Below, one piece after another: positions 1 to 64,000 of a stretch of 64,000 nucleotides of DNA. The notes under the pieces were generated by a model that worked only from the letters and a program-made list of their open reading frames with translations, was not told the origin of the DNA and made no database searches. The translations under genes were made by a program, and so were the position numbers. The stretch is taken from positions 11,594,001-11,658,000 of the forward strand of contig JASFXZ010000016.1 in NCBI GenBank assembly GCA_032209605.1, read 5' to 3'. The number at the start of each line of letters is the position of its first letter. Within the stretch, counting starts at the first letter, position 1. The stretch comes from Mactromeris polynyma. Its lineage: Eukaryota > Mollusca > Bivalvia > Venerida > Mactridae.

Positions 1-7
1 CTGCCAT
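1..7 (-). CDS. Start codon of a second B-box gene copy (body outside window)
   Basis: The first seven bases read on the minus strand as ATG GCA G, the same start (Met-Ala) and the same following 5' flank as the B-box/Deltex-like gene that starts at 60581. The flanks of both start codons stay alignable for several kilobases, so this is very probably the first codons of a tandem paralogue whose exons lie to the left of the window. Only the start can be seen here; whether the rest is intact is unknown. Confidence 0.6.
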
Positions 8-1729
8 GTCTACAATACAATGTAAATATTTCTTTTATAAATATGTAAAAAATAAGAAGCTTACAAAATAATATATCCAAATTTATAGATTTGCTCTGTC
101 GCTTTCTTGTTATATTAGTAGGTTAGCAATGAAGTACGAGATTGAGGTATTGAATTATACGTTAGTGTTTAATTATGTTTCGTGTCTCTCATACAGACTG
201 CCTTTAACTTTATATTCATAATTATAAACATGCTGTTTTTATAGTGGTCAGTTATAATATGGTCTACGTCTATTGTAGGTCCACCATTAAACAGGCACTA
301 ATTCGGCCAATGATAGGTTTGTTTTGCAATAAACTTCGCCCTTCTATTTTTTATTTGACTATCTTGTCTTGTCGTGGAGTATTAAACTAAACTTTAGCGA
401 ATTGGGAATGCAAAAGGGTTCTTTACGCCGGTTGCTTGTGATACAATTGTCCAATGTGTTGGGTGATTTCAAGACTTGTGTATTTAAAGTGTACCTTACA
501 AGTGGTTTCCACGAGATTGTACGCGTCATTTTAATGTAGCGATCGCATGCAGTCCTATTTAAACCGAACGAAGGTTTAAAAGCCAATTGCAAAATTGCTA
601 CTTTTTCAAATGTAATCTAGCATAGATATGACAAGAATGTATGATCAAAAACGCATTTAACGTAAACTTAATAATTATTTTATCCGTCTATTCTATTTTC
701 CCATATATATAGTCTATTTTTATCTAGTTTTAGATTAAGAATTTGAAAATAAATACATAACATTATTTCTAGAAAAGTTATTCAGTAGCCAGACTATGAA
801 CAACTAGCAAATCCACTAACCTGTTTTTTTTAAGTTTCATGTTTGTATCATCAAAGCTGCATATCGTACTAAAACATATTATTTACCCTTAACACAAAGT
901 TTTGCAGATACAATAGATATTCTCTCCTTGTTTATTATCCCCGGTTGATGAATGAGAAATACGAAACATACATGTAATATAATATTCAAAACTAAACATG
1001 CATATCGATTTCTGTAATACCCGCTCGTGTTCAATTACTGTATTACCGCTTACTACTACGTGTTATATTTACACACATAAACTTGAGATAAACCCATGTA
1101 AAATATGATGCACTTAACTTGTAGTCGTCCATGTATAACTTTTACAATGTAAAATCATTTTGATAAACACTGCACTACAGTCATTTAACAAGTCGTTATT
1201 TGACAAGAACACTAGAATTTCGAAACACCGAACTGCCATCGGATAAGCCATATATTGTTCGAGGCATCTATTACATACATGTGTATGTACGAACTAACTG
1301 TCCCCGGTACAAGTGCAATGAGTATACTAAAAGCATTAAATATATGTGTTTTGTCATATTGAATGCATTATCCATAATATTGAATAATAGCAAATGAAAG
1401 GTAAATCATATAGATTTTCAATTTTAGACTCACAGTAACAACAGATATCCGTTCGTTCATAGAATACATACAATTAGAACATGAATCGTCTCATGAATAA
1501 ACTCGAACATATATTATCCATTACAAAATGATGAAGATAATTAATTTCGGGTCGAATTTATACCAATATTGACACTTCGGCATAATTTACTTTTCTGAAG
1601 TTTCCATTTTTTAAGTATTTATAAAAGACGATAAATTGTTTTGCATTTTAAGTTTGTACTTTCGATTTGGTTGCCATTCTCCATTTTTCGTACTTTTGCA
1701 TGACAAAAGTTCACACCTATTAAATCAGG

Positions 1730-3190
1730 GGCGGTATTTATAAAGCATCTTAAGTTAAGTTGAAAATTCGACTTAACTTGGAAAATTTCAACTTAACTAA
1801 ACTTTTTCTTAACTTAAGATAATTCATATTTATAAAAGGACTTAAGTAATTTCTTAGTAAAGATTAAATGTAAATTACTTAAGTGAAATATTTTTCTTAA
1901 GACGTTTTTGAACATCGTCAAAGGAATTTCCCGAGTTATTTTTAGTAACGGAAGTGGAGATTTCGCTCGTGAAATAAAGAAACACACGATAGACGCTTGA
2001 CTTATTAAAGGTCGTTTAATATATCAAGCGCCGCGGTGACCTGTGAACTGTCAAACGACAAATGGACGCTACACTAACAACAAAGAAGCGAAGCCAGAAT
2101 TGGAGCGAGCGGGACTGCCTCCATTTGGCCTCGTTGATGGGGGAAACTGTCTCTGGGGAGGGGAGCATGTCGTATCATGCCTACTCAAAGGCAAGGTTCG
2201 GGAATGGTACGTATTTAAATGGCTTTATTATAACTTTTTACTTAAAGAAAATAGCACCACAATTGCCTATGAATATTTGGTGATAAGAATGGCAGGTAGA
2301 CCTCCAATTAGGCCGGGCCTATATACATCTTATTGTCAAGAAAATTATGTTATGCAGTAAGATGCTCGTACAGTATGCGCCCCTGTAACTGAATGCACTA
2401 TCCATCATGTGTTATTGCACCACCAACAAATTACAATATTACAACAAAGAAAGTTATCCTAGGACCCTCGGCAGTTTCGGCCTCAGCATAAAATAATAAC
2501 TAGGTACGCCCCTGTATGGTCAGGGGAGACAAAAACGTGGTAACGGCAGTAATCTCCCTTGATAACCTTGACATTGTAAACATATTTTCGAGCAATATAA
2601 AGTAACAGGTTGGACGAATTTTAACCATCGAGATCCAAGAAGGCAGTTTTAAAACTTATGTACAGCGGAAAATGGTCCCTTCCGACGCTTAAAGTTGTAG
2701 ACATTGCCAATAAGTAGAAAAAGGTTGGTAAACATCAAGCATTATTGTTTTATTACGGAATTACGGATGATGACAATGCAATATTTACGTATTTTTGGTA
2801 AATAATTTCAATTGGTATTGCATTTTTGTCCATTTTTGGGTAAACAATTACATTACTTACGTGCTGTTTCAACTGTAGAGTGGTAGATAAGACAAATCTC
2901 CTTTTAAAATCTTCGTAGACTTGTAAATCGTCTAGTAATGTGACAAAAATGATCGAAAATCGAGTTCGCTTCGTGTTTTTCAATGTGCTTAAGAAATTTC
3001 TTAACTGGTTAAGACACCTCTGAAGGTGTCTTAAGTTAAGTTGAAAATTTAAGATAAAAATAAATTTAAGTTGTTTTATAAATACCACTTAAGAAATTTT
3101 CAACACTTAAGTTGAAATTTAAGTGAAAAATGGGAGTTAAGTAATTTTTCAACAATATTCTTAACTTAAGATGCTTTATAAATACCGCCC
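1730..3190. mobile_element. 1.46-kb DNA transposon with inverted ends, PIF/Harbinger-like
   Basis: The ends are inverted repeats of about 30 bp: GGCGGTATTTATAAAGCATC at the left and its complement at the right, followed inward by many TTAAGTTAAG-type motifs that make the ends self-complementary. The paralogous site at 62485 lacks the insert. The flanks show a short direct repeat, best read as CAGG (1726-1729 and 3191-3194), though G/C runs leave the exact edge uncertain by 1-2 bases. No transposase is visible; the interior holds a short Myb/SANT-like exon. Assignment to PIF/Harbinger is inferred from that exon and the short target duplication. Confidence 0.75.
2062..2206 (+). pseudogene. Myb/SANT-like DNA-binding exon fragment inside the transposon
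   Basis: The frame opens with MDATLTTKKRSQNWSERDCL and continues to FGNG, where a GTACGT splice donor follows at 2207. The KRSQNWSERD start, with spaced aromatic and acidic residues, resembles the first helix of Myb/SANT-like (MADF-type) proteins that accompany PIF/Harbinger transposases. Only this one exon (48 codons) is seen; no downstream exon or transposase is present, so it is probably a remnant of an autonomous ancestor. The match is short and the call is tentative. Confidence 0.35.
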
Positions 3191-3894
3191 CAGGTAACTT
3201 TCTGAAATTTAAAGTCGTTATATATCCAAATATATTTAATACATTTTATATTAAAGACATAAACGTATTTATTTTCGTTTTCATATTTAGGACTTATATT
3301 TCACTGATTTGTGATATAGTATCGATCGAAACAAACATTTTAATATGTAAACATTGCATTAAAAATGTATTGACCTACCTAGTGCATATAGTCCGGTTGG
3401 TTATACTTCGAACAAAATGTATAGACCACAAACACCTCAAAACACATAAATCTCTTGACATCAAGTCCCCGGATATAACAGGGGAGATAACTGATAAAAG
3501 AATGTTATCCTTTTAAATGTAAACTCAAACCGTTGTAAGATTAGACTTGCAGTATTTATTCGATATGTAAAACTTCTGGTTTAAATCTTTAACGCATGTG
3601 CATAGCTCTACTAATTTTAAGAAATATGCGTTTAAAGTAAATTTAAAATAATCCTAGGCAGAACTTAATCAATCAATGACAGTGCATTTAGTCTGGTTAT
3701 ATTAAGTTAAAATGTAATGACACAATCCTCTAGTAGTAAAGTAGAAGGTCATTGACTGCGACCTTGTCCTCGGAGGTACTTAAAATATCTCATATTTTTC
3801 ACACCTCTAAAAGTCAATGTTTAAACCTTTAAATGGATATACATTGAATGGAATAATCACTTTAAATAATTATAAAGGAAGTTAATAGAGGTTA

Positions 3895-4445
3895 AGTTGC
3901 TACAGGCAAGGCACTCGTACACTAGAAAATGCGTCCCTATGCAGAAACCTGGGAATTCCACAAAATATCAGGCTTCACGGACTTGCAAGGGTAAGGGGGC
4001 ACATGGAATGGCCTGACCGACCATAACTGAGGACAATTAAGGAGGATTCAGGAGGATGAACAGGAAAATTTAATGGATGGAATACATCACAAATCAAGAA
4101 GCAACAATCGGTCGAATATATGGTCGCATCAAAGATATGTAAACGTGTGTATATCTTCTATTCGAAAGGTGTTGAAAGAGAGAAAATAAGTTGCTAAAGA
4201 GAAAGCCACATACATAAGACAGTGCCTCCCCACACAAATCTCCGGAAAACGACAATCCATAAAACATAGGGCATTTGAGGAGACTCAAGGGCTGATACTT
4301 AAGGGAAAAGGCGCAAGGATTAGGATTAAGGGACTACTATGAGAATCAAAGAGGACAAACAAGGGGGAAATTAATGGATGGAAAATATCACAGGACAAGT
4401 CAATACAGCCGGCAACAATAGGCCGAAACTGGGAAGAAACACTAT
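3895..4445 (-). repeat. Dispersed repeat family (GGGGAGGCACTGTCTT family), two units
   Basis: Two adjacent copies, in minus orientation, of a repeat found about a dozen times in the window. On the minus strand a unit reads from a TTAATTTCCCC-like start through ATGTTTTATGGATTGTCGTT to a core GTGGGGAGGCACTGTCTTAT and then a GTGGC.TT.CCTGT.GCAAC tail. It has no coding capacity that I recognise. The same pair occurs in the paralogous flank at 63170-63740. Confidence 0.7.
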
Positions 4446-4784
4446 ATAAAAATGACAGCATTGCACATAGGAAAGCGATTTACAGCCTTGGAACTGTCAG
4501 TAAAAATACTTGGGATTTAATTTGATTTAACAACAAGTTAAACTCACATTTAATCGCTAAATGGTCATTAATTTCTATCACAAGGATCGTCAAAGTCGAC
4601 AGTAGCTAATCCATAAAAGTTACAACCATTTTTCATTTAAAATGCTTGCAATATGTAAAAGAAATAACATAACTAAACAAAAAGTGTTAACATTTAAATC
4701 AATACATGTAGAAGTAAATAACATCAGTCTCTATTCTATTTAAAGGCAGCATACATATTGTTTGCAATGTATCAAAATAGAAAT

Positions 4785-4884
4785 TGTCGCTGACATCATT
4801 GATGGTTTTTCCGGTTTTCATTGTGCCGATATATTCTTGAGAGAAAGTCTCGTACGTTCTCACGTTATTCCTGTATCTCGCAGT
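4785..4884 (+). pseudogene. Relic of nicotinic receptor exon 8 (TM1-TM2)
   Basis: About 90 bp match exon 8 of the receptor gene (31765-31860) closely: both read TCATTGATGGTT then CCGGT.TTCATTGTGCCGAT, and share GAGAAAGTCTCGT and GTTCTCACGTTATTCCTGT. In the relic the codon for the Gly before the TM2 Glu is TGA (4838-4840), a stop, and similarity ends near 4884 where a MITE half begins. Together with the copied 3' flank at 5150-5750 it is best explained as the remains of a duplicated receptor locus and not as a processed copy. Confidence 0.85.
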
Positions 4885-4985
4885 AATTCATATATGGGGA
4901 AAATATTGCTTACTGTCAATGCATGGTGACTTTTTCTGGAAATGACGTCACTTACAAAGAGGTTTGAAATCTTACAGCGGCGCTA
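4885..4985 (+). mobile_element. Half-copy of the GAGCGC foldback MITE
   Basis: Contains the inner TIR motif TTTTCTGGAAATGACGTCAC, a degraded ...GAGGTTTGAAATC... block and the outer end CAGCGGCGCT. It matches the right half of the complete elements at 26527-26734 and 28690-28925. It begins where the receptor relic stops. Confidence 0.7.
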
Positions 4986-5149
4986 ACAGTAAACATATCG
5001 TAGTATTGACGACGTGCCAACCACTAATCAAACTGTTGTATTGTCAATAATATAAGCACAACGTTGACTGAGCTGGTAGAAACTTAAAATTATTTTGGAA
5101 GACATCTGACGAACCAATCTGCAGTAGTTACCTACTAGTACTGAGCGAT

Positions 5150-5750
5150 TGTTCCCTATCATTTGACAATTTCTCCTTATGAATCAGCGGCGGAAAACAT
5201 ATGACAGTGTATTAATTTCAGCCTAGTCCTCACGGGAAACATACGACGACCTTTTGATATAAACCTACGACTTCCTAATTGGCAGTCCAGCGCTGTCCCG
5301 ACTATTCAATAATGTGAGCCAAACTTAAAACAAACACACCTAGTTGCAATCGATAATAGTATGAATTCTAATTAAATTAAATAACAATTATACGTAATCT
5401 ATGAAGGAAACTGACCCGTCAGTCAATTGTACCAGACAAAGGTTTCATGTTATATTTGTAACACCGTAACACATGTTGTCATACCATACTGTCTCATCAA
5501 AGAAAATGCTACATTGCTAAAGATTGTAAGACTCTGTTTGTATTGCATAAATAAACAAGGTAGACACAGCAATTAACAGACCATAATGGCCATGCTGTAA
5601 ACAAATTAAATGCTCTCCTGCATCCGCCCTGCAGGAACATTTCATGGATGTTGAAAAATATCAAAATGTTTGCTCTTGCTACATTGTACAAATAGCGATC
5701 ATTCAGACTATCTCAGAGTATGACTGATTTTATAACCAGGGTAAGGGCAA
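5150..5750. repeat. Duplicate of the receptor gene's 3' flank (33655-34745)
   Basis: Several blocks are shared in the same order with 33655-34745: GAATCAGCGGCG, the CCTACGACTT box, a ...CATTATGGCCATGC... block and GTTGAAAAATATCAAAATGT. The part around 5145-5330 also looks like a tRNA-derived SINE in minus orientation. Because it follows the receptor exon relic in the same order as downstream of the intact gene, it marks one old segmental duplication. Confidence 0.75.
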
Positions 5751-7148
5751 CAACATATGGCAAAAACTCGTTCAGGTATCACTGCACGAAATTTTGGATT
5801 TACTTTAAACTTAAATGTAACCTAAACTATTACTAAATTCGGAATTCAATTACATGTTAGTGAATTTAATGGCAACTTAAATGCCAAATTTACTGTAAAT
5901 TTACTTTGCATTAAATTTTTCATGAAATTCCCAAATTTCCTTTACATTTAAGTGTTCATGAAATTTAACAAAATCCCAAAATTTAATGAAATTTAAGGAC
6001 GCTACATTTCAGTCGATATATCAATTTCAAATGGCATTTAATTAAATTTATAACATTTAAAATTACATTGGAAATGTTCTGTTAGTTAAGGATGTACAAG
6101 TGTGAGATTTGAAAATTTTAGTAAATCAAACTTTTTTTCTGTGTATGTTTTTTTGAAATATAAGTATGTGGGTGGTAAGAAAATAAAAAGAAAACAATAT
6201 GCTTCCGAGCTTGATTTTATTCTGTGGCCTCATGAAGTGACTAAATGTACATTTGCAAAATTAATTTAGGTAATGAAAAAGCAAATGCACAAATCTGTAA
6301 ATTTCATAGCTTATCATCACAAATTGATTTGAAATTTATATATTGCAACTTTTCAGTACATGATAATGATTAATAGTTGGAAAAAACGTGAAAAAAACAT
6401 GATCATTCTTGTTTTTCTTCTATAAATCTGTAAATTAACATATATTCTCATGCAGCCATTTTGAAATTACAGAAAAATCACTGTTAGGCAAAGAAAACTA
6501 TTTTTTTTAAATGTTTATAAAATCAAACTTTCTTAGATATTTGAATGTAATACGCAGCATTTGATGAAGTTTGAAAATATTTAAAAAAATGGTATGTTGC
6601 CGCGCAAAATTTGGTGTTATTTCAGCAGCTATTTGGGTGATGTGCGACCTTCGACCTAAAAATATATAGATGTACAAAATGATTGACTACAAATAAGAGA
6701 CAATATGCAGCAAGTGCTTTTTTTTATACAAGTTATATGACATTATTGAGTTTTATATCAATATACATGTAACAACATTACAATTGTATATGCCAAAAGG
6801 CAGCTATGACGCTGACAGACTGTGTTGAATAAAACGAGTAACAATATGGAATTATAATAACTAAAATAGCCTACTCTTACATAATTATGCCGATCATGTT
6901 TTAGGAATGTGTGTCATATACTGCTATTGACTAGTGTACCTGCTATATTGAAGATCATAGATCAAAATCTTTTTCCAGTAAATGAACATGAATGGTTTTG
7001 ATACTAACAGTCTCTGTTACCTTGAAATTTAACAGTGACATTTAAAGTAAATAATGATCATCAACTACACATCACCAGTGTGACTATCAACATTTGAAGA
7101 TCATAGATGCTCAAAATCTTTTCTCAAGTAAGACATCAATATTCCAAA
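5751..7148. other. AT-rich stretch without a recognised gene
   Basis: Very AT-rich sequence with many AAATTTAA/TTAAATTT motifs at 5800-6060, which may be the remains of a transposon end. No open frame with a recognisable motif was seen on either strand. A repeated phrase, GAAGATCATAGAT with CAAAATCTTTT, occurs at about 6950 and 7097. Confidence 0.5.
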
Positions 7149-10100
7149 TCATAGCACTGATACAAGGTTGCTTGTGTGGTAGTTGCACAGATTAATCTCA
7201 ATATTGAGATTGGTAAATGTTAATGTAGTAATATCACTAAAATTGTACTGACTGCAGTCCACTAACAAAATTGAAGTAATTGTCATACCTAATCTTGTGG
7301 TATCAAGGTCAAATAATACAGGCTCATAATATTTTGCAATGATGACTGCTGTGTTCACGACGCCTCTTTGCTGTTCTTGTTGTACTAATGTATTTTCTTT
7401 TCCTTGCTTGGAGATCTCTCAATGTAGCCAACTTATTGGTGTACCATCCAGGAGACAAACCAATCTTTTTATTCACCTATAACATTGGATAACATATACT
7501 TAAACATACAACAATATAAGATGGTTATTTGATTTCTGAAAACAACCACTGTTAGCTTTAATAATAATAATTCCATAAATAACACAAAGAGTCCCATAGG
7601 TTTTACAGACTTATGTAAGTTTATAAACATTTTGAAAATGCACGAACTATAATTCTTAATATATTTGCTGTGAAGCTATGTAAATGTATGCACATGAAAA
7701 GATCTTTAAATAAGTATACCAAAAACAGTCAACATGTACTCTAACTGAAGAAGTGCATGATTTAATTTCGATCTTGAAACCATTATTCAGAATGTTGAAA
7801 ATAAGAGTCTGCATTCAAGTCCAATGTTTGTATGGGCAACACTTGCAGCGACCCTGTGGATCAGGTTTCTAGATCCACTAAAAAGTGAGATTTAGGTGCC
7901 TTTGAAGCAATGGTCTTGTTAAAAGATTCATTTGCTTGTGTACTTCCAAGGTTTGATAACTTGTTACACTGTCTCTTATAACGCTCAAACAGGTCCTCCA
8001 ATGACTTCTAGAGAGCCTTGTCAGTGAGTGCCTTACCATATGGAAGTGACTGGTATTTTTTACTGGGATTTTCCAAATGAGAGCACCATGATCTATAACA
8101 CAAAGAGTGATCATAAATTGGATGACGTGAAAACGTATCAAATCCTTTGCTGATTCCATCTGAATTGCCTTGATTTTGTTGAATCATGTAGTTTATACAC
8201 TTTAAAATATAATGTATCACTTTCTTTGATAAACTTTTTTGAGACAGTTGGAGAGCATACAGGCTGGATATGATGTTCTTTCTTACATGGTTTCTGTCTG
8301 ACTGTTTCTTGATATTTGCATTTACAGATTGTCTAAGTCTGGAAATGGTAGTAGTATCATCATCAGCAACAATGTTGGCAATATGTCTACCTGCTTTGGA
8401 ATGTGATGAAACCATGTCAATCACCATGTCTGGCTCCATGGCTTTACTTCTGCCTTCCCAATTCTTGCAACAGTCATGAGGCTTTGATGTTCTGTTTTCT
8501 CTAATGGCAGTATCACATGGCTTACAATATTTACTGCGTACAGCACAACCAACCACTTTTCCTGTCTCTTTTCCTATCATAGAGCAGTGTCCTTGAAAAT
8601 ATAATTAACATAGTTTACATTTCCATGAAGTCATTGTTCTCAAACTAAACATATTTTATAGTATATATCACATTTGCCTGTCATTATAACTCAGTGATAT
8701 TAACTAAGAGAAACTTATGTTTAAAAAATACATAATGCTTAAATATATTGCTTTTTGATCCAAATTATTACCAGTGTTTGTATCTATTAGACATGATATT
8801 ACACCATCAGCTGTTCTGCTAAGGTAGCTCAGTAGGAATGGCTCTTGATTGCCAATCTGTTCAAGTCTCATCTTCAGATTGATAATAAATGATAACCCAG
8901 GAACACTGTTTAAGTCAACTGACTGCAATACATAAATGAAATTCTATTGTAAATAGGTTCTTAACTCAATCAAAACAAACCTGATAAACGGTCATATCCC
9001 CTTCCACTTCCCCTTTTCTGCCATGCTCCATCTACACTGACAGTAAGGCCTACTGTGCTGGACTTCCTACAATTCACAATAGCATAAGCAATATTTAAGG
9101 ATAAGGTCTGAGTCTTTACAACTGCAAAGTGTTTTTCATAGCATAACACTACATAAACACCAAAAGTAGTGTTTTTGTATGAAGGCCTCTCTGAAATGAA
9201 TTCAAACAATAATGTGCTCTATGTTGATTAGTTTTCCTGATTTTGTTAAATTTTAAGTGTTAAAATTACCCAATTATTTTTATGTAAACACGCATAATGA
9301 TAACTGCATTCAAACCAATTTACTTAGTGAATTTCCAGCTATCACAAAACTGGCTACTCACACACTAAATTGCTTTAATATATTTGACTTATGAGTCAGA
9401 ATGAGTGTGTAATTGATATAACTATATTGATGCTTTTTCAGATTCCTCAACTTATTCATACTAAAAATGCAGAGACTCCAAACATCTACTTGTAGTTACT
9501 CCAATTAATTTTTTACCCAAAACACAGATTTTTTACACTACAGCCTAAATCTCAAAGAAAGTCATACCAATTAATTACATCATTCAATAAGGTACTATAT
9601 GTTTAACAAGTTCAGGGTCCACTGTTAATGGCAATATTTGCTCCCAGCATTAAAATTTATATTAACTTACTCTGCAGACAATCTCATCTCCTCTTTTGCT
9701 GCATCTTCTCAGCAACATTATCAAACCCACTTCCTGTTTAAAATAGAACAGCAGTTGAGAGTACAAAATATACATGTACACAAAAATTGAAATTATGAGA
9801 CAATAAGGTGTTGCATTCCTTTTAGAAAATAAATATTTTATACAAATGGTTATTATCATTATTCAATAAATTTAGTCATTTATTTTCCGAGTGCTGAAAT
9901 ATCCGATTTGTATTCAAGAAAAACACATATCCAATCAAATAGTTAACTGTACATGAACATTAGTAAGACAGGTTTCCATAAATTTGTTTTGATCCAAATT
10001 ATTACCAGTAATTGTATCTATTAGCAGACATGAAATTGTAACAGTTATTTACATTTGTACACATGCATTAAAATACAAAATAGATTACATACCAGCTTGA

Positions 10101-12037
10101 TTTTGCCGTGTTCTCAGAGAACTTTCACTGAGAGTAGGGATGTTTAGCTCAGACAGTAGGCTGTTGAGTTGTCTAACTCCAATCCCAGCATGAACAATGG
10201 CTGTATACAAAGGCAATAAGATAATTATTGACAAGTATTTTTTCTCAAAAAAGGTAGATGTTCACCTGTATACTGTTTACAATATGATGTATATCACTTC
10301 AGTTAATGCTATAGTAGTTTGGTGTCAAGCAATATTTACTTAGCATACAGTAAACATCACATAGATACAAATGTACTTACACAAACAATTTAAACACAAG
10401 TAGAATACATGTATATATACCGGTAAATCTCTTTAACTTAAAGTTTTTCACAAAAAGCATACATAGATGCTTGCTAATGGTGCATGCACCACTATGTAGC
10501 ATAAAATTGTTCACGATTCCTCTTTTAACAAACTTGTATGTTCTGAACTTATCATGCATATTATAAGCGCATTGCAGTTCAAACTTTCTGTATATCAGTA
10601 AATTCTACTCTATCATTACCTAATGACAACTTTGTGAATCCCATGCCCTGTTAGTGCGTCTTCCAGTCGGCACATTGTTGCTATAATGACAAACAGTGTT
10701 GGAACATGGAACCTGTTAAAATAATTATACTGTTGATAATCCAATAATGAATAAAGGCTTGCGCATCAAAAGTTGAAATGTTGAAGATTACATATATTAC
10801 TAATTTAATTCTAATTGAAAACAAATGTTATCAAGCAGTTTTGATGCATTGGAAATAAACAGACTGAAATACTAAGAGTTTGCCAAATGTGACTGACTGT
10901 CTGAAATGAGAGACATATCTGGTAAAAGTTAAGTCTGGTTGAGAATTTGACAAAAAATATACTATTGCATTATAAAATATTATACTTAAAAATAAATAGT
11001 CAACGTTATTTTGGACAGCATGTTAGTAAATAAGTGGACAATGAAAAAGAAAAACAGTATAGAATCTACAGTGTAAAACATTTAAACTATTTGTTTAGTC
11101 ATGATTTTTACCACCAGTGCCTGCAGTAAAGAAATAATCAGTTTGTTGATTATGTTGTCAATATATATTCAAATGATAGACACATATAGCAAAGACACAG
11201 GTTTAGATTTGTGACTCATTGTGTATCACTAACTTATGCCATTTGCTTTAATTGAATTATTTCACCTTAACTGCTTGCCATACTTCCATTTCCTAGGAAT
11301 CTAAATTTAGAAACAACATGGCTTTCGATTTAGTGACGTCATACGAAATGTCAGACGATCATTTCAACAGCAAATACGAAATTTTAAACATTGTTTACAT
11401 GACATGGAGAGGGTTGTTTTATGACCCATGGGTTGGAGAACATAGGTAGAAAACTCGTTTCAACTGGTTTTGTATAAAAACGCAAGTTAGTCGTCAGAAA
11501 TCTCGGCATTTTTGCAAACAAATGTTTGATACGAAGAGCATCTTCAGGTTTATTCACGAGAATATGTCAACATGCGGTAGGCGGTCCATACAGCTATTAG
11601 TATGGACGCATTCAACGTTTAGTAGTTAATTTTGTATCAGTAAGCATTCACATTACCTTGATGATAGCAGATAATCCATAGTTTATCAAGGATGTTGCCT
11701 GTCGTAACTGTAGAGGGACACCACATTTCTTACATGCTGATAATGCGTCGGCAAAAAATGCAAGATCAACAACGTGGCGCCCCTCCCTCCAATCATCTTC
11801 CCTGGCACTCCTCACAGGCGTGAACAATGATGGTGAATCGTCAAAATACATGGCACTAACATGATCACCCTTGTCTGCTTTACTACAGTAGGCATGATCG
11901 CTGCCTCCGGTCTCTGCCTCGACCTCTAAACAACTACTGTCTGGTTCATCAATCTTCAGTCGATGAAAATAGTTTTTCAAGGCTTCTTTCGCTTTTTCAT
12001 TCCGGCGTTTCTGTTTGGCGCTCTTAAACTTAGCCAT
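7149..12037 (-). pseudogene. Broken Mutator-like transposase gene with exonuclease-like tail
   Basis: Minus-strand segments with good splice signals: 12037-11657 (basic N-terminus; GRHVVDLAFF and the CKKCGVPLQL zinc-type motif), 10712-10620 (VPTGRR...AWD), 10200-10093 (IVHAGIGVRQLN), 9733-9671, 9066-8981 (VSVDGAWQKRGSGRGYDRLS) and 8591 to about 7830 (MIGKETGKVVG, HDCCKNWEGRSKAMEPD, ADDDTTT, LPYGK, QANESFNKTIASKAPKS). These are hallmarks of the Mutator-like transposase domain (Pfam Mutator family). About 7460-7340 reads KIGLSPGWYTNKL then a basic linker, and 7358-7149 holds YEPVLFDLDTTRLG, like ExoIII/DnaQ motif I. Decay: TAG at 10620-10622, TGA at 9684-9686, TAG at 8008-8010, an extra T near 7889 that shifts the frame, another shift near 7360, and mismatched intron phases. 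It is a dead element or a dead host copy. Confidence 0.8.
11657..12037 (-). pseudogene. First exon of the Mutator-like gene
   Basis: Open for 127 codons from an ATG at 12037, with a lysine/arginine-rich start (MAKFKSAKQKRRNEKAKEAL) that looks like a nuclear localisation signal, an acidic low-complexity middle, then the start of the Mutator domain (GRHVVDLAFF, CKKCGVPLQL). A GTAATG donor follows AAG at 11657. This exon has no defect of its own; the breaks are in later exons. Confidence 0.75.
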
Positions 12038-12659
12038 TGTGTTTACAATCGTCTGACGGATTCCGCGTTTACGACATGTCGCAATACCGCAGTTACGCTA
12101 CGTATTTCGTAAAATTATAGTAAAATTATTCTCAAAAGTTTACTACTGGGTTATAGAAAAACAAATACTTATCGAAGAAACGCGTATTATATTAATGTTC
12201 ACAAGTGCTATTTAACGACATACTGAGTAACCTCCCTTTCCACATACTCGATTTCGGTAAAAACTTCACCGATTAACTCCCTTAACTTATTCTTAAATTC
12301 TCCAAAGTATGATATGGAGTCAAATTTACTTAAACTTTTATGTCCCCACATTATTGCGTTCAATAGGCATTTAATTGTGATATGTGTCCATTTTGTTTCT
12401 CTCCACAGTTACACCATTACATATTTATAGTTTACTGTTCAAATCTCACAGTAGTGAAAAAAACATCTTTTTGGTTCAGGTATGCAGCCCCGGTGCTATG
12501 GAACTCAAGTATACATGGAGTGTACTAGTTTTAGTCAGTTCAGATCTTTTATTTTAAATTGGGATGGTAACAACCGTAGATGTTTTGCATGTAGGCAAGT
12601 GTAAATGTTCTTATAGCACTCGGGACTCATACAAACCTGTGTTTTTTTATAGTTTGCTG
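12038..12659. other. No gene recognised
   Basis: Upstream side of the Mutator-like relic. AT-rich sequence with no frame or repeat that I can name. No clear inverted end partner for the 5' side of the element was found. Confidence 0.4.
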
Positions 12660-12931
12660 TATATGTGCTTTCATATGCTTGATGTTGTGCTTTCATATGC
12701 TTGATGTTGTGCTTTCATATGCTTGATGTTGTGCTTTTATGTGCTTGATGTTGCGCTTTTATGTGATTGATGTTGTGCTTTTATGTGATATATGTTGTGC
12801 TCTTATGTGATAGATGTTATGCTCTTATGTGATAGGTGTTGGGCTTTAATGAGTGTGATGTTCTGATTTGATGTGCTTGATGTTATTAGTTTATGTGATT
12901 GATGTTATGATTTGATGTGACTGATGTTGTG
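12660..12931 (+). repeat. Minisatellite, 22-23 bp unit (TTGATGTTGTGCTTTTATGTG)
   Basis: About a dozen imperfect direct copies of a unit like GCTTTTATGTGCTTGATGTT, with drift from CATATG to TATGTG variants. The array is interrupted at 12940 by a hAT-like element and resumes at 14062. Confidence 0.85.
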
Positions 12932-12939
12932 CTTTTATT

Positions 12940-14061
12940 TTGGGATGTCAACGAATATTCGAATATTCGTTCATGTCTTCGAATATTCGAATCCTGTTTC
13001 AATATTCGAATATTCGGAAAAATATACTTAATAAAAATTTGATGAAAAATAAAAATTATTGTTTGTTTATTTATTTGCCGACCCCGATTTGTGTAAGAGA
13101 GTATTGTATAATTTTATTGACCTGTCAAAATATCCATATCTTCATGGTCAATGCACATGATAAATAAGTCTTTATCGAAAGTGGCCCGATTACTAATTTA
13201 TAGCGTGCACTGACCATGAAGATATGCAAATTTTGACAGGTCAATAAAATTATACAATAAGACAGTTATAAAGGATGTTGTTGTCGTTGTTGAAATATAC
13301 GCTCTTGTAAAAGTGTCATTGTGTATATTGGGGGGTGCTAATATAATTGCATATCGTCGGGTGATGACGGTTTGTCTCTTTCGATAATACATAAATTACT
13401 GACTTTTTGCAACCGTTTCATAGTCCAAAGTGTCAAATAGAAGAAAATAGGTGTATAATCGTCGGTAATTGTGTTGTTGATGAAAGGTGTAAAAAGTAGG
13501 CAGTTAAGACCACCGACAGAGACTTGAGTTAAAGACTCGCTTTTTAATTAAGGAAGATCAAAGCTGGGATTGAGAAAAGAAACATGCCGAAAAAATGGGG
13601 TGACGGGAAACAACATAATTTGCATCCGAATTTTTCTCGTAGATCGTATCATCCAATCAAAATGACTGTTTAAAAACATTTAACTCAAAGTACAACGAGT
13701 AAATGCATTTTGTTTGGTTCGATTTTAATTAAGTACTCAGTAGTCAAAATAGCGTGGCAATGCATATACTTAGAAGAACACTTTAGACAAATAATTTTTG
13801 TCTCGAAACTACACAAAGATATTCATAAACACGAATATTGACATTCAGATGATGATCTATTTACTGCAATAACTTCATTCGTCAGAGTCTTAACCGGTGA
13901 AAACGAAAGTAGAATACACACAGCACGTAAGGAACTTCGGTATAAGAAATATGATTTTTTTAATAATTTTGTCTAAGTTTTGTCGATCGAATATTCGAAT
14001 ATTCGTTCGAAATGCTAAACGAATATTCGAATACCTGATTTGCTATTCGTTGACATCCCTA
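12940..14061. mobile_element. hAT-like non-autonomous element, 1.12 kb, with 8-bp target duplication
   Basis: Terminal inverted repeats read TTGGGATGTCAACGAATA at the left and, on the other strand, TAGGGATGTCAACGAATA at the right, each followed by palindromic CGAATATTCG repeats. The flanks show CTTTTATT (12932-12939) and CTTTTATG (14062-14069), an 8-bp duplication as hAT elements make. The insertion splits a minisatellite unit. The interior has no transposase frame; it holds a long hairpin at 13102-13258. Confidence 0.85.
13102..13258. repeat. Long hairpin inside the hAT-like element
   Basis: Arms of about 54 bp (13102-13155 and 13205-13258) are near-perfect inverted copies, sharing ATTGTATAATTTTATTGACC and its complement, with a loop of about 49 bp. 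A transcript through it would form a stable stem. Confidence 0.85.
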
Positions 14062-14135
14062 CTTTTATGTGACTGATGTTGTGCTTTTATGTGCTTCATA
14101 TTTAATTTTATGTGAAATATGATTTAATGTGAAAT
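14062..14135 (+). repeat. Right remainder of the split minisatellite
   Basis: Three further units of the array at 12660-12931 (CTTTTATGTGACTGATGTTG and variants) resume directly after the hAT-like insertion, which confirms that one array was split. Confidence 0.8.
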
Positions 14136-14387
14136 TTGTGAAAGCTTTACTCATGATTATGTATGCATCTCCAAATTTATGCAATCGTGTAAGAGGACCA
14201 CAAGACAATGCTACACACCAAATGTCAAAGCCCTTATGGTTTGGGACAAGAAGGTTTTCAATGTTTACACTTTTAAAATATATGTTTAGCTCCTGTGACC
14301 TAATTATGCAGCGAACCGGAACGATTTATGCAACTTTGAAAAATACCCACCCAAGGATCATTCCTGTAAAATTTGAACAAAATCCAT

Positions 14388-14512
14388 TCAATGGTATAGG
14401 AGGAGACGTCTGGTAAATATTGTTTCCTGCTCGCAAATAGTGACATCACATGTCTTCTTGAAATAACGTTACTTACAAAAGAGGTTGTAAATCCCAAAGG
14501 AGCGCTAACATG
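14388..14512 (+). mobile_element. Right half of a GAGCGC foldback MITE
   Basis: Contains GTAAATATTGTTTCCTGCTC, GTGACATCACATG, a degraded GAAATAACGTTACTTACA and the outer end GGAGCGCT. It matches the right half of the complete copies at 26527-26734 and 28690-28925; the left half is not recognisable. Confidence 0.7.
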
Positions 14513-17286
14513 TAGACATACTTGCAAAGAAGGAAACAAAACCAAATCAGCGGAGGAGGTACACGAAAATAGGGTACAGAAAAGCAAGATCGAAAAGGAA
14601 AAGGTACTTGCAGGGAAGGGAAAAATAGATGGAAGGGAAAGTACACGCATGTAGGGTATAGAAATGCAGAAGCGAAAAAATACACACAATACCATTAACG
14701 AACTCAAGCATGTGAATATTGACATACACAGGACGGCGTGACATAATAACAAAAAATCTCCTTGTATCAATTGTTTAGAAAGCAAGTGTTAATTCCCAAC
14801 TAGTTTGGGAGACACAACATTTGGCAGTAGTTGAGAAGTTGCTGATATGAAGCATTTAAGTCGATAGTAAATGCTTCCTACCAACTGAAACAATAGGTAT
14901 TTTTGCTGGCAAGTTGTCTTTGGTCAGGAGATAACAACTTCGTGGTCGCACTGTATTCAGTTATAATTATACTCATGCCAACTTATTAAGGATTGGTGTG
15001 AATAGGAGTTGCAACCTGAAGCTAATTCAATGTTTTTGTTTCATTATTCGAAAGGTCTTTATCGCATCAAATATGTGTACGTGTGTGTTTTATTGATTAT
15101 AATCGATACGGCTGATATAGATAGAAGCTTTGTTGAGTCGACTTATCCAATAAGCTATCGGTTACCTGTTACCTGCTATCACATGTTTATATAATGTAGT
15201 TCAGACATGTGAGAAACGTTCGAGGATTGTGGACATTTCTCGATATTGATATTTTGACTGCAGGACTCCAACTCTCCCCGTTTACTTATTTTTTTCAGAA
15301 TTTAATATATCTTACCATTGTATTGAAGTGCTTGTCGGTTACATTGTAATATATACATAGACAAATTTTAAGCGCCCCTTTTGTAATGATATGATTGTTA
15401 CCAAGACAAAACTAACCATATAACCTAGACATGTATTTGAACCTTGCAATAACAACATTCTGGTAACAGGACATCACTTATAAAATGTAATCTGAGATAA
15501 ACAATTACTAGGCCAATTTTACATAAAACGTATGTCTATCAAGGTATATATGTTTAAGTTCCCAAGTCGATATAAGATGGTTATTTCGGGGTTAACATGT
15601 AACTTTGACTTTCTTACATTACATCCCTAATTCAAATTTTAGTGGCGCATATACAATGTAGCCTCCATGCCCGCGATTGAAAGCACGAAACCTGAGTATT
15701 ATCCCTCTAGTCACAAGTCCGATCGTTTGATGGGACAACTGTAGCCACTGTCGATACAAAACTTCTTCCAGTTTACAACGTATGTACAGGGGGTCTAAAG
15801 CCTGAATACGACGGTAGAGAATGTCCAAAATATGCTCAATCGAATTCAAATGCTGACAAAACCAAAGTTTGTGTTTTTTAAAGCATCAAAACGACAATCC
15901 TCAGATTGGTTCTTAAAATTCTTCAAAAATAGAACTAGACAACAGTTTTATATACCTGGTAGTTTATTTGATATCTGTAAAATCCCCATGATCGAGTGTT
16001 TCTATTGCTGTCGTTAACTGCATTTCGTGTAACACAAAGGGACTTGAAAAAATATACTTTAATCTTAACAATTACAAAGGCAAAACGGGCACCAACCAAA
16101 CATAAGTGGTGTTTGAAACTATTGACCTTTGGTTGAAATAAAGTTCAGTTTCCTAATATTAGTTTTATGTATCGAGGTAACATGGAACGCCTCATATACA
16201 AGGCAATTCCTCCCCAAAACATTAGGAGTTGAGGTGTAAGGGCAAACACCCATGGGAATAAGGAAGTGAGGACTTGTCTGGCTGACCATCAAAACAGCCA
16301 TGTATAATTTAAGGGGACGACAATGGAAAATGAATTAAATTCATGGAAAACACCACAGGCCAGATGAGAAATGTAAAAGAGACGCACAAACTAAATGATA
16401 TTCGATACTATTGACTTTAAAATATGAAAACTCATCACTCGTCCTATCTAAGTTGTATGTATCTAGGTTGGCCTAAAATACGTTTTTGAACCAGCCGGAC
16501 CACGTAATCGGTTAATCTTACATAACAACTTCTCCTTAGCATGAACTTTTGAGAGATTCAGATGTCGGCTGTTGTATATATTTTGGTGCTCTAGACTGGC
16601 TGCTTTGGTACAAGTTCAATACGGGTAAATTGACGATAATGTAAAAGAGACATTGTTGTTCAAGAAAGATTAGACTGATGGTAAATTCATACTACAATAT
16701 AAATTTATAAGGCCATTCTTAAAAAAATGTTTATTTGTGGTTAAGCGACCCGGAATTTTAACAGTGGGTAGGAAGGTAGGTATATTTTTAGTTTAGTACT
16801 GTAATGGCTTTGTCAACAGTCTACTTGTGCATACATGTATATGTATTGATACATTGTATGTATTATGTGTATTTCTTCTCATGTTGTGGCTTATCCACTC
16901 ATTTTCATATAAAAGCATTAACAAAGTGTACATTCAATGTTGTCTTTTCTTCACTTGTAGAAACATTCTATGAGTTTTCTACGCGCAAGGAAAAGAAGAC
17001 CGAAATAAATTCATTGATGAACCTGAAAAAATAAATCGAGTGGCGGCATTTTTAATGAGTCGGTCGCGTAATTGCAAACACACAATTTTTAAGGATGGCC
17101 TATGGTTGTTGACGCACGGGAGAGGTTGTTAAAGCTAAGTATTCATGTATTTTAGTCACACATTATTATCCCAGCAATACGGAATCTATTCCATACAGAA
17201 CAAATCAATTGCGGCGACTCAGACAGAACTAATGTGATGTTATAGTGTCAGTAATAGAAAGTATTAAACGTTCGCGAGTGATCATA
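14513..17286. other. Upstream region of the receptor gene; no gene recognised
   Basis: No coding frame with a recognisable motif was found on either strand. One dispersed-repeat copy lies at about 16170-16340. The bases just before the receptor start codon show no obvious TATA box, so I do not mark a promoter. Untranslated exons of the receptor gene could lie here but cannot be identified from sequence alone. Confidence 0.4.
16170..16340 (-). repeat. Dispersed repeat (GGGGAGGCACTG family), degraded
   Basis: On the minus strand it reads with the family core degraded to GGGGAGGAATTGCCTTGTAT and the upstream CCCATGGGTGTTTGCCCTTA block. Confidence 0.55.
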
Positions 17287-17368
17287 ATGGACTTCAGAAA
17301 AATGTTCGAAAACATGTTAGAAGCTAAGGCATTATTTGTTTTGGTTGTTATAGCAACACACCTTCAAC
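17287..17368 (+). CDS. Receptor exon 1: signal peptide
   Basis: ATG at 17287 opens MDFRKMFENMLEAKALFVLV, with a hydrophobic core ALFVLVVIATHLQL completed across the intron. A GTAAGT donor follows at 17369 (phase 1, C|TG = Leu). Confidence 0.8.
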
Positions 17369-20300
17369 GTAAGTAATTATATAGTTTTGATTGATATGAG
17401 GATGTGTTTTTTTCTGATTGAAAATAGTATATGTTTCGTTGTATACCCTCTACGCATATCTATGTTTTGTTTCAAATTTTCACTTTATACAACATCAGGG
17501 ACATGATGTTTAATTTGTCTGTTTCCTAATTTTGCTCATTTAAGTTTTACGTCATCCAAATTTGTAGGCTATGTGTAGTCAATTTCTGCTATTGTATATG
17601 TGTTATACATCAGACCCATGACATTTCATTTTGTAGTTTAAATACACTAAACACGCATAAGTTGTACTAAAATATATGCAAGTTAAGTTGAGACTTAATT
17701 ATTTGTCATCGATCGCGTAACATATATGCCTCTCTATGATAGCTTACTTAATTACTGACCAGTAGTGGGATTTTCAACCTCTTCTGTAAGTAAGATCATT
17801 TCAAGAAATCGCAACATGTGATGTCACTATTTGCAAGAAGGAAATAATAGTTACTCTATATGGTCACATTGTTTTCATATTGCTTATTGTCAATTACGGA
17901 GCTCATTTACTGTTCTGTGGGAATGTTACAATAATTGGTATTACTATGAAAGGCCGGTGGTGACATTCACATTTCATTATTTCCTAAGAAAACCCGATTT
18001 CGACTTCATGAATTAATGGTTATCTTCAAGAAATGTGCATGTATAATATTGAATTCATGAAGTTGAAATCTTGACTTTCCTAGGAGAGAAATGATAGTGT
18101 GAATGTCATCACCGGTCTTTCGTATAACTATATGTACATGTATGTTATACATCCAAAATGAGCGTGTACATATCTTTACTTGTGACTACACCAACTATCT
18201 TTACGAATGTAACGTCATGCAATAATTAAATCCGCCGATGAGCGCAGTCAGTTGAACTTTGACTGCAAGTCTGGAGGACGGAGGTTCAAACTCCGGTTGA
18301 GGTGTAAGTCCTGTCTGATAAATCGAGAGAATTTACGTCTAACACTATTTGTCCTCCAGCTTTCATTTACATGGGGAAGTTGACAGTCGCTGGCGGAAGA
18401 GCAGGTTAGTCCTGATTCGTAACGAAGGAGCACTGGTTAGGTCAAGTGACCGACGTACAGGACTTAAATTATGTTGAACAACGGCACAAACTGCGCCTAC
18501 AATGAAAATGGAAGTTGTACATCATTAAAATAAGACCACCTCGAAAGTAAGAACATAATTTTCAAGTCCATTTTCACTGTTTCGCACTTTATTCAACCTC
18601 AATATTCAGACCACCTCAATAAGAAGACCAGTTTTCAAGGGTCTCAAGTGTGGTCTTATTCTTGAAGTTTAACTGTATTTAAAGCATCTTTGGTGACAAG
18701 GTGATCTATACTTTTTTTTGTTATTTTAATTAATTGGTTCAAATCGAAAATTGAGTCATATTTCGGAAGACAAATCAAAAGTACTGATTGGTCAGAAAAT
18801 TTGACGGGCGTTGGATGAAATTATAAGGGTAAAAACTGATCGACGAACAGGACATGCCACATACAAAATACACAGCCACTCAAAGGACACACGGATACGT
18901 ACTTTCAAGTACACAAGTGTAAAGCAGAAGGGATGAGGCACAAAATATATTTTATTTTAAAGACATTTTGTTTGCATAATCTAAGGAATGGATGTCAATT
19001 TATGTAATACAACAACTGACCGCTAATTCAATATTTCGGCTAAAGTTGGTCAAATCCAAGACCACTGAACACTGTTGTAACACAATATTAATATAACACA
19101 GGCTAGTAAGTGTCTATATAAAAGGCAAAATACGTGATCATGATATATATTAATATGATATTGTGTAATTATAATACAGTGTAGCCTTTTTTCATTTGAT
19201 GTAGACACTGCATAGGCTGTGTTATATTCATACATGTATTGTGTAATAACAGTGTTCAATTCTCTTAAAAATGTCAACTTTGCCAAAATACAGTATACAG
19301 TATACCTTTTCATTCCGTGGTGAAATATTTATAAATTAAATATAAGCTTTACATTTACAGAAAACATCACTTAAAGACCACCTAAATAATAAGACTATCT
19401 GAATAATAAGACCACCTCAAAATTATTAACACACTTTTCTAGTCCATTTTCACTGTTTTACTCTTTATTCAACCTCAATATTTAGACCACTTCAAGAATC
19501 CCAAGAGGTTTTACTGTATCTTGTCCATTATATATACAGATATTGTGGCCGAATATTTGCATAGTCGAATGCAAAAAGGTCAGTCGTTTTTATGTCGACA
19601 TAGTCTGGACGCGCTACAATGATCGAATTTGATTATAGATATTGTAGTCTGACGGGACAATGTCGTTCGTGACCGTAGCCAAGCACCATTATATCTACTA
19701 AATCACTTACTTTATATTATATTATGTTATATCAATGGTCGAATGTTTGCTTTATGAAAGTTTAAAGTACTTGTTGAGTACTTCTAATTCATTAGCTCTA
19801 AAGTCATACAAATGGATACAAATGAGACTAGGCACTGAGGGACTAACCTATCGAATCTGATATCAATGGTGCAAATCATTTACGATTTGTATCAATACCA
19901 AAGGGAATCAGAGCGTCAATTATGTCCTCATATTACATGTTGTACTATGCAACAAATCTTTCATACGAAAAGTCAATATTTGTGTCTCTATGAAATGTTT
20001 CATGCAACAAATCTTTCATACGAAAAGTCAATATTTGTGTCTCTATTTTTACCCTGGAGCCACTTCCGTGCATTGTATTTTGTAGAAACTTGCCATTCAC
20101 AGGGCTCCATGTGGGGGAAGCGTTGTCTTGTGTATGTGACGTTCCCTGTTACAACTAAAATTACTATTTCAATGTGGTTATGCGGTTTTGTAAGCGACAG
20201 TCACTGCTCGACTCCAATAATAATATTTAATATTTGTAAAGAAGAACTTAACCTTAACAGTAATACTATGCCCCCTTTTGGTTCATTTGTTTACCTAAAC

Positions 20301-23300
20301 AAACTTAAGAAATATATTTCATATAGTTAAAACATCAATAAACATGCATTAACAAATATTGAACTCATTGTGTACATTGTATTGATCCGTTTTTGGTTAA
20401 GAAAGATGTTTGTACATTATAAATTTAAAAAAAAATCTGGCTATTTTACAAGTTTTGTCTGTAAGTAATATGATAAAAAAGATATTTTCAATCGGGTATA
20501 CATTGCAATGGTTCTCATTACAGATGTTTTAGCCAATGTAACAACAATACTGGACGAAGCCAATCCAAACATTTTATGTTCATATCAGCCAGATACATCT
20601 TGAATGTGACCATTGAGTATCAACAACAAGTAACCTATTCAAGTCTAATTAATTACAGATTTCGTCTGCGCATGAATCTGAAACTTAAGGCTTTAGTTGC
20701 CAATTCAAAACTGTTATGTTCATATGAGCCAGATACATCTTGAATGTGACCATTGAGTATCTACAACAAGTAACCTATTCAAGTCTAATTAATTACAGAT
20801 TTCGTCTGCGCATGAATCTGAAACTTAAAGCTTTAGTTGTACTTCTATCTGTCATTGCAACATACGCAAATACGGGTTTACAGAACATTCACTTTTCTTG
20901 TTCACTCATTTAAAATTCTCTATTACATGATAGTTCAAATTAATTCCACAGTGGTACAGACGGCATACACAGCGGAGATGGAGACAGAAATCAGGTTAGA
21001 AACTGTCTTACATGCATCCTACGATCCCGTCTCGAGACCAAAGAGTCAAACTCATGTAAACACTGGATTAACTGTCCTAGCAATTTATGAATTGGTAAGT
21101 AAACGATGGGCTATGTACAGTCGGACCTCGTTTTTTCGACAACCTTTTATCCGACGACTTGGTTGAATCCGAAATAAATATTAGGTCCCTATGTATATTA
21201 AGCACGTCGAATTGAAATGCGGTATTCGAAATCATGTAAATAAAAGTTTGGACCCGACGAGTTCGAACGAACGAGGTGCGACTGTATTATTTTTTACTTT
21301 TTTGTGGATTGGTTTTAAAGCCCTTTTTAAAGATTGTTTTCTTAGCACTACATGACGATCAGTTGACCTAACAATTTATTTATTGAATAAATTATCAACC
21401 AGTACTAACGTGCCCTTCAGAAGCTGCTGACAACTGACAACATAAATCATAGATGGAGGACACATTACCATAGCCAAATCTCACAGAAGAAACTTTTTAT
21501 CCGAATACTTGGTAGCATCCGATATAAATATCAAGTCCTTATATATTCTTAGGTATGACGAATTAAAATTCGAAACCATGTTTTATTCGTTATAAAATTT
21601 CGATCCCGATAAATTCGAATGAACGAGGCTCGACTGTTTTACAGAAACAAATGATAAAGCGGAATTGTCATATACAAGGGGCCCAGTGACACCCATAAGC
21701 ACAAGGAGACAGGATAATGTACATAAATGTGTACAAATACAAAAAGGGACAGTGTACAAAGATGAATTTATTACCAAACTACAGACGTGCAAAATGGTAA
21801 ATAATATCAATGGCTGTCTCTTTATTTGAAATTACATGTTGAATTTATTTATTTCCATCGTGTTTGCCGATTGCATATTTCTCAGGTTAGTTTTCCAACA
21901 ACGTCGGTATTTCCCGTCCTATCAACTTCATTGTACAGTTGATTTAGAAGTGTTCATATCCTAGACAACGTTCAATGACAAGATTAATTACTATTTATGT
22001 TTAATTGTTAAAGACGATGGTTCTTTGTACATCTGTTATTGGATGTTAGTCACTTGGCAACTTGATAAACGTTTCTCAAAACACGTAACTAAGGGGGTGA
22101 TTAATTGGCTAATTGAGCCAACAATTTAACCCTTCCTTTGAATGATAAAACTGATATGATATCACAATGGATTAGAACTATTTTCAAAGGGATTTTTTTA
22201 TTCTTAATTATCTAGTAATCGGATATAAAGAACCTCTTTTATTAAAAAAGTCTGCTAGTTTCGATTGCCATGATTAATTAGTAATGTCACTAACAATTCT
22301 GTAAATCGAGCACCGCATCATAGTACAAAAGTTTATAAAAAATACCCACCGTGTCTCCTTGTCAAGAAATGTAAATATTTCAATGTTTTATCAGCACGAA
22401 GACATGATTGATTTTAATATCGTAAGCATTTACCACGAATCCTATTTCAGTAACTAAAATGATGCATCAGTCTACCGTCTGGGATCACCTTCTTTCCAGA
22501 TTACATCACTTAAAGACCACCTCACTATCAAGAACACAATTTTCAAGTCCATTTTCACTTTTTTGTTCTGTATTCAACCAACTCAATATCAGTTGGCAAG
22601 TGTTCAAAGGGTGGTCTTATATTGAGGTATTGTTGTCTCATGTCCCTATTGTCTGTTACAACCCGTTTTGCAATAAAAACGCATTTTGCAATAAAAAATT
22701 TAAATCGCTAAAAATGCATATCTAGAACCTTTAACATTTGTATATATGTATGACAATACTAAAAATATATGTGCGACTCATATAACTCATATACTATAAC
22801 AATTAGACGATATTCATATTCGACGCATTTTGCAATAAAAATTTCACACTCGTCAACGCGTTTTGCAATAAAAAATTTAAATCTCTAAAACCGCATGTGT
22901 AGTGTCTTAAACAGTCGTATATATGTATAATAATACAAAAAAGATATGTGCGACACATATAACCAAAGATAAATAACACTTAGACGAGATTTATATTCAA
23001 CGCATTTTGCAATAAAAAATTCACATTCGTCAACGCGTTTTGCAATAAAAAATTTAAATCGTTAAAACCGCATGTGTTGTGTCTGAAACAGTCGTATATA
23101 TGTATAATAGTACAAAAAAGATATGTGCGACACATATAACCCAAGATAGATAACACTTAGACGAGATTTATGTTCAACGCATTTTGCAATGAAAAATTCA
23201 CATTTGTAAACCCGTTTTGCAATAAAAAATTTAAATCGCTAAAACCGCAAGTGTTGTGTCTGAAACAGTCGTATATATGCATAATTATACCAAAAAAATA

Positions 23301-26300
23301 TGTGCGACACATATAACCCAAGATAAATAACACTTAGACGAGATTTATGTTCAACGCATTTTGCAATAAAATTTTCACACTTGTCAACGCGTTTTGCAAT
23401 AAAAGTTTAAAACCGCTAAAAACGCATGTATGACATCTTAAACGGGGTGATATATGTATAACAATGCAATTAATATATGCGACTCATGTAACTCAAATAA
23501 CACCGATCTATGTCTCTGTCTTAAACCATATACATGTGTCTTGTGTCGGGGAGTTGCCTCTGTTATTTACACTGAGAAATGTATAATAGCTTGTGAATTC
23601 GTACATTTGGGTCCCCTGCATCCCACTCCACCCAGGAGAAACACTATTACGGGACAGTATAACACTTTTGGACTATTATTTCTGTTTATTTTTAGATGTA
23701 TGTTAAGTTGCCCTGTCCCCATGTGCAGTTCTTTCACTTTACATAATATTCATGTTCTCCCCGTTCGGCGTATTATTGCTACCTTTCTTGAATTGTTTCG
23801 TCATGCATTTCATCCATTAAATAATTTTCCCCATGTTGCCCCCCCTCCCAATTATTTTTCCACAGTTGTTCTTAACGGACCATTTCTTTGCACCCATTTT
23901 TTCCATACATGTTTGCCTTTTGCACCTCCTCAGTGCCAAATATTTTGTAAACCATTGTTTTCTAAGGGTGGGGAGGCAATGCCAGTAAAAGGCTGTTTTG
24001 TTCCTAGTGCTGGAAAATACACAGTGTGTCTGTTGATATGTACGTAATGTTGAATTGGTTTTAATGATTGGTTACCGCCTACTTAGTCAATAGTCAATGC
24101 ATATGTATGCATATGTTGGAAATCAATGACCATATAGCGATGAATGTTATGTTGGCTAGCTGTTAAATCGATTTAAACCTCCAACAACTTTACTGACAGT
24201 TCCAATAATATAATTCGCTGTATGATAATTTCCCGTGTTATTTATCTTGGGTTATATGTGTCGCACATATTTTTTTGGTATAATTATGCATATATACGAC
24301 TGTTTCAGACACAACACTTGCGGTTTTAGCGATTTAAATTTTTTATTGCAAAACGGGTTTACAAATGTGAATTTTTTATTGCAAAATGCGTTGAACATAA
24401 ATCTCGTCTAAGTGTTATCTATCTTGGGTTATATGTGTCGCACATATCTTTTTTGTATTATTATACATATATACGACTGTTTCAGACACAACACATGCGG
24501 TTTTAGCGATTAAATTTTTTTATTGCAAAACGCGTTGACGAATGTGAAATTTTTATTGCAAAATGTGTTGAATATAAATCTCGTCTAAGTGTTATACACT
24601 TGGGTTATATGTGTCGCACATATATTTTTCGTATAATTATGCATATATACGACTGTTTCAGACACAACACTTGCGGTTTTAGCGATTTAATTTTTTTATT
24701 GCAAAACGGGTTTACAAATGTGAAATTTTTATTGCAAAATGCGTTGAACATAAATCTCGTCTAAGTGTTATCTATCATGGGTTATTTATGTCGCACATAT
24801 ATATTTTGTATTATTATACATATATACGACTGTTTAAGACACTACACATGCGGTTTTAGCGATTTAAATTTTTTTTGCAATACGCGTTGACGAGTGTGAA
24901 ATTTTTATTGCAAAATGCGTTGAACATAAATCTCGTCTAAGTGTTATCTATCACGGGTTATTTATGTCGCACATATATATTTTGTATTATTATACATATA
25001 TACGACTGTTTCAGACACAACACATGCGGTTTTAGCGATTTGAAGTTTTTATTGCAAAACGCGTTGACGAATGTGAAATTTTTATTGCAAAATGCGTTGA
25101 ATATAAGTCTCGTCTAAGTGTTATTTATCTTGGGTTATATGTGTCGCACATATTTTTTTTTTATGTATAATTATGCATATATACGACTGTTTCAGACACA
25201 ACACTTGCGGTTTTAGCGATTTAAATTTTCTATTGCAAAACGCGTTGACGAGTGTGAAAATTTTATTGCAAAATGCGTTGAACATAAATCTCGTCTAAGT
25301 GTTATCTATCATGGGTTATTTATGTCGCACATATATATTTTGAATTATTATACATATATACGACTGTTTAAGACACTACACATGCGGTTTTAGCGATTTA
25401 AATTTTTTATTGCAAAACGCGTTGACGAATGTGAAATTTTTATGGTCGACCAGACCAGATTTCTAACACCTCTATTCCTATACATGTTTACCTTTCCACC
25501 TCCTCATTGTTCAACCATGCGTCTTCTCATTGTCTAACCATGCGCCTTCTCATTGTCTAACCATGTTTTTGATATATTATTGGTTACATGTAATACACTA
25601 AAGGTCGGCAAAGCCAATCCTTGCTCCCATGTACCCTTGCGCATCCTTAAATGATTGATGTTTTAATGAATGCTGTTTTCCCGGACGTCTGTGTGGGGAG
25701 GATTGCCTTGTGTATGTGGCTTTTCCTGTAGCAATTTAATCTCTCTTTCATTTTGCTTTTGAAGTAGCCATGTACTTTGTACGTTGCTTATCCTGTATCT
25801 TCATTTTAATTAATTTGAATGTATCGTAATTGTTAACTTTATACATTGTAATGATTTTACTTTTTGTTAATTCAATATATCGAAAAGTTTCGCCTTCATT
25901 TTGTAGAATTTGAAAAACCAGAGGTTAACAATGGCATGTTGGCTCACATTTGTAAGTATTTTCGAAATATCACTTGCAGACGAAGAAAACTACACACAAT
26001 TCCTTAAAATGAGTCTGATATAGAACCCTTTATGGCATATGTTCATTTTTTGTAATAACACGAGTATGTTCTTGTAATCGTTCATCATTTGTCTAAAGAT
26101 AGCACAGTAACCATCTCCGGGCCATCAAAATAATTTGTTTTTATTGGATTTAACGCCATTTTTCAACATTATTTAAGCTGTATAAGGTGGGTCATCAAAC
26201 AACGTATTGGGTAATAAATTATAACAATTACCACGAAGTCACATACATGTATACATATCACTAGAATTTTGACCACTTTATGAATGGTTTATATCGTTCA

Positions 26301-29300
26301 TGGGTAATCACACTTTAGTTATTTTCATGTTATATATGTGTTTGCTATCAGGAATGGGAAGATGAACGACTGACGTGGAATAAAACGGCCAAAGACGATA
26401 TAGAATATATATTTACTAAACCAGACTACACCTGGAAACCTGAAGTAGTCATTGATAACTCGTACGTATCTTTTTGTTTAAAATTATTTACCTTTAATCA
26501 TTGTGACACAATTACTAACAGCCTATGAGCACCGCTGTATGGTTTCCAAAACTTCTTTAAGTGTCGTCACCATGTACTGACAGTAAGCAATATTTATCCC
26601 ATATAGCAATATGAAAACTAATTGACCATATGGAGTAAATATTGTTTCCTGCTTGCAAATACTGACATCACATGTTGCGTTTTCTTGAAATGACGTCACT
26701 TACAGAAGACGTTGTAAATCCCATAGCAGCGCTCTTATAGTAATCGCTCTCGATGAATGCTTCCTCAGTTGGTTGCTGACCTGTACTCTGGGAGTCACGA
26801 ATAAGTAAACGATTGTGAATACCACAGAACAATCTCGTCCATAGCAGACTTCGTTCCCTTGGCTTTCGGATCAGCTCCTTGGTGGGCGCTCATACCCTAT
26901 GCTACCACGCCTTCCTCAGAGGGGCACAAACCATATTTGTCAATTAATGTGTGAATCGTGAATAGTTCTTATTTGCTGACATAGTTTAAATGTATGCAAT
27001 ATATTAAGGACATACATTGACTGTTCGGATACTTATTGTTATGCATTCCCTATAGTGGCATCACACTTTCGGAATGAACGTGGTGGATACCTGTTTATTG
27101 TTGCACCAATAGTGTGCATTAAATATAGAAGACATTTTCAAACAAAACCATCAGAATTACTCGTTACAAGTCATGTATTCAAAAGTGTATCCTTTGCTAA
27201 GTTATTCAAGACCTTTTCGCCTTTACACGAAGAAATTGTTTAGAAATTAGTGTGATACAAGCAAATCTGTTTAGGTACATTGTATTACGTGATATAGTCA
27301 GCGTGTTTGTTTTCCCCGGAAAGTATTGCAGATCTCGGGATTATAAAGAGTGTCGATTTGCTGTTGCGGATAAAATACACTGGTGGTGTTGAATGGCAAC
27401 CACTTGTTTTGTTAACAACTCACTGCGAGGTAACTTGTTCAAATATGCATTCACGTGTTCATGTCAACCATATATTGTGTTTGTTGTTTGTAAAGCTTGT
27501 ATTTTGCTTTCAGAATGTACTTATGCTTCTATCCGAGTTGTGGTAAGCAACCCACAATAGAAAGCGAGCAAGGAATGTCGCCTACAATACGTGTAGCCAT
27601 CTGTTCCATAATATATACGCTTACATTGTGGGCATTGTAATCGACATTTCCTGCACGATATCTATAAAGTTTACTTTTAACAAATATTCAAAACCCAGAA
27701 CCTCGTAACTGAATTTTTGGCGGTTTATAGTTTTTCAAAGCTCTTTCTATCTGTATTGTTATAGAATGCACATACTTTAAGGTAAGAACACTCTAACACT
27801 CATCATCAAGAATCTTAACTAATCGGTTTCCATGAGTTTCTGGATCACATAAGACAACTAAGTGCAAAATATTACAAAGTTTTACCGTGCCGTTTTAAAG
27901 ATTTTCAAGTTTTAAGATTGAGCCGACATGCTTTGAGAGGTCACAAATTCCTCTCATGTTCTTCATGGATAAAACATATTTGTTTAGTTCAAAATTAGCC
28001 TATTTTATCATGGATTTGTGTTATTCTTAAAAAGAAAGTGCTAGTGACATCATAAGGATAAACACTGGAAAATCGTTTGCTTTGTAAAAAATATAAGTGG
28101 TACTGCATATGCATACACCCTCCTGTAAATGACGTATTTTTTAAGTCTCAATAAGAAATACCAATTTTTAAGGTAGCATAATCATACAGCATGAATCAAT
28201 ATTCTTATAAGTGTGCTATTACCTTAAATAAACTGCAATTCCATAACCCCGTATGTAACAATGATCTCTACAGAAGGGTAAAACTTTTAAGTTGGTTTTC
28301 ACAAAAAGACAAACAACAATATATGGGCTTCTGGAAATAATGCGGTTATTTCAGTCGCTTACCGACCACAACCCAAGTAAATACATGCATGTATTTGAAG
28401 GCAAAATAAAGTGTGGTTGCAAGTTGTTTATTATTTTGTGTGCTTCATGTCATCAATCATGGCTCAGTGTCAATAGTGAACTACGTCCTGAAAGCGGCAC
28501 TGTCAAACCGTTCATTGGATCTCATGTTGAGACTAAAATACGACGGTAGTGTGGACTGGGAACCACTAAAGTTGTTTGAGGTTCAATGTTAGGTTAGTTT
28601 AGAACCTTTGTGTCGCTACAATTCCTGTCATGTGTATTATTGAGTGGTCCTGTGTTTTGTCATTTTTTGTTAAGTTTTTGTTTATATATGAGCGCCGCTG
28701 TACGATTCCAAACATCTTCTTTGTGTGACGTCATTTCCAGAAAAGTCACGTGTGACGTCCCCATGTACTGACAGTTCGTAATATGTGCCCCTTAAGACAA
28801 TATAAAAACGAAGTGACCATATCGAGTAAATAGTGTTTCCTGCCTGCAAATGGTGACATCACATGTTGCGTTTTCTGGAAATGACGTCACACAAAGAAGA
28901 GGTTGCAAATCCCAAAGCAGCGCTCATATTATGTCGGTTCTGCTCTTCTAACTAGTACAGCATGAAAAGCAGCAGTCATAGCCTGATCATTGTCGTCTGC
29001 GTCAATGGAATCAATACTTAATCGATAAGCTCGTTTTCTGAGAAAGTGTAAGTCCTAGTGATAATCTGACCCACGGACGGGTGTCTGTATCCGCTTACTG
29101 TGTTCTTATTTATTTTATTCTCCTAATTTTTGTTTTTAATGTACTGTGTATTCCGAATGCATTACTCTTATGTCATCAAGATAATTGTATACATCTACGA
29201 GTACTCTAAATTTCCGTTTATTAAATTATGTTTAATATCTGCTCTCATTTCTTTATTTGTTGTACCCTATGTGGGGCGGCATTGCTTGTTAATGTAGCCT

Positions 29301-32300
29301 TGTCTGCACTTCTCTTTTACTTAGAACACAATTAGTGCATTCATTAATATTTCGCCTTCTTCCTCAATTCCTAATGTTTTGCTGATGTGTCCGTGGGTTC
29401 TGTGGCAAGGCATTGTCTTGTGAATGTGGCGTCCCATGTTACAACTTCCTTATTCCAAACATTGTACAATATGATCACAAAATCTTAATTTGTAAAAATA
29501 AGAATGAAGATGTCGATAAGGCAAAACCACACACAACGTACTCAACCAACCCACAAGCACATGGAGACATGGAAAGATATAGAAAAAAATACAAATACAA
29601 AAGCAAAATAGAGAAGACACAATTACAAAATAAACATCCTTTTACCTTGTGTTTTTAGAGTTATAATATATCGAATACTTTTACAAGATTAATATACATG
29701 CACAGTACCATAGTCTAGAGACTCTGTGACTTTCACCATTTATATACGGACACCTGAAAACAGATTTAATGAATTTCGCTATTAATACAAATATGTCTGT
29801 CCGTTTAGTAGGTTCGCCTTATATACTATATTCATTATGAATTGCTTTCAGGTAGACATCACATATTATCCGTACGATCAACAGAAATGTGGTGTTGATA
29901 TTGTCAGCTGGGCGTATACCTATGACGAAGTAGTACTTGACCATTTGTTTGAGGTCGTTAATCTGGAAGACTTTGTGTAGGAACCATTATTTATCATTAT
30001 TCAAGGTTTTTATGGGGTCATTTGTAAGGTCACGAGGGCCCAGTGGTGTTGTGCTTCTTTGTGAGATATTAATGGATGTGCAGCCATGGTTTATCCACAA
30101 TAACTTGTCCCTATGTTTGTTTTACTCCTTTTATTTCTGTAAACCTAGAACTTATTTCGCGCGTTTTAAGTTAGCGAAGTTCACGAGGACAGTCATTGCG
30201 CGAACTTAAGTAGTCGCAAAATCGTCAGTTATAATGAAATCGCGAAAGTTTCTAGCTATTGTTATCGTCTTTGCCATTTTGCTACTATAGTACTAGTATA
30301 GTGCTGTTTTATTAACCGCGAACATATGAATATATTACCTGGCTCATTACATTTCAAAATAGTTGTATTGAACTGATCGTGTTTGTCCGGAATCTTCAAG
30401 GAGAAAACGCCGCGGTTCTGTTTTGGTATTAAAGTAAACCAAACAGCAGTTCTAGTTTTACGCACATGAGAATTACCTTACCTAAATTGGCATGGATCGG
30501 TTCTGAAAGCTCATACGCCTGTCCGCGGTCAATATAACTGCACTTTATATGTCGATAAGGCTTATTAAAACCGTAAAAGAGAAACAAAGTGGGATTGGAA
30601 CAAAGAAGATAAGCGATAAATCAACTACTAACTAGAAATTAGTTGAACACGCTTTTCACCTATCGAATCCGAGAAACTAATTATCTCCTTATACTTATAT
30701 GTCTTTATAACTGTGATTATAAAAATATTTAGCTATTCAATATTACCGATTTTGTATGGGAAAGTCCATATTTTGGAAATGCGGCATTTCCTTTGCTACA
30801 CTTTTTAATCGGGTCTAACGCAGAGTGTTCAACACTTTTAGTTATACATGAAGGTTAGTTGACCTAACCAGTTTCCTAAATTAATTATCAACAAGTACTT
30901 ACTTGCCCTTCTGAAGCGGATGACCTAAATAATTTAGAGTTGGAGGACTAATGACAATGATCAAATGTCATGGAAACACACGAGTTTTAGTTATTTCTTC
31001 ACATTGATTTACACTTTTTATTAATGAAATGTACATGGTGACGTTCAACAAAATATCTACGTTTGCTTGACAATTCATGGCCCATTCGATTACATTACTC
31101 GGTCGATAATCTTGAAACATTTAATGAAACTATTGACAGAAATTTCATGATAGATGTTTAAACGTTTAATTGTTTCAGACGACACGGAGAATGGCGAGTC
31201 AGTAATACGGAGGTTGAAGATAAAAACCTGACTGAGCATATTCCGGGAGGATCCGTACGAATTTACCCGCAACTAGCTTTTTGGCTATTTCTTCGTAAGT
31301 TCAGAAAACATCTACTAAACCTATCATGTTCGAATCTAGAATGTAAAGATTAGTAAATATATAAGTACATTAACTATTTATAAGACACTTCAAAAGGATA
31401 TAATTGATTATTATTACATTTAGCAATGTATATGTATACAATTGTTGTGAAATAGGGCTGGTCATGTTTATACCTGTCTATTTTATACATATAACATCCA
31501 GTTAATGTCCGTTTGACTTTGCACCATCTTCGATACCCAAGATATTGATCACATATATGATATTATCATATATGTTGTTAATAGCCTTCGTACCGAGGAT
31601 GACTGTGCAGATAACAAGTCTTTAGTTTGCTCAAAATGTTCAAATAAAATATAATAGTACATATTAAAATGTATTAAATTTAAACTTCTGATATTGTGAC
31701 AAAATTATCATAATTTCAGAACGTCGGACAGAGTTCTACAATCTCAACGTGATGATGCCGATAATTCTGACGTCATTGATGGTTGTTCCGGTATTCATTG
31801 TGCCGATATATTCTGGAGAGAAAGTCTCGTTTGTTCTCACGTTATTCCTGTCTCTCGCTGTACTTTTGACAATAGTCGCTGATTCACTTCCACCAACGTC
31901 TATAACCATATCGGTGTTAGGTATGTTGAAATGTTTGCTTAATGCTTACATTAAGAGACAAACGTATATACCTCAGACTTGAAGTTTCTCTTAATAGCTG
32001 ATCGTTGTTTATTCCGTTGTCCTTCCTAACATTCCTACTTCAGATATGAATTAAAATGTATACCCTGTCTTCATTTATCAATGTTGTACAAGTATCTGTA
32101 GTTGGGAGCATTGTCCTATCATTCTGATTGTCTATGTAACTCTACAACAATTGTATTATGCAGTAACCCAACAAACTAAAATGGTTCCTGAAGTTTAGCA
32201 CGAAATGCCAAGACGTTCTGGATTTAAGCAGATATACAAACAAATGGAAACGTAAACAATAACAAAAAGTAAAAAGGGATGCACACATAATTGATGAAAA

Positions 32301-32832
32301 AAGGAGCAGAGCTTATGTTATATATTTTGTCAGTTTATGTAGTTAGTTTCATTTGTTTTTTCCAGATCTGTATCTAGGTATCGTGTTGATATTGGCGGGT
32401 CTTGCTATCTTATTGACGGTGCTGATTCTAATCCTGTATCACAAGAAAGGAACACCGGATAATGATTCCCTCATGATGAGTATGACGCCTTGCGCGGCAA
32501 AGGTCAAGTGGATGTATATGCCTGGAAAGAAACATGACTTTCCAAGTGGAGACAACCGAGTGGAACCTATCTCTGCATTTACGGACAACAACCTGGAGGT
32601 CATTGATATAACATCGTCGAAAGATGCCACAATCATCAAGAATGCGAATGATAATAGGAACCAATTCGAGGATTTGGAGATACCACAGGAGGTCGTTACT
32701 TGGTAAGATATCGCGACCATCTTGGATCGATTTTGTTTCATATCTTTCTCTTTGTTGACACTAACACTAACGATGAACATATCATTTGTGATCGCACTGA
32801 CAGTTGGTGGTAGAGCCGCAGACTTCCATTGA
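17287..32832 (+). CDS. Nicotinic acetylcholine receptor-like (Cys-loop) subunit, stop before TM4
   Basis: Nine exons join in one frame: 17287-17368, 20952-21094, 25907-25951, 26352-26461, 27324-27429, 29852-29976, 31179-31294, 31720-31920 and 32366-32706. The product begins with a signal peptide and has WEDERLTW (loop D region), WKPEVVIDN (loop A), the Cys-loop with Cys161 and Cys175 around DITYYPYDQQK, SWAYTYD (loop B), GEW, RRTEFYNLNVMMP leading into TM1, and TM2 beginning GEKVSFVLTL. TM2 keeps Glu at -1', Leu at 9' and Asp at 20', as in cation-selective channels. TM3 (about 311-334) and an 80-residue cytoplasmic loop follow. After Trp422 comes TAA (32704-32706); the same frame then reads DIATILDRFCFISFS, a clear TM4, up to TGA at 32830. 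No vicinal Cys pair is present in loop C, so it is not a classical alpha subunit. It is expected in neuronal or other plasma membranes as part of a pentamer if functional. Confidence 0.9.
17772..17870 (-). mobile_element. Half-copy of the GAGCGC foldback MITE in receptor intron 1
   Basis: On the minus strand it carries TATTTCCTTCTTGCAAATAG, GTGACATCACATG and GAAATGATCTTACTTACAGA, the right half of the family. It lies next to the foldback at 17940-18128. Confidence 0.65.
17940..18128. repeat. Foldback element in receptor intron 1
   Basis: Arms of about 70-75 bp are inverted copies: GAAAGGCCGGTGGTGACATT at 17948 against the complement of CATCACCGGTCTTTC near 18121, and ACTTCATGAATT against AATTCATGAAGT at the inner ends. 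The loop is about 35 bp. No coding content. Confidence 0.8.
18236..18425 (+). repeat. tRNA-derived SINE in receptor intron 1
   Basis: The 5' part has an A-box-like GATGAGCGCAGTCAGTTG and a B box GGAGGTTCAAACTCC at tRNA spacing, followed by a body with GGCGGAAGAGCAGGTTAGTC. The B-box and body motifs recur in reverse orientation at several other places in the window. Confidence 0.75.
18515..18676 (+). mobile_element. MITE with AAGACCACCTC repeats, copy 1
   Basis: Shares ATAAGACCACCTC, TTTTCAAGTCCATTTTCACT, TTATTCAACCTCAATATT and a GTTTAACTGTA end with copies at 19355-19518 and 22490-22626. The ...ACTGTA end resembles Tc1/mariner-type termini. All three copies are inside receptor introns. Confidence 0.65.
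19355..19518 (+). mobile_element. MITE with AAGACCACCTC repeats, copy 2
   Basis: Begins near TTTACAGAAAACATCACTTA and ends GAGGTTTTACTGTA. The middle matches the other two copies (AGTCCATTTTCACTGTTTTA). Confidence 0.65.
19948..20048 (+). repeat. Short tandem duplication, 55-bp offset
   Basis: A 44-base phrase beginning ATGCAACAAATCTTTCATAC occurs at about 19947 and again at 20002, nearly identical. It looks like a recent local duplication inside a dispersed-repeat copy. Confidence 0.8.
20048..20165 (+). repeat. Dispersed repeat (GGGGAGGCACTG family), degraded
   Basis: Carries CTCCATGTGGGGGAAGCGTT and GTGTATGTGACGTTCCCTGT, the family core. Confidence 0.6.
20574..20839 (+). repeat. Direct duplication of 126 bp just upstream of receptor exon 2
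   Basis: 20574-20699 and 20714-20839 are nearly identical, offset 140 bp, both starting TTATGTTCATAT and ending CTTTAGTTG, with only a few differences. Both end in the intron about 110-250 bp before exon 2. Confidence 0.9.
20952..21094 (+). CDS. Receptor exon 2: N-terminal ligand-binding domain
   Basis: Acceptor TTCCACAG, donor GTAAGT. Encodes the first helix and first strands (ETVLHASYDPVSRPKS ... LTVLAIYEL), matching the usual Y...RP..... L.L pattern of Cys-loop receptors. It ends in phase 0. Confidence 0.85.
21118..21284 (+). mobile_element. Pogo/Tigger-like MITE in receptor intron 2
   Basis: Ends are inverted: CAGTCGGACCTCGTTTTTTC at the left and GAACGAGGTGCGACTG at the right, flanked by TA on both sides (21116-21117 and 21285-21286). 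The interior CCGACGACTT and GACCCGACGAGTTCGAA are also imperfect inverted motifs. Length 167 bp; no coding capacity. It begins only 23 bp after the exon 2 donor. Confidence 0.82.
21375..21465 (-). repeat. SINE fragment (minus orientation)
   Basis: On the minus strand it carries GTTAGTACTGGTTGATAATT and AAGGGCACG, matching the 3' part of the SINE copies at 30865 and 50085. Confidence 0.6.
21490..21645 (+). mobile_element. Second pogo/Tigger-like MITE, left end lost
   Basis: Shares TTTTTATCCGA..ACTTGGT, GATATAAATAT.AAGTCC and the right end GAATGAACGAGGCTCGACTG with the copy at 21118-21284. The left terminus is degraded. Confidence 0.7.
22490..22626 (+). mobile_element. MITE with AAGACCACCTC repeats, copy 3
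   Basis: Contains ACATCACTTAAAGACCACCT, TTTTCAAGTCCATTTTCACT and GGTGGTCTTATATTGAGGT; related to 18515-18676 and 19355-19518. Confidence 0.6.
22661..23505 (+). repeat. Satellite arm 1, about 177-bp unit
   Basis: Nearly five direct copies of a unit that contains GCGTTTTGCAATAAAAAATT, AACAGTCGTATATATGTATA, ATGTGCGACACATATAAC and AACACTTAGACGAGATTTAT. Unit starts fall about 177 bp apart (22857, 23034, 23211, 23388). The same unit occurs in inverted orientation at 24230-25442. Confidence 0.92.
23506..24229 (+). repeat. Spacer between the inverted satellite arms
   Basis: About 720 bp without satellite units. Its last 230 bp (about 23985-24215), with ATATGTACGTAATG, GGAAATCAATGACCATATAG and TTACTGACAGTTC, match 36015-36228 in the same orientation, so this is part of a dispersed element. 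A long frame crosses it, but I recognise no protein motif. Confidence 0.7.
24230..25442 (-). repeat. Satellite arm 2, inverted copies of the 177-bp unit
   Basis: About seven copies of the arm 1 unit in reverse orientation (GTTATATGTGTCGCACATAT, ATACGACTGTTTCAGACACA, TTTTTATTGCAAAACGCGTT). It stops abruptly at TTTTTATGGTCGACC. Together with arm 1 it forms an inverted structure of 2.8 kb within receptor intron 2. Confidence 0.92.
25655..25745 (+). repeat. Dispersed repeat (GGGGAGGCACTG family)
   Basis: Carries GTCTGTGTGGGGAGGATTGC, CTTGTGTATGTGGCTTTTCC and TGTAGCAA. Confidence 0.65.
25907..25951 (+). CDS. Receptor exon 3: conserved 45-nt exon
   Basis: Acceptor TTTTGTAG, donor GTAAGT, exactly 45 nt, phase 0 at both ends, encoding NLKNQRLTMACWLTF. 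A 45-nt exon at this place is typical of nicotinic receptor genes, and the residues match the usual K.Q.L.....WL pattern before W.DERL.W. Confidence 0.88.
26352..26461 (+). CDS. Receptor exon 4: loops D and A
   Basis: Acceptor GCTATCAG, donor GTACGT. Encodes EWEDERLTWNKTAKDD through TWKPEVVIDNS, a strong nicotinic receptor signature. It ends in phase 2. Confidence 0.92.
26527..26734. mobile_element. GAGCGC foldback MITE, copy 1 (receptor intron 4)
   Basis: Left end GAGCACCGCTGTATGGTTTC and right end CATAGCAGCGCTC are inverted, with an inner GAAATGACGTCACTTACAGA motif at the right. The left inner TIR is partly deleted. It matches the fuller copy at 28690-28925. Confidence 0.8.
27324..27429 (+). 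CDS. Receptor exon 5: beta strands up to first Cys of the Cys-loop
   Basis: Acceptor CCGGAAAG after a TTTGTTTTCCCC tract; the single T completes a Ser codon. Encodes IADLGIIKSVDLLLR through VEWQPLVLLTTHCE; donor GTAACT, phase 0. The last Cys is Cys161. Confidence 0.88.
28690..28925. mobile_element. GAGCGC foldback MITE, copy 2 (receptor intron 5), most complete
   Basis: Terminal inverted repeats of about 55 bp: GAGCGCCGCTGTACGATTCC at the left and the complement of AATCCCAAAGCAGCGCTC at the right; the inner part GTGTGACGTCATTTCCAGAA is matched by its exact complement near 28870. AT-rich flanks give a possible ATAT duplication. No coding capacity. At least five copies or halves lie in the window. 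Confidence 0.85.
29258..29440 (+). repeat. Dispersed repeat (GGGGAGGCACTG family), two degraded cores
   Basis: Carries CTATGTGGGGCGGCATTGCT at about 29268 and GGCAAGGCATTGTCTTGTGA, ATGTGGCGTCCCATGTTACA at about 29403. Confidence 0.6.
29852..29976 (+). CDS. Receptor exon 6: Cys-loop and loop B
   Basis: Acceptor TGCTTTCAG, donor GTAGGA. Encodes VDITYYPYDQQKCGVDIVSW, the second half of the Cys-loop, then AYTYDEV and EDFV. It ends in phase 2. The spacing Cys-x13-Cys across exons 5 and 6 is exact. Confidence 0.92.
30865..30955 (-). repeat. SINE fragment in receptor intron 6
   Basis: On the minus strand: GTCCTCCAACTCTAAATTAT, AGAAGGGCAAGTAAGTACTT, GTTGATAATTAATTT. It matches the 3' part of the SINE copies at 21375 and 50085. 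Confidence 0.6.
31179..31294 (+). CDS. Receptor exon 7: loop C region and pre-TM1
   Basis: Acceptor TTGTTTCAG, donor GTAAGT. Encodes RHGEWRVSNTEVEDKN through YPQLAFWLFL. The place where alpha subunits have two adjacent Cys holds none. Confidence 0.88.
31720..31920 (+). CDS. Receptor exon 8: TM1 and TM2
   Basis: Acceptor TAATTTCAG, donor GTATGT. Encodes RRTEFYNLNVMMPIILTSLM (TM1), then GEKVSFVLTLFLSLAVLLTI (TM2) and ADSLPPTSITISVL. Part of this exon is duplicated as the relic at 4785-4884. Confidence 0.93.
32366..32832 (+). CDS. Receptor exon 9: TM3, cytoplasmic loop, stop, then TM4 frame
   Basis: Acceptor TTTTTTCCAG. Encodes DLYLGIVLILAGLAILLTVL (TM3), a short charged loop ending PQEVVTW, then TAA at 32704. 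In the same frame 41 more codons read DIATILDRFCFISFS...MNISFVIALTVGG, a TM4, and end with TGA at 32830-32832. The TAA stands where relatives usually have Lys or a similar residue after Trp. Confidence 0.88.
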
Positions 32833-32836
32833 CAAT

Positions 32837-32923
32837 AATAAAAAGGGGTTACCTACAATATTTTGTTACAATCGTCAAGGTGTAACAATGTCACCAACAA
32901 TCGGCAAACTATGAAACAATAAA
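32837..32923 (+). promoter_or_regulatory. Candidate polyadenylation signals of the receptor gene
   Basis: AATAAA occurs at 32837-32842, five bases after the second stop (TGA, 32830-32832), and again at 32918-32923. Either could set the transcript end. Their position after TM4 suggests that the transcript includes the TM4 segment. Confidence 0.5.
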
Positions 32924-33654
32924 ACCCCATGGCAAACTAACAAGACTTTATTTGTATGTACTGATCAAAGAAATATTAACACTTATAAATTGTTCAGATA
33001 TTTAGCTTTTCTAAATAAATTACTTACTTTAGTAACATGTCTCATCTGCTTGTTGGTTATGACTACAAATTTAGCTTTGAAACATTTCACCTTGGCCACC
33101 GTTTTTATTGAAAATACGGCAACTACACCTAACATACGGTATTGTACGCTCCATTTCAGGCATTTCTTGTAGATTGTTTGAACGATGAAATGTGGGAAAA
33201 ACATATTTTATTGATACTGAACATATTGTCAACCACACTATTTGGTGTCCCGTAACATAATGTCGCAAGACGAAGGACTTGCCGACGAAAACCGACGAAA
33301 AGCGACCAGCACGTTTGCGCTATTTATCAATTTAGTTTTTCAATTTAGTTTCCCCGTTGATAAAAACACAACAACAACGTAAAAAATCGCAAGAATTGCA
33401 GAAGGAAGATCACATTAACGAAACATTGTCTTATCACACTGCTCCTCTTGATGTTCAGTAAAATGAACAGATTCAGGTGGCGAATGATAAAACCAAGAAG
33501 GAGAAACATGTGGGAACAATCTGTCAAGGGTAAATAACCATATTAGTAACACAACGGTCTCGCAGTCTTACAACTTACTGTAACAATACTGAAGATTTAA
33601 CTACGTGTCCACATTGCATTTAACTGCTGTATTGCTAACACTATACGCATAACT

Positions 33655-34745
33655 GGGCGATTGTTCTACTATCATTTGCCAATTTCTTCTTATGAATCAG
33701 CGGCGAAAAACATATGACATAGGATGTACAATTACGTATTAACTTCAGCCAAGTCCTCACGGAGAACATACGCCGAACTTTTGATTTGAACCTACGACTT
33801 TCTGCTTGACAGTCTAGCGCGCTTCCGACTATTTAGCCAAAATTAAAACAAACCTAGTAATAATCGATTATAGGATGCCTGCTTATAAAACTCAATAACC
33901 ATTATACGCATTCATAAAGGTAAACAACCCTTCAGTCCATTTTATATACCATAGGTTTATTTAACCATTAAAGAGAGAAAATACGTAAATACAGGGAACG
34001 CCACAAACAAAAGACAGCGCCTCCCCACGCAGACCTTCGGAAAAACAGCAATCCACAAAACTAAGGCAATTAAGGAGGTCAAAGGGCACACTTATTAAGG
34101 AACAGATTCATAAGGAATGGCCCGGCAGACCACAAGGAACAACTAAGAGAATCAAAGTGGACAGTGAAGGTATGAGGAGGGGGGATTAATGGATGAAAAA
34201 TATCACAGGACAAGTCAAGACAACTGACCGCAACAGGCCGAAACTGGGCGGGAAACAACATGAACACTATATAAAGTGACAGAATTGCACAGTGGAAAGG
34301 GAAATATAAAACACATTAAAGCACAAACAGAAACAACAACCATATAACGAGTTACAGCCTTGCTAATGAAATTCAATAACCATTATACGCAATGCATAAA
34401 TGTAACCAACCGTTCAGTCCATTTGGAAAAAACATAGGTTGATTTAACCATAAGACATGTTATCATACCGCAATGTCTCATTGAAGAAGATGCTAAATTA
34501 CGGTTACAGTGTCTGTCTAAACAAGTAATGATATGATTGTAAGAGGCTATGTGTGCATTGTAGGAAGAAACAAAGAAGACACACCAATGAACACACCATT
34601 ATGGCCATGCGGTAAATAAATTAAATCCTCTCATATATCCGCTCTGCAAACATTTCATTCACGTTGAAAAATATCAAAATGTTTGCAAAAAATTGCTATG
34701 ATTCAGACCATCTTAGAGTATGATTGATTTTATTACCAGAGTTCA
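33655..34745. repeat. Receptor 3' flank, paralogous to 5150-5750
   Basis: Shares ordered blocks with 5150-5750 (see there), but holds an extra dispersed-repeat copy at about 33970-34250 and a second ATTATACGCA...CATAAA..TAA block, so the two copies differ by insertions. Confidence 0.75.
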
Positions 34746-36014
34746 ACTACTGGAAATTACAATTATAACGATTGGCTATTTCTCAATGTATGGGCGAAAT
34801 ATAAATACTAGCGAGAATTCTTGGTCGGGTCGGCCACATTTAGAAATCAGGGTCTCTCCAACATATTCATAGAGTACAAAATACAAGAAAATACAGACGA
34901 GGAGCAGGAACCCCACTTGACAAAGAAAGATATGAAGTTTTCACATACCTAATACAATGCCTCACCTCACAGACCACTGGAAAACAACAACAGTCTACAC
35001 AACATTAGGTACTGGGTGTTCAAGTGTCAACATGTTTGGGAATAGGGTTGCAATGAATTATCTGGCCTACCATCAAAAACAACTATGAAGAATGACAGGG
35101 TGAGAACAAGGAGGAAACGTTTAATTGGTGGAATACTTTAAGAAACAAGCCAAGAATGTCAGTAATCAGAAAGGGAGGGGCATCAAGTTAGGGAGCTACA
35201 CATGGGGATGAAAGGGGAAATTAACATATACATGTGTATATAAAAAAAACCTTATACATGTAATCACACATGAGATCTAAAACAGAAGCAATTAATGGGA
35301 AATTGAGCTAAATATAAATCACTGGTGGACATTTAAACGATCATTGGATTATATTCGGAACTTTTGCTCTGGAACCAACAGAATATGTTTCACTGAGTAT
35401 CTTAAAACTATTATCCAGCTCTTTTATGATTGTGTTTTGTTTGTTGTGTTGTATAAGATGTTTCTGGTTTACGTTGGTGTTTTCATTGTTTCATTTTGTT
35501 TTGTCCAGTGTTTGTCTATGTATGTCGAAGTATTAATTGGTTGAATAATTTTAGTTTTTATCAATGGGCCATCCTTCTCTCTATGCATTACGTACATTGG
35601 GTCATATATATATCAGTTGAATTTCTCCAGGCTTCTTTTTCATTATGACAGCATGTCATTAAATTATACTTATTGTTCTTATTGTACTTATCAATGGGGT
35701 ACACCAAGCAAGCTTCTGTATTTATTATTATTGTCATTTGGTGATACATATGACGTCATTTGGCATTACAAAGAAAACATTTCTCACTATATAGCTGTTT
35801 TATAACACATCTTATTCTCATTGGGTACAGTCGTATACTTAATAGATATATTTTTATTTATATTTGTCTTTATTTTAAATTCCATTTCCCTATTACTTGT
35901 ATTTAAGATGTATTTTATTATTGACTACATTTTCCGGTTGACTTTACATTAAGTTTTTGATTTGATATGTTTTGGTTATTTCACATTCTGATATTAGTTA
36001 CTGGGAACAGGGTC

Positions 36015-36228
36015 AGTATAAGGCTGCTTGTTCCTTCGTGCTGGATTATATACAGTGTGTTTGTTGTTATGTACGTAATGGTTAATTGCCTTTAATAATT
36101 AGTAACTGCATTCTTGGTAAATTTATGTATATATGTCGGAAATCAATGACCATATAGCGATTAAGTGTGAAGTTGACTAGTCGTTAAATCGATTTAAACC
36201 CCCAGTCTTTTTTACTGACAGTTCTAAG
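36015..36228 (+). repeat. Second copy of the satellite-spacer element tail
   Basis: Matches 23985-24215: TATGTACGTAATGGTTAATT, GGAAATCAATGACCATATAG, GTTAAATCGATTTAAACCCC and TTACTGACAGTTC. Here no 177-bp satellite units flank it. Confidence 0.7.
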
Positions 36229-37050
36229 CTAACAATGTTTCTTTCTCACTCGATCGCTCCCTCCCTCCCTCAATCAACAAAAAAACAGATAACAAATGAC
36301 TTTATCTTTTTATTTCCGATTATAACGTTCCGACCACACTTTTGGTCTTAATCAGTGAGGCAATCAATATTTAAAGTTAGAAAAGCAATACACAAGTGGC
36401 AATCTAATCAGAATCTTACATGCATATAACATAGTTAATCATACAGACACTTTATACAATAATTAATAACAACATTATATATTCCGTTTCAAGGAATAAG
36501 CGGATGTTAGAAATAATAATATCGGATGAGCGCAGAAAATACATAGCAAACACACGAAGCACTTATTGCTCGTTACTGCAAAATAGATTTTAAGGCTGAC
36601 ACATGAGTAAGTTTTATTCACGTACGAGTGTGAGCGCATATCGTTATTCTTGTAAGGTTTCTTATCGTTCCACACTGACACAGCTGTTTCCGACGTATCT
36701 TTTATGTAATATGGTTCACACATGAAATGTGAAACGTTATGTTTTTTTATAATAGCAGGCTAATGTATATTTTACACAATTGAAACTGTGAGGAAACACC
36801 GTTGAAATTTGCCAATTTAATGAATATGATGAACAGAAGTGAAACAATGCATATGAAGGCAGAAATATGGTACATGTAATATGAACATTGAGCATATAAA
36901 TGAGCAACATCGAGTATTACAATACACACATAAGAGAGAGAATAAGTTGTTCCCAGGGACGACACATACATAAGCAATGCCTCCCTTCACAGACCTCAAA
37001 CAAACATACACTGTATACTAATATTTACTAAAGCACAACACTGATGCATT

Positions 37051-40000
37051 CCCTTATGAAAAAAACAAGCCTCCTGCAAACTTTCTTGCAAATTTGCCGC
37101 AAACTGTTTTGTTGCAAACTTTTATCATGCAAATGAGGTTTGCTGCAAATTTGCCGCAACCAAAATTATGCAAATGAAGTTTGCAGCAAATTTGCAGCAA
37201 ACCTCATTTGCATGGTAAAAGTTTGCTGCAAATTTGCTGCAAACAATTTTGTTGCGGGAAGTTCACAGCAACTATAACAGGACTCCGCCTACTGCGAACT
37301 TCCTGCAAAGTTACCGCGATCTTCCTGCAAAGTTACCGCAAACTTCCTGCAAAGTTACCGCAAACTTCCACAATATACAGACATTTACTAAACAATGTAA
37401 CACAATAACAATTTATTCAAATTAACAGAAACATTTATTATGATCAATATAACTGTCAAGATTAACCTAGATTTTTTGAACTCACACAGAAAAATATTTA
37501 ACAACTGGAATATAACTAGCGGGTAAGAGAGGCAACAAGATATGAATTAGTTGTCATTATCAAGTTCAAAATGGTTTGATCACAAATTATTTTCATACAA
37601 GTCAATGAAGTAGAAACATGATTTATAATAATCAAACAACAAGATGGCACTAGATCACACTCACCTGAGTGTAATGACTATCATATGCATAACAGGCGAG
37701 TTATAAAACTCATTAGTTACTATGGAAGCACATGTACATGGTTGCTAAGAAGAGTCATGGTTGTTAAGGTGGATTCTAAGGAAGTTTAGTCAAAATCCAT
37801 CAAGAGGTTTAGGAGAAGTTGTTTGAAACATATTGTTCATAACACATGACGGACACAGGGCGATCACAATAGCACGACTTTAGCTCTCGTGAGCTAAAAA
37901 AACAATGTGCACAAAAAGAACACATAATATTCATTGAAAAATAATATATTTGCATTTTTAGTAATATGTGAATAATTATTTCTTTAAATATTTAAAAGAC
38001 GTTATATTAGATACAGTCAATCTTGTATTAAGAGACCACCAATGAAACAGACTTTTAATACAAAGCTTGGATCCAGATAAGATCTCAGGTTTCAATATTT
38101 TCTAGTCTGCTACTAAACATACATTTGTACTTAAAATGTGCTTCAACATGTTAAAAATACAATGTACAAAACAAACAGTTTTATTCTTTTATTTGTAATA
38201 AAAAAATATTCACCAGATCTTATGAAATCTTATATAATCTGTCTATTATGATTTAGCGGTCTTTTAAAGAAAGGAAAAAAATGACTGAAAAAACTTTGAG
38301 AGACGACCAGTTACGTTAAACAAAAGTCGCTTAGCAAAACATAAAGATATAGTGAAAATTGTCGGGAATTTTTCAAAGATGACGTTTATTGCTTATGGCC
38401 GCACAAGACATGTGGATTGACTGTACTTGATAATTTTAATTTCAACACTAGTCTTGTTATTAATTCATCTGTCTTTGCAATTTATTAGTAAAATACTACT
38501 TTTTTACCTATGTCCATCTTGGTTTATCTTAATAACTTAATTTGACAATACTGCATAAACGCCTGTACTCTAATATTAAAAGAATAAAACAGCAATTACA
38601 CAAAACTTATATTTTACAATAAATTCAAAACACTAAGATTAAACCAACAACAAATATCTTCTTCAGTCTGTCTATAAAGTATAAATCAATGATCCTGTAT
38701 CATACAGAATAATGGCAATAATCTACTGGTTGTTCAGAATAATGGAGATGGTCTCAGAGGGCACTAACACGACCATTTTGATTGCCTGCTGCACCCTGGC
38801 TCAGTCCCATGATCTGCACTATTACGTGTAAATCATGTCACCCTTTACTTGAAAGATCATTGTCTGACTTGGTCTCAGGCCCATAATAACTTTCTCCACC
38901 CCTGGATCAGTTCTGAATAAGTCCATTATTGTATGACTACTAAAGTTTCAACATTGTGTCTTGGAATGGTAGATCAGCTGTTCCATTTTTTTCTGTGCTC
39001 TCAGGAGGGTGTGAACGCCTTCACAATTCAGCTTTTGTCCATCTTAAGTTCTTCCACTGCATAGGCTGTTCGCTGTAACAATTACAAGAAAACCTTTAAT
39101 ATCTTTTATTTAAAGACTAAGTGATCCAAAATACCTTTTAAATGTCTATGGTAAATACAGGAATTGGGTTAATGAGTGAGTGACAGTGTGAGAGTGGGGT
39201 GTGACAGGTTGGGAGAGGCTGAGAGTGGGGTGTGACAGGTTGGTAGACAGTGAGAGTGGCGTGTGACATGTTTGGAGACGGTAAGAGTGGGTTGTGACAG
39301 ATTGGGAGAGGATGAGAGTGGGGAAAGACAGGTAGGAGACAGTCAGAGTGGGGTGTGACAGGTAGGAGACAGTCGGAGTGGGGTGTGACAGGTAGGAGAC
39401 AGGTTGGAGACAGGGTTAGAGTGGGTAGTTACAACTTACAGGTTGTGAGACAGGGGTGTTACAGGTAGGGAGACAGTGAGAGTGGTGTGAGACAGTTGAG
39501 AGTGGGTGTGACAGGTAGGGAGATGGTCAGAGTGGGGTGTGACAGGTTGGGAGACAGGGTGAGAGTGAGAACTCCAATAGTTCACAAAGTTTGTCCAGGG
39601 AACTGGCCCAGTTGCCTGAGACAAAGGCACTGGACAGCGAAGGCCTCATAAGGAAGAACTCTTTCTCAGTCTGAAAAATAGTGAAGGTTCATAGTGGGCC
39701 TTGACAGTAGCAACCGCAACCCACAGGTCTCAAAGATCAACTTTTCAAGACTATGTCACGACTTGTCTCAAAAAATTATTTCTCTCCAATATATCTATGA
39801 CTTAAATCCAATATAAATCACTAAAGGAATTTTAAACCTTTTTAAGAACTTTCTTTAATTATAAATATGTATAAAGATCGATCATGCTAAGAAACTAACT
39901 TGTATGTAAGTAATCATGGGACTCGGGTAACTAGTAATGATAGCAGTATTAAAACTTTCCTTTTTCTGTACAGAATATTATTTCACAATGATACTCAGTT

Positions 40001-41586
40001 AGTATAAGTTATACAAGTGATATTTTATATTAAGAACATTAATTTATTAACAGAATCTCAGACAAAACCAGTGTTTGACAATCAATGTATGTATCCCATT
40101 AGGCTGTCATACTTACAAACTTCTTGTTGCCCATGAGTTTTTATTTTTCAATAATGTTGGAAAAACCCACATCCGCATCAGACCCGATGTATGTTCGCTG
40201 CTCCCATAATATCCTCCTCTGAGCTGCAACAAGTAAGCAATGAAAGGTTGACATACAAAGATGTTGTTAAGGATTTAACCACATGAAAGAAGTATGTAAA
40301 ATCATGATCAAGTTACTTTGTGACCGTGTGAAACTGTATGATTCAAAATCGCAATATAAGCGAAGGTGCTTAAAAAACTTACACATACCACAGAAAAAGA
40401 GGTAAAGGTCAACTGAACTTTTATCTTGTTTTCAAATACAACTCATTTTCGACTGGACAAACTAAAAAATGCTTAATACTATATGATGTAAAAAATGTGC
40501 GACCAAACTAGCATAGTAATCGGACATTTTCGGTTTCCACCGGTTCAGTGACAGTGTGCACCGATATTTAGTGCCATCCGTATACGGGTCAGCACAGTGA
40601 AACAACGTCAGTAATAATGAATTTGGATTTATTATGGATGGGTTATTTTGTAGAAGAAACCTTATAGGAAGATTAAACTATGCCTTTAAGCATGTTGATG
40701 TAATTTAGCAATTCTAAATATTCGATCACCACTCCCCACCCACCCATTTTACAACGAAATTCACACCAAGTCATATATACAACCAAAAAATACATGAATA
40801 GAAAGGAAAAAATGTAAACTAGCATAAATCGTTATAAGGAAACATATATTAAAATATTACCTTCAAATTCTTGCTAAAAGCGACTTTCCTTTCCCTTGGC
40901 GCCCTCGTTCCTGGCAGACGCTTGCATGACGCTTAATTTGCGCGTTTATCTCACGGATACAATTTAAGCACGTTTACAGTGCGGATAAGTTAAAAATATA
41001 TACGTGCTTAGATGTTAAAAAACGTGTATCAATATTTTTCCATTACATTGCAATTAGACTTGTCAAATGGATTAGTTTGGCATTAAAATAACATTGCTAC
41101 TAAGTGTCAAACTAACAAAAGAAAAAATGTCAAACAAATAATGGAAGAGCAGATATTGGGCTGACATTTGTTTTGATTTAACTCTGGCCAACATTGGACC
41201 GATGATAACATATATATTTTTTCCACAATAATAAAAACTAGTTTTCATGTCATAATTGTTACAAAGATGTAATATTAAACACTACTGTATTTGCACACAT
41301 AAAAAAATAGTTGAAATGCCAATGTTTCCCGCAAACTTCTTGCATTAAAGATTCTTGCGAACTTCTTGCAACACAAATTATTTTATTCAAGTTTGCCGCA
41401 AACTTCTTGCAAAGTTGCGGCTAGCCGCGAACTTTCTGCGAATTTGCAGCAAAGTCGCAGTAACTTCACCGCTAGCCGCGAAGTCCTGCGAACTTCTTGC
41501 AAACCTTACTGTGACTAAAAAAGTTTGCGGCTAATTTGCTGCAAAGTTGCAGCAAATTTGCTGCAAACTTTCTGTTTTCATAAGGG
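37051..41586. mobile_element. 4.5-kb element with inverted ends (CCCTTATGAAAA)
   Basis: Starts CCCTTATGAAAAAAACAAGC and ends with the complement of CCCTTATGAAAACAGAAAGT. Inside both ends are arrays of CTGCAAATTTGCCGCAAACT-like motifs (37070-37375 and 41325-41570), which make long, imperfect inverted subterminal repeats. A palindrome of CAAATGAGGTTTGC type lies at 37129-37210 and a G-rich minisatellite at 39176-39570. I find no transposase, so it is non-autonomous or has lost its gene. Its superfamily is not clear to me. Confidence 0.75.
39176..39570 (+). repeat. G-rich minisatellite (GAGAGTGGGGTGTGACAGGT)
   Basis: About a dozen imperfect units of 25-35 bp with GAGTGGGGTGTGACAGGTTG and GGGAGACAG. 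The plus strand is strongly G over C, unlike the AT-rich surroundings. Confidence 0.88.
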
Positions 41587-42280
41587 TTGTTGATCCAAAT
41601 CTAAACAAAATATTAATTATTAAAATTAGCAAACAAATTTCCTGATTAATCAGACATAAACAAGCTGATGCCTTATTATATTTTAAAATTATTCAGTAAT
41701 CAAAATTCCTGATTAGTAATCACAGTCATTACGAGATATATAGTATTATATTAATTGTGACCAAGGCCAGGACTGCAAAATGTGATTGTATCAGACAAAC
41801 ACATGGAAACCTGTGCCATACAACAAAAATAATAATAACAACAGAACACAAAAAATCAACCTGGAAACATGGTACGGCATGATTGCAAATCATGCTCAAC
41901 GTAGTAGGCTCAAATTATTTGGTTTGGATACCAAGGATTTCTATAAATGCATTTGACATGTTAGTTATTTATACAAGCAAATACATTTCATTATTATGGG
42001 CTGTATTCTCCTAACATTTTACACTTCCTACTACTCAATGATTAAGTATAATACATGTATTACTAAATTTGGGAAACACTAATGTAGTAATGAAGCAACG
42101 ACAAAGTCAACCACTATACAGATTATAAGTAAAATATACACCTGACAAAGGTTGCAATGTTATTTTGATATTACATTTATATTGAACTATTATGAAATAA
42201 ACAGTGATGATTGAAAGGCATATTTAACGATGTATTTGAACAGTGTTCATGATAATGTTCAATAAATAACCAGAATGTTA
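41587..42280. other. Downstream flank of the Deltex-like gene; nothing recognised
   Basis: AT-rich sequence between the inverted-end element and the stop codon of the minus-strand gene. Probably includes its 3' untranslated region, but I see no canonical AATAAA on the minus strand close to the stop. Confidence 0.4.
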
Positions 42281-42359
42281 TTACTGAGTAACATCGGATT
42301 CCTTGATTCCTCTCTTTTCCAACTGCTGTCTCACTCGGTCCATGTACTCCCGATACGGC
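42281..42359 (-). CDS. Deltex-like gene last exon: end of the DTC domain
   Basis: Acceptor AAATACTATAG, phase 2. Encodes PYREYMDRVRQQLEKRGIKE and SDVTQ, then TAA. Matches the family's closing YPDPTYL..V..EL..KGI. Confidence 0.83.
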
Positions 42360-45300
42360 CTATAGTATTTGAAAATTAAAATAGTTTTAACATTTTGATA
42401 GTGATAAACAAGCGCACACATCTGCAGACAAACTGCTTTGTTCAACATCGGCATAAGTTTAGGTTCTTGTAAATTAATGCTATTTCTTAGTACTGTTGAT
42501 ATTTCCAAGTATTGGATGGAAATTAACGCATATATATTTCAAACCATTCGCAGCATAAGCATTATTCAATTACATCTTCAATGTTTATTTTATATTTATC
42601 ATTTGAGGATAAAACATAACTAAGATTAGGAAGTGGACGATAATACCTAGAAAGGGTGAATATTGTCTGAGAGATTTACACTGATGCGGTTCCTACATGG
42701 TATTGATTTATTTTTATTTTTGCGATTGGTTTACTCGTTACTTGTTGTGACAGCTTCGATATAATGAACTGAATTCTCGTCTAAACCAGTCAGTGGTCGT
42801 CACGTACCGCGGTGTTTCTGTCTGTTAGGTATGACAGCAAGATAAATTTACTAACGACGTAATGATAATTTCTGGTAACATGCTATAGCCAAATTTTGTT
42901 ATTTTCAGAATTAATAATGCGAATCAACCCTAATTTTATCGTTATAGTCCCATTTGCAGTAACGTACACTGTTTTATACCTTCTTTTTTATCGAAATGGA
43001 TTAATGATTTCGTTTCAAACGTAATTGTTCGAACAAAGCTTTGAAAAGTTCGCATCGTCACAGACAAGTTTACATACATATCAGATTGCAAATTGAAATG
43101 ATGTATGTACAAATGTAAAAGTGTAATATTTAAAATTGTTCCGGATGTATGTTCAAACATATCTCCTATTAAATATCACACATGTTTTGAAAGCAAACTT
43201 GCTCGTAACGTATATACACTAAATAATCGGTTCTAGTATAAGGTACCACTTCAGTGTTGTGAAATGGCATAATTATAATTTTCCAATACTTTTATTTCTC
43301 TTTCTGTAACATGTATTTAAAATGTAACTTGTCAATAACGCACCTAATTGTATTATTGTTATTACATTTACATAGTGCTTAGAAAAATAATCATGTACAT
43401 GTACCAACAATATATATATGTACCAATACGTATTTAAAATTACAAATTACACTTGTACAAATGTATAGATGAATTTATAAATCTGTGCCCGACAAAAGTT
43501 TGGTTGAAATGTCTTACCTGTCCAAAAAGGTGAAATTAGGCAATGTATACTTCAATAATTTATTTCGCATTACATAACGAGTGAAAGGTTGATTTTCGAA
43601 ATAATGACACGTGACAAAACATTCACATGAATGTTACGGACACAGATATATGCATATTATGAAAGTGTAATGTTTTGAAACTTTAGTACATCATGTTATA
43701 TTTAGCGGAAATATTCATGCAAGTATCTAAGTGTAAATTCACGATATCAAGACATCAAACATGTATTAACACGGATATACAAATCATCAAATAATTATCT
43801 GCTGAATGCATTTCAAGTTACTCAAGGTATCAATACTTAGTATTTCAAAGGAGATTAAACATATTCTATACTGTGAATATACTACCAGGATCATGTAGTC
43901 AGACAGACTTTTAATGTTGAATATAATTTCGTTATTCTGGTGTCAGTGTCATATTAAGGGTAATTGGCGTTGAAACTTCTCGAATCAGAAAATGTGTGGC
44001 AAACGAACCATCAGACTACGGTCATTGAGTGGTCGATATGTTTTCCTGACGGTAAGCCCAGAGTTTGCAATAAAGCGATGAACAAATAAAATACTTATCG
44101 GAAACAATACTTTTAGTCGATACTTTGTATAGTGTTGTGCATCACGTTTTATGAGGAAATGCCGTCTGCTAAATATGCTACATGTAACATGATAAATAGA
44201 ATTCGGTCATCTAAAAGATGAATGCGTTATTAGAACTATCATTTATTTGCCTTGTAATGTACATAATGACACGATGCTGTTCATTTTAAAACGTATTTGT
44301 AGAAATACTTACATGTCCGAAGTTTGAAATCTAAAAGAAAAAAACAAATGTACAAATATTACAGGTATTATATAGTTGATATTACAAATACACACTATGC
44401 TATTTACTAAACACACATTATTTTAATACTCTGAGACAAACAAACACGATTCGTAAAGGCAATATATAATACAATGGACATAACATACCGTTATATAAAA
44501 CGCACTGGTTCATTGTGTATATACATGTATGTATGGAAGTGAATAAATATTATAGTCGGTTAATAATTTGTGTAGAATGCATTTATTTTAAAGGTTTAAT
44601 CCAATTAAATATGCAAAGAACACATTCGCATTTACTCCCAACAAAGAAACGAAATTATGTAACAACTTTATCCAGTTAATTTACACCACGTATTTGTATA
44701 TCTACGTTTATCGATACTCGTGAATATTTAAAATACAGCGTAAAAATAATCATAAAAGTCAAGCAGAAAACGCCACATAAAACGCACAGTCGCCGCACAT
44801 ATACGAACAGACATGAACAGATATTCATTGACAATTATAACTTGAAACCTGACAGACGAAATAAAATTAATAATGTTCAAACGTATATTTGTTATAGCTT
44901 TGGATAGCAGTATCTGGACGTTTGCTCTAAATGATTTTGAAGGGCATTTTAATTCAGCTACTCTCCTCATTAAATGTTTAACAAATAACAGCAAAACATT
45001 ATTGTACTGCACAATTCCATAGGGCTTAGGAATTGCCTCAATGTAATTAAGACACCTATGTTATATATGTACAGTTTAATGTTAATATTAACATTTATTT
45101 TCTCAATCATTCCTATTGATGCACAAACTATGAAAACATGCAATATAGTTTAATTTGTTTTCGAAGGGTTAAATTATTGATTCGATGTAAAGTATTTTTA
45201 ATAACCAATCTACGTTGGTATATATGCAACTGAACCAGGTGAAAACGCAACTATGTGCACACCATTCAAATAGACATATAAAGGTTCAAATGCTAATCAT

Positions 45301-48300
45301 CTGAAACAGTTGTTGCTAATGTTGCTTCAACTTATATAACTTACATATAAACAATTTCGGATCAGATTCAGGAAAGTCTGATTAACTACCGCAGTGATAA
45401 TATGATCAGATATATATTATATATCGGTGCATGTGAAAGAAATATAAAAAAGTTGGAAGACTTAAAATACTCCTAAAATCGATTGTTTTTCAAATCGAGA
45501 TATTGTTAGAAAATATAAGTATGCCGATTTATTATTTGAGAAAACGTAAAGAATATGCTAAATTGATTTGCGGTGGTTCTTCTTACGTATTGCGTCAATG
45601 TAGTACGCTAGACAGTACGTGTTGTTAATCCATTTCATACTTGCAACATGTCTACCGCTAAATATGCTACACATTACATGAAAACTAGGATTCAGTTATC
45701 TTAAAGATGAAAGCGTTATTAGAAAAATAATTTGTTTGCGTTGTAATGACACGATGGTGTTGATTTAAAGACATAATTGTAGAAATAATTTAATACTTAC
45801 AATCTGGTCCTGAAATAAAAACAAATGTAATTGGTGTAACATAGTTGGTATTACAAATACACACTATAACATTAACTAAACATGCATCCTTTAATACTCT
45901 GAGACAAACACACATGAAACGTAAAGGCAGCATAATTTATAATACAATGGACACAACATACCGATATATAAACGTACTGGTTCATTGTGTATATACGTGA
46001 ATATATATTTTAGTCCGAAAATAATTTGTGTGGTATGAAATTGTTTTAAATGTTTAATCCAATTCAACATGCAAAACACATTCGATTTACACCCAGCAAA
46101 GAAACGATATCATGTATCATGTAACAACTTTATCCAGTTAATTTACAGATAGTGTTTGTATATATATGATGATTAATCCTCGTTAATTAAGACACCGATA
46201 TTATATCAACAGGTACAGTGTTATGCAAATACTAACACCGACTGACTGATTCAATGACTGTTTTAAGGACTCAAAATGCAGTCTCAATCGACGAACAAAA
46301 TGCAATTGAAACTAAAAACGGTCTTATGCGAAACTCTGATACAATAAAGCACGTTCTATAGCAGAGTCATACAATCAGTCTTGTTATGTTTAAAGTCTAA
46401 CGGACATAATATTCAGATATATTATCAAAGTAAATGAATTGTACATAGTCATTATTGGAAATGCTTGTTTGGATATGCGGGTATACGTTTTGAAAGGTAC
46501 AAAGGTACACTCGTTTATAATAAAGACAACGACTGACGGAGTTATTTTTTATTTGTTCAATTAAAATACTGATAGCTGTTCTGGACCTACCAATGTCAAA
46601 ATATGTTAATACTATATACATGAACAAATACATGTTGCATTTAAACACCTGCACATTTATGATAAGAAATGGGTATTTCAAATTCCTTCACATATTGCCA
46701 ATTTTCAGCAAACAATATACACAACATGATATTTGAAAAAAACGTAATCTTCAAATCCAATTTCTGCTTAATATATTGAAACCGTAAAGTAGAAATGTGC
46801 CCATGCGACTCATGTGCTCCCACTTTCCTGTCATAGATTTTACTCAGCTTGGATACAATCAATGAGGTTTGCTTTACTACGGAGATTAAATCCAAACTGC
46901 ATGTGTGTTACTCAGCTTGGATACAATCAATGAGGTTTGCTTTACTACGGAGATTAAATCTAAACTGCATGTGTGTTTAGAATAACTGTTTCGCCAGAAA
47001 ATGTTTCGTTCGGAGGTCTGCGCGGGGAGGCACTGTCTTGTGTATGTGGCGTTCCCTGTATTCTCTATATTTTCTATTATGTAAACAGTGACCTAAGATA
47101 CAGGTGATCAAAATGCAAGTTCACAACATTCAATCATTGTGATCTACTCTCATACATTGGTAGAAGTTTGATCAAATTATCTCAATTATATTTCTACGTA
47201 TTGAAACTAAATCGATTTTCTGTTTTCAGTGCAATTGACCACTAGGTTAAAATAAAATCGTAAACTAGGACTCTGTGAAAGCTAGATACATAATGTTTCT
47301 TAAAAAATGTCACTTCATACTTAATTCATTGGCCGGGGACTGTTTTCATTACCGAGCTAGGAACCATACAAACTTAGCTTTTTTCACAATTTATCTCCTG
47401 TCAACCACCACACAACCTTTATTTTTGAAATGTCTTGTAACCCTAGATCATATACGTTCCGAGAATTACCCGACACAAACTTGTAGTGTTCTAACAGGGA
47501 ATTTACGATTTTATTATATACTTGATATGATCTCATAAACGCTAAGATATTCCTAAGAATTTTCGAATTTTAGGTCATACATGTTTAGAGGCATATGCGA
47601 CACATAAGTTGTATAAAGTCATGAGTTATAGAACTTTCGATTGGTTGAATCTAGGCGTAAAGACGGTTAAACAATTCCATTCTACGAATGATGGTGTAAT
47701 AAATTCCGTTATATTTCCTAATTTACTTTTCAGATATGATATAATTTGATATTCTGCCAATACCTTCTTACGAAGACGAGGGACTGAATTCGGTCCTTAC
47801 ATATCGAACAGAAACAAAATGTGCTAGGTTCGCAATTTTATGTTATCGCATACAGTTTTTTTTACATATGAGCACTACTTACTTAATTGGATTAAACGGA
47901 CAGACAGTAGTACATCCTATGCCCCGATTTTTATGTTCCACAAAATAATAATTAAATTTCAATGTCATTATCTTAATGCAAAAATGAATATAAGTGTTTA
48001 AAATGTATGCTGTTGATGCAATTTTGATTACCAGCTTTAGAGTGAGGCATGTTTTATCATCTAAATGGATCCATATTTGTCGCACACCAAGGAAAAAAAG
48101 CATAACATAGTTTCATATTCTTTAACGACCTATGATTCTAATGATTTACACAATATAAGACTACATGTACTACATGTATATCCTGCCGACGTTACATTTC
48201 TCCAGATACCTGAAGTTTTGTTGTGTTTTTATATTACACGGAGTTCAAATAGATAATAGTGATGATTCATATTCATTCGTACAACGTTTCAAAATTAATC

Positions 48301-51300
48301 TAATACCGATTATATTGTAGCGGAGTCGCATTAAAAAATAACATTTATATTATGCCAAGCGTTTTTGATATAGATGGGCCAAAATCTGATGGCACAATAA
48401 CATTTACTCATGCTTATTAATCGACTGTTCCACTTTCAATAAAAGTGGTGAGCATTATAGTCTCGGTCAATAAGCGCTTGGGTCGTATAAAATTACAGAT
48501 CTATGAATATGTTTTCTTATGTTTTCCCGGTATTTTCTTTTGTTATCAGCATACAATAACTTAATAATTGTAATACTGAATAAATTCATTTGCAAAATAT
48601 GGTTTCAGCATTTATACGAAATTGTTCAAGGCTCACCAGCAATGTCTGTGCTGGACTTATTAAAGGAGCAGCGCAATCGGTGATGCTCATGTGAACATTT
48701 TGGATATTTTTCCTGCGCTGCTAAGACAGAACGATGCGTTCAGCTTCAGGTTTATACACATTTGTATTGTGATACACCACACATATCTCATGAAAAGCAT
48801 GCTGCTTTCGCGCTAAAAAGAATTTATGAAAAACAAATGAAACTCGGGATTCGAATCAGATGCGTTGGGATTAGGACGCGTTTCCATTACGCTATGTAAT
48901 AAACACGCACATAGTTCGTATCTATGCATGTATATGGTTTTTTTTAAAAGCCGAACAAGCACCAATATGATTATGATCATTGAACTAACTTACAATTAGA
49001 TATGAACTGATCCAACCAATGACGTTTTGTCATTGTTATTAAATGAAATCACAATATACTCATATATAACTGTCACACTCATTCGCTAATTAATACGGAA
49101 TTGAAAGGACTTACACTTAATCATGCATCTTATGTAATGAAATCAATAGATTAGACTTGATATTAATTGATTGAATTTCTTTTAAGATTGTATTTTAAAA
49201 TTTTGATAAAAAATAACGCTATATGAATGAAGCTATAGAACATGCAAGGGTACACAGTATTAATCGTTGTTTGTAATTTACGGCATATACGACAATGATC
49301 AATGGTTCCTAGTGAGAAAGTATCAACTGAATAGAATTATATTTAAACTATGCCGTTAATGAATGCCTACAGAGTAACAATGCAGTGAAATATATTTACA
49401 TCGAGCGCGTGACCCTGACATTTACATTTAATGTAACTACGTATTAGAATACATGCTTATGAAATTGAGTAGCATAGTATTAACGTTTGTAGAAAATCAA
49501 CTTCGATCTGAAACATGTACTTAAAGTATTAATACGTGTATAAGTGGAAAAGGAAATTATTTAAAATATATCGTTTATGCATACAGAGTAAAACTACAGA
49601 GAAATGCCATAATAAGTCCCTAAACTAGAAATTGAAGATGTTTTAGTGAACAGGCTTATGAAGTTTCGAAATGAGAAGCATGGTATTCTCATTTTGTAGA
49701 TGGTCAACTCCGAACTGATTCATGCTATCTAATTGTAGCGTATCACATACTTAAGGTTTCATACAATGGAATATGCGGTGCTATAACATCTTTAATCATC
49801 TTTCAATTGATCGAATTATACAACAAACACAATAATAGTTAAAGTAAATCGAACATCGAGGAACCATAACCGTGGCTTAGCATTTGTAGATGTAGCATTG
49901 CCGGGAATCACAACATACCATTGATACAAAGATGGTCATTGTTCAATTGTTCATTCGAATGGTAAGTATCATTCATCTTTGAGCTTTGTACAATATACTT
50001 AAGGTGCATTATCCCTATTTATTTTTATTGTATTTAACGTTATTATTCAACATATTTTTTCAATCATTCTAACTAATTGTCCAATAATTAATTATCAACC
50101 AGTCCTAACTTGCTCTTCCGCATGAAGGTGACAACTACCCACTTGAATCACAGATGGGGGGAAATAACCGCAACCATGTATCACTGAATAATTGAACCGC
50201 CTGGTAATCGAACCCAGACATCCAATGCGATAGTCAGGGAATCAATCAACTGAGTTAACCAGGGACTTTGTTCAGTTATTCAAAATGTACAGGACAACGG
50301 CTGTCATTTAGTGCTTTATAGGACTATGTTTATCAAAAGTTATATGGTTTTGAATTCGGTGTTTTAACCCAAAAATAAGCTATGCGAGGTATTAGGACGG
50401 ACAACTGATGCACCAATGATTATTGATAGTTTGTGTATTTGAACACTATTCATCTTTGAACTTTGTAGTATATTCATGTTTTAAATATACTATCAGTTCG
50501 TATAGCTTTGTACATATTCATTTTATAATGTTTAAAGCCATTGTTCAACATCTGATCACACGTGGATTACAGGTTGAGGACAGAGTACCGCAATCAAGTG
50601 TCATAGAAGACCTGATCCACAAGATACTCGAACTCTGGTATCGAGCAAACTGTCTTATAAGTATATTCTTCTGACTTATTGCATGGAAGTTTTGCGTTTT
50701 ATAATAATTTACTACCTGCGCCATAATTGTAACCGATAATGTTTTATGTAATGACGTAGATATTTTTTCAATCACGGATGTTCTAATAAGCATTGTAGTC
50801 CTGGTACGAATGTTACTATATGGAGATACACGAAATATTTTTAGACGTACATATTGGGTTGAAATATTATGAACGACGGTTTCGCGTTTCTCATAAGGCG
50901 CAATTACTTGAGTTACATGTATGTTAAGTTAAACCGATTGAAGATACCTAGAATTATGTCATTAATAATGAAATTTGTTCCAATGTAAACTTGAGATATA
51001 TGCATCACAACACAGATTAAAATATTAAAACCAAGTGTTATAACCTTTACAGGGATTAGTGAGTTTGCAACATAACGTTTTTCAATGACAGCAATGTTCT
51101 GCAATCGACAATTTATTATAAACTAACATTTTTTTGTGTTCAGTGTGTATAGAAAATAGGCGTGTTAGAAATGAAAATGGTTGAAGAAAATAACGTTGAT
51201 TGTATTGGTAGTGAATAAAATGAACAAGAAATGTTGTTTCAGGACGCATATTTGTATAAATAATGATATACTTACGATGTAGACCTGAAACAAAAGACAA

Positions 51301-54300
51301 ATACAAATATATCAGTTGATGATTCGTAAAAGTGAAAATGATTGAAGAAATTAAAGTTTACTCATTTGAATGGTAACTATTATTTATCTTTGAACTTAAT
51401 GCATTATGTTCATGTTTTCAATCTACTGTAAGTTTGTTCATCTTCGTACATATTCATTTTATAATGTTTAACGCCATTGTTCAACATAAATTTCACTCGA
51501 ACTAATCAAATGCCCTGGTATTTATTATCAACCAGTTCAACTTGCTTTAACCACTTGGATCACAGATTGAGGGCAAAATACTGCAAGCATGTGTCACATA
51601 AGACCTTATCCACAAGAGAATCGAACCCTGGTATACAATATGATAGCTAAGCGATCAACCAATTGAGTTAACATGCCGGGCGGATCTTTGTTCAGTCATC
51701 TAAAATAATTATATCGGATAACGTCTATCACTCAGTACTTTATAGGACTAGGATTATCAAAAGTCATTACATATTAGATGATACGTGTTTCAAAAAAACA
51801 ATATGCGACAGCTGTTACAGCGGAACGCATTCAATACAGAAACATTGTAGCTTTTTCTGTAGATTTGTTATCATATTTTCCAATTATATTGCACGAATTT
51901 CCATTGTTTACAACTCGAATTGAACGTGTGTGTCAATACTAGGATAGTATTTACATAATATGCAGATACACGCATGCTTGTATGACTTTTTGTATGGAAT
52001 TTTGGTAGGTAGGCTACTTAGTATTATAGTACAGACATTCATATGATATGACACATACCAATTGGCATATACATAGTACTTCCAGAGCAATATCAATAAA
52101 GCTTTGATCTGTTCATTTCCAGGTTGATTCGTGATTTCATTTCGTTCATATTAAAACATTAAATTTAATGATTTTCGTGAAATGCACCAATTTACGAGAA
52201 ATCCCATTCTCCGGATTGCCGGTCCGTTATGCTAACCACTACACCATAGCGACTTAGCGTCATTTTCGTGTAAATTTAACTTATAAAGTAAGATAATGTT
52301 AACTACACTCTTTCACACATATAATATGAACATTATAGCTACTAATAAAATGCATAAATTATCACCCACATCTCATGACTTTATCAATTTACATTGATGT
52401 CTGTGGACATTGTTTTATGCATTATGTCAAACACAAGCAATCGATTTGTTACATATTACACGATCAGTATTTAATTCCGTCTGAGTTTGAGACTCTATAA
52501 ATAAAACCAAGTATACAACCAAATATAAACTTACCTAAATAATTCTATTCCGTTCGTTATGTTTCCGTGGTTGTCGACAGTAAATACGCATTTCCGTTGA
52601 AAAGCTATATTCATCATCTTCAGTATTATCTTTCCTTTTGTGTTATTGACAAGATAACATGTTACTGTTTTACCCGAATATAGTCGTCCTGGACTGCGAT
52701 TTAATTTCTGTAATGTAATATATTTCATGAAAATTTAATGCACAATATAGACAACATAATTGATACACTTATTTAAAGGAAATTATCATTGGAAATCATT
52801 TAATATAAAACTGACTAACATTACTATAAATACGCATGGTTTGTAATGATACAGTGTATAAAATATATTAACATTCATACTTCGCATACCTAATTCATAG
52901 CTTCCATTTCACATTCAACTTCCTTTATATTATAAATATCAAGTAAATGATTCTTATTTTTGTCTGACATTAACCTGCTTACACTGTATCGTGTAATTGA
53001 TTCAATGTCTATTACATTAACATACCTTTTTATAATACTATAAGCGGCGTTAGCTTTGTTTACACTTACTTATTTCATATCGATTTTGAAAGTTATTACA
53101 ACTGACATAAGGGTAGGATTAAATGACAATAGGGAAAGCCGCATTCATACGACAATGCCTCACTACACTGATTACCAGGGCATCATCAGCATACGACACA
53201 GTAGAAGTTGAGGAGGTGTAAGAGCAAACATCTATGGGGATGTTGAAATGAGGAATTGTCGACCTAATTATCAAAAGATAGAGAATAAGTTGCTGCAGGG
53301 AACGCCACATACAAAAGACAGTGCCTCTCCACACATACCTTTTGGAAAGCAACCATCCATGAAAAATAAGGCATTTGAGGAGGCTCAAAGGTACATACGT
53401 AGTGGGACATGGGCAAAACGGAATGGCCTGGTCGACCATAAGGGATATATATGAGAATCAAGGAGGACAGACAGAAACATGAACTGATTAGTGAACAACA
53501 ATAAATCACTCTCTTGCTACCCCAGTAACGAACGTTCGTGCCAAATTGAGGGATTTTGGATTTATCGGATTAACCTCGATCACAAGGGATTCGAAACCTT
53601 GACTGTCAAGTTAGGATTTAGGCGCTCTATCACAAGAACACTGCGCCTCCCATTTGCTTCTTCCATCGTATTACAATATTCATTTGTTATACGAATAATC
53701 GATTGTCATTTAAGTTACTTGGTTTTATTATTCGGCTTCCAATGTTTTATGGATTGTTGTTTTCCCGGAGGTCTGTGTGGGGAGGCACACTGTTATGCAT
53801 GTGGCGTTCCCTGTAGCTACTTATTCTCTCTCTTTCCAAGTATTATGTACGAAAAGATGTTGCTTAATACATAAGTATCGATCAGTATCTTTAAATTGAT
53901 GTGTTTGTTTTTACAACAAGCATACCGAGGGTTCATCGCAAGACTATCCTAACTCCTATGTATTTATGTAGGAGTTAGAATAGTCTTGCATTGAACTCTC
54001 GATACATATAAACTTTCTTAACATCGTTAAAATAAGTTAACATCATATTTAAAATCACATGTAAAAGGTTGCTTTGATTTAAAGTGTTTATATGAGTTTT
54101 CATTGAAGTTTTCCTTTTTCATCAATAATGTTGTGAACACTTAATTACGTCCGTTCTTATGAATACGAAGCGCATATTTCAGGAATCAATTGTGATCTAA
54201 ATAGTTATTTAAAAGACATCGACATCTTTCCGAACTAGTGTACATTACTGTATCTACATGGACCTTAACATTTCCCAAACCTGACTCAAATAAATTGTCA

Positions 54301-57300
54301 TGAAGCCAATGTGTTTCACATAACTTGATAAAATGCGACATGCATAAAGAATTTGAACGAACAATTCATTTCAAATTATATATATATGTCAGCAATTTGC
54401 TTCTTAGGATAAAAATGATGCATAGAGTAGACTTGATAATAATTACCAACAATATACATGTATTAGCGTTTTATCGCAGATACTGGTGTAAAATTAAAAA
54501 CATTTTGACAGCGTGTACGAATTAATTTCATACCTGATTTAACATCGCGATATTTAGCGTAATATTGTTGTCTCAGATATCAAACCTGATTTTACAATAT
54601 ACCATAAAGTTACTTACCGACTGAGTCCCTTTAGGGAATGCAAATGTCAGCTCAATCTTACGTTGTCCGTCGTTTGTACTAAATGTACCATTAGGCTGAT
54701 CTTAAAATATAGATGTACGATTAGGTATTAATGTAACTTAGATAAATGTATTATAATTATGGCGCAAGGAAATGTATAGCCATCAATTAATCTCCCCATG
54801 TTTGTCCTCCTTTATTTTCTAGTTGTACCTTATAGTCGGCCTGGCCATTCCTTGCACCCCTATCCCCTTATTTACCCATGAGCCTCCGCAAATGCCTTAT
54901 GTTTTACGGATGTTTTTTTATATACAATTTGAATGTAATTATCGATTAAAATGATCGAGAACATACAATTGAAAGATGATAAGTAAAGTTTATGTGTATG
55001 TACAAAAGTTAATGACAATCACTAGATCTAGTGTCTTGTTTTAGTATGTTTGGCTAAATATGATAAAAATAAGGTCATACCACCATTGATGATTCCACAT
55101 GTGCGACATGTTATCAGCCTGTTTTCGCCAAAATGTACAACGAAGTTTTCATGTCCGCAAGGTAGAATGACAGTTGGCTTAAATAAAAAAGTAGTTATCG
55201 TCCATGACCATTACTTCGATTTCCTTTATAGATATTGACGTGAGAAGTTAGAACCAAACTCGTAACATAAGTCACTTAAAGTAACATGTTATTAGGTAAA
55301 TTATTTATTAAAATAAATATGTCGTGATACGAAGACATTTAACCTGAGTTGAAGAGCATATGCTATTGGTATGAACAATACTGTATTCATCAGCGCCGGA
55401 GCGATATATCGGCAGTTTGGTACACCTGTCAGGCGACCTGGTGGGACAGAGAAAGAGCCACTTTGAGGGCTGTTTTCCATGGTTGTCTTGTTCATTATGT
55501 AAAATAGGTCCTTAAACAACAACAAAGTGAACAACTAACCACAACAATCATACAACACGTTATTCAACTAAAACATAGTCAATTTGCACTCCGGTATTCT
55601 GAGTGAAACCATTTATTCTAGGTAGTTCTTTGTCCTTAGCAACTTTGAGTAGTGAATAGTTCAATTATATTTCATCGTTGCATGAGTGTCTGAGATCAAG
55701 TCTTCCACGTGCTGTTTGCTCCAAAGAAACGAGTTCTTTATCATTGAGGCAATGTTATATATGTACATATATTTCGATAAATGTTGCTTTCACAGAACAA
55801 TATAGAACATGCATAATGGAAATACAATTTTATACAGTACATATTTCCTTTATTTGAAATGACGCATGCATAATCTGACGGTTGTTTTATCGACTATATC
55901 CTTCATATAGTGTTATCATTCGAACTATATTGTAGACTACGGTTATGTTTAAAAGGTTTGCTGTCTGTTCATATGAGATGAAATGGAAACAACTAAAAAT
56001 ATATAATGTAAATATAGAATTAGCACAAAAAAATTGATACAAAAAATGAATTAATTTCATATCGGTGAATGTACATTAAATTACTTACAAAGTTCTGTTT
56101 CATGGCATCAAGTTCTTGTTTCAACTTCGAAATTCTTCCCTACAAAATGTCTTATTTTATTCAATGTTTAATGATATTTGCTTTTTGTGATAGAAATACG
56201 TTGTGTCCCTATCTTACAAGTGAGTGTTGTATTAGTCTTTAATTTATTAAACGAGTTGAATGAAATGATATAAAGCGAATTCAAAAGGCATACATATACG
56301 CCGGTTAATGCGTACCTTCGAAAATATTTTACAAGGTCATTTTGATATACTCGTAAAGGTACTTTTAACTTTGAGATTAGTAGAGTGTGTATTGACTCGA
56401 AGGATGTAAACGGCAAACTGCATACTCAGACCATCCATCGTATTAGAAGTTGGCGATGCAATATTTATTGCATTTTTTATTCAATACATGTTATGTATTA
56501 CTTACGTCATAATTCTGTTTCGTGTCAGCAAGGTCTTTATTCAGCTTCGATATCACATTCTAGAATAAACATGTAACATTTGAAGATGTTTTACGTTCTA
56601 CATATTGATTGATATCAATTAATATTAACTCCTTGTATGATTGTACACTATTTATATCAATTACCAAAAACTACTGGTGACGAAAACGTGTGCATTGTTT
56701 TCGATATGTGAATTCTAATTCAATCTTCGGTCATTTCTCAATTGACACATATTTCATTTTTATTTAAACAGAACAGGGAAATTATGTCCGGAAATCAGCG
56801 TATTTGCAATTGGCGTTCGATGAACGGGGCACCCGATGTGCATTGGAAACATTACATTGATAAGACATTCCTGTTTACTCGACTGACAACATCGTTCACA
56901 GAGTTCAAAGAATTAAATTGCAAAAGAAGCATGAACCATCGTATCTGCAGTGGACAGAATGGGATATATTACCAAGTACTAAAGCGAAGTTTCTCGCGAG
57001 TGCGGGTATAAACAGGGTCCACATTGAACTCATTTTCAAGCGGTCAGTGGAAACAGGTGTTACTTCTGTTTTCAGAAAAATAGTTCAAGGGTCGGAAAGA
57101 TAGAGGTCAGCGTTTGTAGACATATGGAAATCGTCAATGATGATAATTAACTTTCAAATGGAATATATTCATTTCCACAACTATTACTCAACGTTGCATT
57201 AACTCTTTTTTTATTTGAGTTTAGAAAATATTTTAGTACAGTTACCTTTTGTTAAACTGTATATAGTGCGCAAATAGATTTGTTGAGGTAGATGCAGAAT

Positions 57301-60300
57301 TTGTCATTAAATATATCATTAGTTTTATATGGGTCATTACATACAGCGAAAGAGATTAACTACTGATAATCAAAATAACGATTGACGACGTCAACGTCAT
57401 AAAACACGCATAAACTTACGCAGCGCCTTTTCTTTAAAATTAAATTGTGAAAAACCTAACTCGTTGACATATCATTTTTATTTCAGTTTTCGTCTACCCA
57501 CAGTTTCAGAAAAAATATATCTAAAAATCAGGGCATGTCACCGGGCAAATTATTGAGCCAATCATCTTTTAATAGACGATCATCCTGGTGTTTTTAAATT
57601 TAAAATACGCCGACATTTAAGCGATTCCGGTGGATTTTATCGTCCGCGCGGCGGATTTTCAGCGCGCCCGCTAGGTGGCGCTGTGACGTCGCCAACTTTA
57701 TTTTTTTCGTAAAAACAAACCTTGATAACAATTTCATATTTATTGTAAAGTATTTCTACCAACTTTTATAACAATCGGTTAACTTAACGAATTTCGCCCA
57801 CAACGTGTGGAACCACCTTAAATAGAAATATATGCAACTATGTAAAATAAATGTTCTTTCCGAAATCGTACATATTTTGTGAAGTACTTCCTTCGGGCAA
57901 AAAGAGGATAAATATTTAGGTTGTCATTTGTATGTATAATTTGCATTGTAATATTGTAACATTTGTATATTTATCACATATCCATGCATTGTTCTAAGAT
58001 GCCATCAATATCATATGGCACAGTGTGCATATAATATCCAAATGAGCGGAAACAACGAAATGAAATTCATACGCTGCTTGTTTACAATTAACAAAATGAG
58101 TAATGGATTTACCACATCGCCAACTTTGTGTGTATTAAATTAGAATGCTCATGAACGTTGCAGCAAACTCAAAAATAAATACTATATCATTTACCGTTAA
58201 CATGCAAGTTATGACAAATCTACTAAGCATGTCCAGCAAAATTCTCCCAATCTACCTATCTAGTTCAGTGAGTTTATTCCATCTCAAACGATTCGTGTTT
58301 TAGGCGACATCAACATGACATCAGTGTACACACGTACTTGTAACAAGTATATTGATCATTGTTCGAGGAGGTCAGTCCTATATCAATCATAATGAACTAG
58401 ATTATGCACACTTGATAGCGGTTCGAATCAGATGGATTCACTGAATTTGATGAAATTTATTTGAGGAAAGTTTTTCCCTTATTTACGTTTTACAGTTACT
58501 CTTGCTTTTAGCGAATTGATACATTTATTTAACAAACTGGAAACTGATAACATATTCATAGATCTATGGATAAATTTAGAAATAACAAATTTGTGAATGG
58601 GGATACTTTTTAGATTAATGAGGGCAATTGAACAATGTGTGGTTACCTTATTTTATCGGGTATGTGATAAATAGAATATTAAATAAGTGTTGTTTGATAT
58701 TAAATTTATTGAACTTCTTATATAACAGGAATATGAAGCTTGACAGAAGCTCGCTTGACATCATTTTATTCAATTCGTTCAATAACTTTAATATTATACA
58801 ACACTCATTCAATATCCTCTGCATATATATCGCAGATTGTCAGTGTTCAGATATACTGCATACTTTGTTTGGTAAGATTTCTGAAAATATCAGAAGTTTC
58901 ATGATGGTCCTGTACCTTTTGTCTGTGTTAAACTGATAATATTTTTGATTGTTACATAAATCTAGGATATATGTAGGTCACATATAATATTATTACAAAG
59001 TATTGTATGAGCTAAATGCGGCTAGGCATTTTGGCTCATTTTGAGTTTTACAATATTTCAATACAAATATCGCACCACAAAATAAAATTGAAATACATCC
59101 ATAATATAGTTAAACTATCAATACTTAATATTTTATTGGTATATGAATTAACATTACTAGACATTGTAAATATGTAGCTGCTATGTAGCTATGAAAATAA
59201 TAATGAAGTGAAACAAGCTTGTTATCACCCATACCTGGTTTTCTTCTAATTGTTGTTCTAGCCCTTTAATTATCTCACGTTCCTTTTTTATGCCGATGTC
59301 TTCCTCGTCTTCTTTGTCTTAAAAGTAAATTGTGTATATCAAGAATGGTTTAGTTACAAGTTCGCTATGTATGTTAGTGAAAGTGGCATCTGTGGTCGAG
59401 TGGTAATGGTCGCTGACTTCGAATCTCTAGCCACTCACCGCTGCATGTTCGATTCCCACCCAGGATATAGAATTTATCAGGAAATCATTCAGCGGTTTTA
59501 CGGACGGTCGGTGGTTTCACGCAAGTGTCCGTCTGGTACTTTACTACTTATGTTGAATCTGGATTGTTATCGTGACTTAATGCCCCATTACAAAAAGGAT
59601 GCCAAATACCACAAAACATGTTTTATATGCTAATGATTAGATTATCGAATGATGCGACAGTATGAGAGGAAACTGTAAGTATACTTTAATATTAACAATT
59701 TATATCTTACCATCTTCTATATGACTGGCGTCTGTAAGCCTGCCAATTGGTCGTGTGTTAGACATCATACGTTTGAGAAAGTCGCTAGGTCGGAATGTGT
59801 AATCGGTAATGGCATTTTTGCAATCAATGGCTGCAATCTCGTTTTGAATTCGGGCTACTTTATGCATAGTTTCAACAGCCATTATAAAACGTTTGTGAAG
59901 CATATCTTCGTCCCTCATATTTGTAATTATTTCTTCGACTTGTGATCCAAGAGACTGTATATCTACCTTCAGTTTGTCGAGTTTATGATAATGAGCTGAT
60001 TCTCGCACTTTGACATCATCAAGAAGTTGCTGTTTTGATCCTGCTACGTATTCTACCAGTGATTTCGTAAACGATTCTATATTCGATATACAATCTTTGT
60101 TGATCGTTTCAGCAGTTTTTGTATGTTTATCAAGTGCTTCCACGCATTTAACCAGGGTGTATTCTAGACCTTGCACTTCCTCAAGCAGACGAGCAAGGTC
60201 TCCACTATTTTGAAACCGATTTGACGCTTCTATTATATATTCCCATTCACATGACTTATGACGCAGCAAAATACACTCTATGCATACGCAACTTTTGTGT

Positions 60301-60581
60301 TCAGTGCAGTATGCCTTTACTTCCTGTTGCTTATGTTCTTCGCAAGTTCCAAAGCGGATTGCACTATCTTGTATATTGTTTTCATGCCAATCCTGATGCA
60401 GCACGTGGTCCCTGCATGATTTACTTTTCAGGTGTTTGTCAAAGCATATTTGACAATTGTATAGTTCACACTGAGAGCAATATCCGTCGTGTTCCCTCTC
60501 ATTGCAGATTTCACAATTTTCTCGTTGACCGATAAATGTCCCATCATCAACTTCAAAATTGACTTTTCCGTCGACTGCCAT
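42281..60581 (-). CDS. B-box/coiled-coil protein with degenerate RING and Deltex C-terminal domain
   Basis: Twelve minus-strand exons join in one frame (550 codons plus stop): 60581-59711, 59317-59235, 56559-56506, 56139-56089, 55469-55344, 55177-55081, 54700-54618, 52707-52535, 51284-51276, 45809-45801, 44330-44313 and 42359-42281. Residues 23-59 form a type 1 B-box (Cys23, 26, 35, 38, 43, 46, His59) and 80-111 a B-box 2 (Cys80, His83, Cys92, His95, Cys100, Cys103, His108, Cys111). A coiled coil follows to about 350. A RING-like segment (ICSSTQ, LPCGH, CRTC) leads into DQPNGTF, ELTFAFPKGTQ, SPGRLYSGK, IAFQRKCVFTV and YMDRVRQQLEKRGI, the order of the Deltex C-terminal (DTC) domain of DTX E3 ligases. 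DTX enzymes join ubiquitin to ADP-ribose signalling and DTC binds ADP-ribose; a role here is inferred. The acceptor of exon 5 and the microexons are the weakest parts. Confidence 0.78.
44155..44705. repeat. Tandem duplication, copy 1 (carries exon 11)
   Basis: Aligns with 45645-46165 at an offset of about 1.48 kb: CTAAATATGCTACA, GATGAA.GCGTTATTAGAA, ACACGATG.TGTT, AATACTCTGAGACAAACA and CAACTTTATCCAGTTAATTT are shared in order. Confidence 0.85.
44313..44330 (-). CDS. Deltex-like gene exon 11: 18-nt microexon
   Basis: TTTTTTTCTTTTAG, then ATTTCAAACTTCGGACAT, then GTAAGT. In the assembled frame it codes mainly FQTSD, near the HHKTS of relatives. Could be alternative to exon 10. Confidence 0.5.
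45645..46165. repeat. Tandem duplication, copy 2 (carries exon 10)
   Basis: The partner of 44155-44705; each copy has one microexon with the same donor and a similar acceptor. Confidence 0.85.
45801..45809 (-). CDS. Deltex-like gene exon 10: 9-nt microexon (GACCAGATT)
   Basis: TTTTTATTTCAG, then nine bases, then GTAAGT. It lies in one copy of a tandem duplication whose other copy holds exon 11 at the matching place. Confidence 0.5.
46841..46976 (+). repeat. Tandem duplication of a 68-bp unit
   Basis: TACTCAGCTTGGATACAATC through ACTGCATGTGTGT is present twice back to back (46841-46908 and 46909-46976), with one visible difference. The unit is part of a minus-strand open stretch of about 85 codons whose identity I do not recognise. 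Confidence 0.9.
46995..47065 (+). repeat. Dispersed repeat core (GGGGAGGCACTG family)
   Basis: GGTCTGCGCGGGGAGGCACT then GTCTTGTGTATGTGGCGTTC. Confidence 0.75.
47066..50080. other. Intron of the Deltex-like gene; nothing further recognised
   Basis: AT-rich intron sequence between exons 9 and 10 with short non-informative frames. A tRNA-like motif in minus orientation occurs at about 48840-48900 (GATTCGAATCCCGAG on the minus strand) and may be a SINE remnant. Confidence 0.45.
50085..50275 (-). repeat. tRNA-derived SINE (nearly full)
   Basis: Minus strand: TTAACTCAGTTGATTGATTC (A box), then CTGGGTTCGATTACC (B box), and a body ending with AAGTTAGGACTGGTTGATAA. Inside an intron of the Deltex-like gene. 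Confidence 0.78.
50540..50645 (-). repeat. SINE fragment
   Basis: Minus strand: ACCAGAGTTCGAGTATCTTG (degraded B box) followed by TGGATCAGGTCTTCTATGAC, also seen in the SINE at 51475-51685. Confidence 0.65.
51276..51284 (-). CDS. Deltex-like gene exon 9: 9-nt microexon (GTCTACATC)
   Basis: TTTTGTTTCAG, then nine bases, then GTAAGT. It keeps the phase 2 frame. Confidence 0.5.
51475..51685 (-). repeat. tRNA-derived SINE
   Basis: Minus strand: GTTAACTCAATTGGTTGATC (A box), then CAGGGTTCGATTCTC (B box), TGTGGATAAGGTC, and a tail with AACTGGTTGATAAT. Confidence 0.78.
52200..52262 (-). repeat. tRNA-like remnant
   Basis: Minus strand: CGCTATGGTGTAGTGGTTAG followed by CATAACGGACCGGCAATCCG, like a tRNA 5' half with A box and anticodon arm. 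No B box follows, so it is a SINE or tRNA fragment and not a working tRNA gene. Confidence 0.5.
52535..52707 (-). CDS. Deltex-like gene exon 8: core of the Deltex C-terminal domain
   Basis: Acceptor ACATTACAG, donor GTAAGT, 173 nt, phase 0 to 2. Encodes KLNRSPGRLYSGKTVTCYLV, NNTKGKIILKMMNIAFQRKC and VFTVDNHGNITNGIELF. It matches the family pattern HP.PG..Y.G..R.AYLP.N.EG...L.LL..AF....IFTVG.S.TTG, although the usual His and some Gly are changed. Confidence 0.85.
53110..53480 (-). repeat. Dispersed repeat (GGGGAGGCACTG family), two cores
   Basis: Minus strand copies around 53140 and 53310: TGTGGAGAGGCACTGTCTTT, TGTATGTGGCGTTCCCTGCA and AATGCCTTATTTTTCATGGA. Confidence 0.75.
53560..53655 (-). 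repeat. tRNA-derived SINE head
   Basis: Minus strand: TTGTGATAGAGCGCCTAAAT (A box) and GGTTTCGAATCCCTTGTGAT (B box) at tRNA spacing. Confidence 0.7.
53730..53840 (+). repeat. Dispersed repeat (GGGGAGGCACTG family)
   Basis: AATGTTTTATGGATTGTTGT, GGAGGTCTGTGTGGGGAGGC and ATGTGGCGTTCCCTGTAGCT. Confidence 0.78.
53927..54001. repeat. Perfect-looking hairpin in an intron
   Basis: Arms 53927-53958 and 53969-54001 are inverted copies (AAGACTATCCTAACTCCTA against TAGGAGTTAGAATAGTCTT, with one or two mismatches) around a 10-base loop TGTATTTATG. The stem is about 32 bp. Confidence 0.88.
54618..54700 (-). CDS. Deltex-like gene exon 7: start of the Deltex C-terminal domain
   Basis: Acceptor TATTTTAAG, donor GTAAGT, 83 nt, phase 1 to 0. 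Encodes DQPNGTFSTNDGQRKIELTF and AFPKGTQS. QP.G.. directly after the RING, then a strand and GTQ, is the opening of the DTC domain in DTX proteins. Confidence 0.83.
54780..54915 (+). repeat. Dispersed repeat, upstream half
   Basis: AATTAATCTCCCCATGTTTG, CCTTATAGTCGGCCTGGCCA and GCCTTATGTTTTACGGATGT, the part that precedes the GGGGAGGCAC core in complete copies. The core itself is missing. Confidence 0.7.
55081..55177 (-). CDS. Deltex-like gene exon 6: degenerate RING
   Basis: Acceptor TTTTATTTAAG, donor GTATGA, 97 nt, phase 0 to 1. Encodes PTVILPCGHENFVVHFGENR then LITCRTCGIING. CGH and CRTC match the third/fourth and last RING ligand pairs; the middle CxxC is replaced (F..H) and the first pair keeps one Cys only, from exon 5. 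Confidence 0.8.
55344..55469 (-). CDS. Deltex-like gene exon 5: linker up to the first RING cysteine
   Basis: Donor GTTAAA after ACTCAG. The frame that fits the next exon reads PSKWLFLCPTRSPDRCTKLP, YRSGADEYSIVH and NSICSSTQ. The acceptor GGAAAACAG at 55470 gives phase 0 and restores one frame through the whole gene, but its pyrimidine tract is poor; an acceptor at 55511 (GTTTAAG) would need an extra exon upstream. Uncertain start. Confidence 0.55.
56089..56139 (-). CDS. Deltex-like gene exon 4: 51-nt coiled-coil exon
   Basis: Acceptor ATTTTGTAG, donor GTAAGT, phase 0 on both sides. Encodes GRISKLKQELDAMKQNF; compare SKLNKDLADTKQN in exon 3. Confidence 0.78.
56506..56559 (-). CDS. Deltex-like gene exon 3: 54-nt coiled-coil exon
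   Basis: Acceptor TTATTCTAG, donor GTAAGT, phase 0 on both sides. Encodes NVISKLNKDLADTKQNYD. It is similar in sequence and splice sites to the next exon, so the two arose by duplication. Confidence 0.78.
56740..59230. other. Intron of the Deltex-like gene, one GC-rich patch
   Basis: Contains an open plus-strand stretch at 56742-57011 (with MSGNQRICNWRSMNGAP) that I do not recognise, and a GC-rich patch at about 57625-57690 (GTCCGCGCGGCGGATTTTCA, CGCGCCCGCTAGGTGGCGCT) that stands out from the AT-rich surroundings and may be part of a mobile element. No further exon of the gene is supported here. Confidence 0.4.
59235..59317 (-). CDS. Deltex-like gene exon 2: coiled coil
   Basis: Acceptor CTTTTAAG, donor GTATGG, 83 nt, phase 1 to 0. 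Encodes DKEDEEDIGIKKEREIIKGL and EQQLEENQ, a charged heptad-like helix continuing the coiled coil. Confidence 0.82.
59385..59545 (+). repeat. tRNA-derived SINE in intron 1 of the Deltex-like gene
   Basis: GTGGTCGAGTGGTAATGGTC (A box), GCATGTTCGATTCCCACC (B box), then a body with CGGACGGTCGGTGGTTT. It lies 60-70 bp upstream, on the plus strand, of exon 2 of the minus-strand gene. Confidence 0.75.
59711..60581 (-). CDS. Deltex-like gene exon 1: two B-boxes and coiled coil
   Basis: ATG at 60581 in a favourable context (ACATGG). Open for 290 codons. Starts MAVDGKVNFEVDDGTF; B-box 1 CEICNEREHDGYCSQC, B-box 2 CEEHKQQEVKAYCTEH followed by CVCIECILLRHKSC, then a long helical region rich in E, K and L. 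There is no N-terminal RING. GTAAGA donor after GATG, phase 1. The B-box-only N-terminus is typical of the expanded TRIM-like families of bivalves. Confidence 0.92.
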
Positions 60582-63500
60582 GTCTACTGTACAATGTATA
60601 TAACATTTTGAAAATATGTAAAAATAAGAAGCTTACAACATATTATATCCAAATTGATAGATTTGCCCTGTCGCTTTGTTGTTATATTAGTTGGTTAGCA
60701 ACGAACTACGAGATTGAGGTGTTTGAATTATATGTTAGTGTTTAATTATGTTCATTTTCTTTCGTACAGACTGCCTTTAACTTTATGTTAATAATCATAT
60801 ACATGTGGTGGTGTTTGTATAGTGGTCAGTTATAATATGGTCTACGTCTACTGTAGATCCACCATTTAACATGCACTAGTTCAGACAATGATAGGTTTGT
60901 TTTGCAATAAACTTCCCCCTACTATTTGTTGACTGACTATTTTGTTTTGTCGTTGAGTATTAAACTAAACTTTAGCGAATTAGGAATGCAAATGTGGTTC
61001 TTTACGGCGGTTGCTTGTGATATAATTGTTCAACTTAGTTAAAAGTGTTGGGTGATTTTAATAATTATCTAGTTAAAGTGTACCTTACAAGTGGTTTCTA
61101 CGAGAGCGAGCGCGTCAACTTAATCAAGCGATCGCATGCAGTCCTTATTAAACCGAAAGAAGGTAAAATGTCAAAAGCAAAATGATTACTTTTGCAAATG
61201 CAATCTGTTTCATGTATTGATGTTACAAGAATGGATGAACATAGACAAAACATACATTTCGCTTAAAATTACTCAATATCCAGGTTTCATTTTGTAAAAA
61301 TATTTTGCAAGTATCTTGATCAAAAACGCATTTAATATAGAATAGACGGATAAAAAAACGATTAAGGTTATTTTCTCATATCTGTAGTTTATTTTTATCT
61401 AGTTTTAGATTAAGAATATGTTAATAAATACATGAGTTTCTAGAAAAGCTTTTCATTAGCCAGACTATGTACAACTACCAAATCTACTAACCCGTTTTGT
61501 TATTTGTTCTTTTCATATTGGATCATGAAAGGTTAATGTCATACATCACATTCACATCAAACATGTCTTTAGGAGATCGCGAATTAACACAAAGTAGTAT
61601 ATCCTCTTGATAAAAAGTTTAGCACATAAAATAGATGTTAACTTCCTGTTTATGATCCCCGGTTGATGAAAGAGCAATACGAAACCCGTACATTGACTCT
61701 ATTATTATATTCAAAACTAAATATGCATATCGACTTCTGTAATACCCGCTCGTGTTCAATTACTATCTTACCGTTTAGTATTACGTGTTCTATTGACACA
61801 CTTAAACTGGAGATAAACCCAGGTAAAATATGAAGCACTTAAGTATATGAGTCATCTGTGTATAACTTGTACACTGTATACAATTTTGATAAACACTGCA
61901 CTGTCATCATTTAACAAGTCGTTACATGACAAGTACAGAAGAACTTCGAAACATCGAACTGCCATCGGATCTTACTATTAGTTCGAGCCATCTAGTGTTC
62001 GGTTCGATGCATGTATGGTACACAAGTGTATGTACGAACTGACTGTCCCCGGTACAAGTTAGATATACTGAAAGCAGGACATCTATGTGTTACTTGTTTT
62101 GTCATATTGAATGTAGGTCGATTAATAGTCTAAGCACTATTCATTATATCAAAATAAAAAGCAAATGCAAGGAAACCAAATATATTTTTCAATTTAGACT
62201 CACAATAACAACAGGCATCGTTCGTTCATGGAAGCATGTATCGATTCATGAATAAACTCCAACATACATTATCCATTATTAAAACGAAAAATATAATAGA
62301 TTCCGCGTCGAATTTATGCCAATAATTACAATTGGGCATACTTTTTTTACTGAAATTTCCACTTTTGTTTAAGGTATTTATAACAGACGAAAACTTGTTG
62401 TTTTAGAATTTTAGTATGTACTTTCGATTTGGTGGCCCGTCGCCATTCTTCTTACCTTTTCACGACAAAATTTCACAGCTACTAAATCATGTAACTTTCT
62501 GAAATTAAACGTTGTACTATGTCCTAATATATTTAATACATTCAATATTAGCGACATTAACTTGTTCATTTTCGGTTTCATATTTCGGGCTAATAATAAA
62601 TCCTGACTTATAGTTTACCTATTTGTGATATAGTATCGATCGAAACAAACATTTTTATAATGTAAACATTGCATTAAAAAGAAATGAATTGACCTACCTA
62701 GTGCATGTATCCTGGTTGGTTATACTTCGAACACAATGTATAGAACACAAACACCTTAAAACACATGACACGTTTGATATCAAATCCCTGGATATAACAG
62801 GGGAGATAACTGATGAAAGAATGTTATCTTTATGAATGTAAACTCAATACGTTGCAAGATAATGTATGAAACATTTATTCGATATTTGCAAAACTTCAGG
62901 TTTAAATTTTTAACGCACGTGTGCATACTGATTTTAAGATATATGCGTTTTAAGTAAATTAGGAAGATTAGGTTAAAATGTAATGACACACTCCTCTAGT
63001 AGTAAAGTAGAGGGTTCTTGTCTGCGACCTTGACCTCGGAGGTACATAAATTAGCTAATATTGTCCACCAATCTAAAAGTAAATGTTTGAACAAACTGTG
63101 TATATATATACCTTGCATGGAATAATCACTTTAAATAATTATACAGGAAGTCTAAAGAGAGGTTAAGTTGATACAGGGAACACCGCATACACAAAACAAT
63201 GCCTCCCTATACAGAACTCCGGGGAAACAAAATTCCACAAACAGTCAGGCATCAAGGAGTTGCAAGGGTTAAGGGGCGCAAGAATGGTCTGACCGAACAT
63301 AACTAAGGACAACTCAGGAGGAGTAAGGAGAATGAACAGGGGAATTTAATGGATGGAAAAATCACGGAAGAATTCAAGAAAGCTAGCAACAATCGGCCGA
63401 AAATATGTATGCATCAAAGATATGTTTACATTTGTATATCTTCTATTCAGAAGGTGTTGAAAGAGAGAAAATAAGTTGCTACAGGGAACGCCAAATACTT

Positions 63501-64000
63501 AAGACAGTGCCTCCCCACACAGATCTCCGGAAAACGACAATCCATAAAACATAGGACATTTGAGGGGACTCTAGGGTACATACGTAAGGGAACAATCGCA
63601 AGGATTGGCCTTGCCGAGCATAATGGATTACGATGAGAATCAACGAGGACAAACAAGGGGGGAGTTAATGGATCGAAAAGATCACACTCACAGGATAAGT
63701 CAAGTCAAGAAAGCCGGCAACAATAGGCCGAAATCGGGCAGAAAACAACACGAACACTATTATAAAGTGAAGGAAATGCACAGCGGCAAGGGAAATCCAA
63801 CACACATCCAGTGGCCATGCCCAAAATGTTGGAGACAATATTATATCAAGTTAGAAAACTGCATATGGGGAAAAGGGAACTTAAATTACTCACAAAACAT
63901 ACGATCACGAGATAACTTGTAAGTATTTCATGTAATACTGACATTTGAATAAGTTTGAGTCCTGAAAACGTGTATGAAATAATAATAATTGTATAATCAA
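60582..64000. repeat. Segmental duplicate B: 5' flank of the Deltex-like gene
   Basis: Paralogous to 8-4560 in the same order, without the 1.46-kb transposon (empty site near 62485). Probably holds the promoter on the minus strand, but no clear core promoter motif is visible. Blocks kept in both copies, such as TGATATAGTATCGATCGAAA, are candidates for regulatory sequence. Confidence 0.85.
63170..63740 (-). repeat. Dispersed repeat (GGGGAGGCACTG family), two units
   Basis: Matches the pair at 3895-4445. On the minus strand: TGTGTGGGGAGGCACTGTCT, TAAGTATTTGGCGTTCCCTG and AAATGTCCTATGTTTTATGG. Confidence 0.75.

Follow-up and report, generated by a model that had tools for sequence, protein, structure and literature searches.

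The window analysed here is the whole 64,000-nucleotide stretch of Mactromeris polynyma DNA taken from contig JASFXZ010000016.1 (positions 11,594,001 to 11,658,000). On its minus strand, between positions 60581 and 42281, a single eight-exon gene was assembled, with a predicted coding sequence of 1491 nt and a product of 496 amino acids. All introns of this model are GT-AG, the phases agree at seven of the seven junctions and internal stops are absent. Exons were assigned from splice sites, phases, codon score and homology, and splice-site strengths are expressed in bits from generic matrices. The best model, its splicing being deduced from the DNA, is that of one gene in which a TRIM-like B-box/coiled-coil half is fused to a Deltex C-terminal domain (DTC), and this fusion is probably real. 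An initial annotation of the same DNA had proposed a TRIM-Deltex ligase of 550 residues; the single-gene fusion is retained here as the best model, the length is revised to 496 residues and the ligase function is unsupported.

Exon 1 (59711..60581) contains an intact open reading frame of 290 codons from the ATG at 60581, encodes residues 1-290 and ends in phase 1 at a donor of 8.3 bits. The two B-boxes first described there are confirmed as B-box-like zinc clusters. The B-box1 zinc pattern reads C-x2-C-x8-C-x2-C-x4-C-x2-C-x3-H-x8-H, a second zinc cluster has the B-box2 form, and the first coiled coil follows, so that the TRIM/RBCC feature of B-box(es) and then coiled coil is present. In a phmmer search against proteins of solved structure, residues 22-161 matched the B-box1/B-box2/coiled-coil region of TRIM28 (E 1.7e-4), with weaker matches of exon 1 to TRIM25 (E 0.0088) and MID1 (E 0.023). 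The B-box2 scores 20.6 bits in Pfam, under the cut-off of 24.1, and B-box1, taken as a 50-residue piece, gives a sub-threshold match to the ANCHR-like B-box (19.5 bits, cut-off 27). Because the B-box2 score lies under its cut-off, it is the tandem arrangement, rather than any single high-scoring domain, that carries the TRIM assignment. A low-confidence predicted structure of exon 1 places helices between residues 114 and 274, its mean pLDDT of 44.5 being too poor for a fold search. An N-terminal RING ahead of the B-boxes is absent from exon 1, where 22 residues precede the first B-box1 Cys, and the 496-residue protein resembles TRIM proteins without being a complete RBCC protein.

Exon 1 ends in phase 1 and the exons that begin at 56139 and 55177 both start in phase 0, which makes direct joining impossible; splicing exon 1 straight to either was rejected since the frame breaks. 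The matching phases claimed in the initial annotation accordingly fail for a direct junction and hold only with two added exons that were absent from its list. Exon 2 (59235..59317; coiled coil KEDEEDIGIKKEREIIKGLEQQLEENQ; phase 1 to 0) was the best linker in an enumeration restricted to phase 1 to 0, and exon 3 (56506..56559; coiled coil NVISKLNKDLADTKQNYD; phase 0 to 0) came from an enumeration restricted to phase 0 to 0. Exon 4 (56089..56139; coiled coil GRISKLKQELDAMKQNF; phase 0 to 0) is open and bounded by GT-AG introns. It forms a duplicate pair with exon 3, the DNA local alignment score of the two being 42 against a shuffle maximum of 24 (n=2000); a sliding comparison of exon 4 against the flanking sequence recovered, among the matches listed, exon 4 itself and was uninformative. 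When codon and splice scores were combined over 401 candidate exons, many of them overlapping, exon 2 ranked 1st, exon 3 4th, exon 6 8th, exon 7 12th, exon 4 15th and exon 5 28th; the codon model was trained on exon 1 alone, which is rich in coiled coil, and thus favours exons 2-4.

These linking exons weigh on the alternative that the locus holds two genes, a B-box/coiled-coil gene stopping in frame just past 59711 (SHIEDGKI followed by a stop codon) and a separate Deltex-like gene downstream. Reading through the exon 1 donor meets that stop after three codons, so an unspliced form is possible, and 4.5 kb lie between exon 1 and the RING exon; yet the donor of exon 1 is a good one, and the coiled-coil exons 2-4 connect exon 1 in phase. 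A rival start codon between 56089 and 55177 had been named at the outset as a sign of two genes; a scan of 56088-55178 gave a single ATG exon, encoding four residues, whose phase-0 donor reaches 2 bits and could splice onto the RING exon. Widening the interval to 59710-55178 adds three ATG exons of 12-13 residues (donors 4.4-6.4 bits), and the RING exon has no upstream ATG in its own frame. We regard two genes as improbable.

The remaining exons encode the Deltex-like half. Exon 5 (55081..55177; phase 0 to 1) carries the second half of a RING, exon 6 (54618..54700; phase 1 to 0) the first part of the DTC, from DQPNGTF to AFPKGTQS, exon 7 (52535..52707; donor 10.5 bits) the second part, which includes SPGRLYSGK, IAFQRKCVFTV and NGIELF, and exon 8 (42281..42359) the third part, with the C-terminal helix YMDRVRQQLEKRGI and the stop codon, entered through a phase 2 junction that agrees. 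All five motifs quoted in the initial annotation were recovered on the minus strand in the order given, at 54701-54681, 54641-54621, 52695-52669, 52608-52576 and 42346-42305. Junctions 4-5, 5-6, 6-7 and 7-8 link exons that had already been named there by motif or coordinate, and their exact boundaries were chosen in the present analysis. The acceptors of exons 5 and 6 are weak (3.5 and 1.7 bits), and the codon score alone of exons 5-7 (-1.8, -0.1 and -4.5 bits) is at or below background; exon 8 has no codon score because it contains the stop codon. An exon 7 acceptor at 52688, which scores above the one at 52707, was discarded as out of phase with exon 6. The segment 55437-55344 (acceptor 11.6 bits) was also rejected, its codon score being negative, its phase wrong and C-x2-C absent; a longer form of it may be the source of the 550 residues mentioned above. 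An alternative donor of exon 5 lies three bases earlier, at 55084, and leaves the phase unchanged, and the nearest AATAAA or ATTAAA beyond the stop codon is at 41387, about 0.9 kb downstream.

The RING-like exon announced by the initial annotation is such a domain in its second half, the first half being absent. Residues 360-381, encoded by exon 5, correspond in the alignment to the latter half of the DTX1 and DTX2 RING, and zinc site 2 is kept (C360-x-H362 and C377-x2-C380). The position of ligand 5 is occupied by F365, that of ligand 6 is either empty or taken by H368, and ligands 1 and 2 are absent, so that a complete eight-ligand RING before the DTC is lacking and one of the two zinc sites is left. 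The exon 5 piece has no Pfam match, and the coiled coil passes directly into PTVILPCGH. A C-x2-C exon for the first half was sought between 56088 and 55178 among segments running from AG to GT, of 9-200 nt and of a length divisible by three, and none of these 149 segments was open and contained C-x2-C. Within 59710-55178 the sole C-x2-C candidate is 58259-58224 (IGRLGEFCWTCL, in three overlapping forms), which was rejected since it lies upstream of exons 3 and 4 and not beside the RING; an in-frame C-x2-C at 55533 is isolated, with no surrounding exon. It is possible that a RING exon with unusual splice sites was missed. Where DTX2 has Lys473, directly after the final RING Cys, the model shows a gap, a difference of little weight because Lys473 mutants of DTX2 had a limited effect on Ub-NAD+ formation according to the available text of PMC7615817.

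The DTC is matched strongly in its middle part. The profile PF18102 gives an E value of 6.6e-14 and 52.7 bits against a cut-off of 25, the match being confined to positions 22-85 of the 133 in the profile, and scores 47.6 bits in the full 496-residue model (same cut-off). Of the profile checks suggested initially, the DTC is thus above its threshold, the B-box2 falls short of its own and the RING piece has no match. Solved chains were found for three Deltex proteins, of which the closest is DTX3L (E 1.5e-8), followed by DTX1 (1e-6) and DTX2 (9.1e-6), and the two-residue AR insertion of DTX1 and DTX2 is absent from the model. Compared with DTX3L, exon 6 has nine residues fewer around LPGYESFG, and 17-18 residues are missing around the strand and loop that carry HHKT. 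The alignment across the exon 7-8 junction is near-contiguous, from NGIELF-RPYREYMDRV to GGPEMYGYPDPSYLKRV, so the 17-18-residue loss apparently lies inside exon 7 and does not reflect a skipped exon.

The last intron, 10.2 kb long, was searched for an exon encoding HHKT. Five Deltex-like patterns were tried, and H[KR][TS], the least strict, was the only one to match, with eight hits on the minus strand. An in-phase open candidate of 189 nt, 50800-50612, carries SLHKT (acceptor 6.5 bits, donor 1.6 bits) and is the best of eight overlapping phase 2-to-2 forms; it was left out because neither Gly-Tyr-Pro nor W-N-x-I nor any further Deltex motif could be recognised in it by eye, with the caveat that it could be a real exon. 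A loop HMM built from three sequences and run over 3533 six-frame open reading frames gave a best score of 5.8 bits, and this candidate is not among the best 14 matches listed. The motif DIMHKT at 52419, just past exon 7, scored 5.1 bits and was set aside, a usable acceptor being lacking by eye.

Some of the residues on which catalysis depends are changed. His582 and Glu608 of DTX2 are called strictly conserved among DTX proteins, and the E608Q mutation markedly impairs Ub-NAD+ formation, as stated in the accessible part of PMC7615817; for DTX3L, H707, Y719 and E733 are described as required for nucleic-acid ubiquitination (PMC11460948, in part), H707 and E733 being given in a portion of PMC10810221 as well. 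Residue numbers were assigned to the PDB rows from the C-terminal end backwards, taking the full protein lengths as given, and on this numbering the positions of H707, Y719 and E733 read deleted-or-H460, F470 and Q483. The catalytic Glu position (E608 in DTX2, E733 in DTX3L) is thus occupied by Gln. The HHKT motif itself is absent; H460 stands under the catalytic His in the MAFFT alignment, an assignment that depends on gap placement, and the loss of this His is accordingly uncertain.

A fusion that is an active ligase, in which TRIM-type assembly would recruit a functional RING-DTC to ADP-ribosylated targets, the missing RING half would lie on a missed exon and H460 would replace His582/His707, appears unlikely. 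It could draw on the DTC score above the Pfam cut-off, on H460 and on the intact zinc site 2. However, among the AG-to-GT segments enumerated ahead of exon 5 none is open with C-x2-C, and the one candidate further upstream does not adjoin the RING; Q483 equals the impairing E608Q change (PMC7615817, as far as its text is available), and the gap at the Lys473-equivalent position adds a minor point. With one of two RING zinc sites, 17-18 DTC residues lost and Gln at Glu608/Glu733, the proposed ligase is not borne out, and the label 'DTX ligase' is unjustified because the two defining features, a complete RING and the catalytic Glu, were tested and found wanting; 'protein with a Deltex C-terminal domain' is justified. 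ADP-ribose sensing, likewise suggested at first, is unsupported, as the DTC stretch with the ADP-ribose-contacting His is the one that lacks 17-18 residues.

The gene lies in a tandem duplication, as far as its start codon and upstream region show. The region upstream of exon 1 (60575..63744) is repeated in the same direction within 1-4439 as three blocks of 73-83% identity: 1-647 against 60575-61241 (83%), 694-1727 against 61369-62489 (73%) and 3191-4439 against 62488-63744 (78%). At base 7 on the minus strand the start ATGGCAG (1..7) is the same as that of exon 1 and is cut off at the left edge of the window. Together, the upstream duplication and the shared ATGGCAG indicate that the gene, or at a minimum its start, is present once more about 60.6 kb to the left. 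Outside the gene's own exons, tblastn detected no additional B-box or DTC piece in the window below E 1; Rfam (gathering threshold) and tRNA scans returned no hits, and NCBIfam gave no match near any cut-off.

A duplicated locus with an eroded RING and DTC, and with weak codon scores in exons 5-7, would also fit a decaying or chimeric duplicate, in which a segmental duplication set a TRIM-like gene before a dying Deltex copy and the tail has no functional product. Against this, none of the eight exons has an internal stop or a frameshift and every intron is GT-AG, so the reading frame looks maintained, and we give such decay a low probability.

We therefore consider it reasonably probable that the locus is one eight-exon gene, tandem-duplicated, whose 496-residue product joins B-boxes and a coiled coil to a remnant DTX3L-type RING-DTC, presumably a non-catalytic or weak binder. 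By analogy with TRIM proteins, the B-box/coiled-coil part would most likely dimerise or cluster the protein. The Deltex tail appears to keep the core strands and the last helix and to have lost RING zinc site 1 and the catalytic His-Glu arrangement; it would most likely serve as a non-catalytic or weak binder, either a scaffold or a decoy that competes with active Deltex proteins. Since the tail lacks most of the working parts of Deltex ligases, its sequence favours a binding or decoy role for the fusion over an enzymatic one. A more speculative extension, which we consider doubtful, is a tandem family of TRIM-scaffolded pseudo-Deltex proteins with a natural Glu-to-Gln change, equal to the one introduced experimentally to impair DTX2, clustered by their coiled coils and competing with or organising active Deltex proteins in ADP-ribose/ubiquitin signalling. 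Deltex ligases couple ubiquitin to ADP-ribose and, for DTX3L, also to nucleic acids (PMC7615817 and PMC11460948, both in part).

If the active site is eroded, the Deltex tail would have been kept for a non-catalytic purpose and would offer a test case for DTC binding without the catalytic pair; if the protein is active, the Glu of that pair would be dispensable. In tables of Regan et al. (2021), who studied expanded gene families of bivalves, Deltex C-terminal proteins (OG268) and B-box proteins (OG708) form separate orthogroups, both apparently expanded in bivalves, and no protein in that tabulated part is stated to carry both domains (PMC8382680). A family with both would matter for invertebrate immunity because both occur in this expansion study (PMC8382680, tables), and an antiviral role, advanced in the initial annotation, is at most suggested by family context. 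Searches of a protein collection returned no matches; an alignment query of DTX1, DTX2 and DTX3L also returned none, so that the collection probably holds few animals and rarity is not implied. Among viral contigs, 31 pattern matches included no relatives. No B-box/DTC fusion is described in the titles and abstract beginnings of the open-licence literature, among the matches listed, and a word search found Deltex unmentioned in the available text of the TRIM origin paper (PMC3503706).

The two halves of the fusion resemble known systems to different degrees. Like DTX3L and DTX3, it has the DTC core strands, an NPGK-like SPGR segment and the last helix, lacks the AR insertion and carries its RING remnant immediately ahead of the DTC. 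In contrast to these proteins, it is without RING zinc site 1, has Gln in place of Glu and misses roughly 4, 9 and 17-18 residues, and its N-terminus consists of B-boxes and a coiled coil, whereas that of DTX3L is formed by RRM/KH-like domains. The usual TRIM tails include PRY-SPRY, NHL and PHD-bromo. MATH is also counted among them in the accessible text of PMC3503706. With TRIM28 (TIF1-beta), MID1 and TRIM25 the fusion shares B-box1, B-box2 and a long coiled coil in the same order, but within exon 1 it has no N-terminal RING preceding B-box1, and it ends in a Deltex tail instead of a usual TRIM tail.

The TRIM-like/Deltex gene lies beside one end of a direct segmental duplication, in which positions 1-4439 correspond to 60575-63744, with the copies about 60.6 kb apart; the left edge of the window falls exactly at the start codon of a second gene copy, which it cuts off. 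Between these copies lie a fragment of a Mutator-like transposase (8008-8604, minus strand; PF20700, E 1.6e-43) and two satellite arrays (22678-23469 and 24235-25443), which share a 177-bp unit and run in opposite orientations. An ORF at 32347-32706 on the plus strand, as judged by eye, encodes a transmembrane segment as well as a tail that resembles a cytoplasmic one, and its sole Pfam match, NDNF_N, is sub-threshold (23.2 bits; cut-off 25).

Two minus-strand pieces of the last intron, between exons 7 and 8, recall the Deltex HHKT motif, which the gene model lacks. A candidate exon of 189 nt (50800-50612; acceptor 6.5 bits, donor 1.6 bits) is open, in phase and contains SLHKT, beyond which nothing Deltex-like was seen by eye. 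The peptide DIMHKTMSTD (52419), about 115 bp past the exon 7 donor, scores low against a three-sequence Deltex loop HMM (5.1 bits), and its similarity to the Deltex motif DIHHKTS is probably due to chance.
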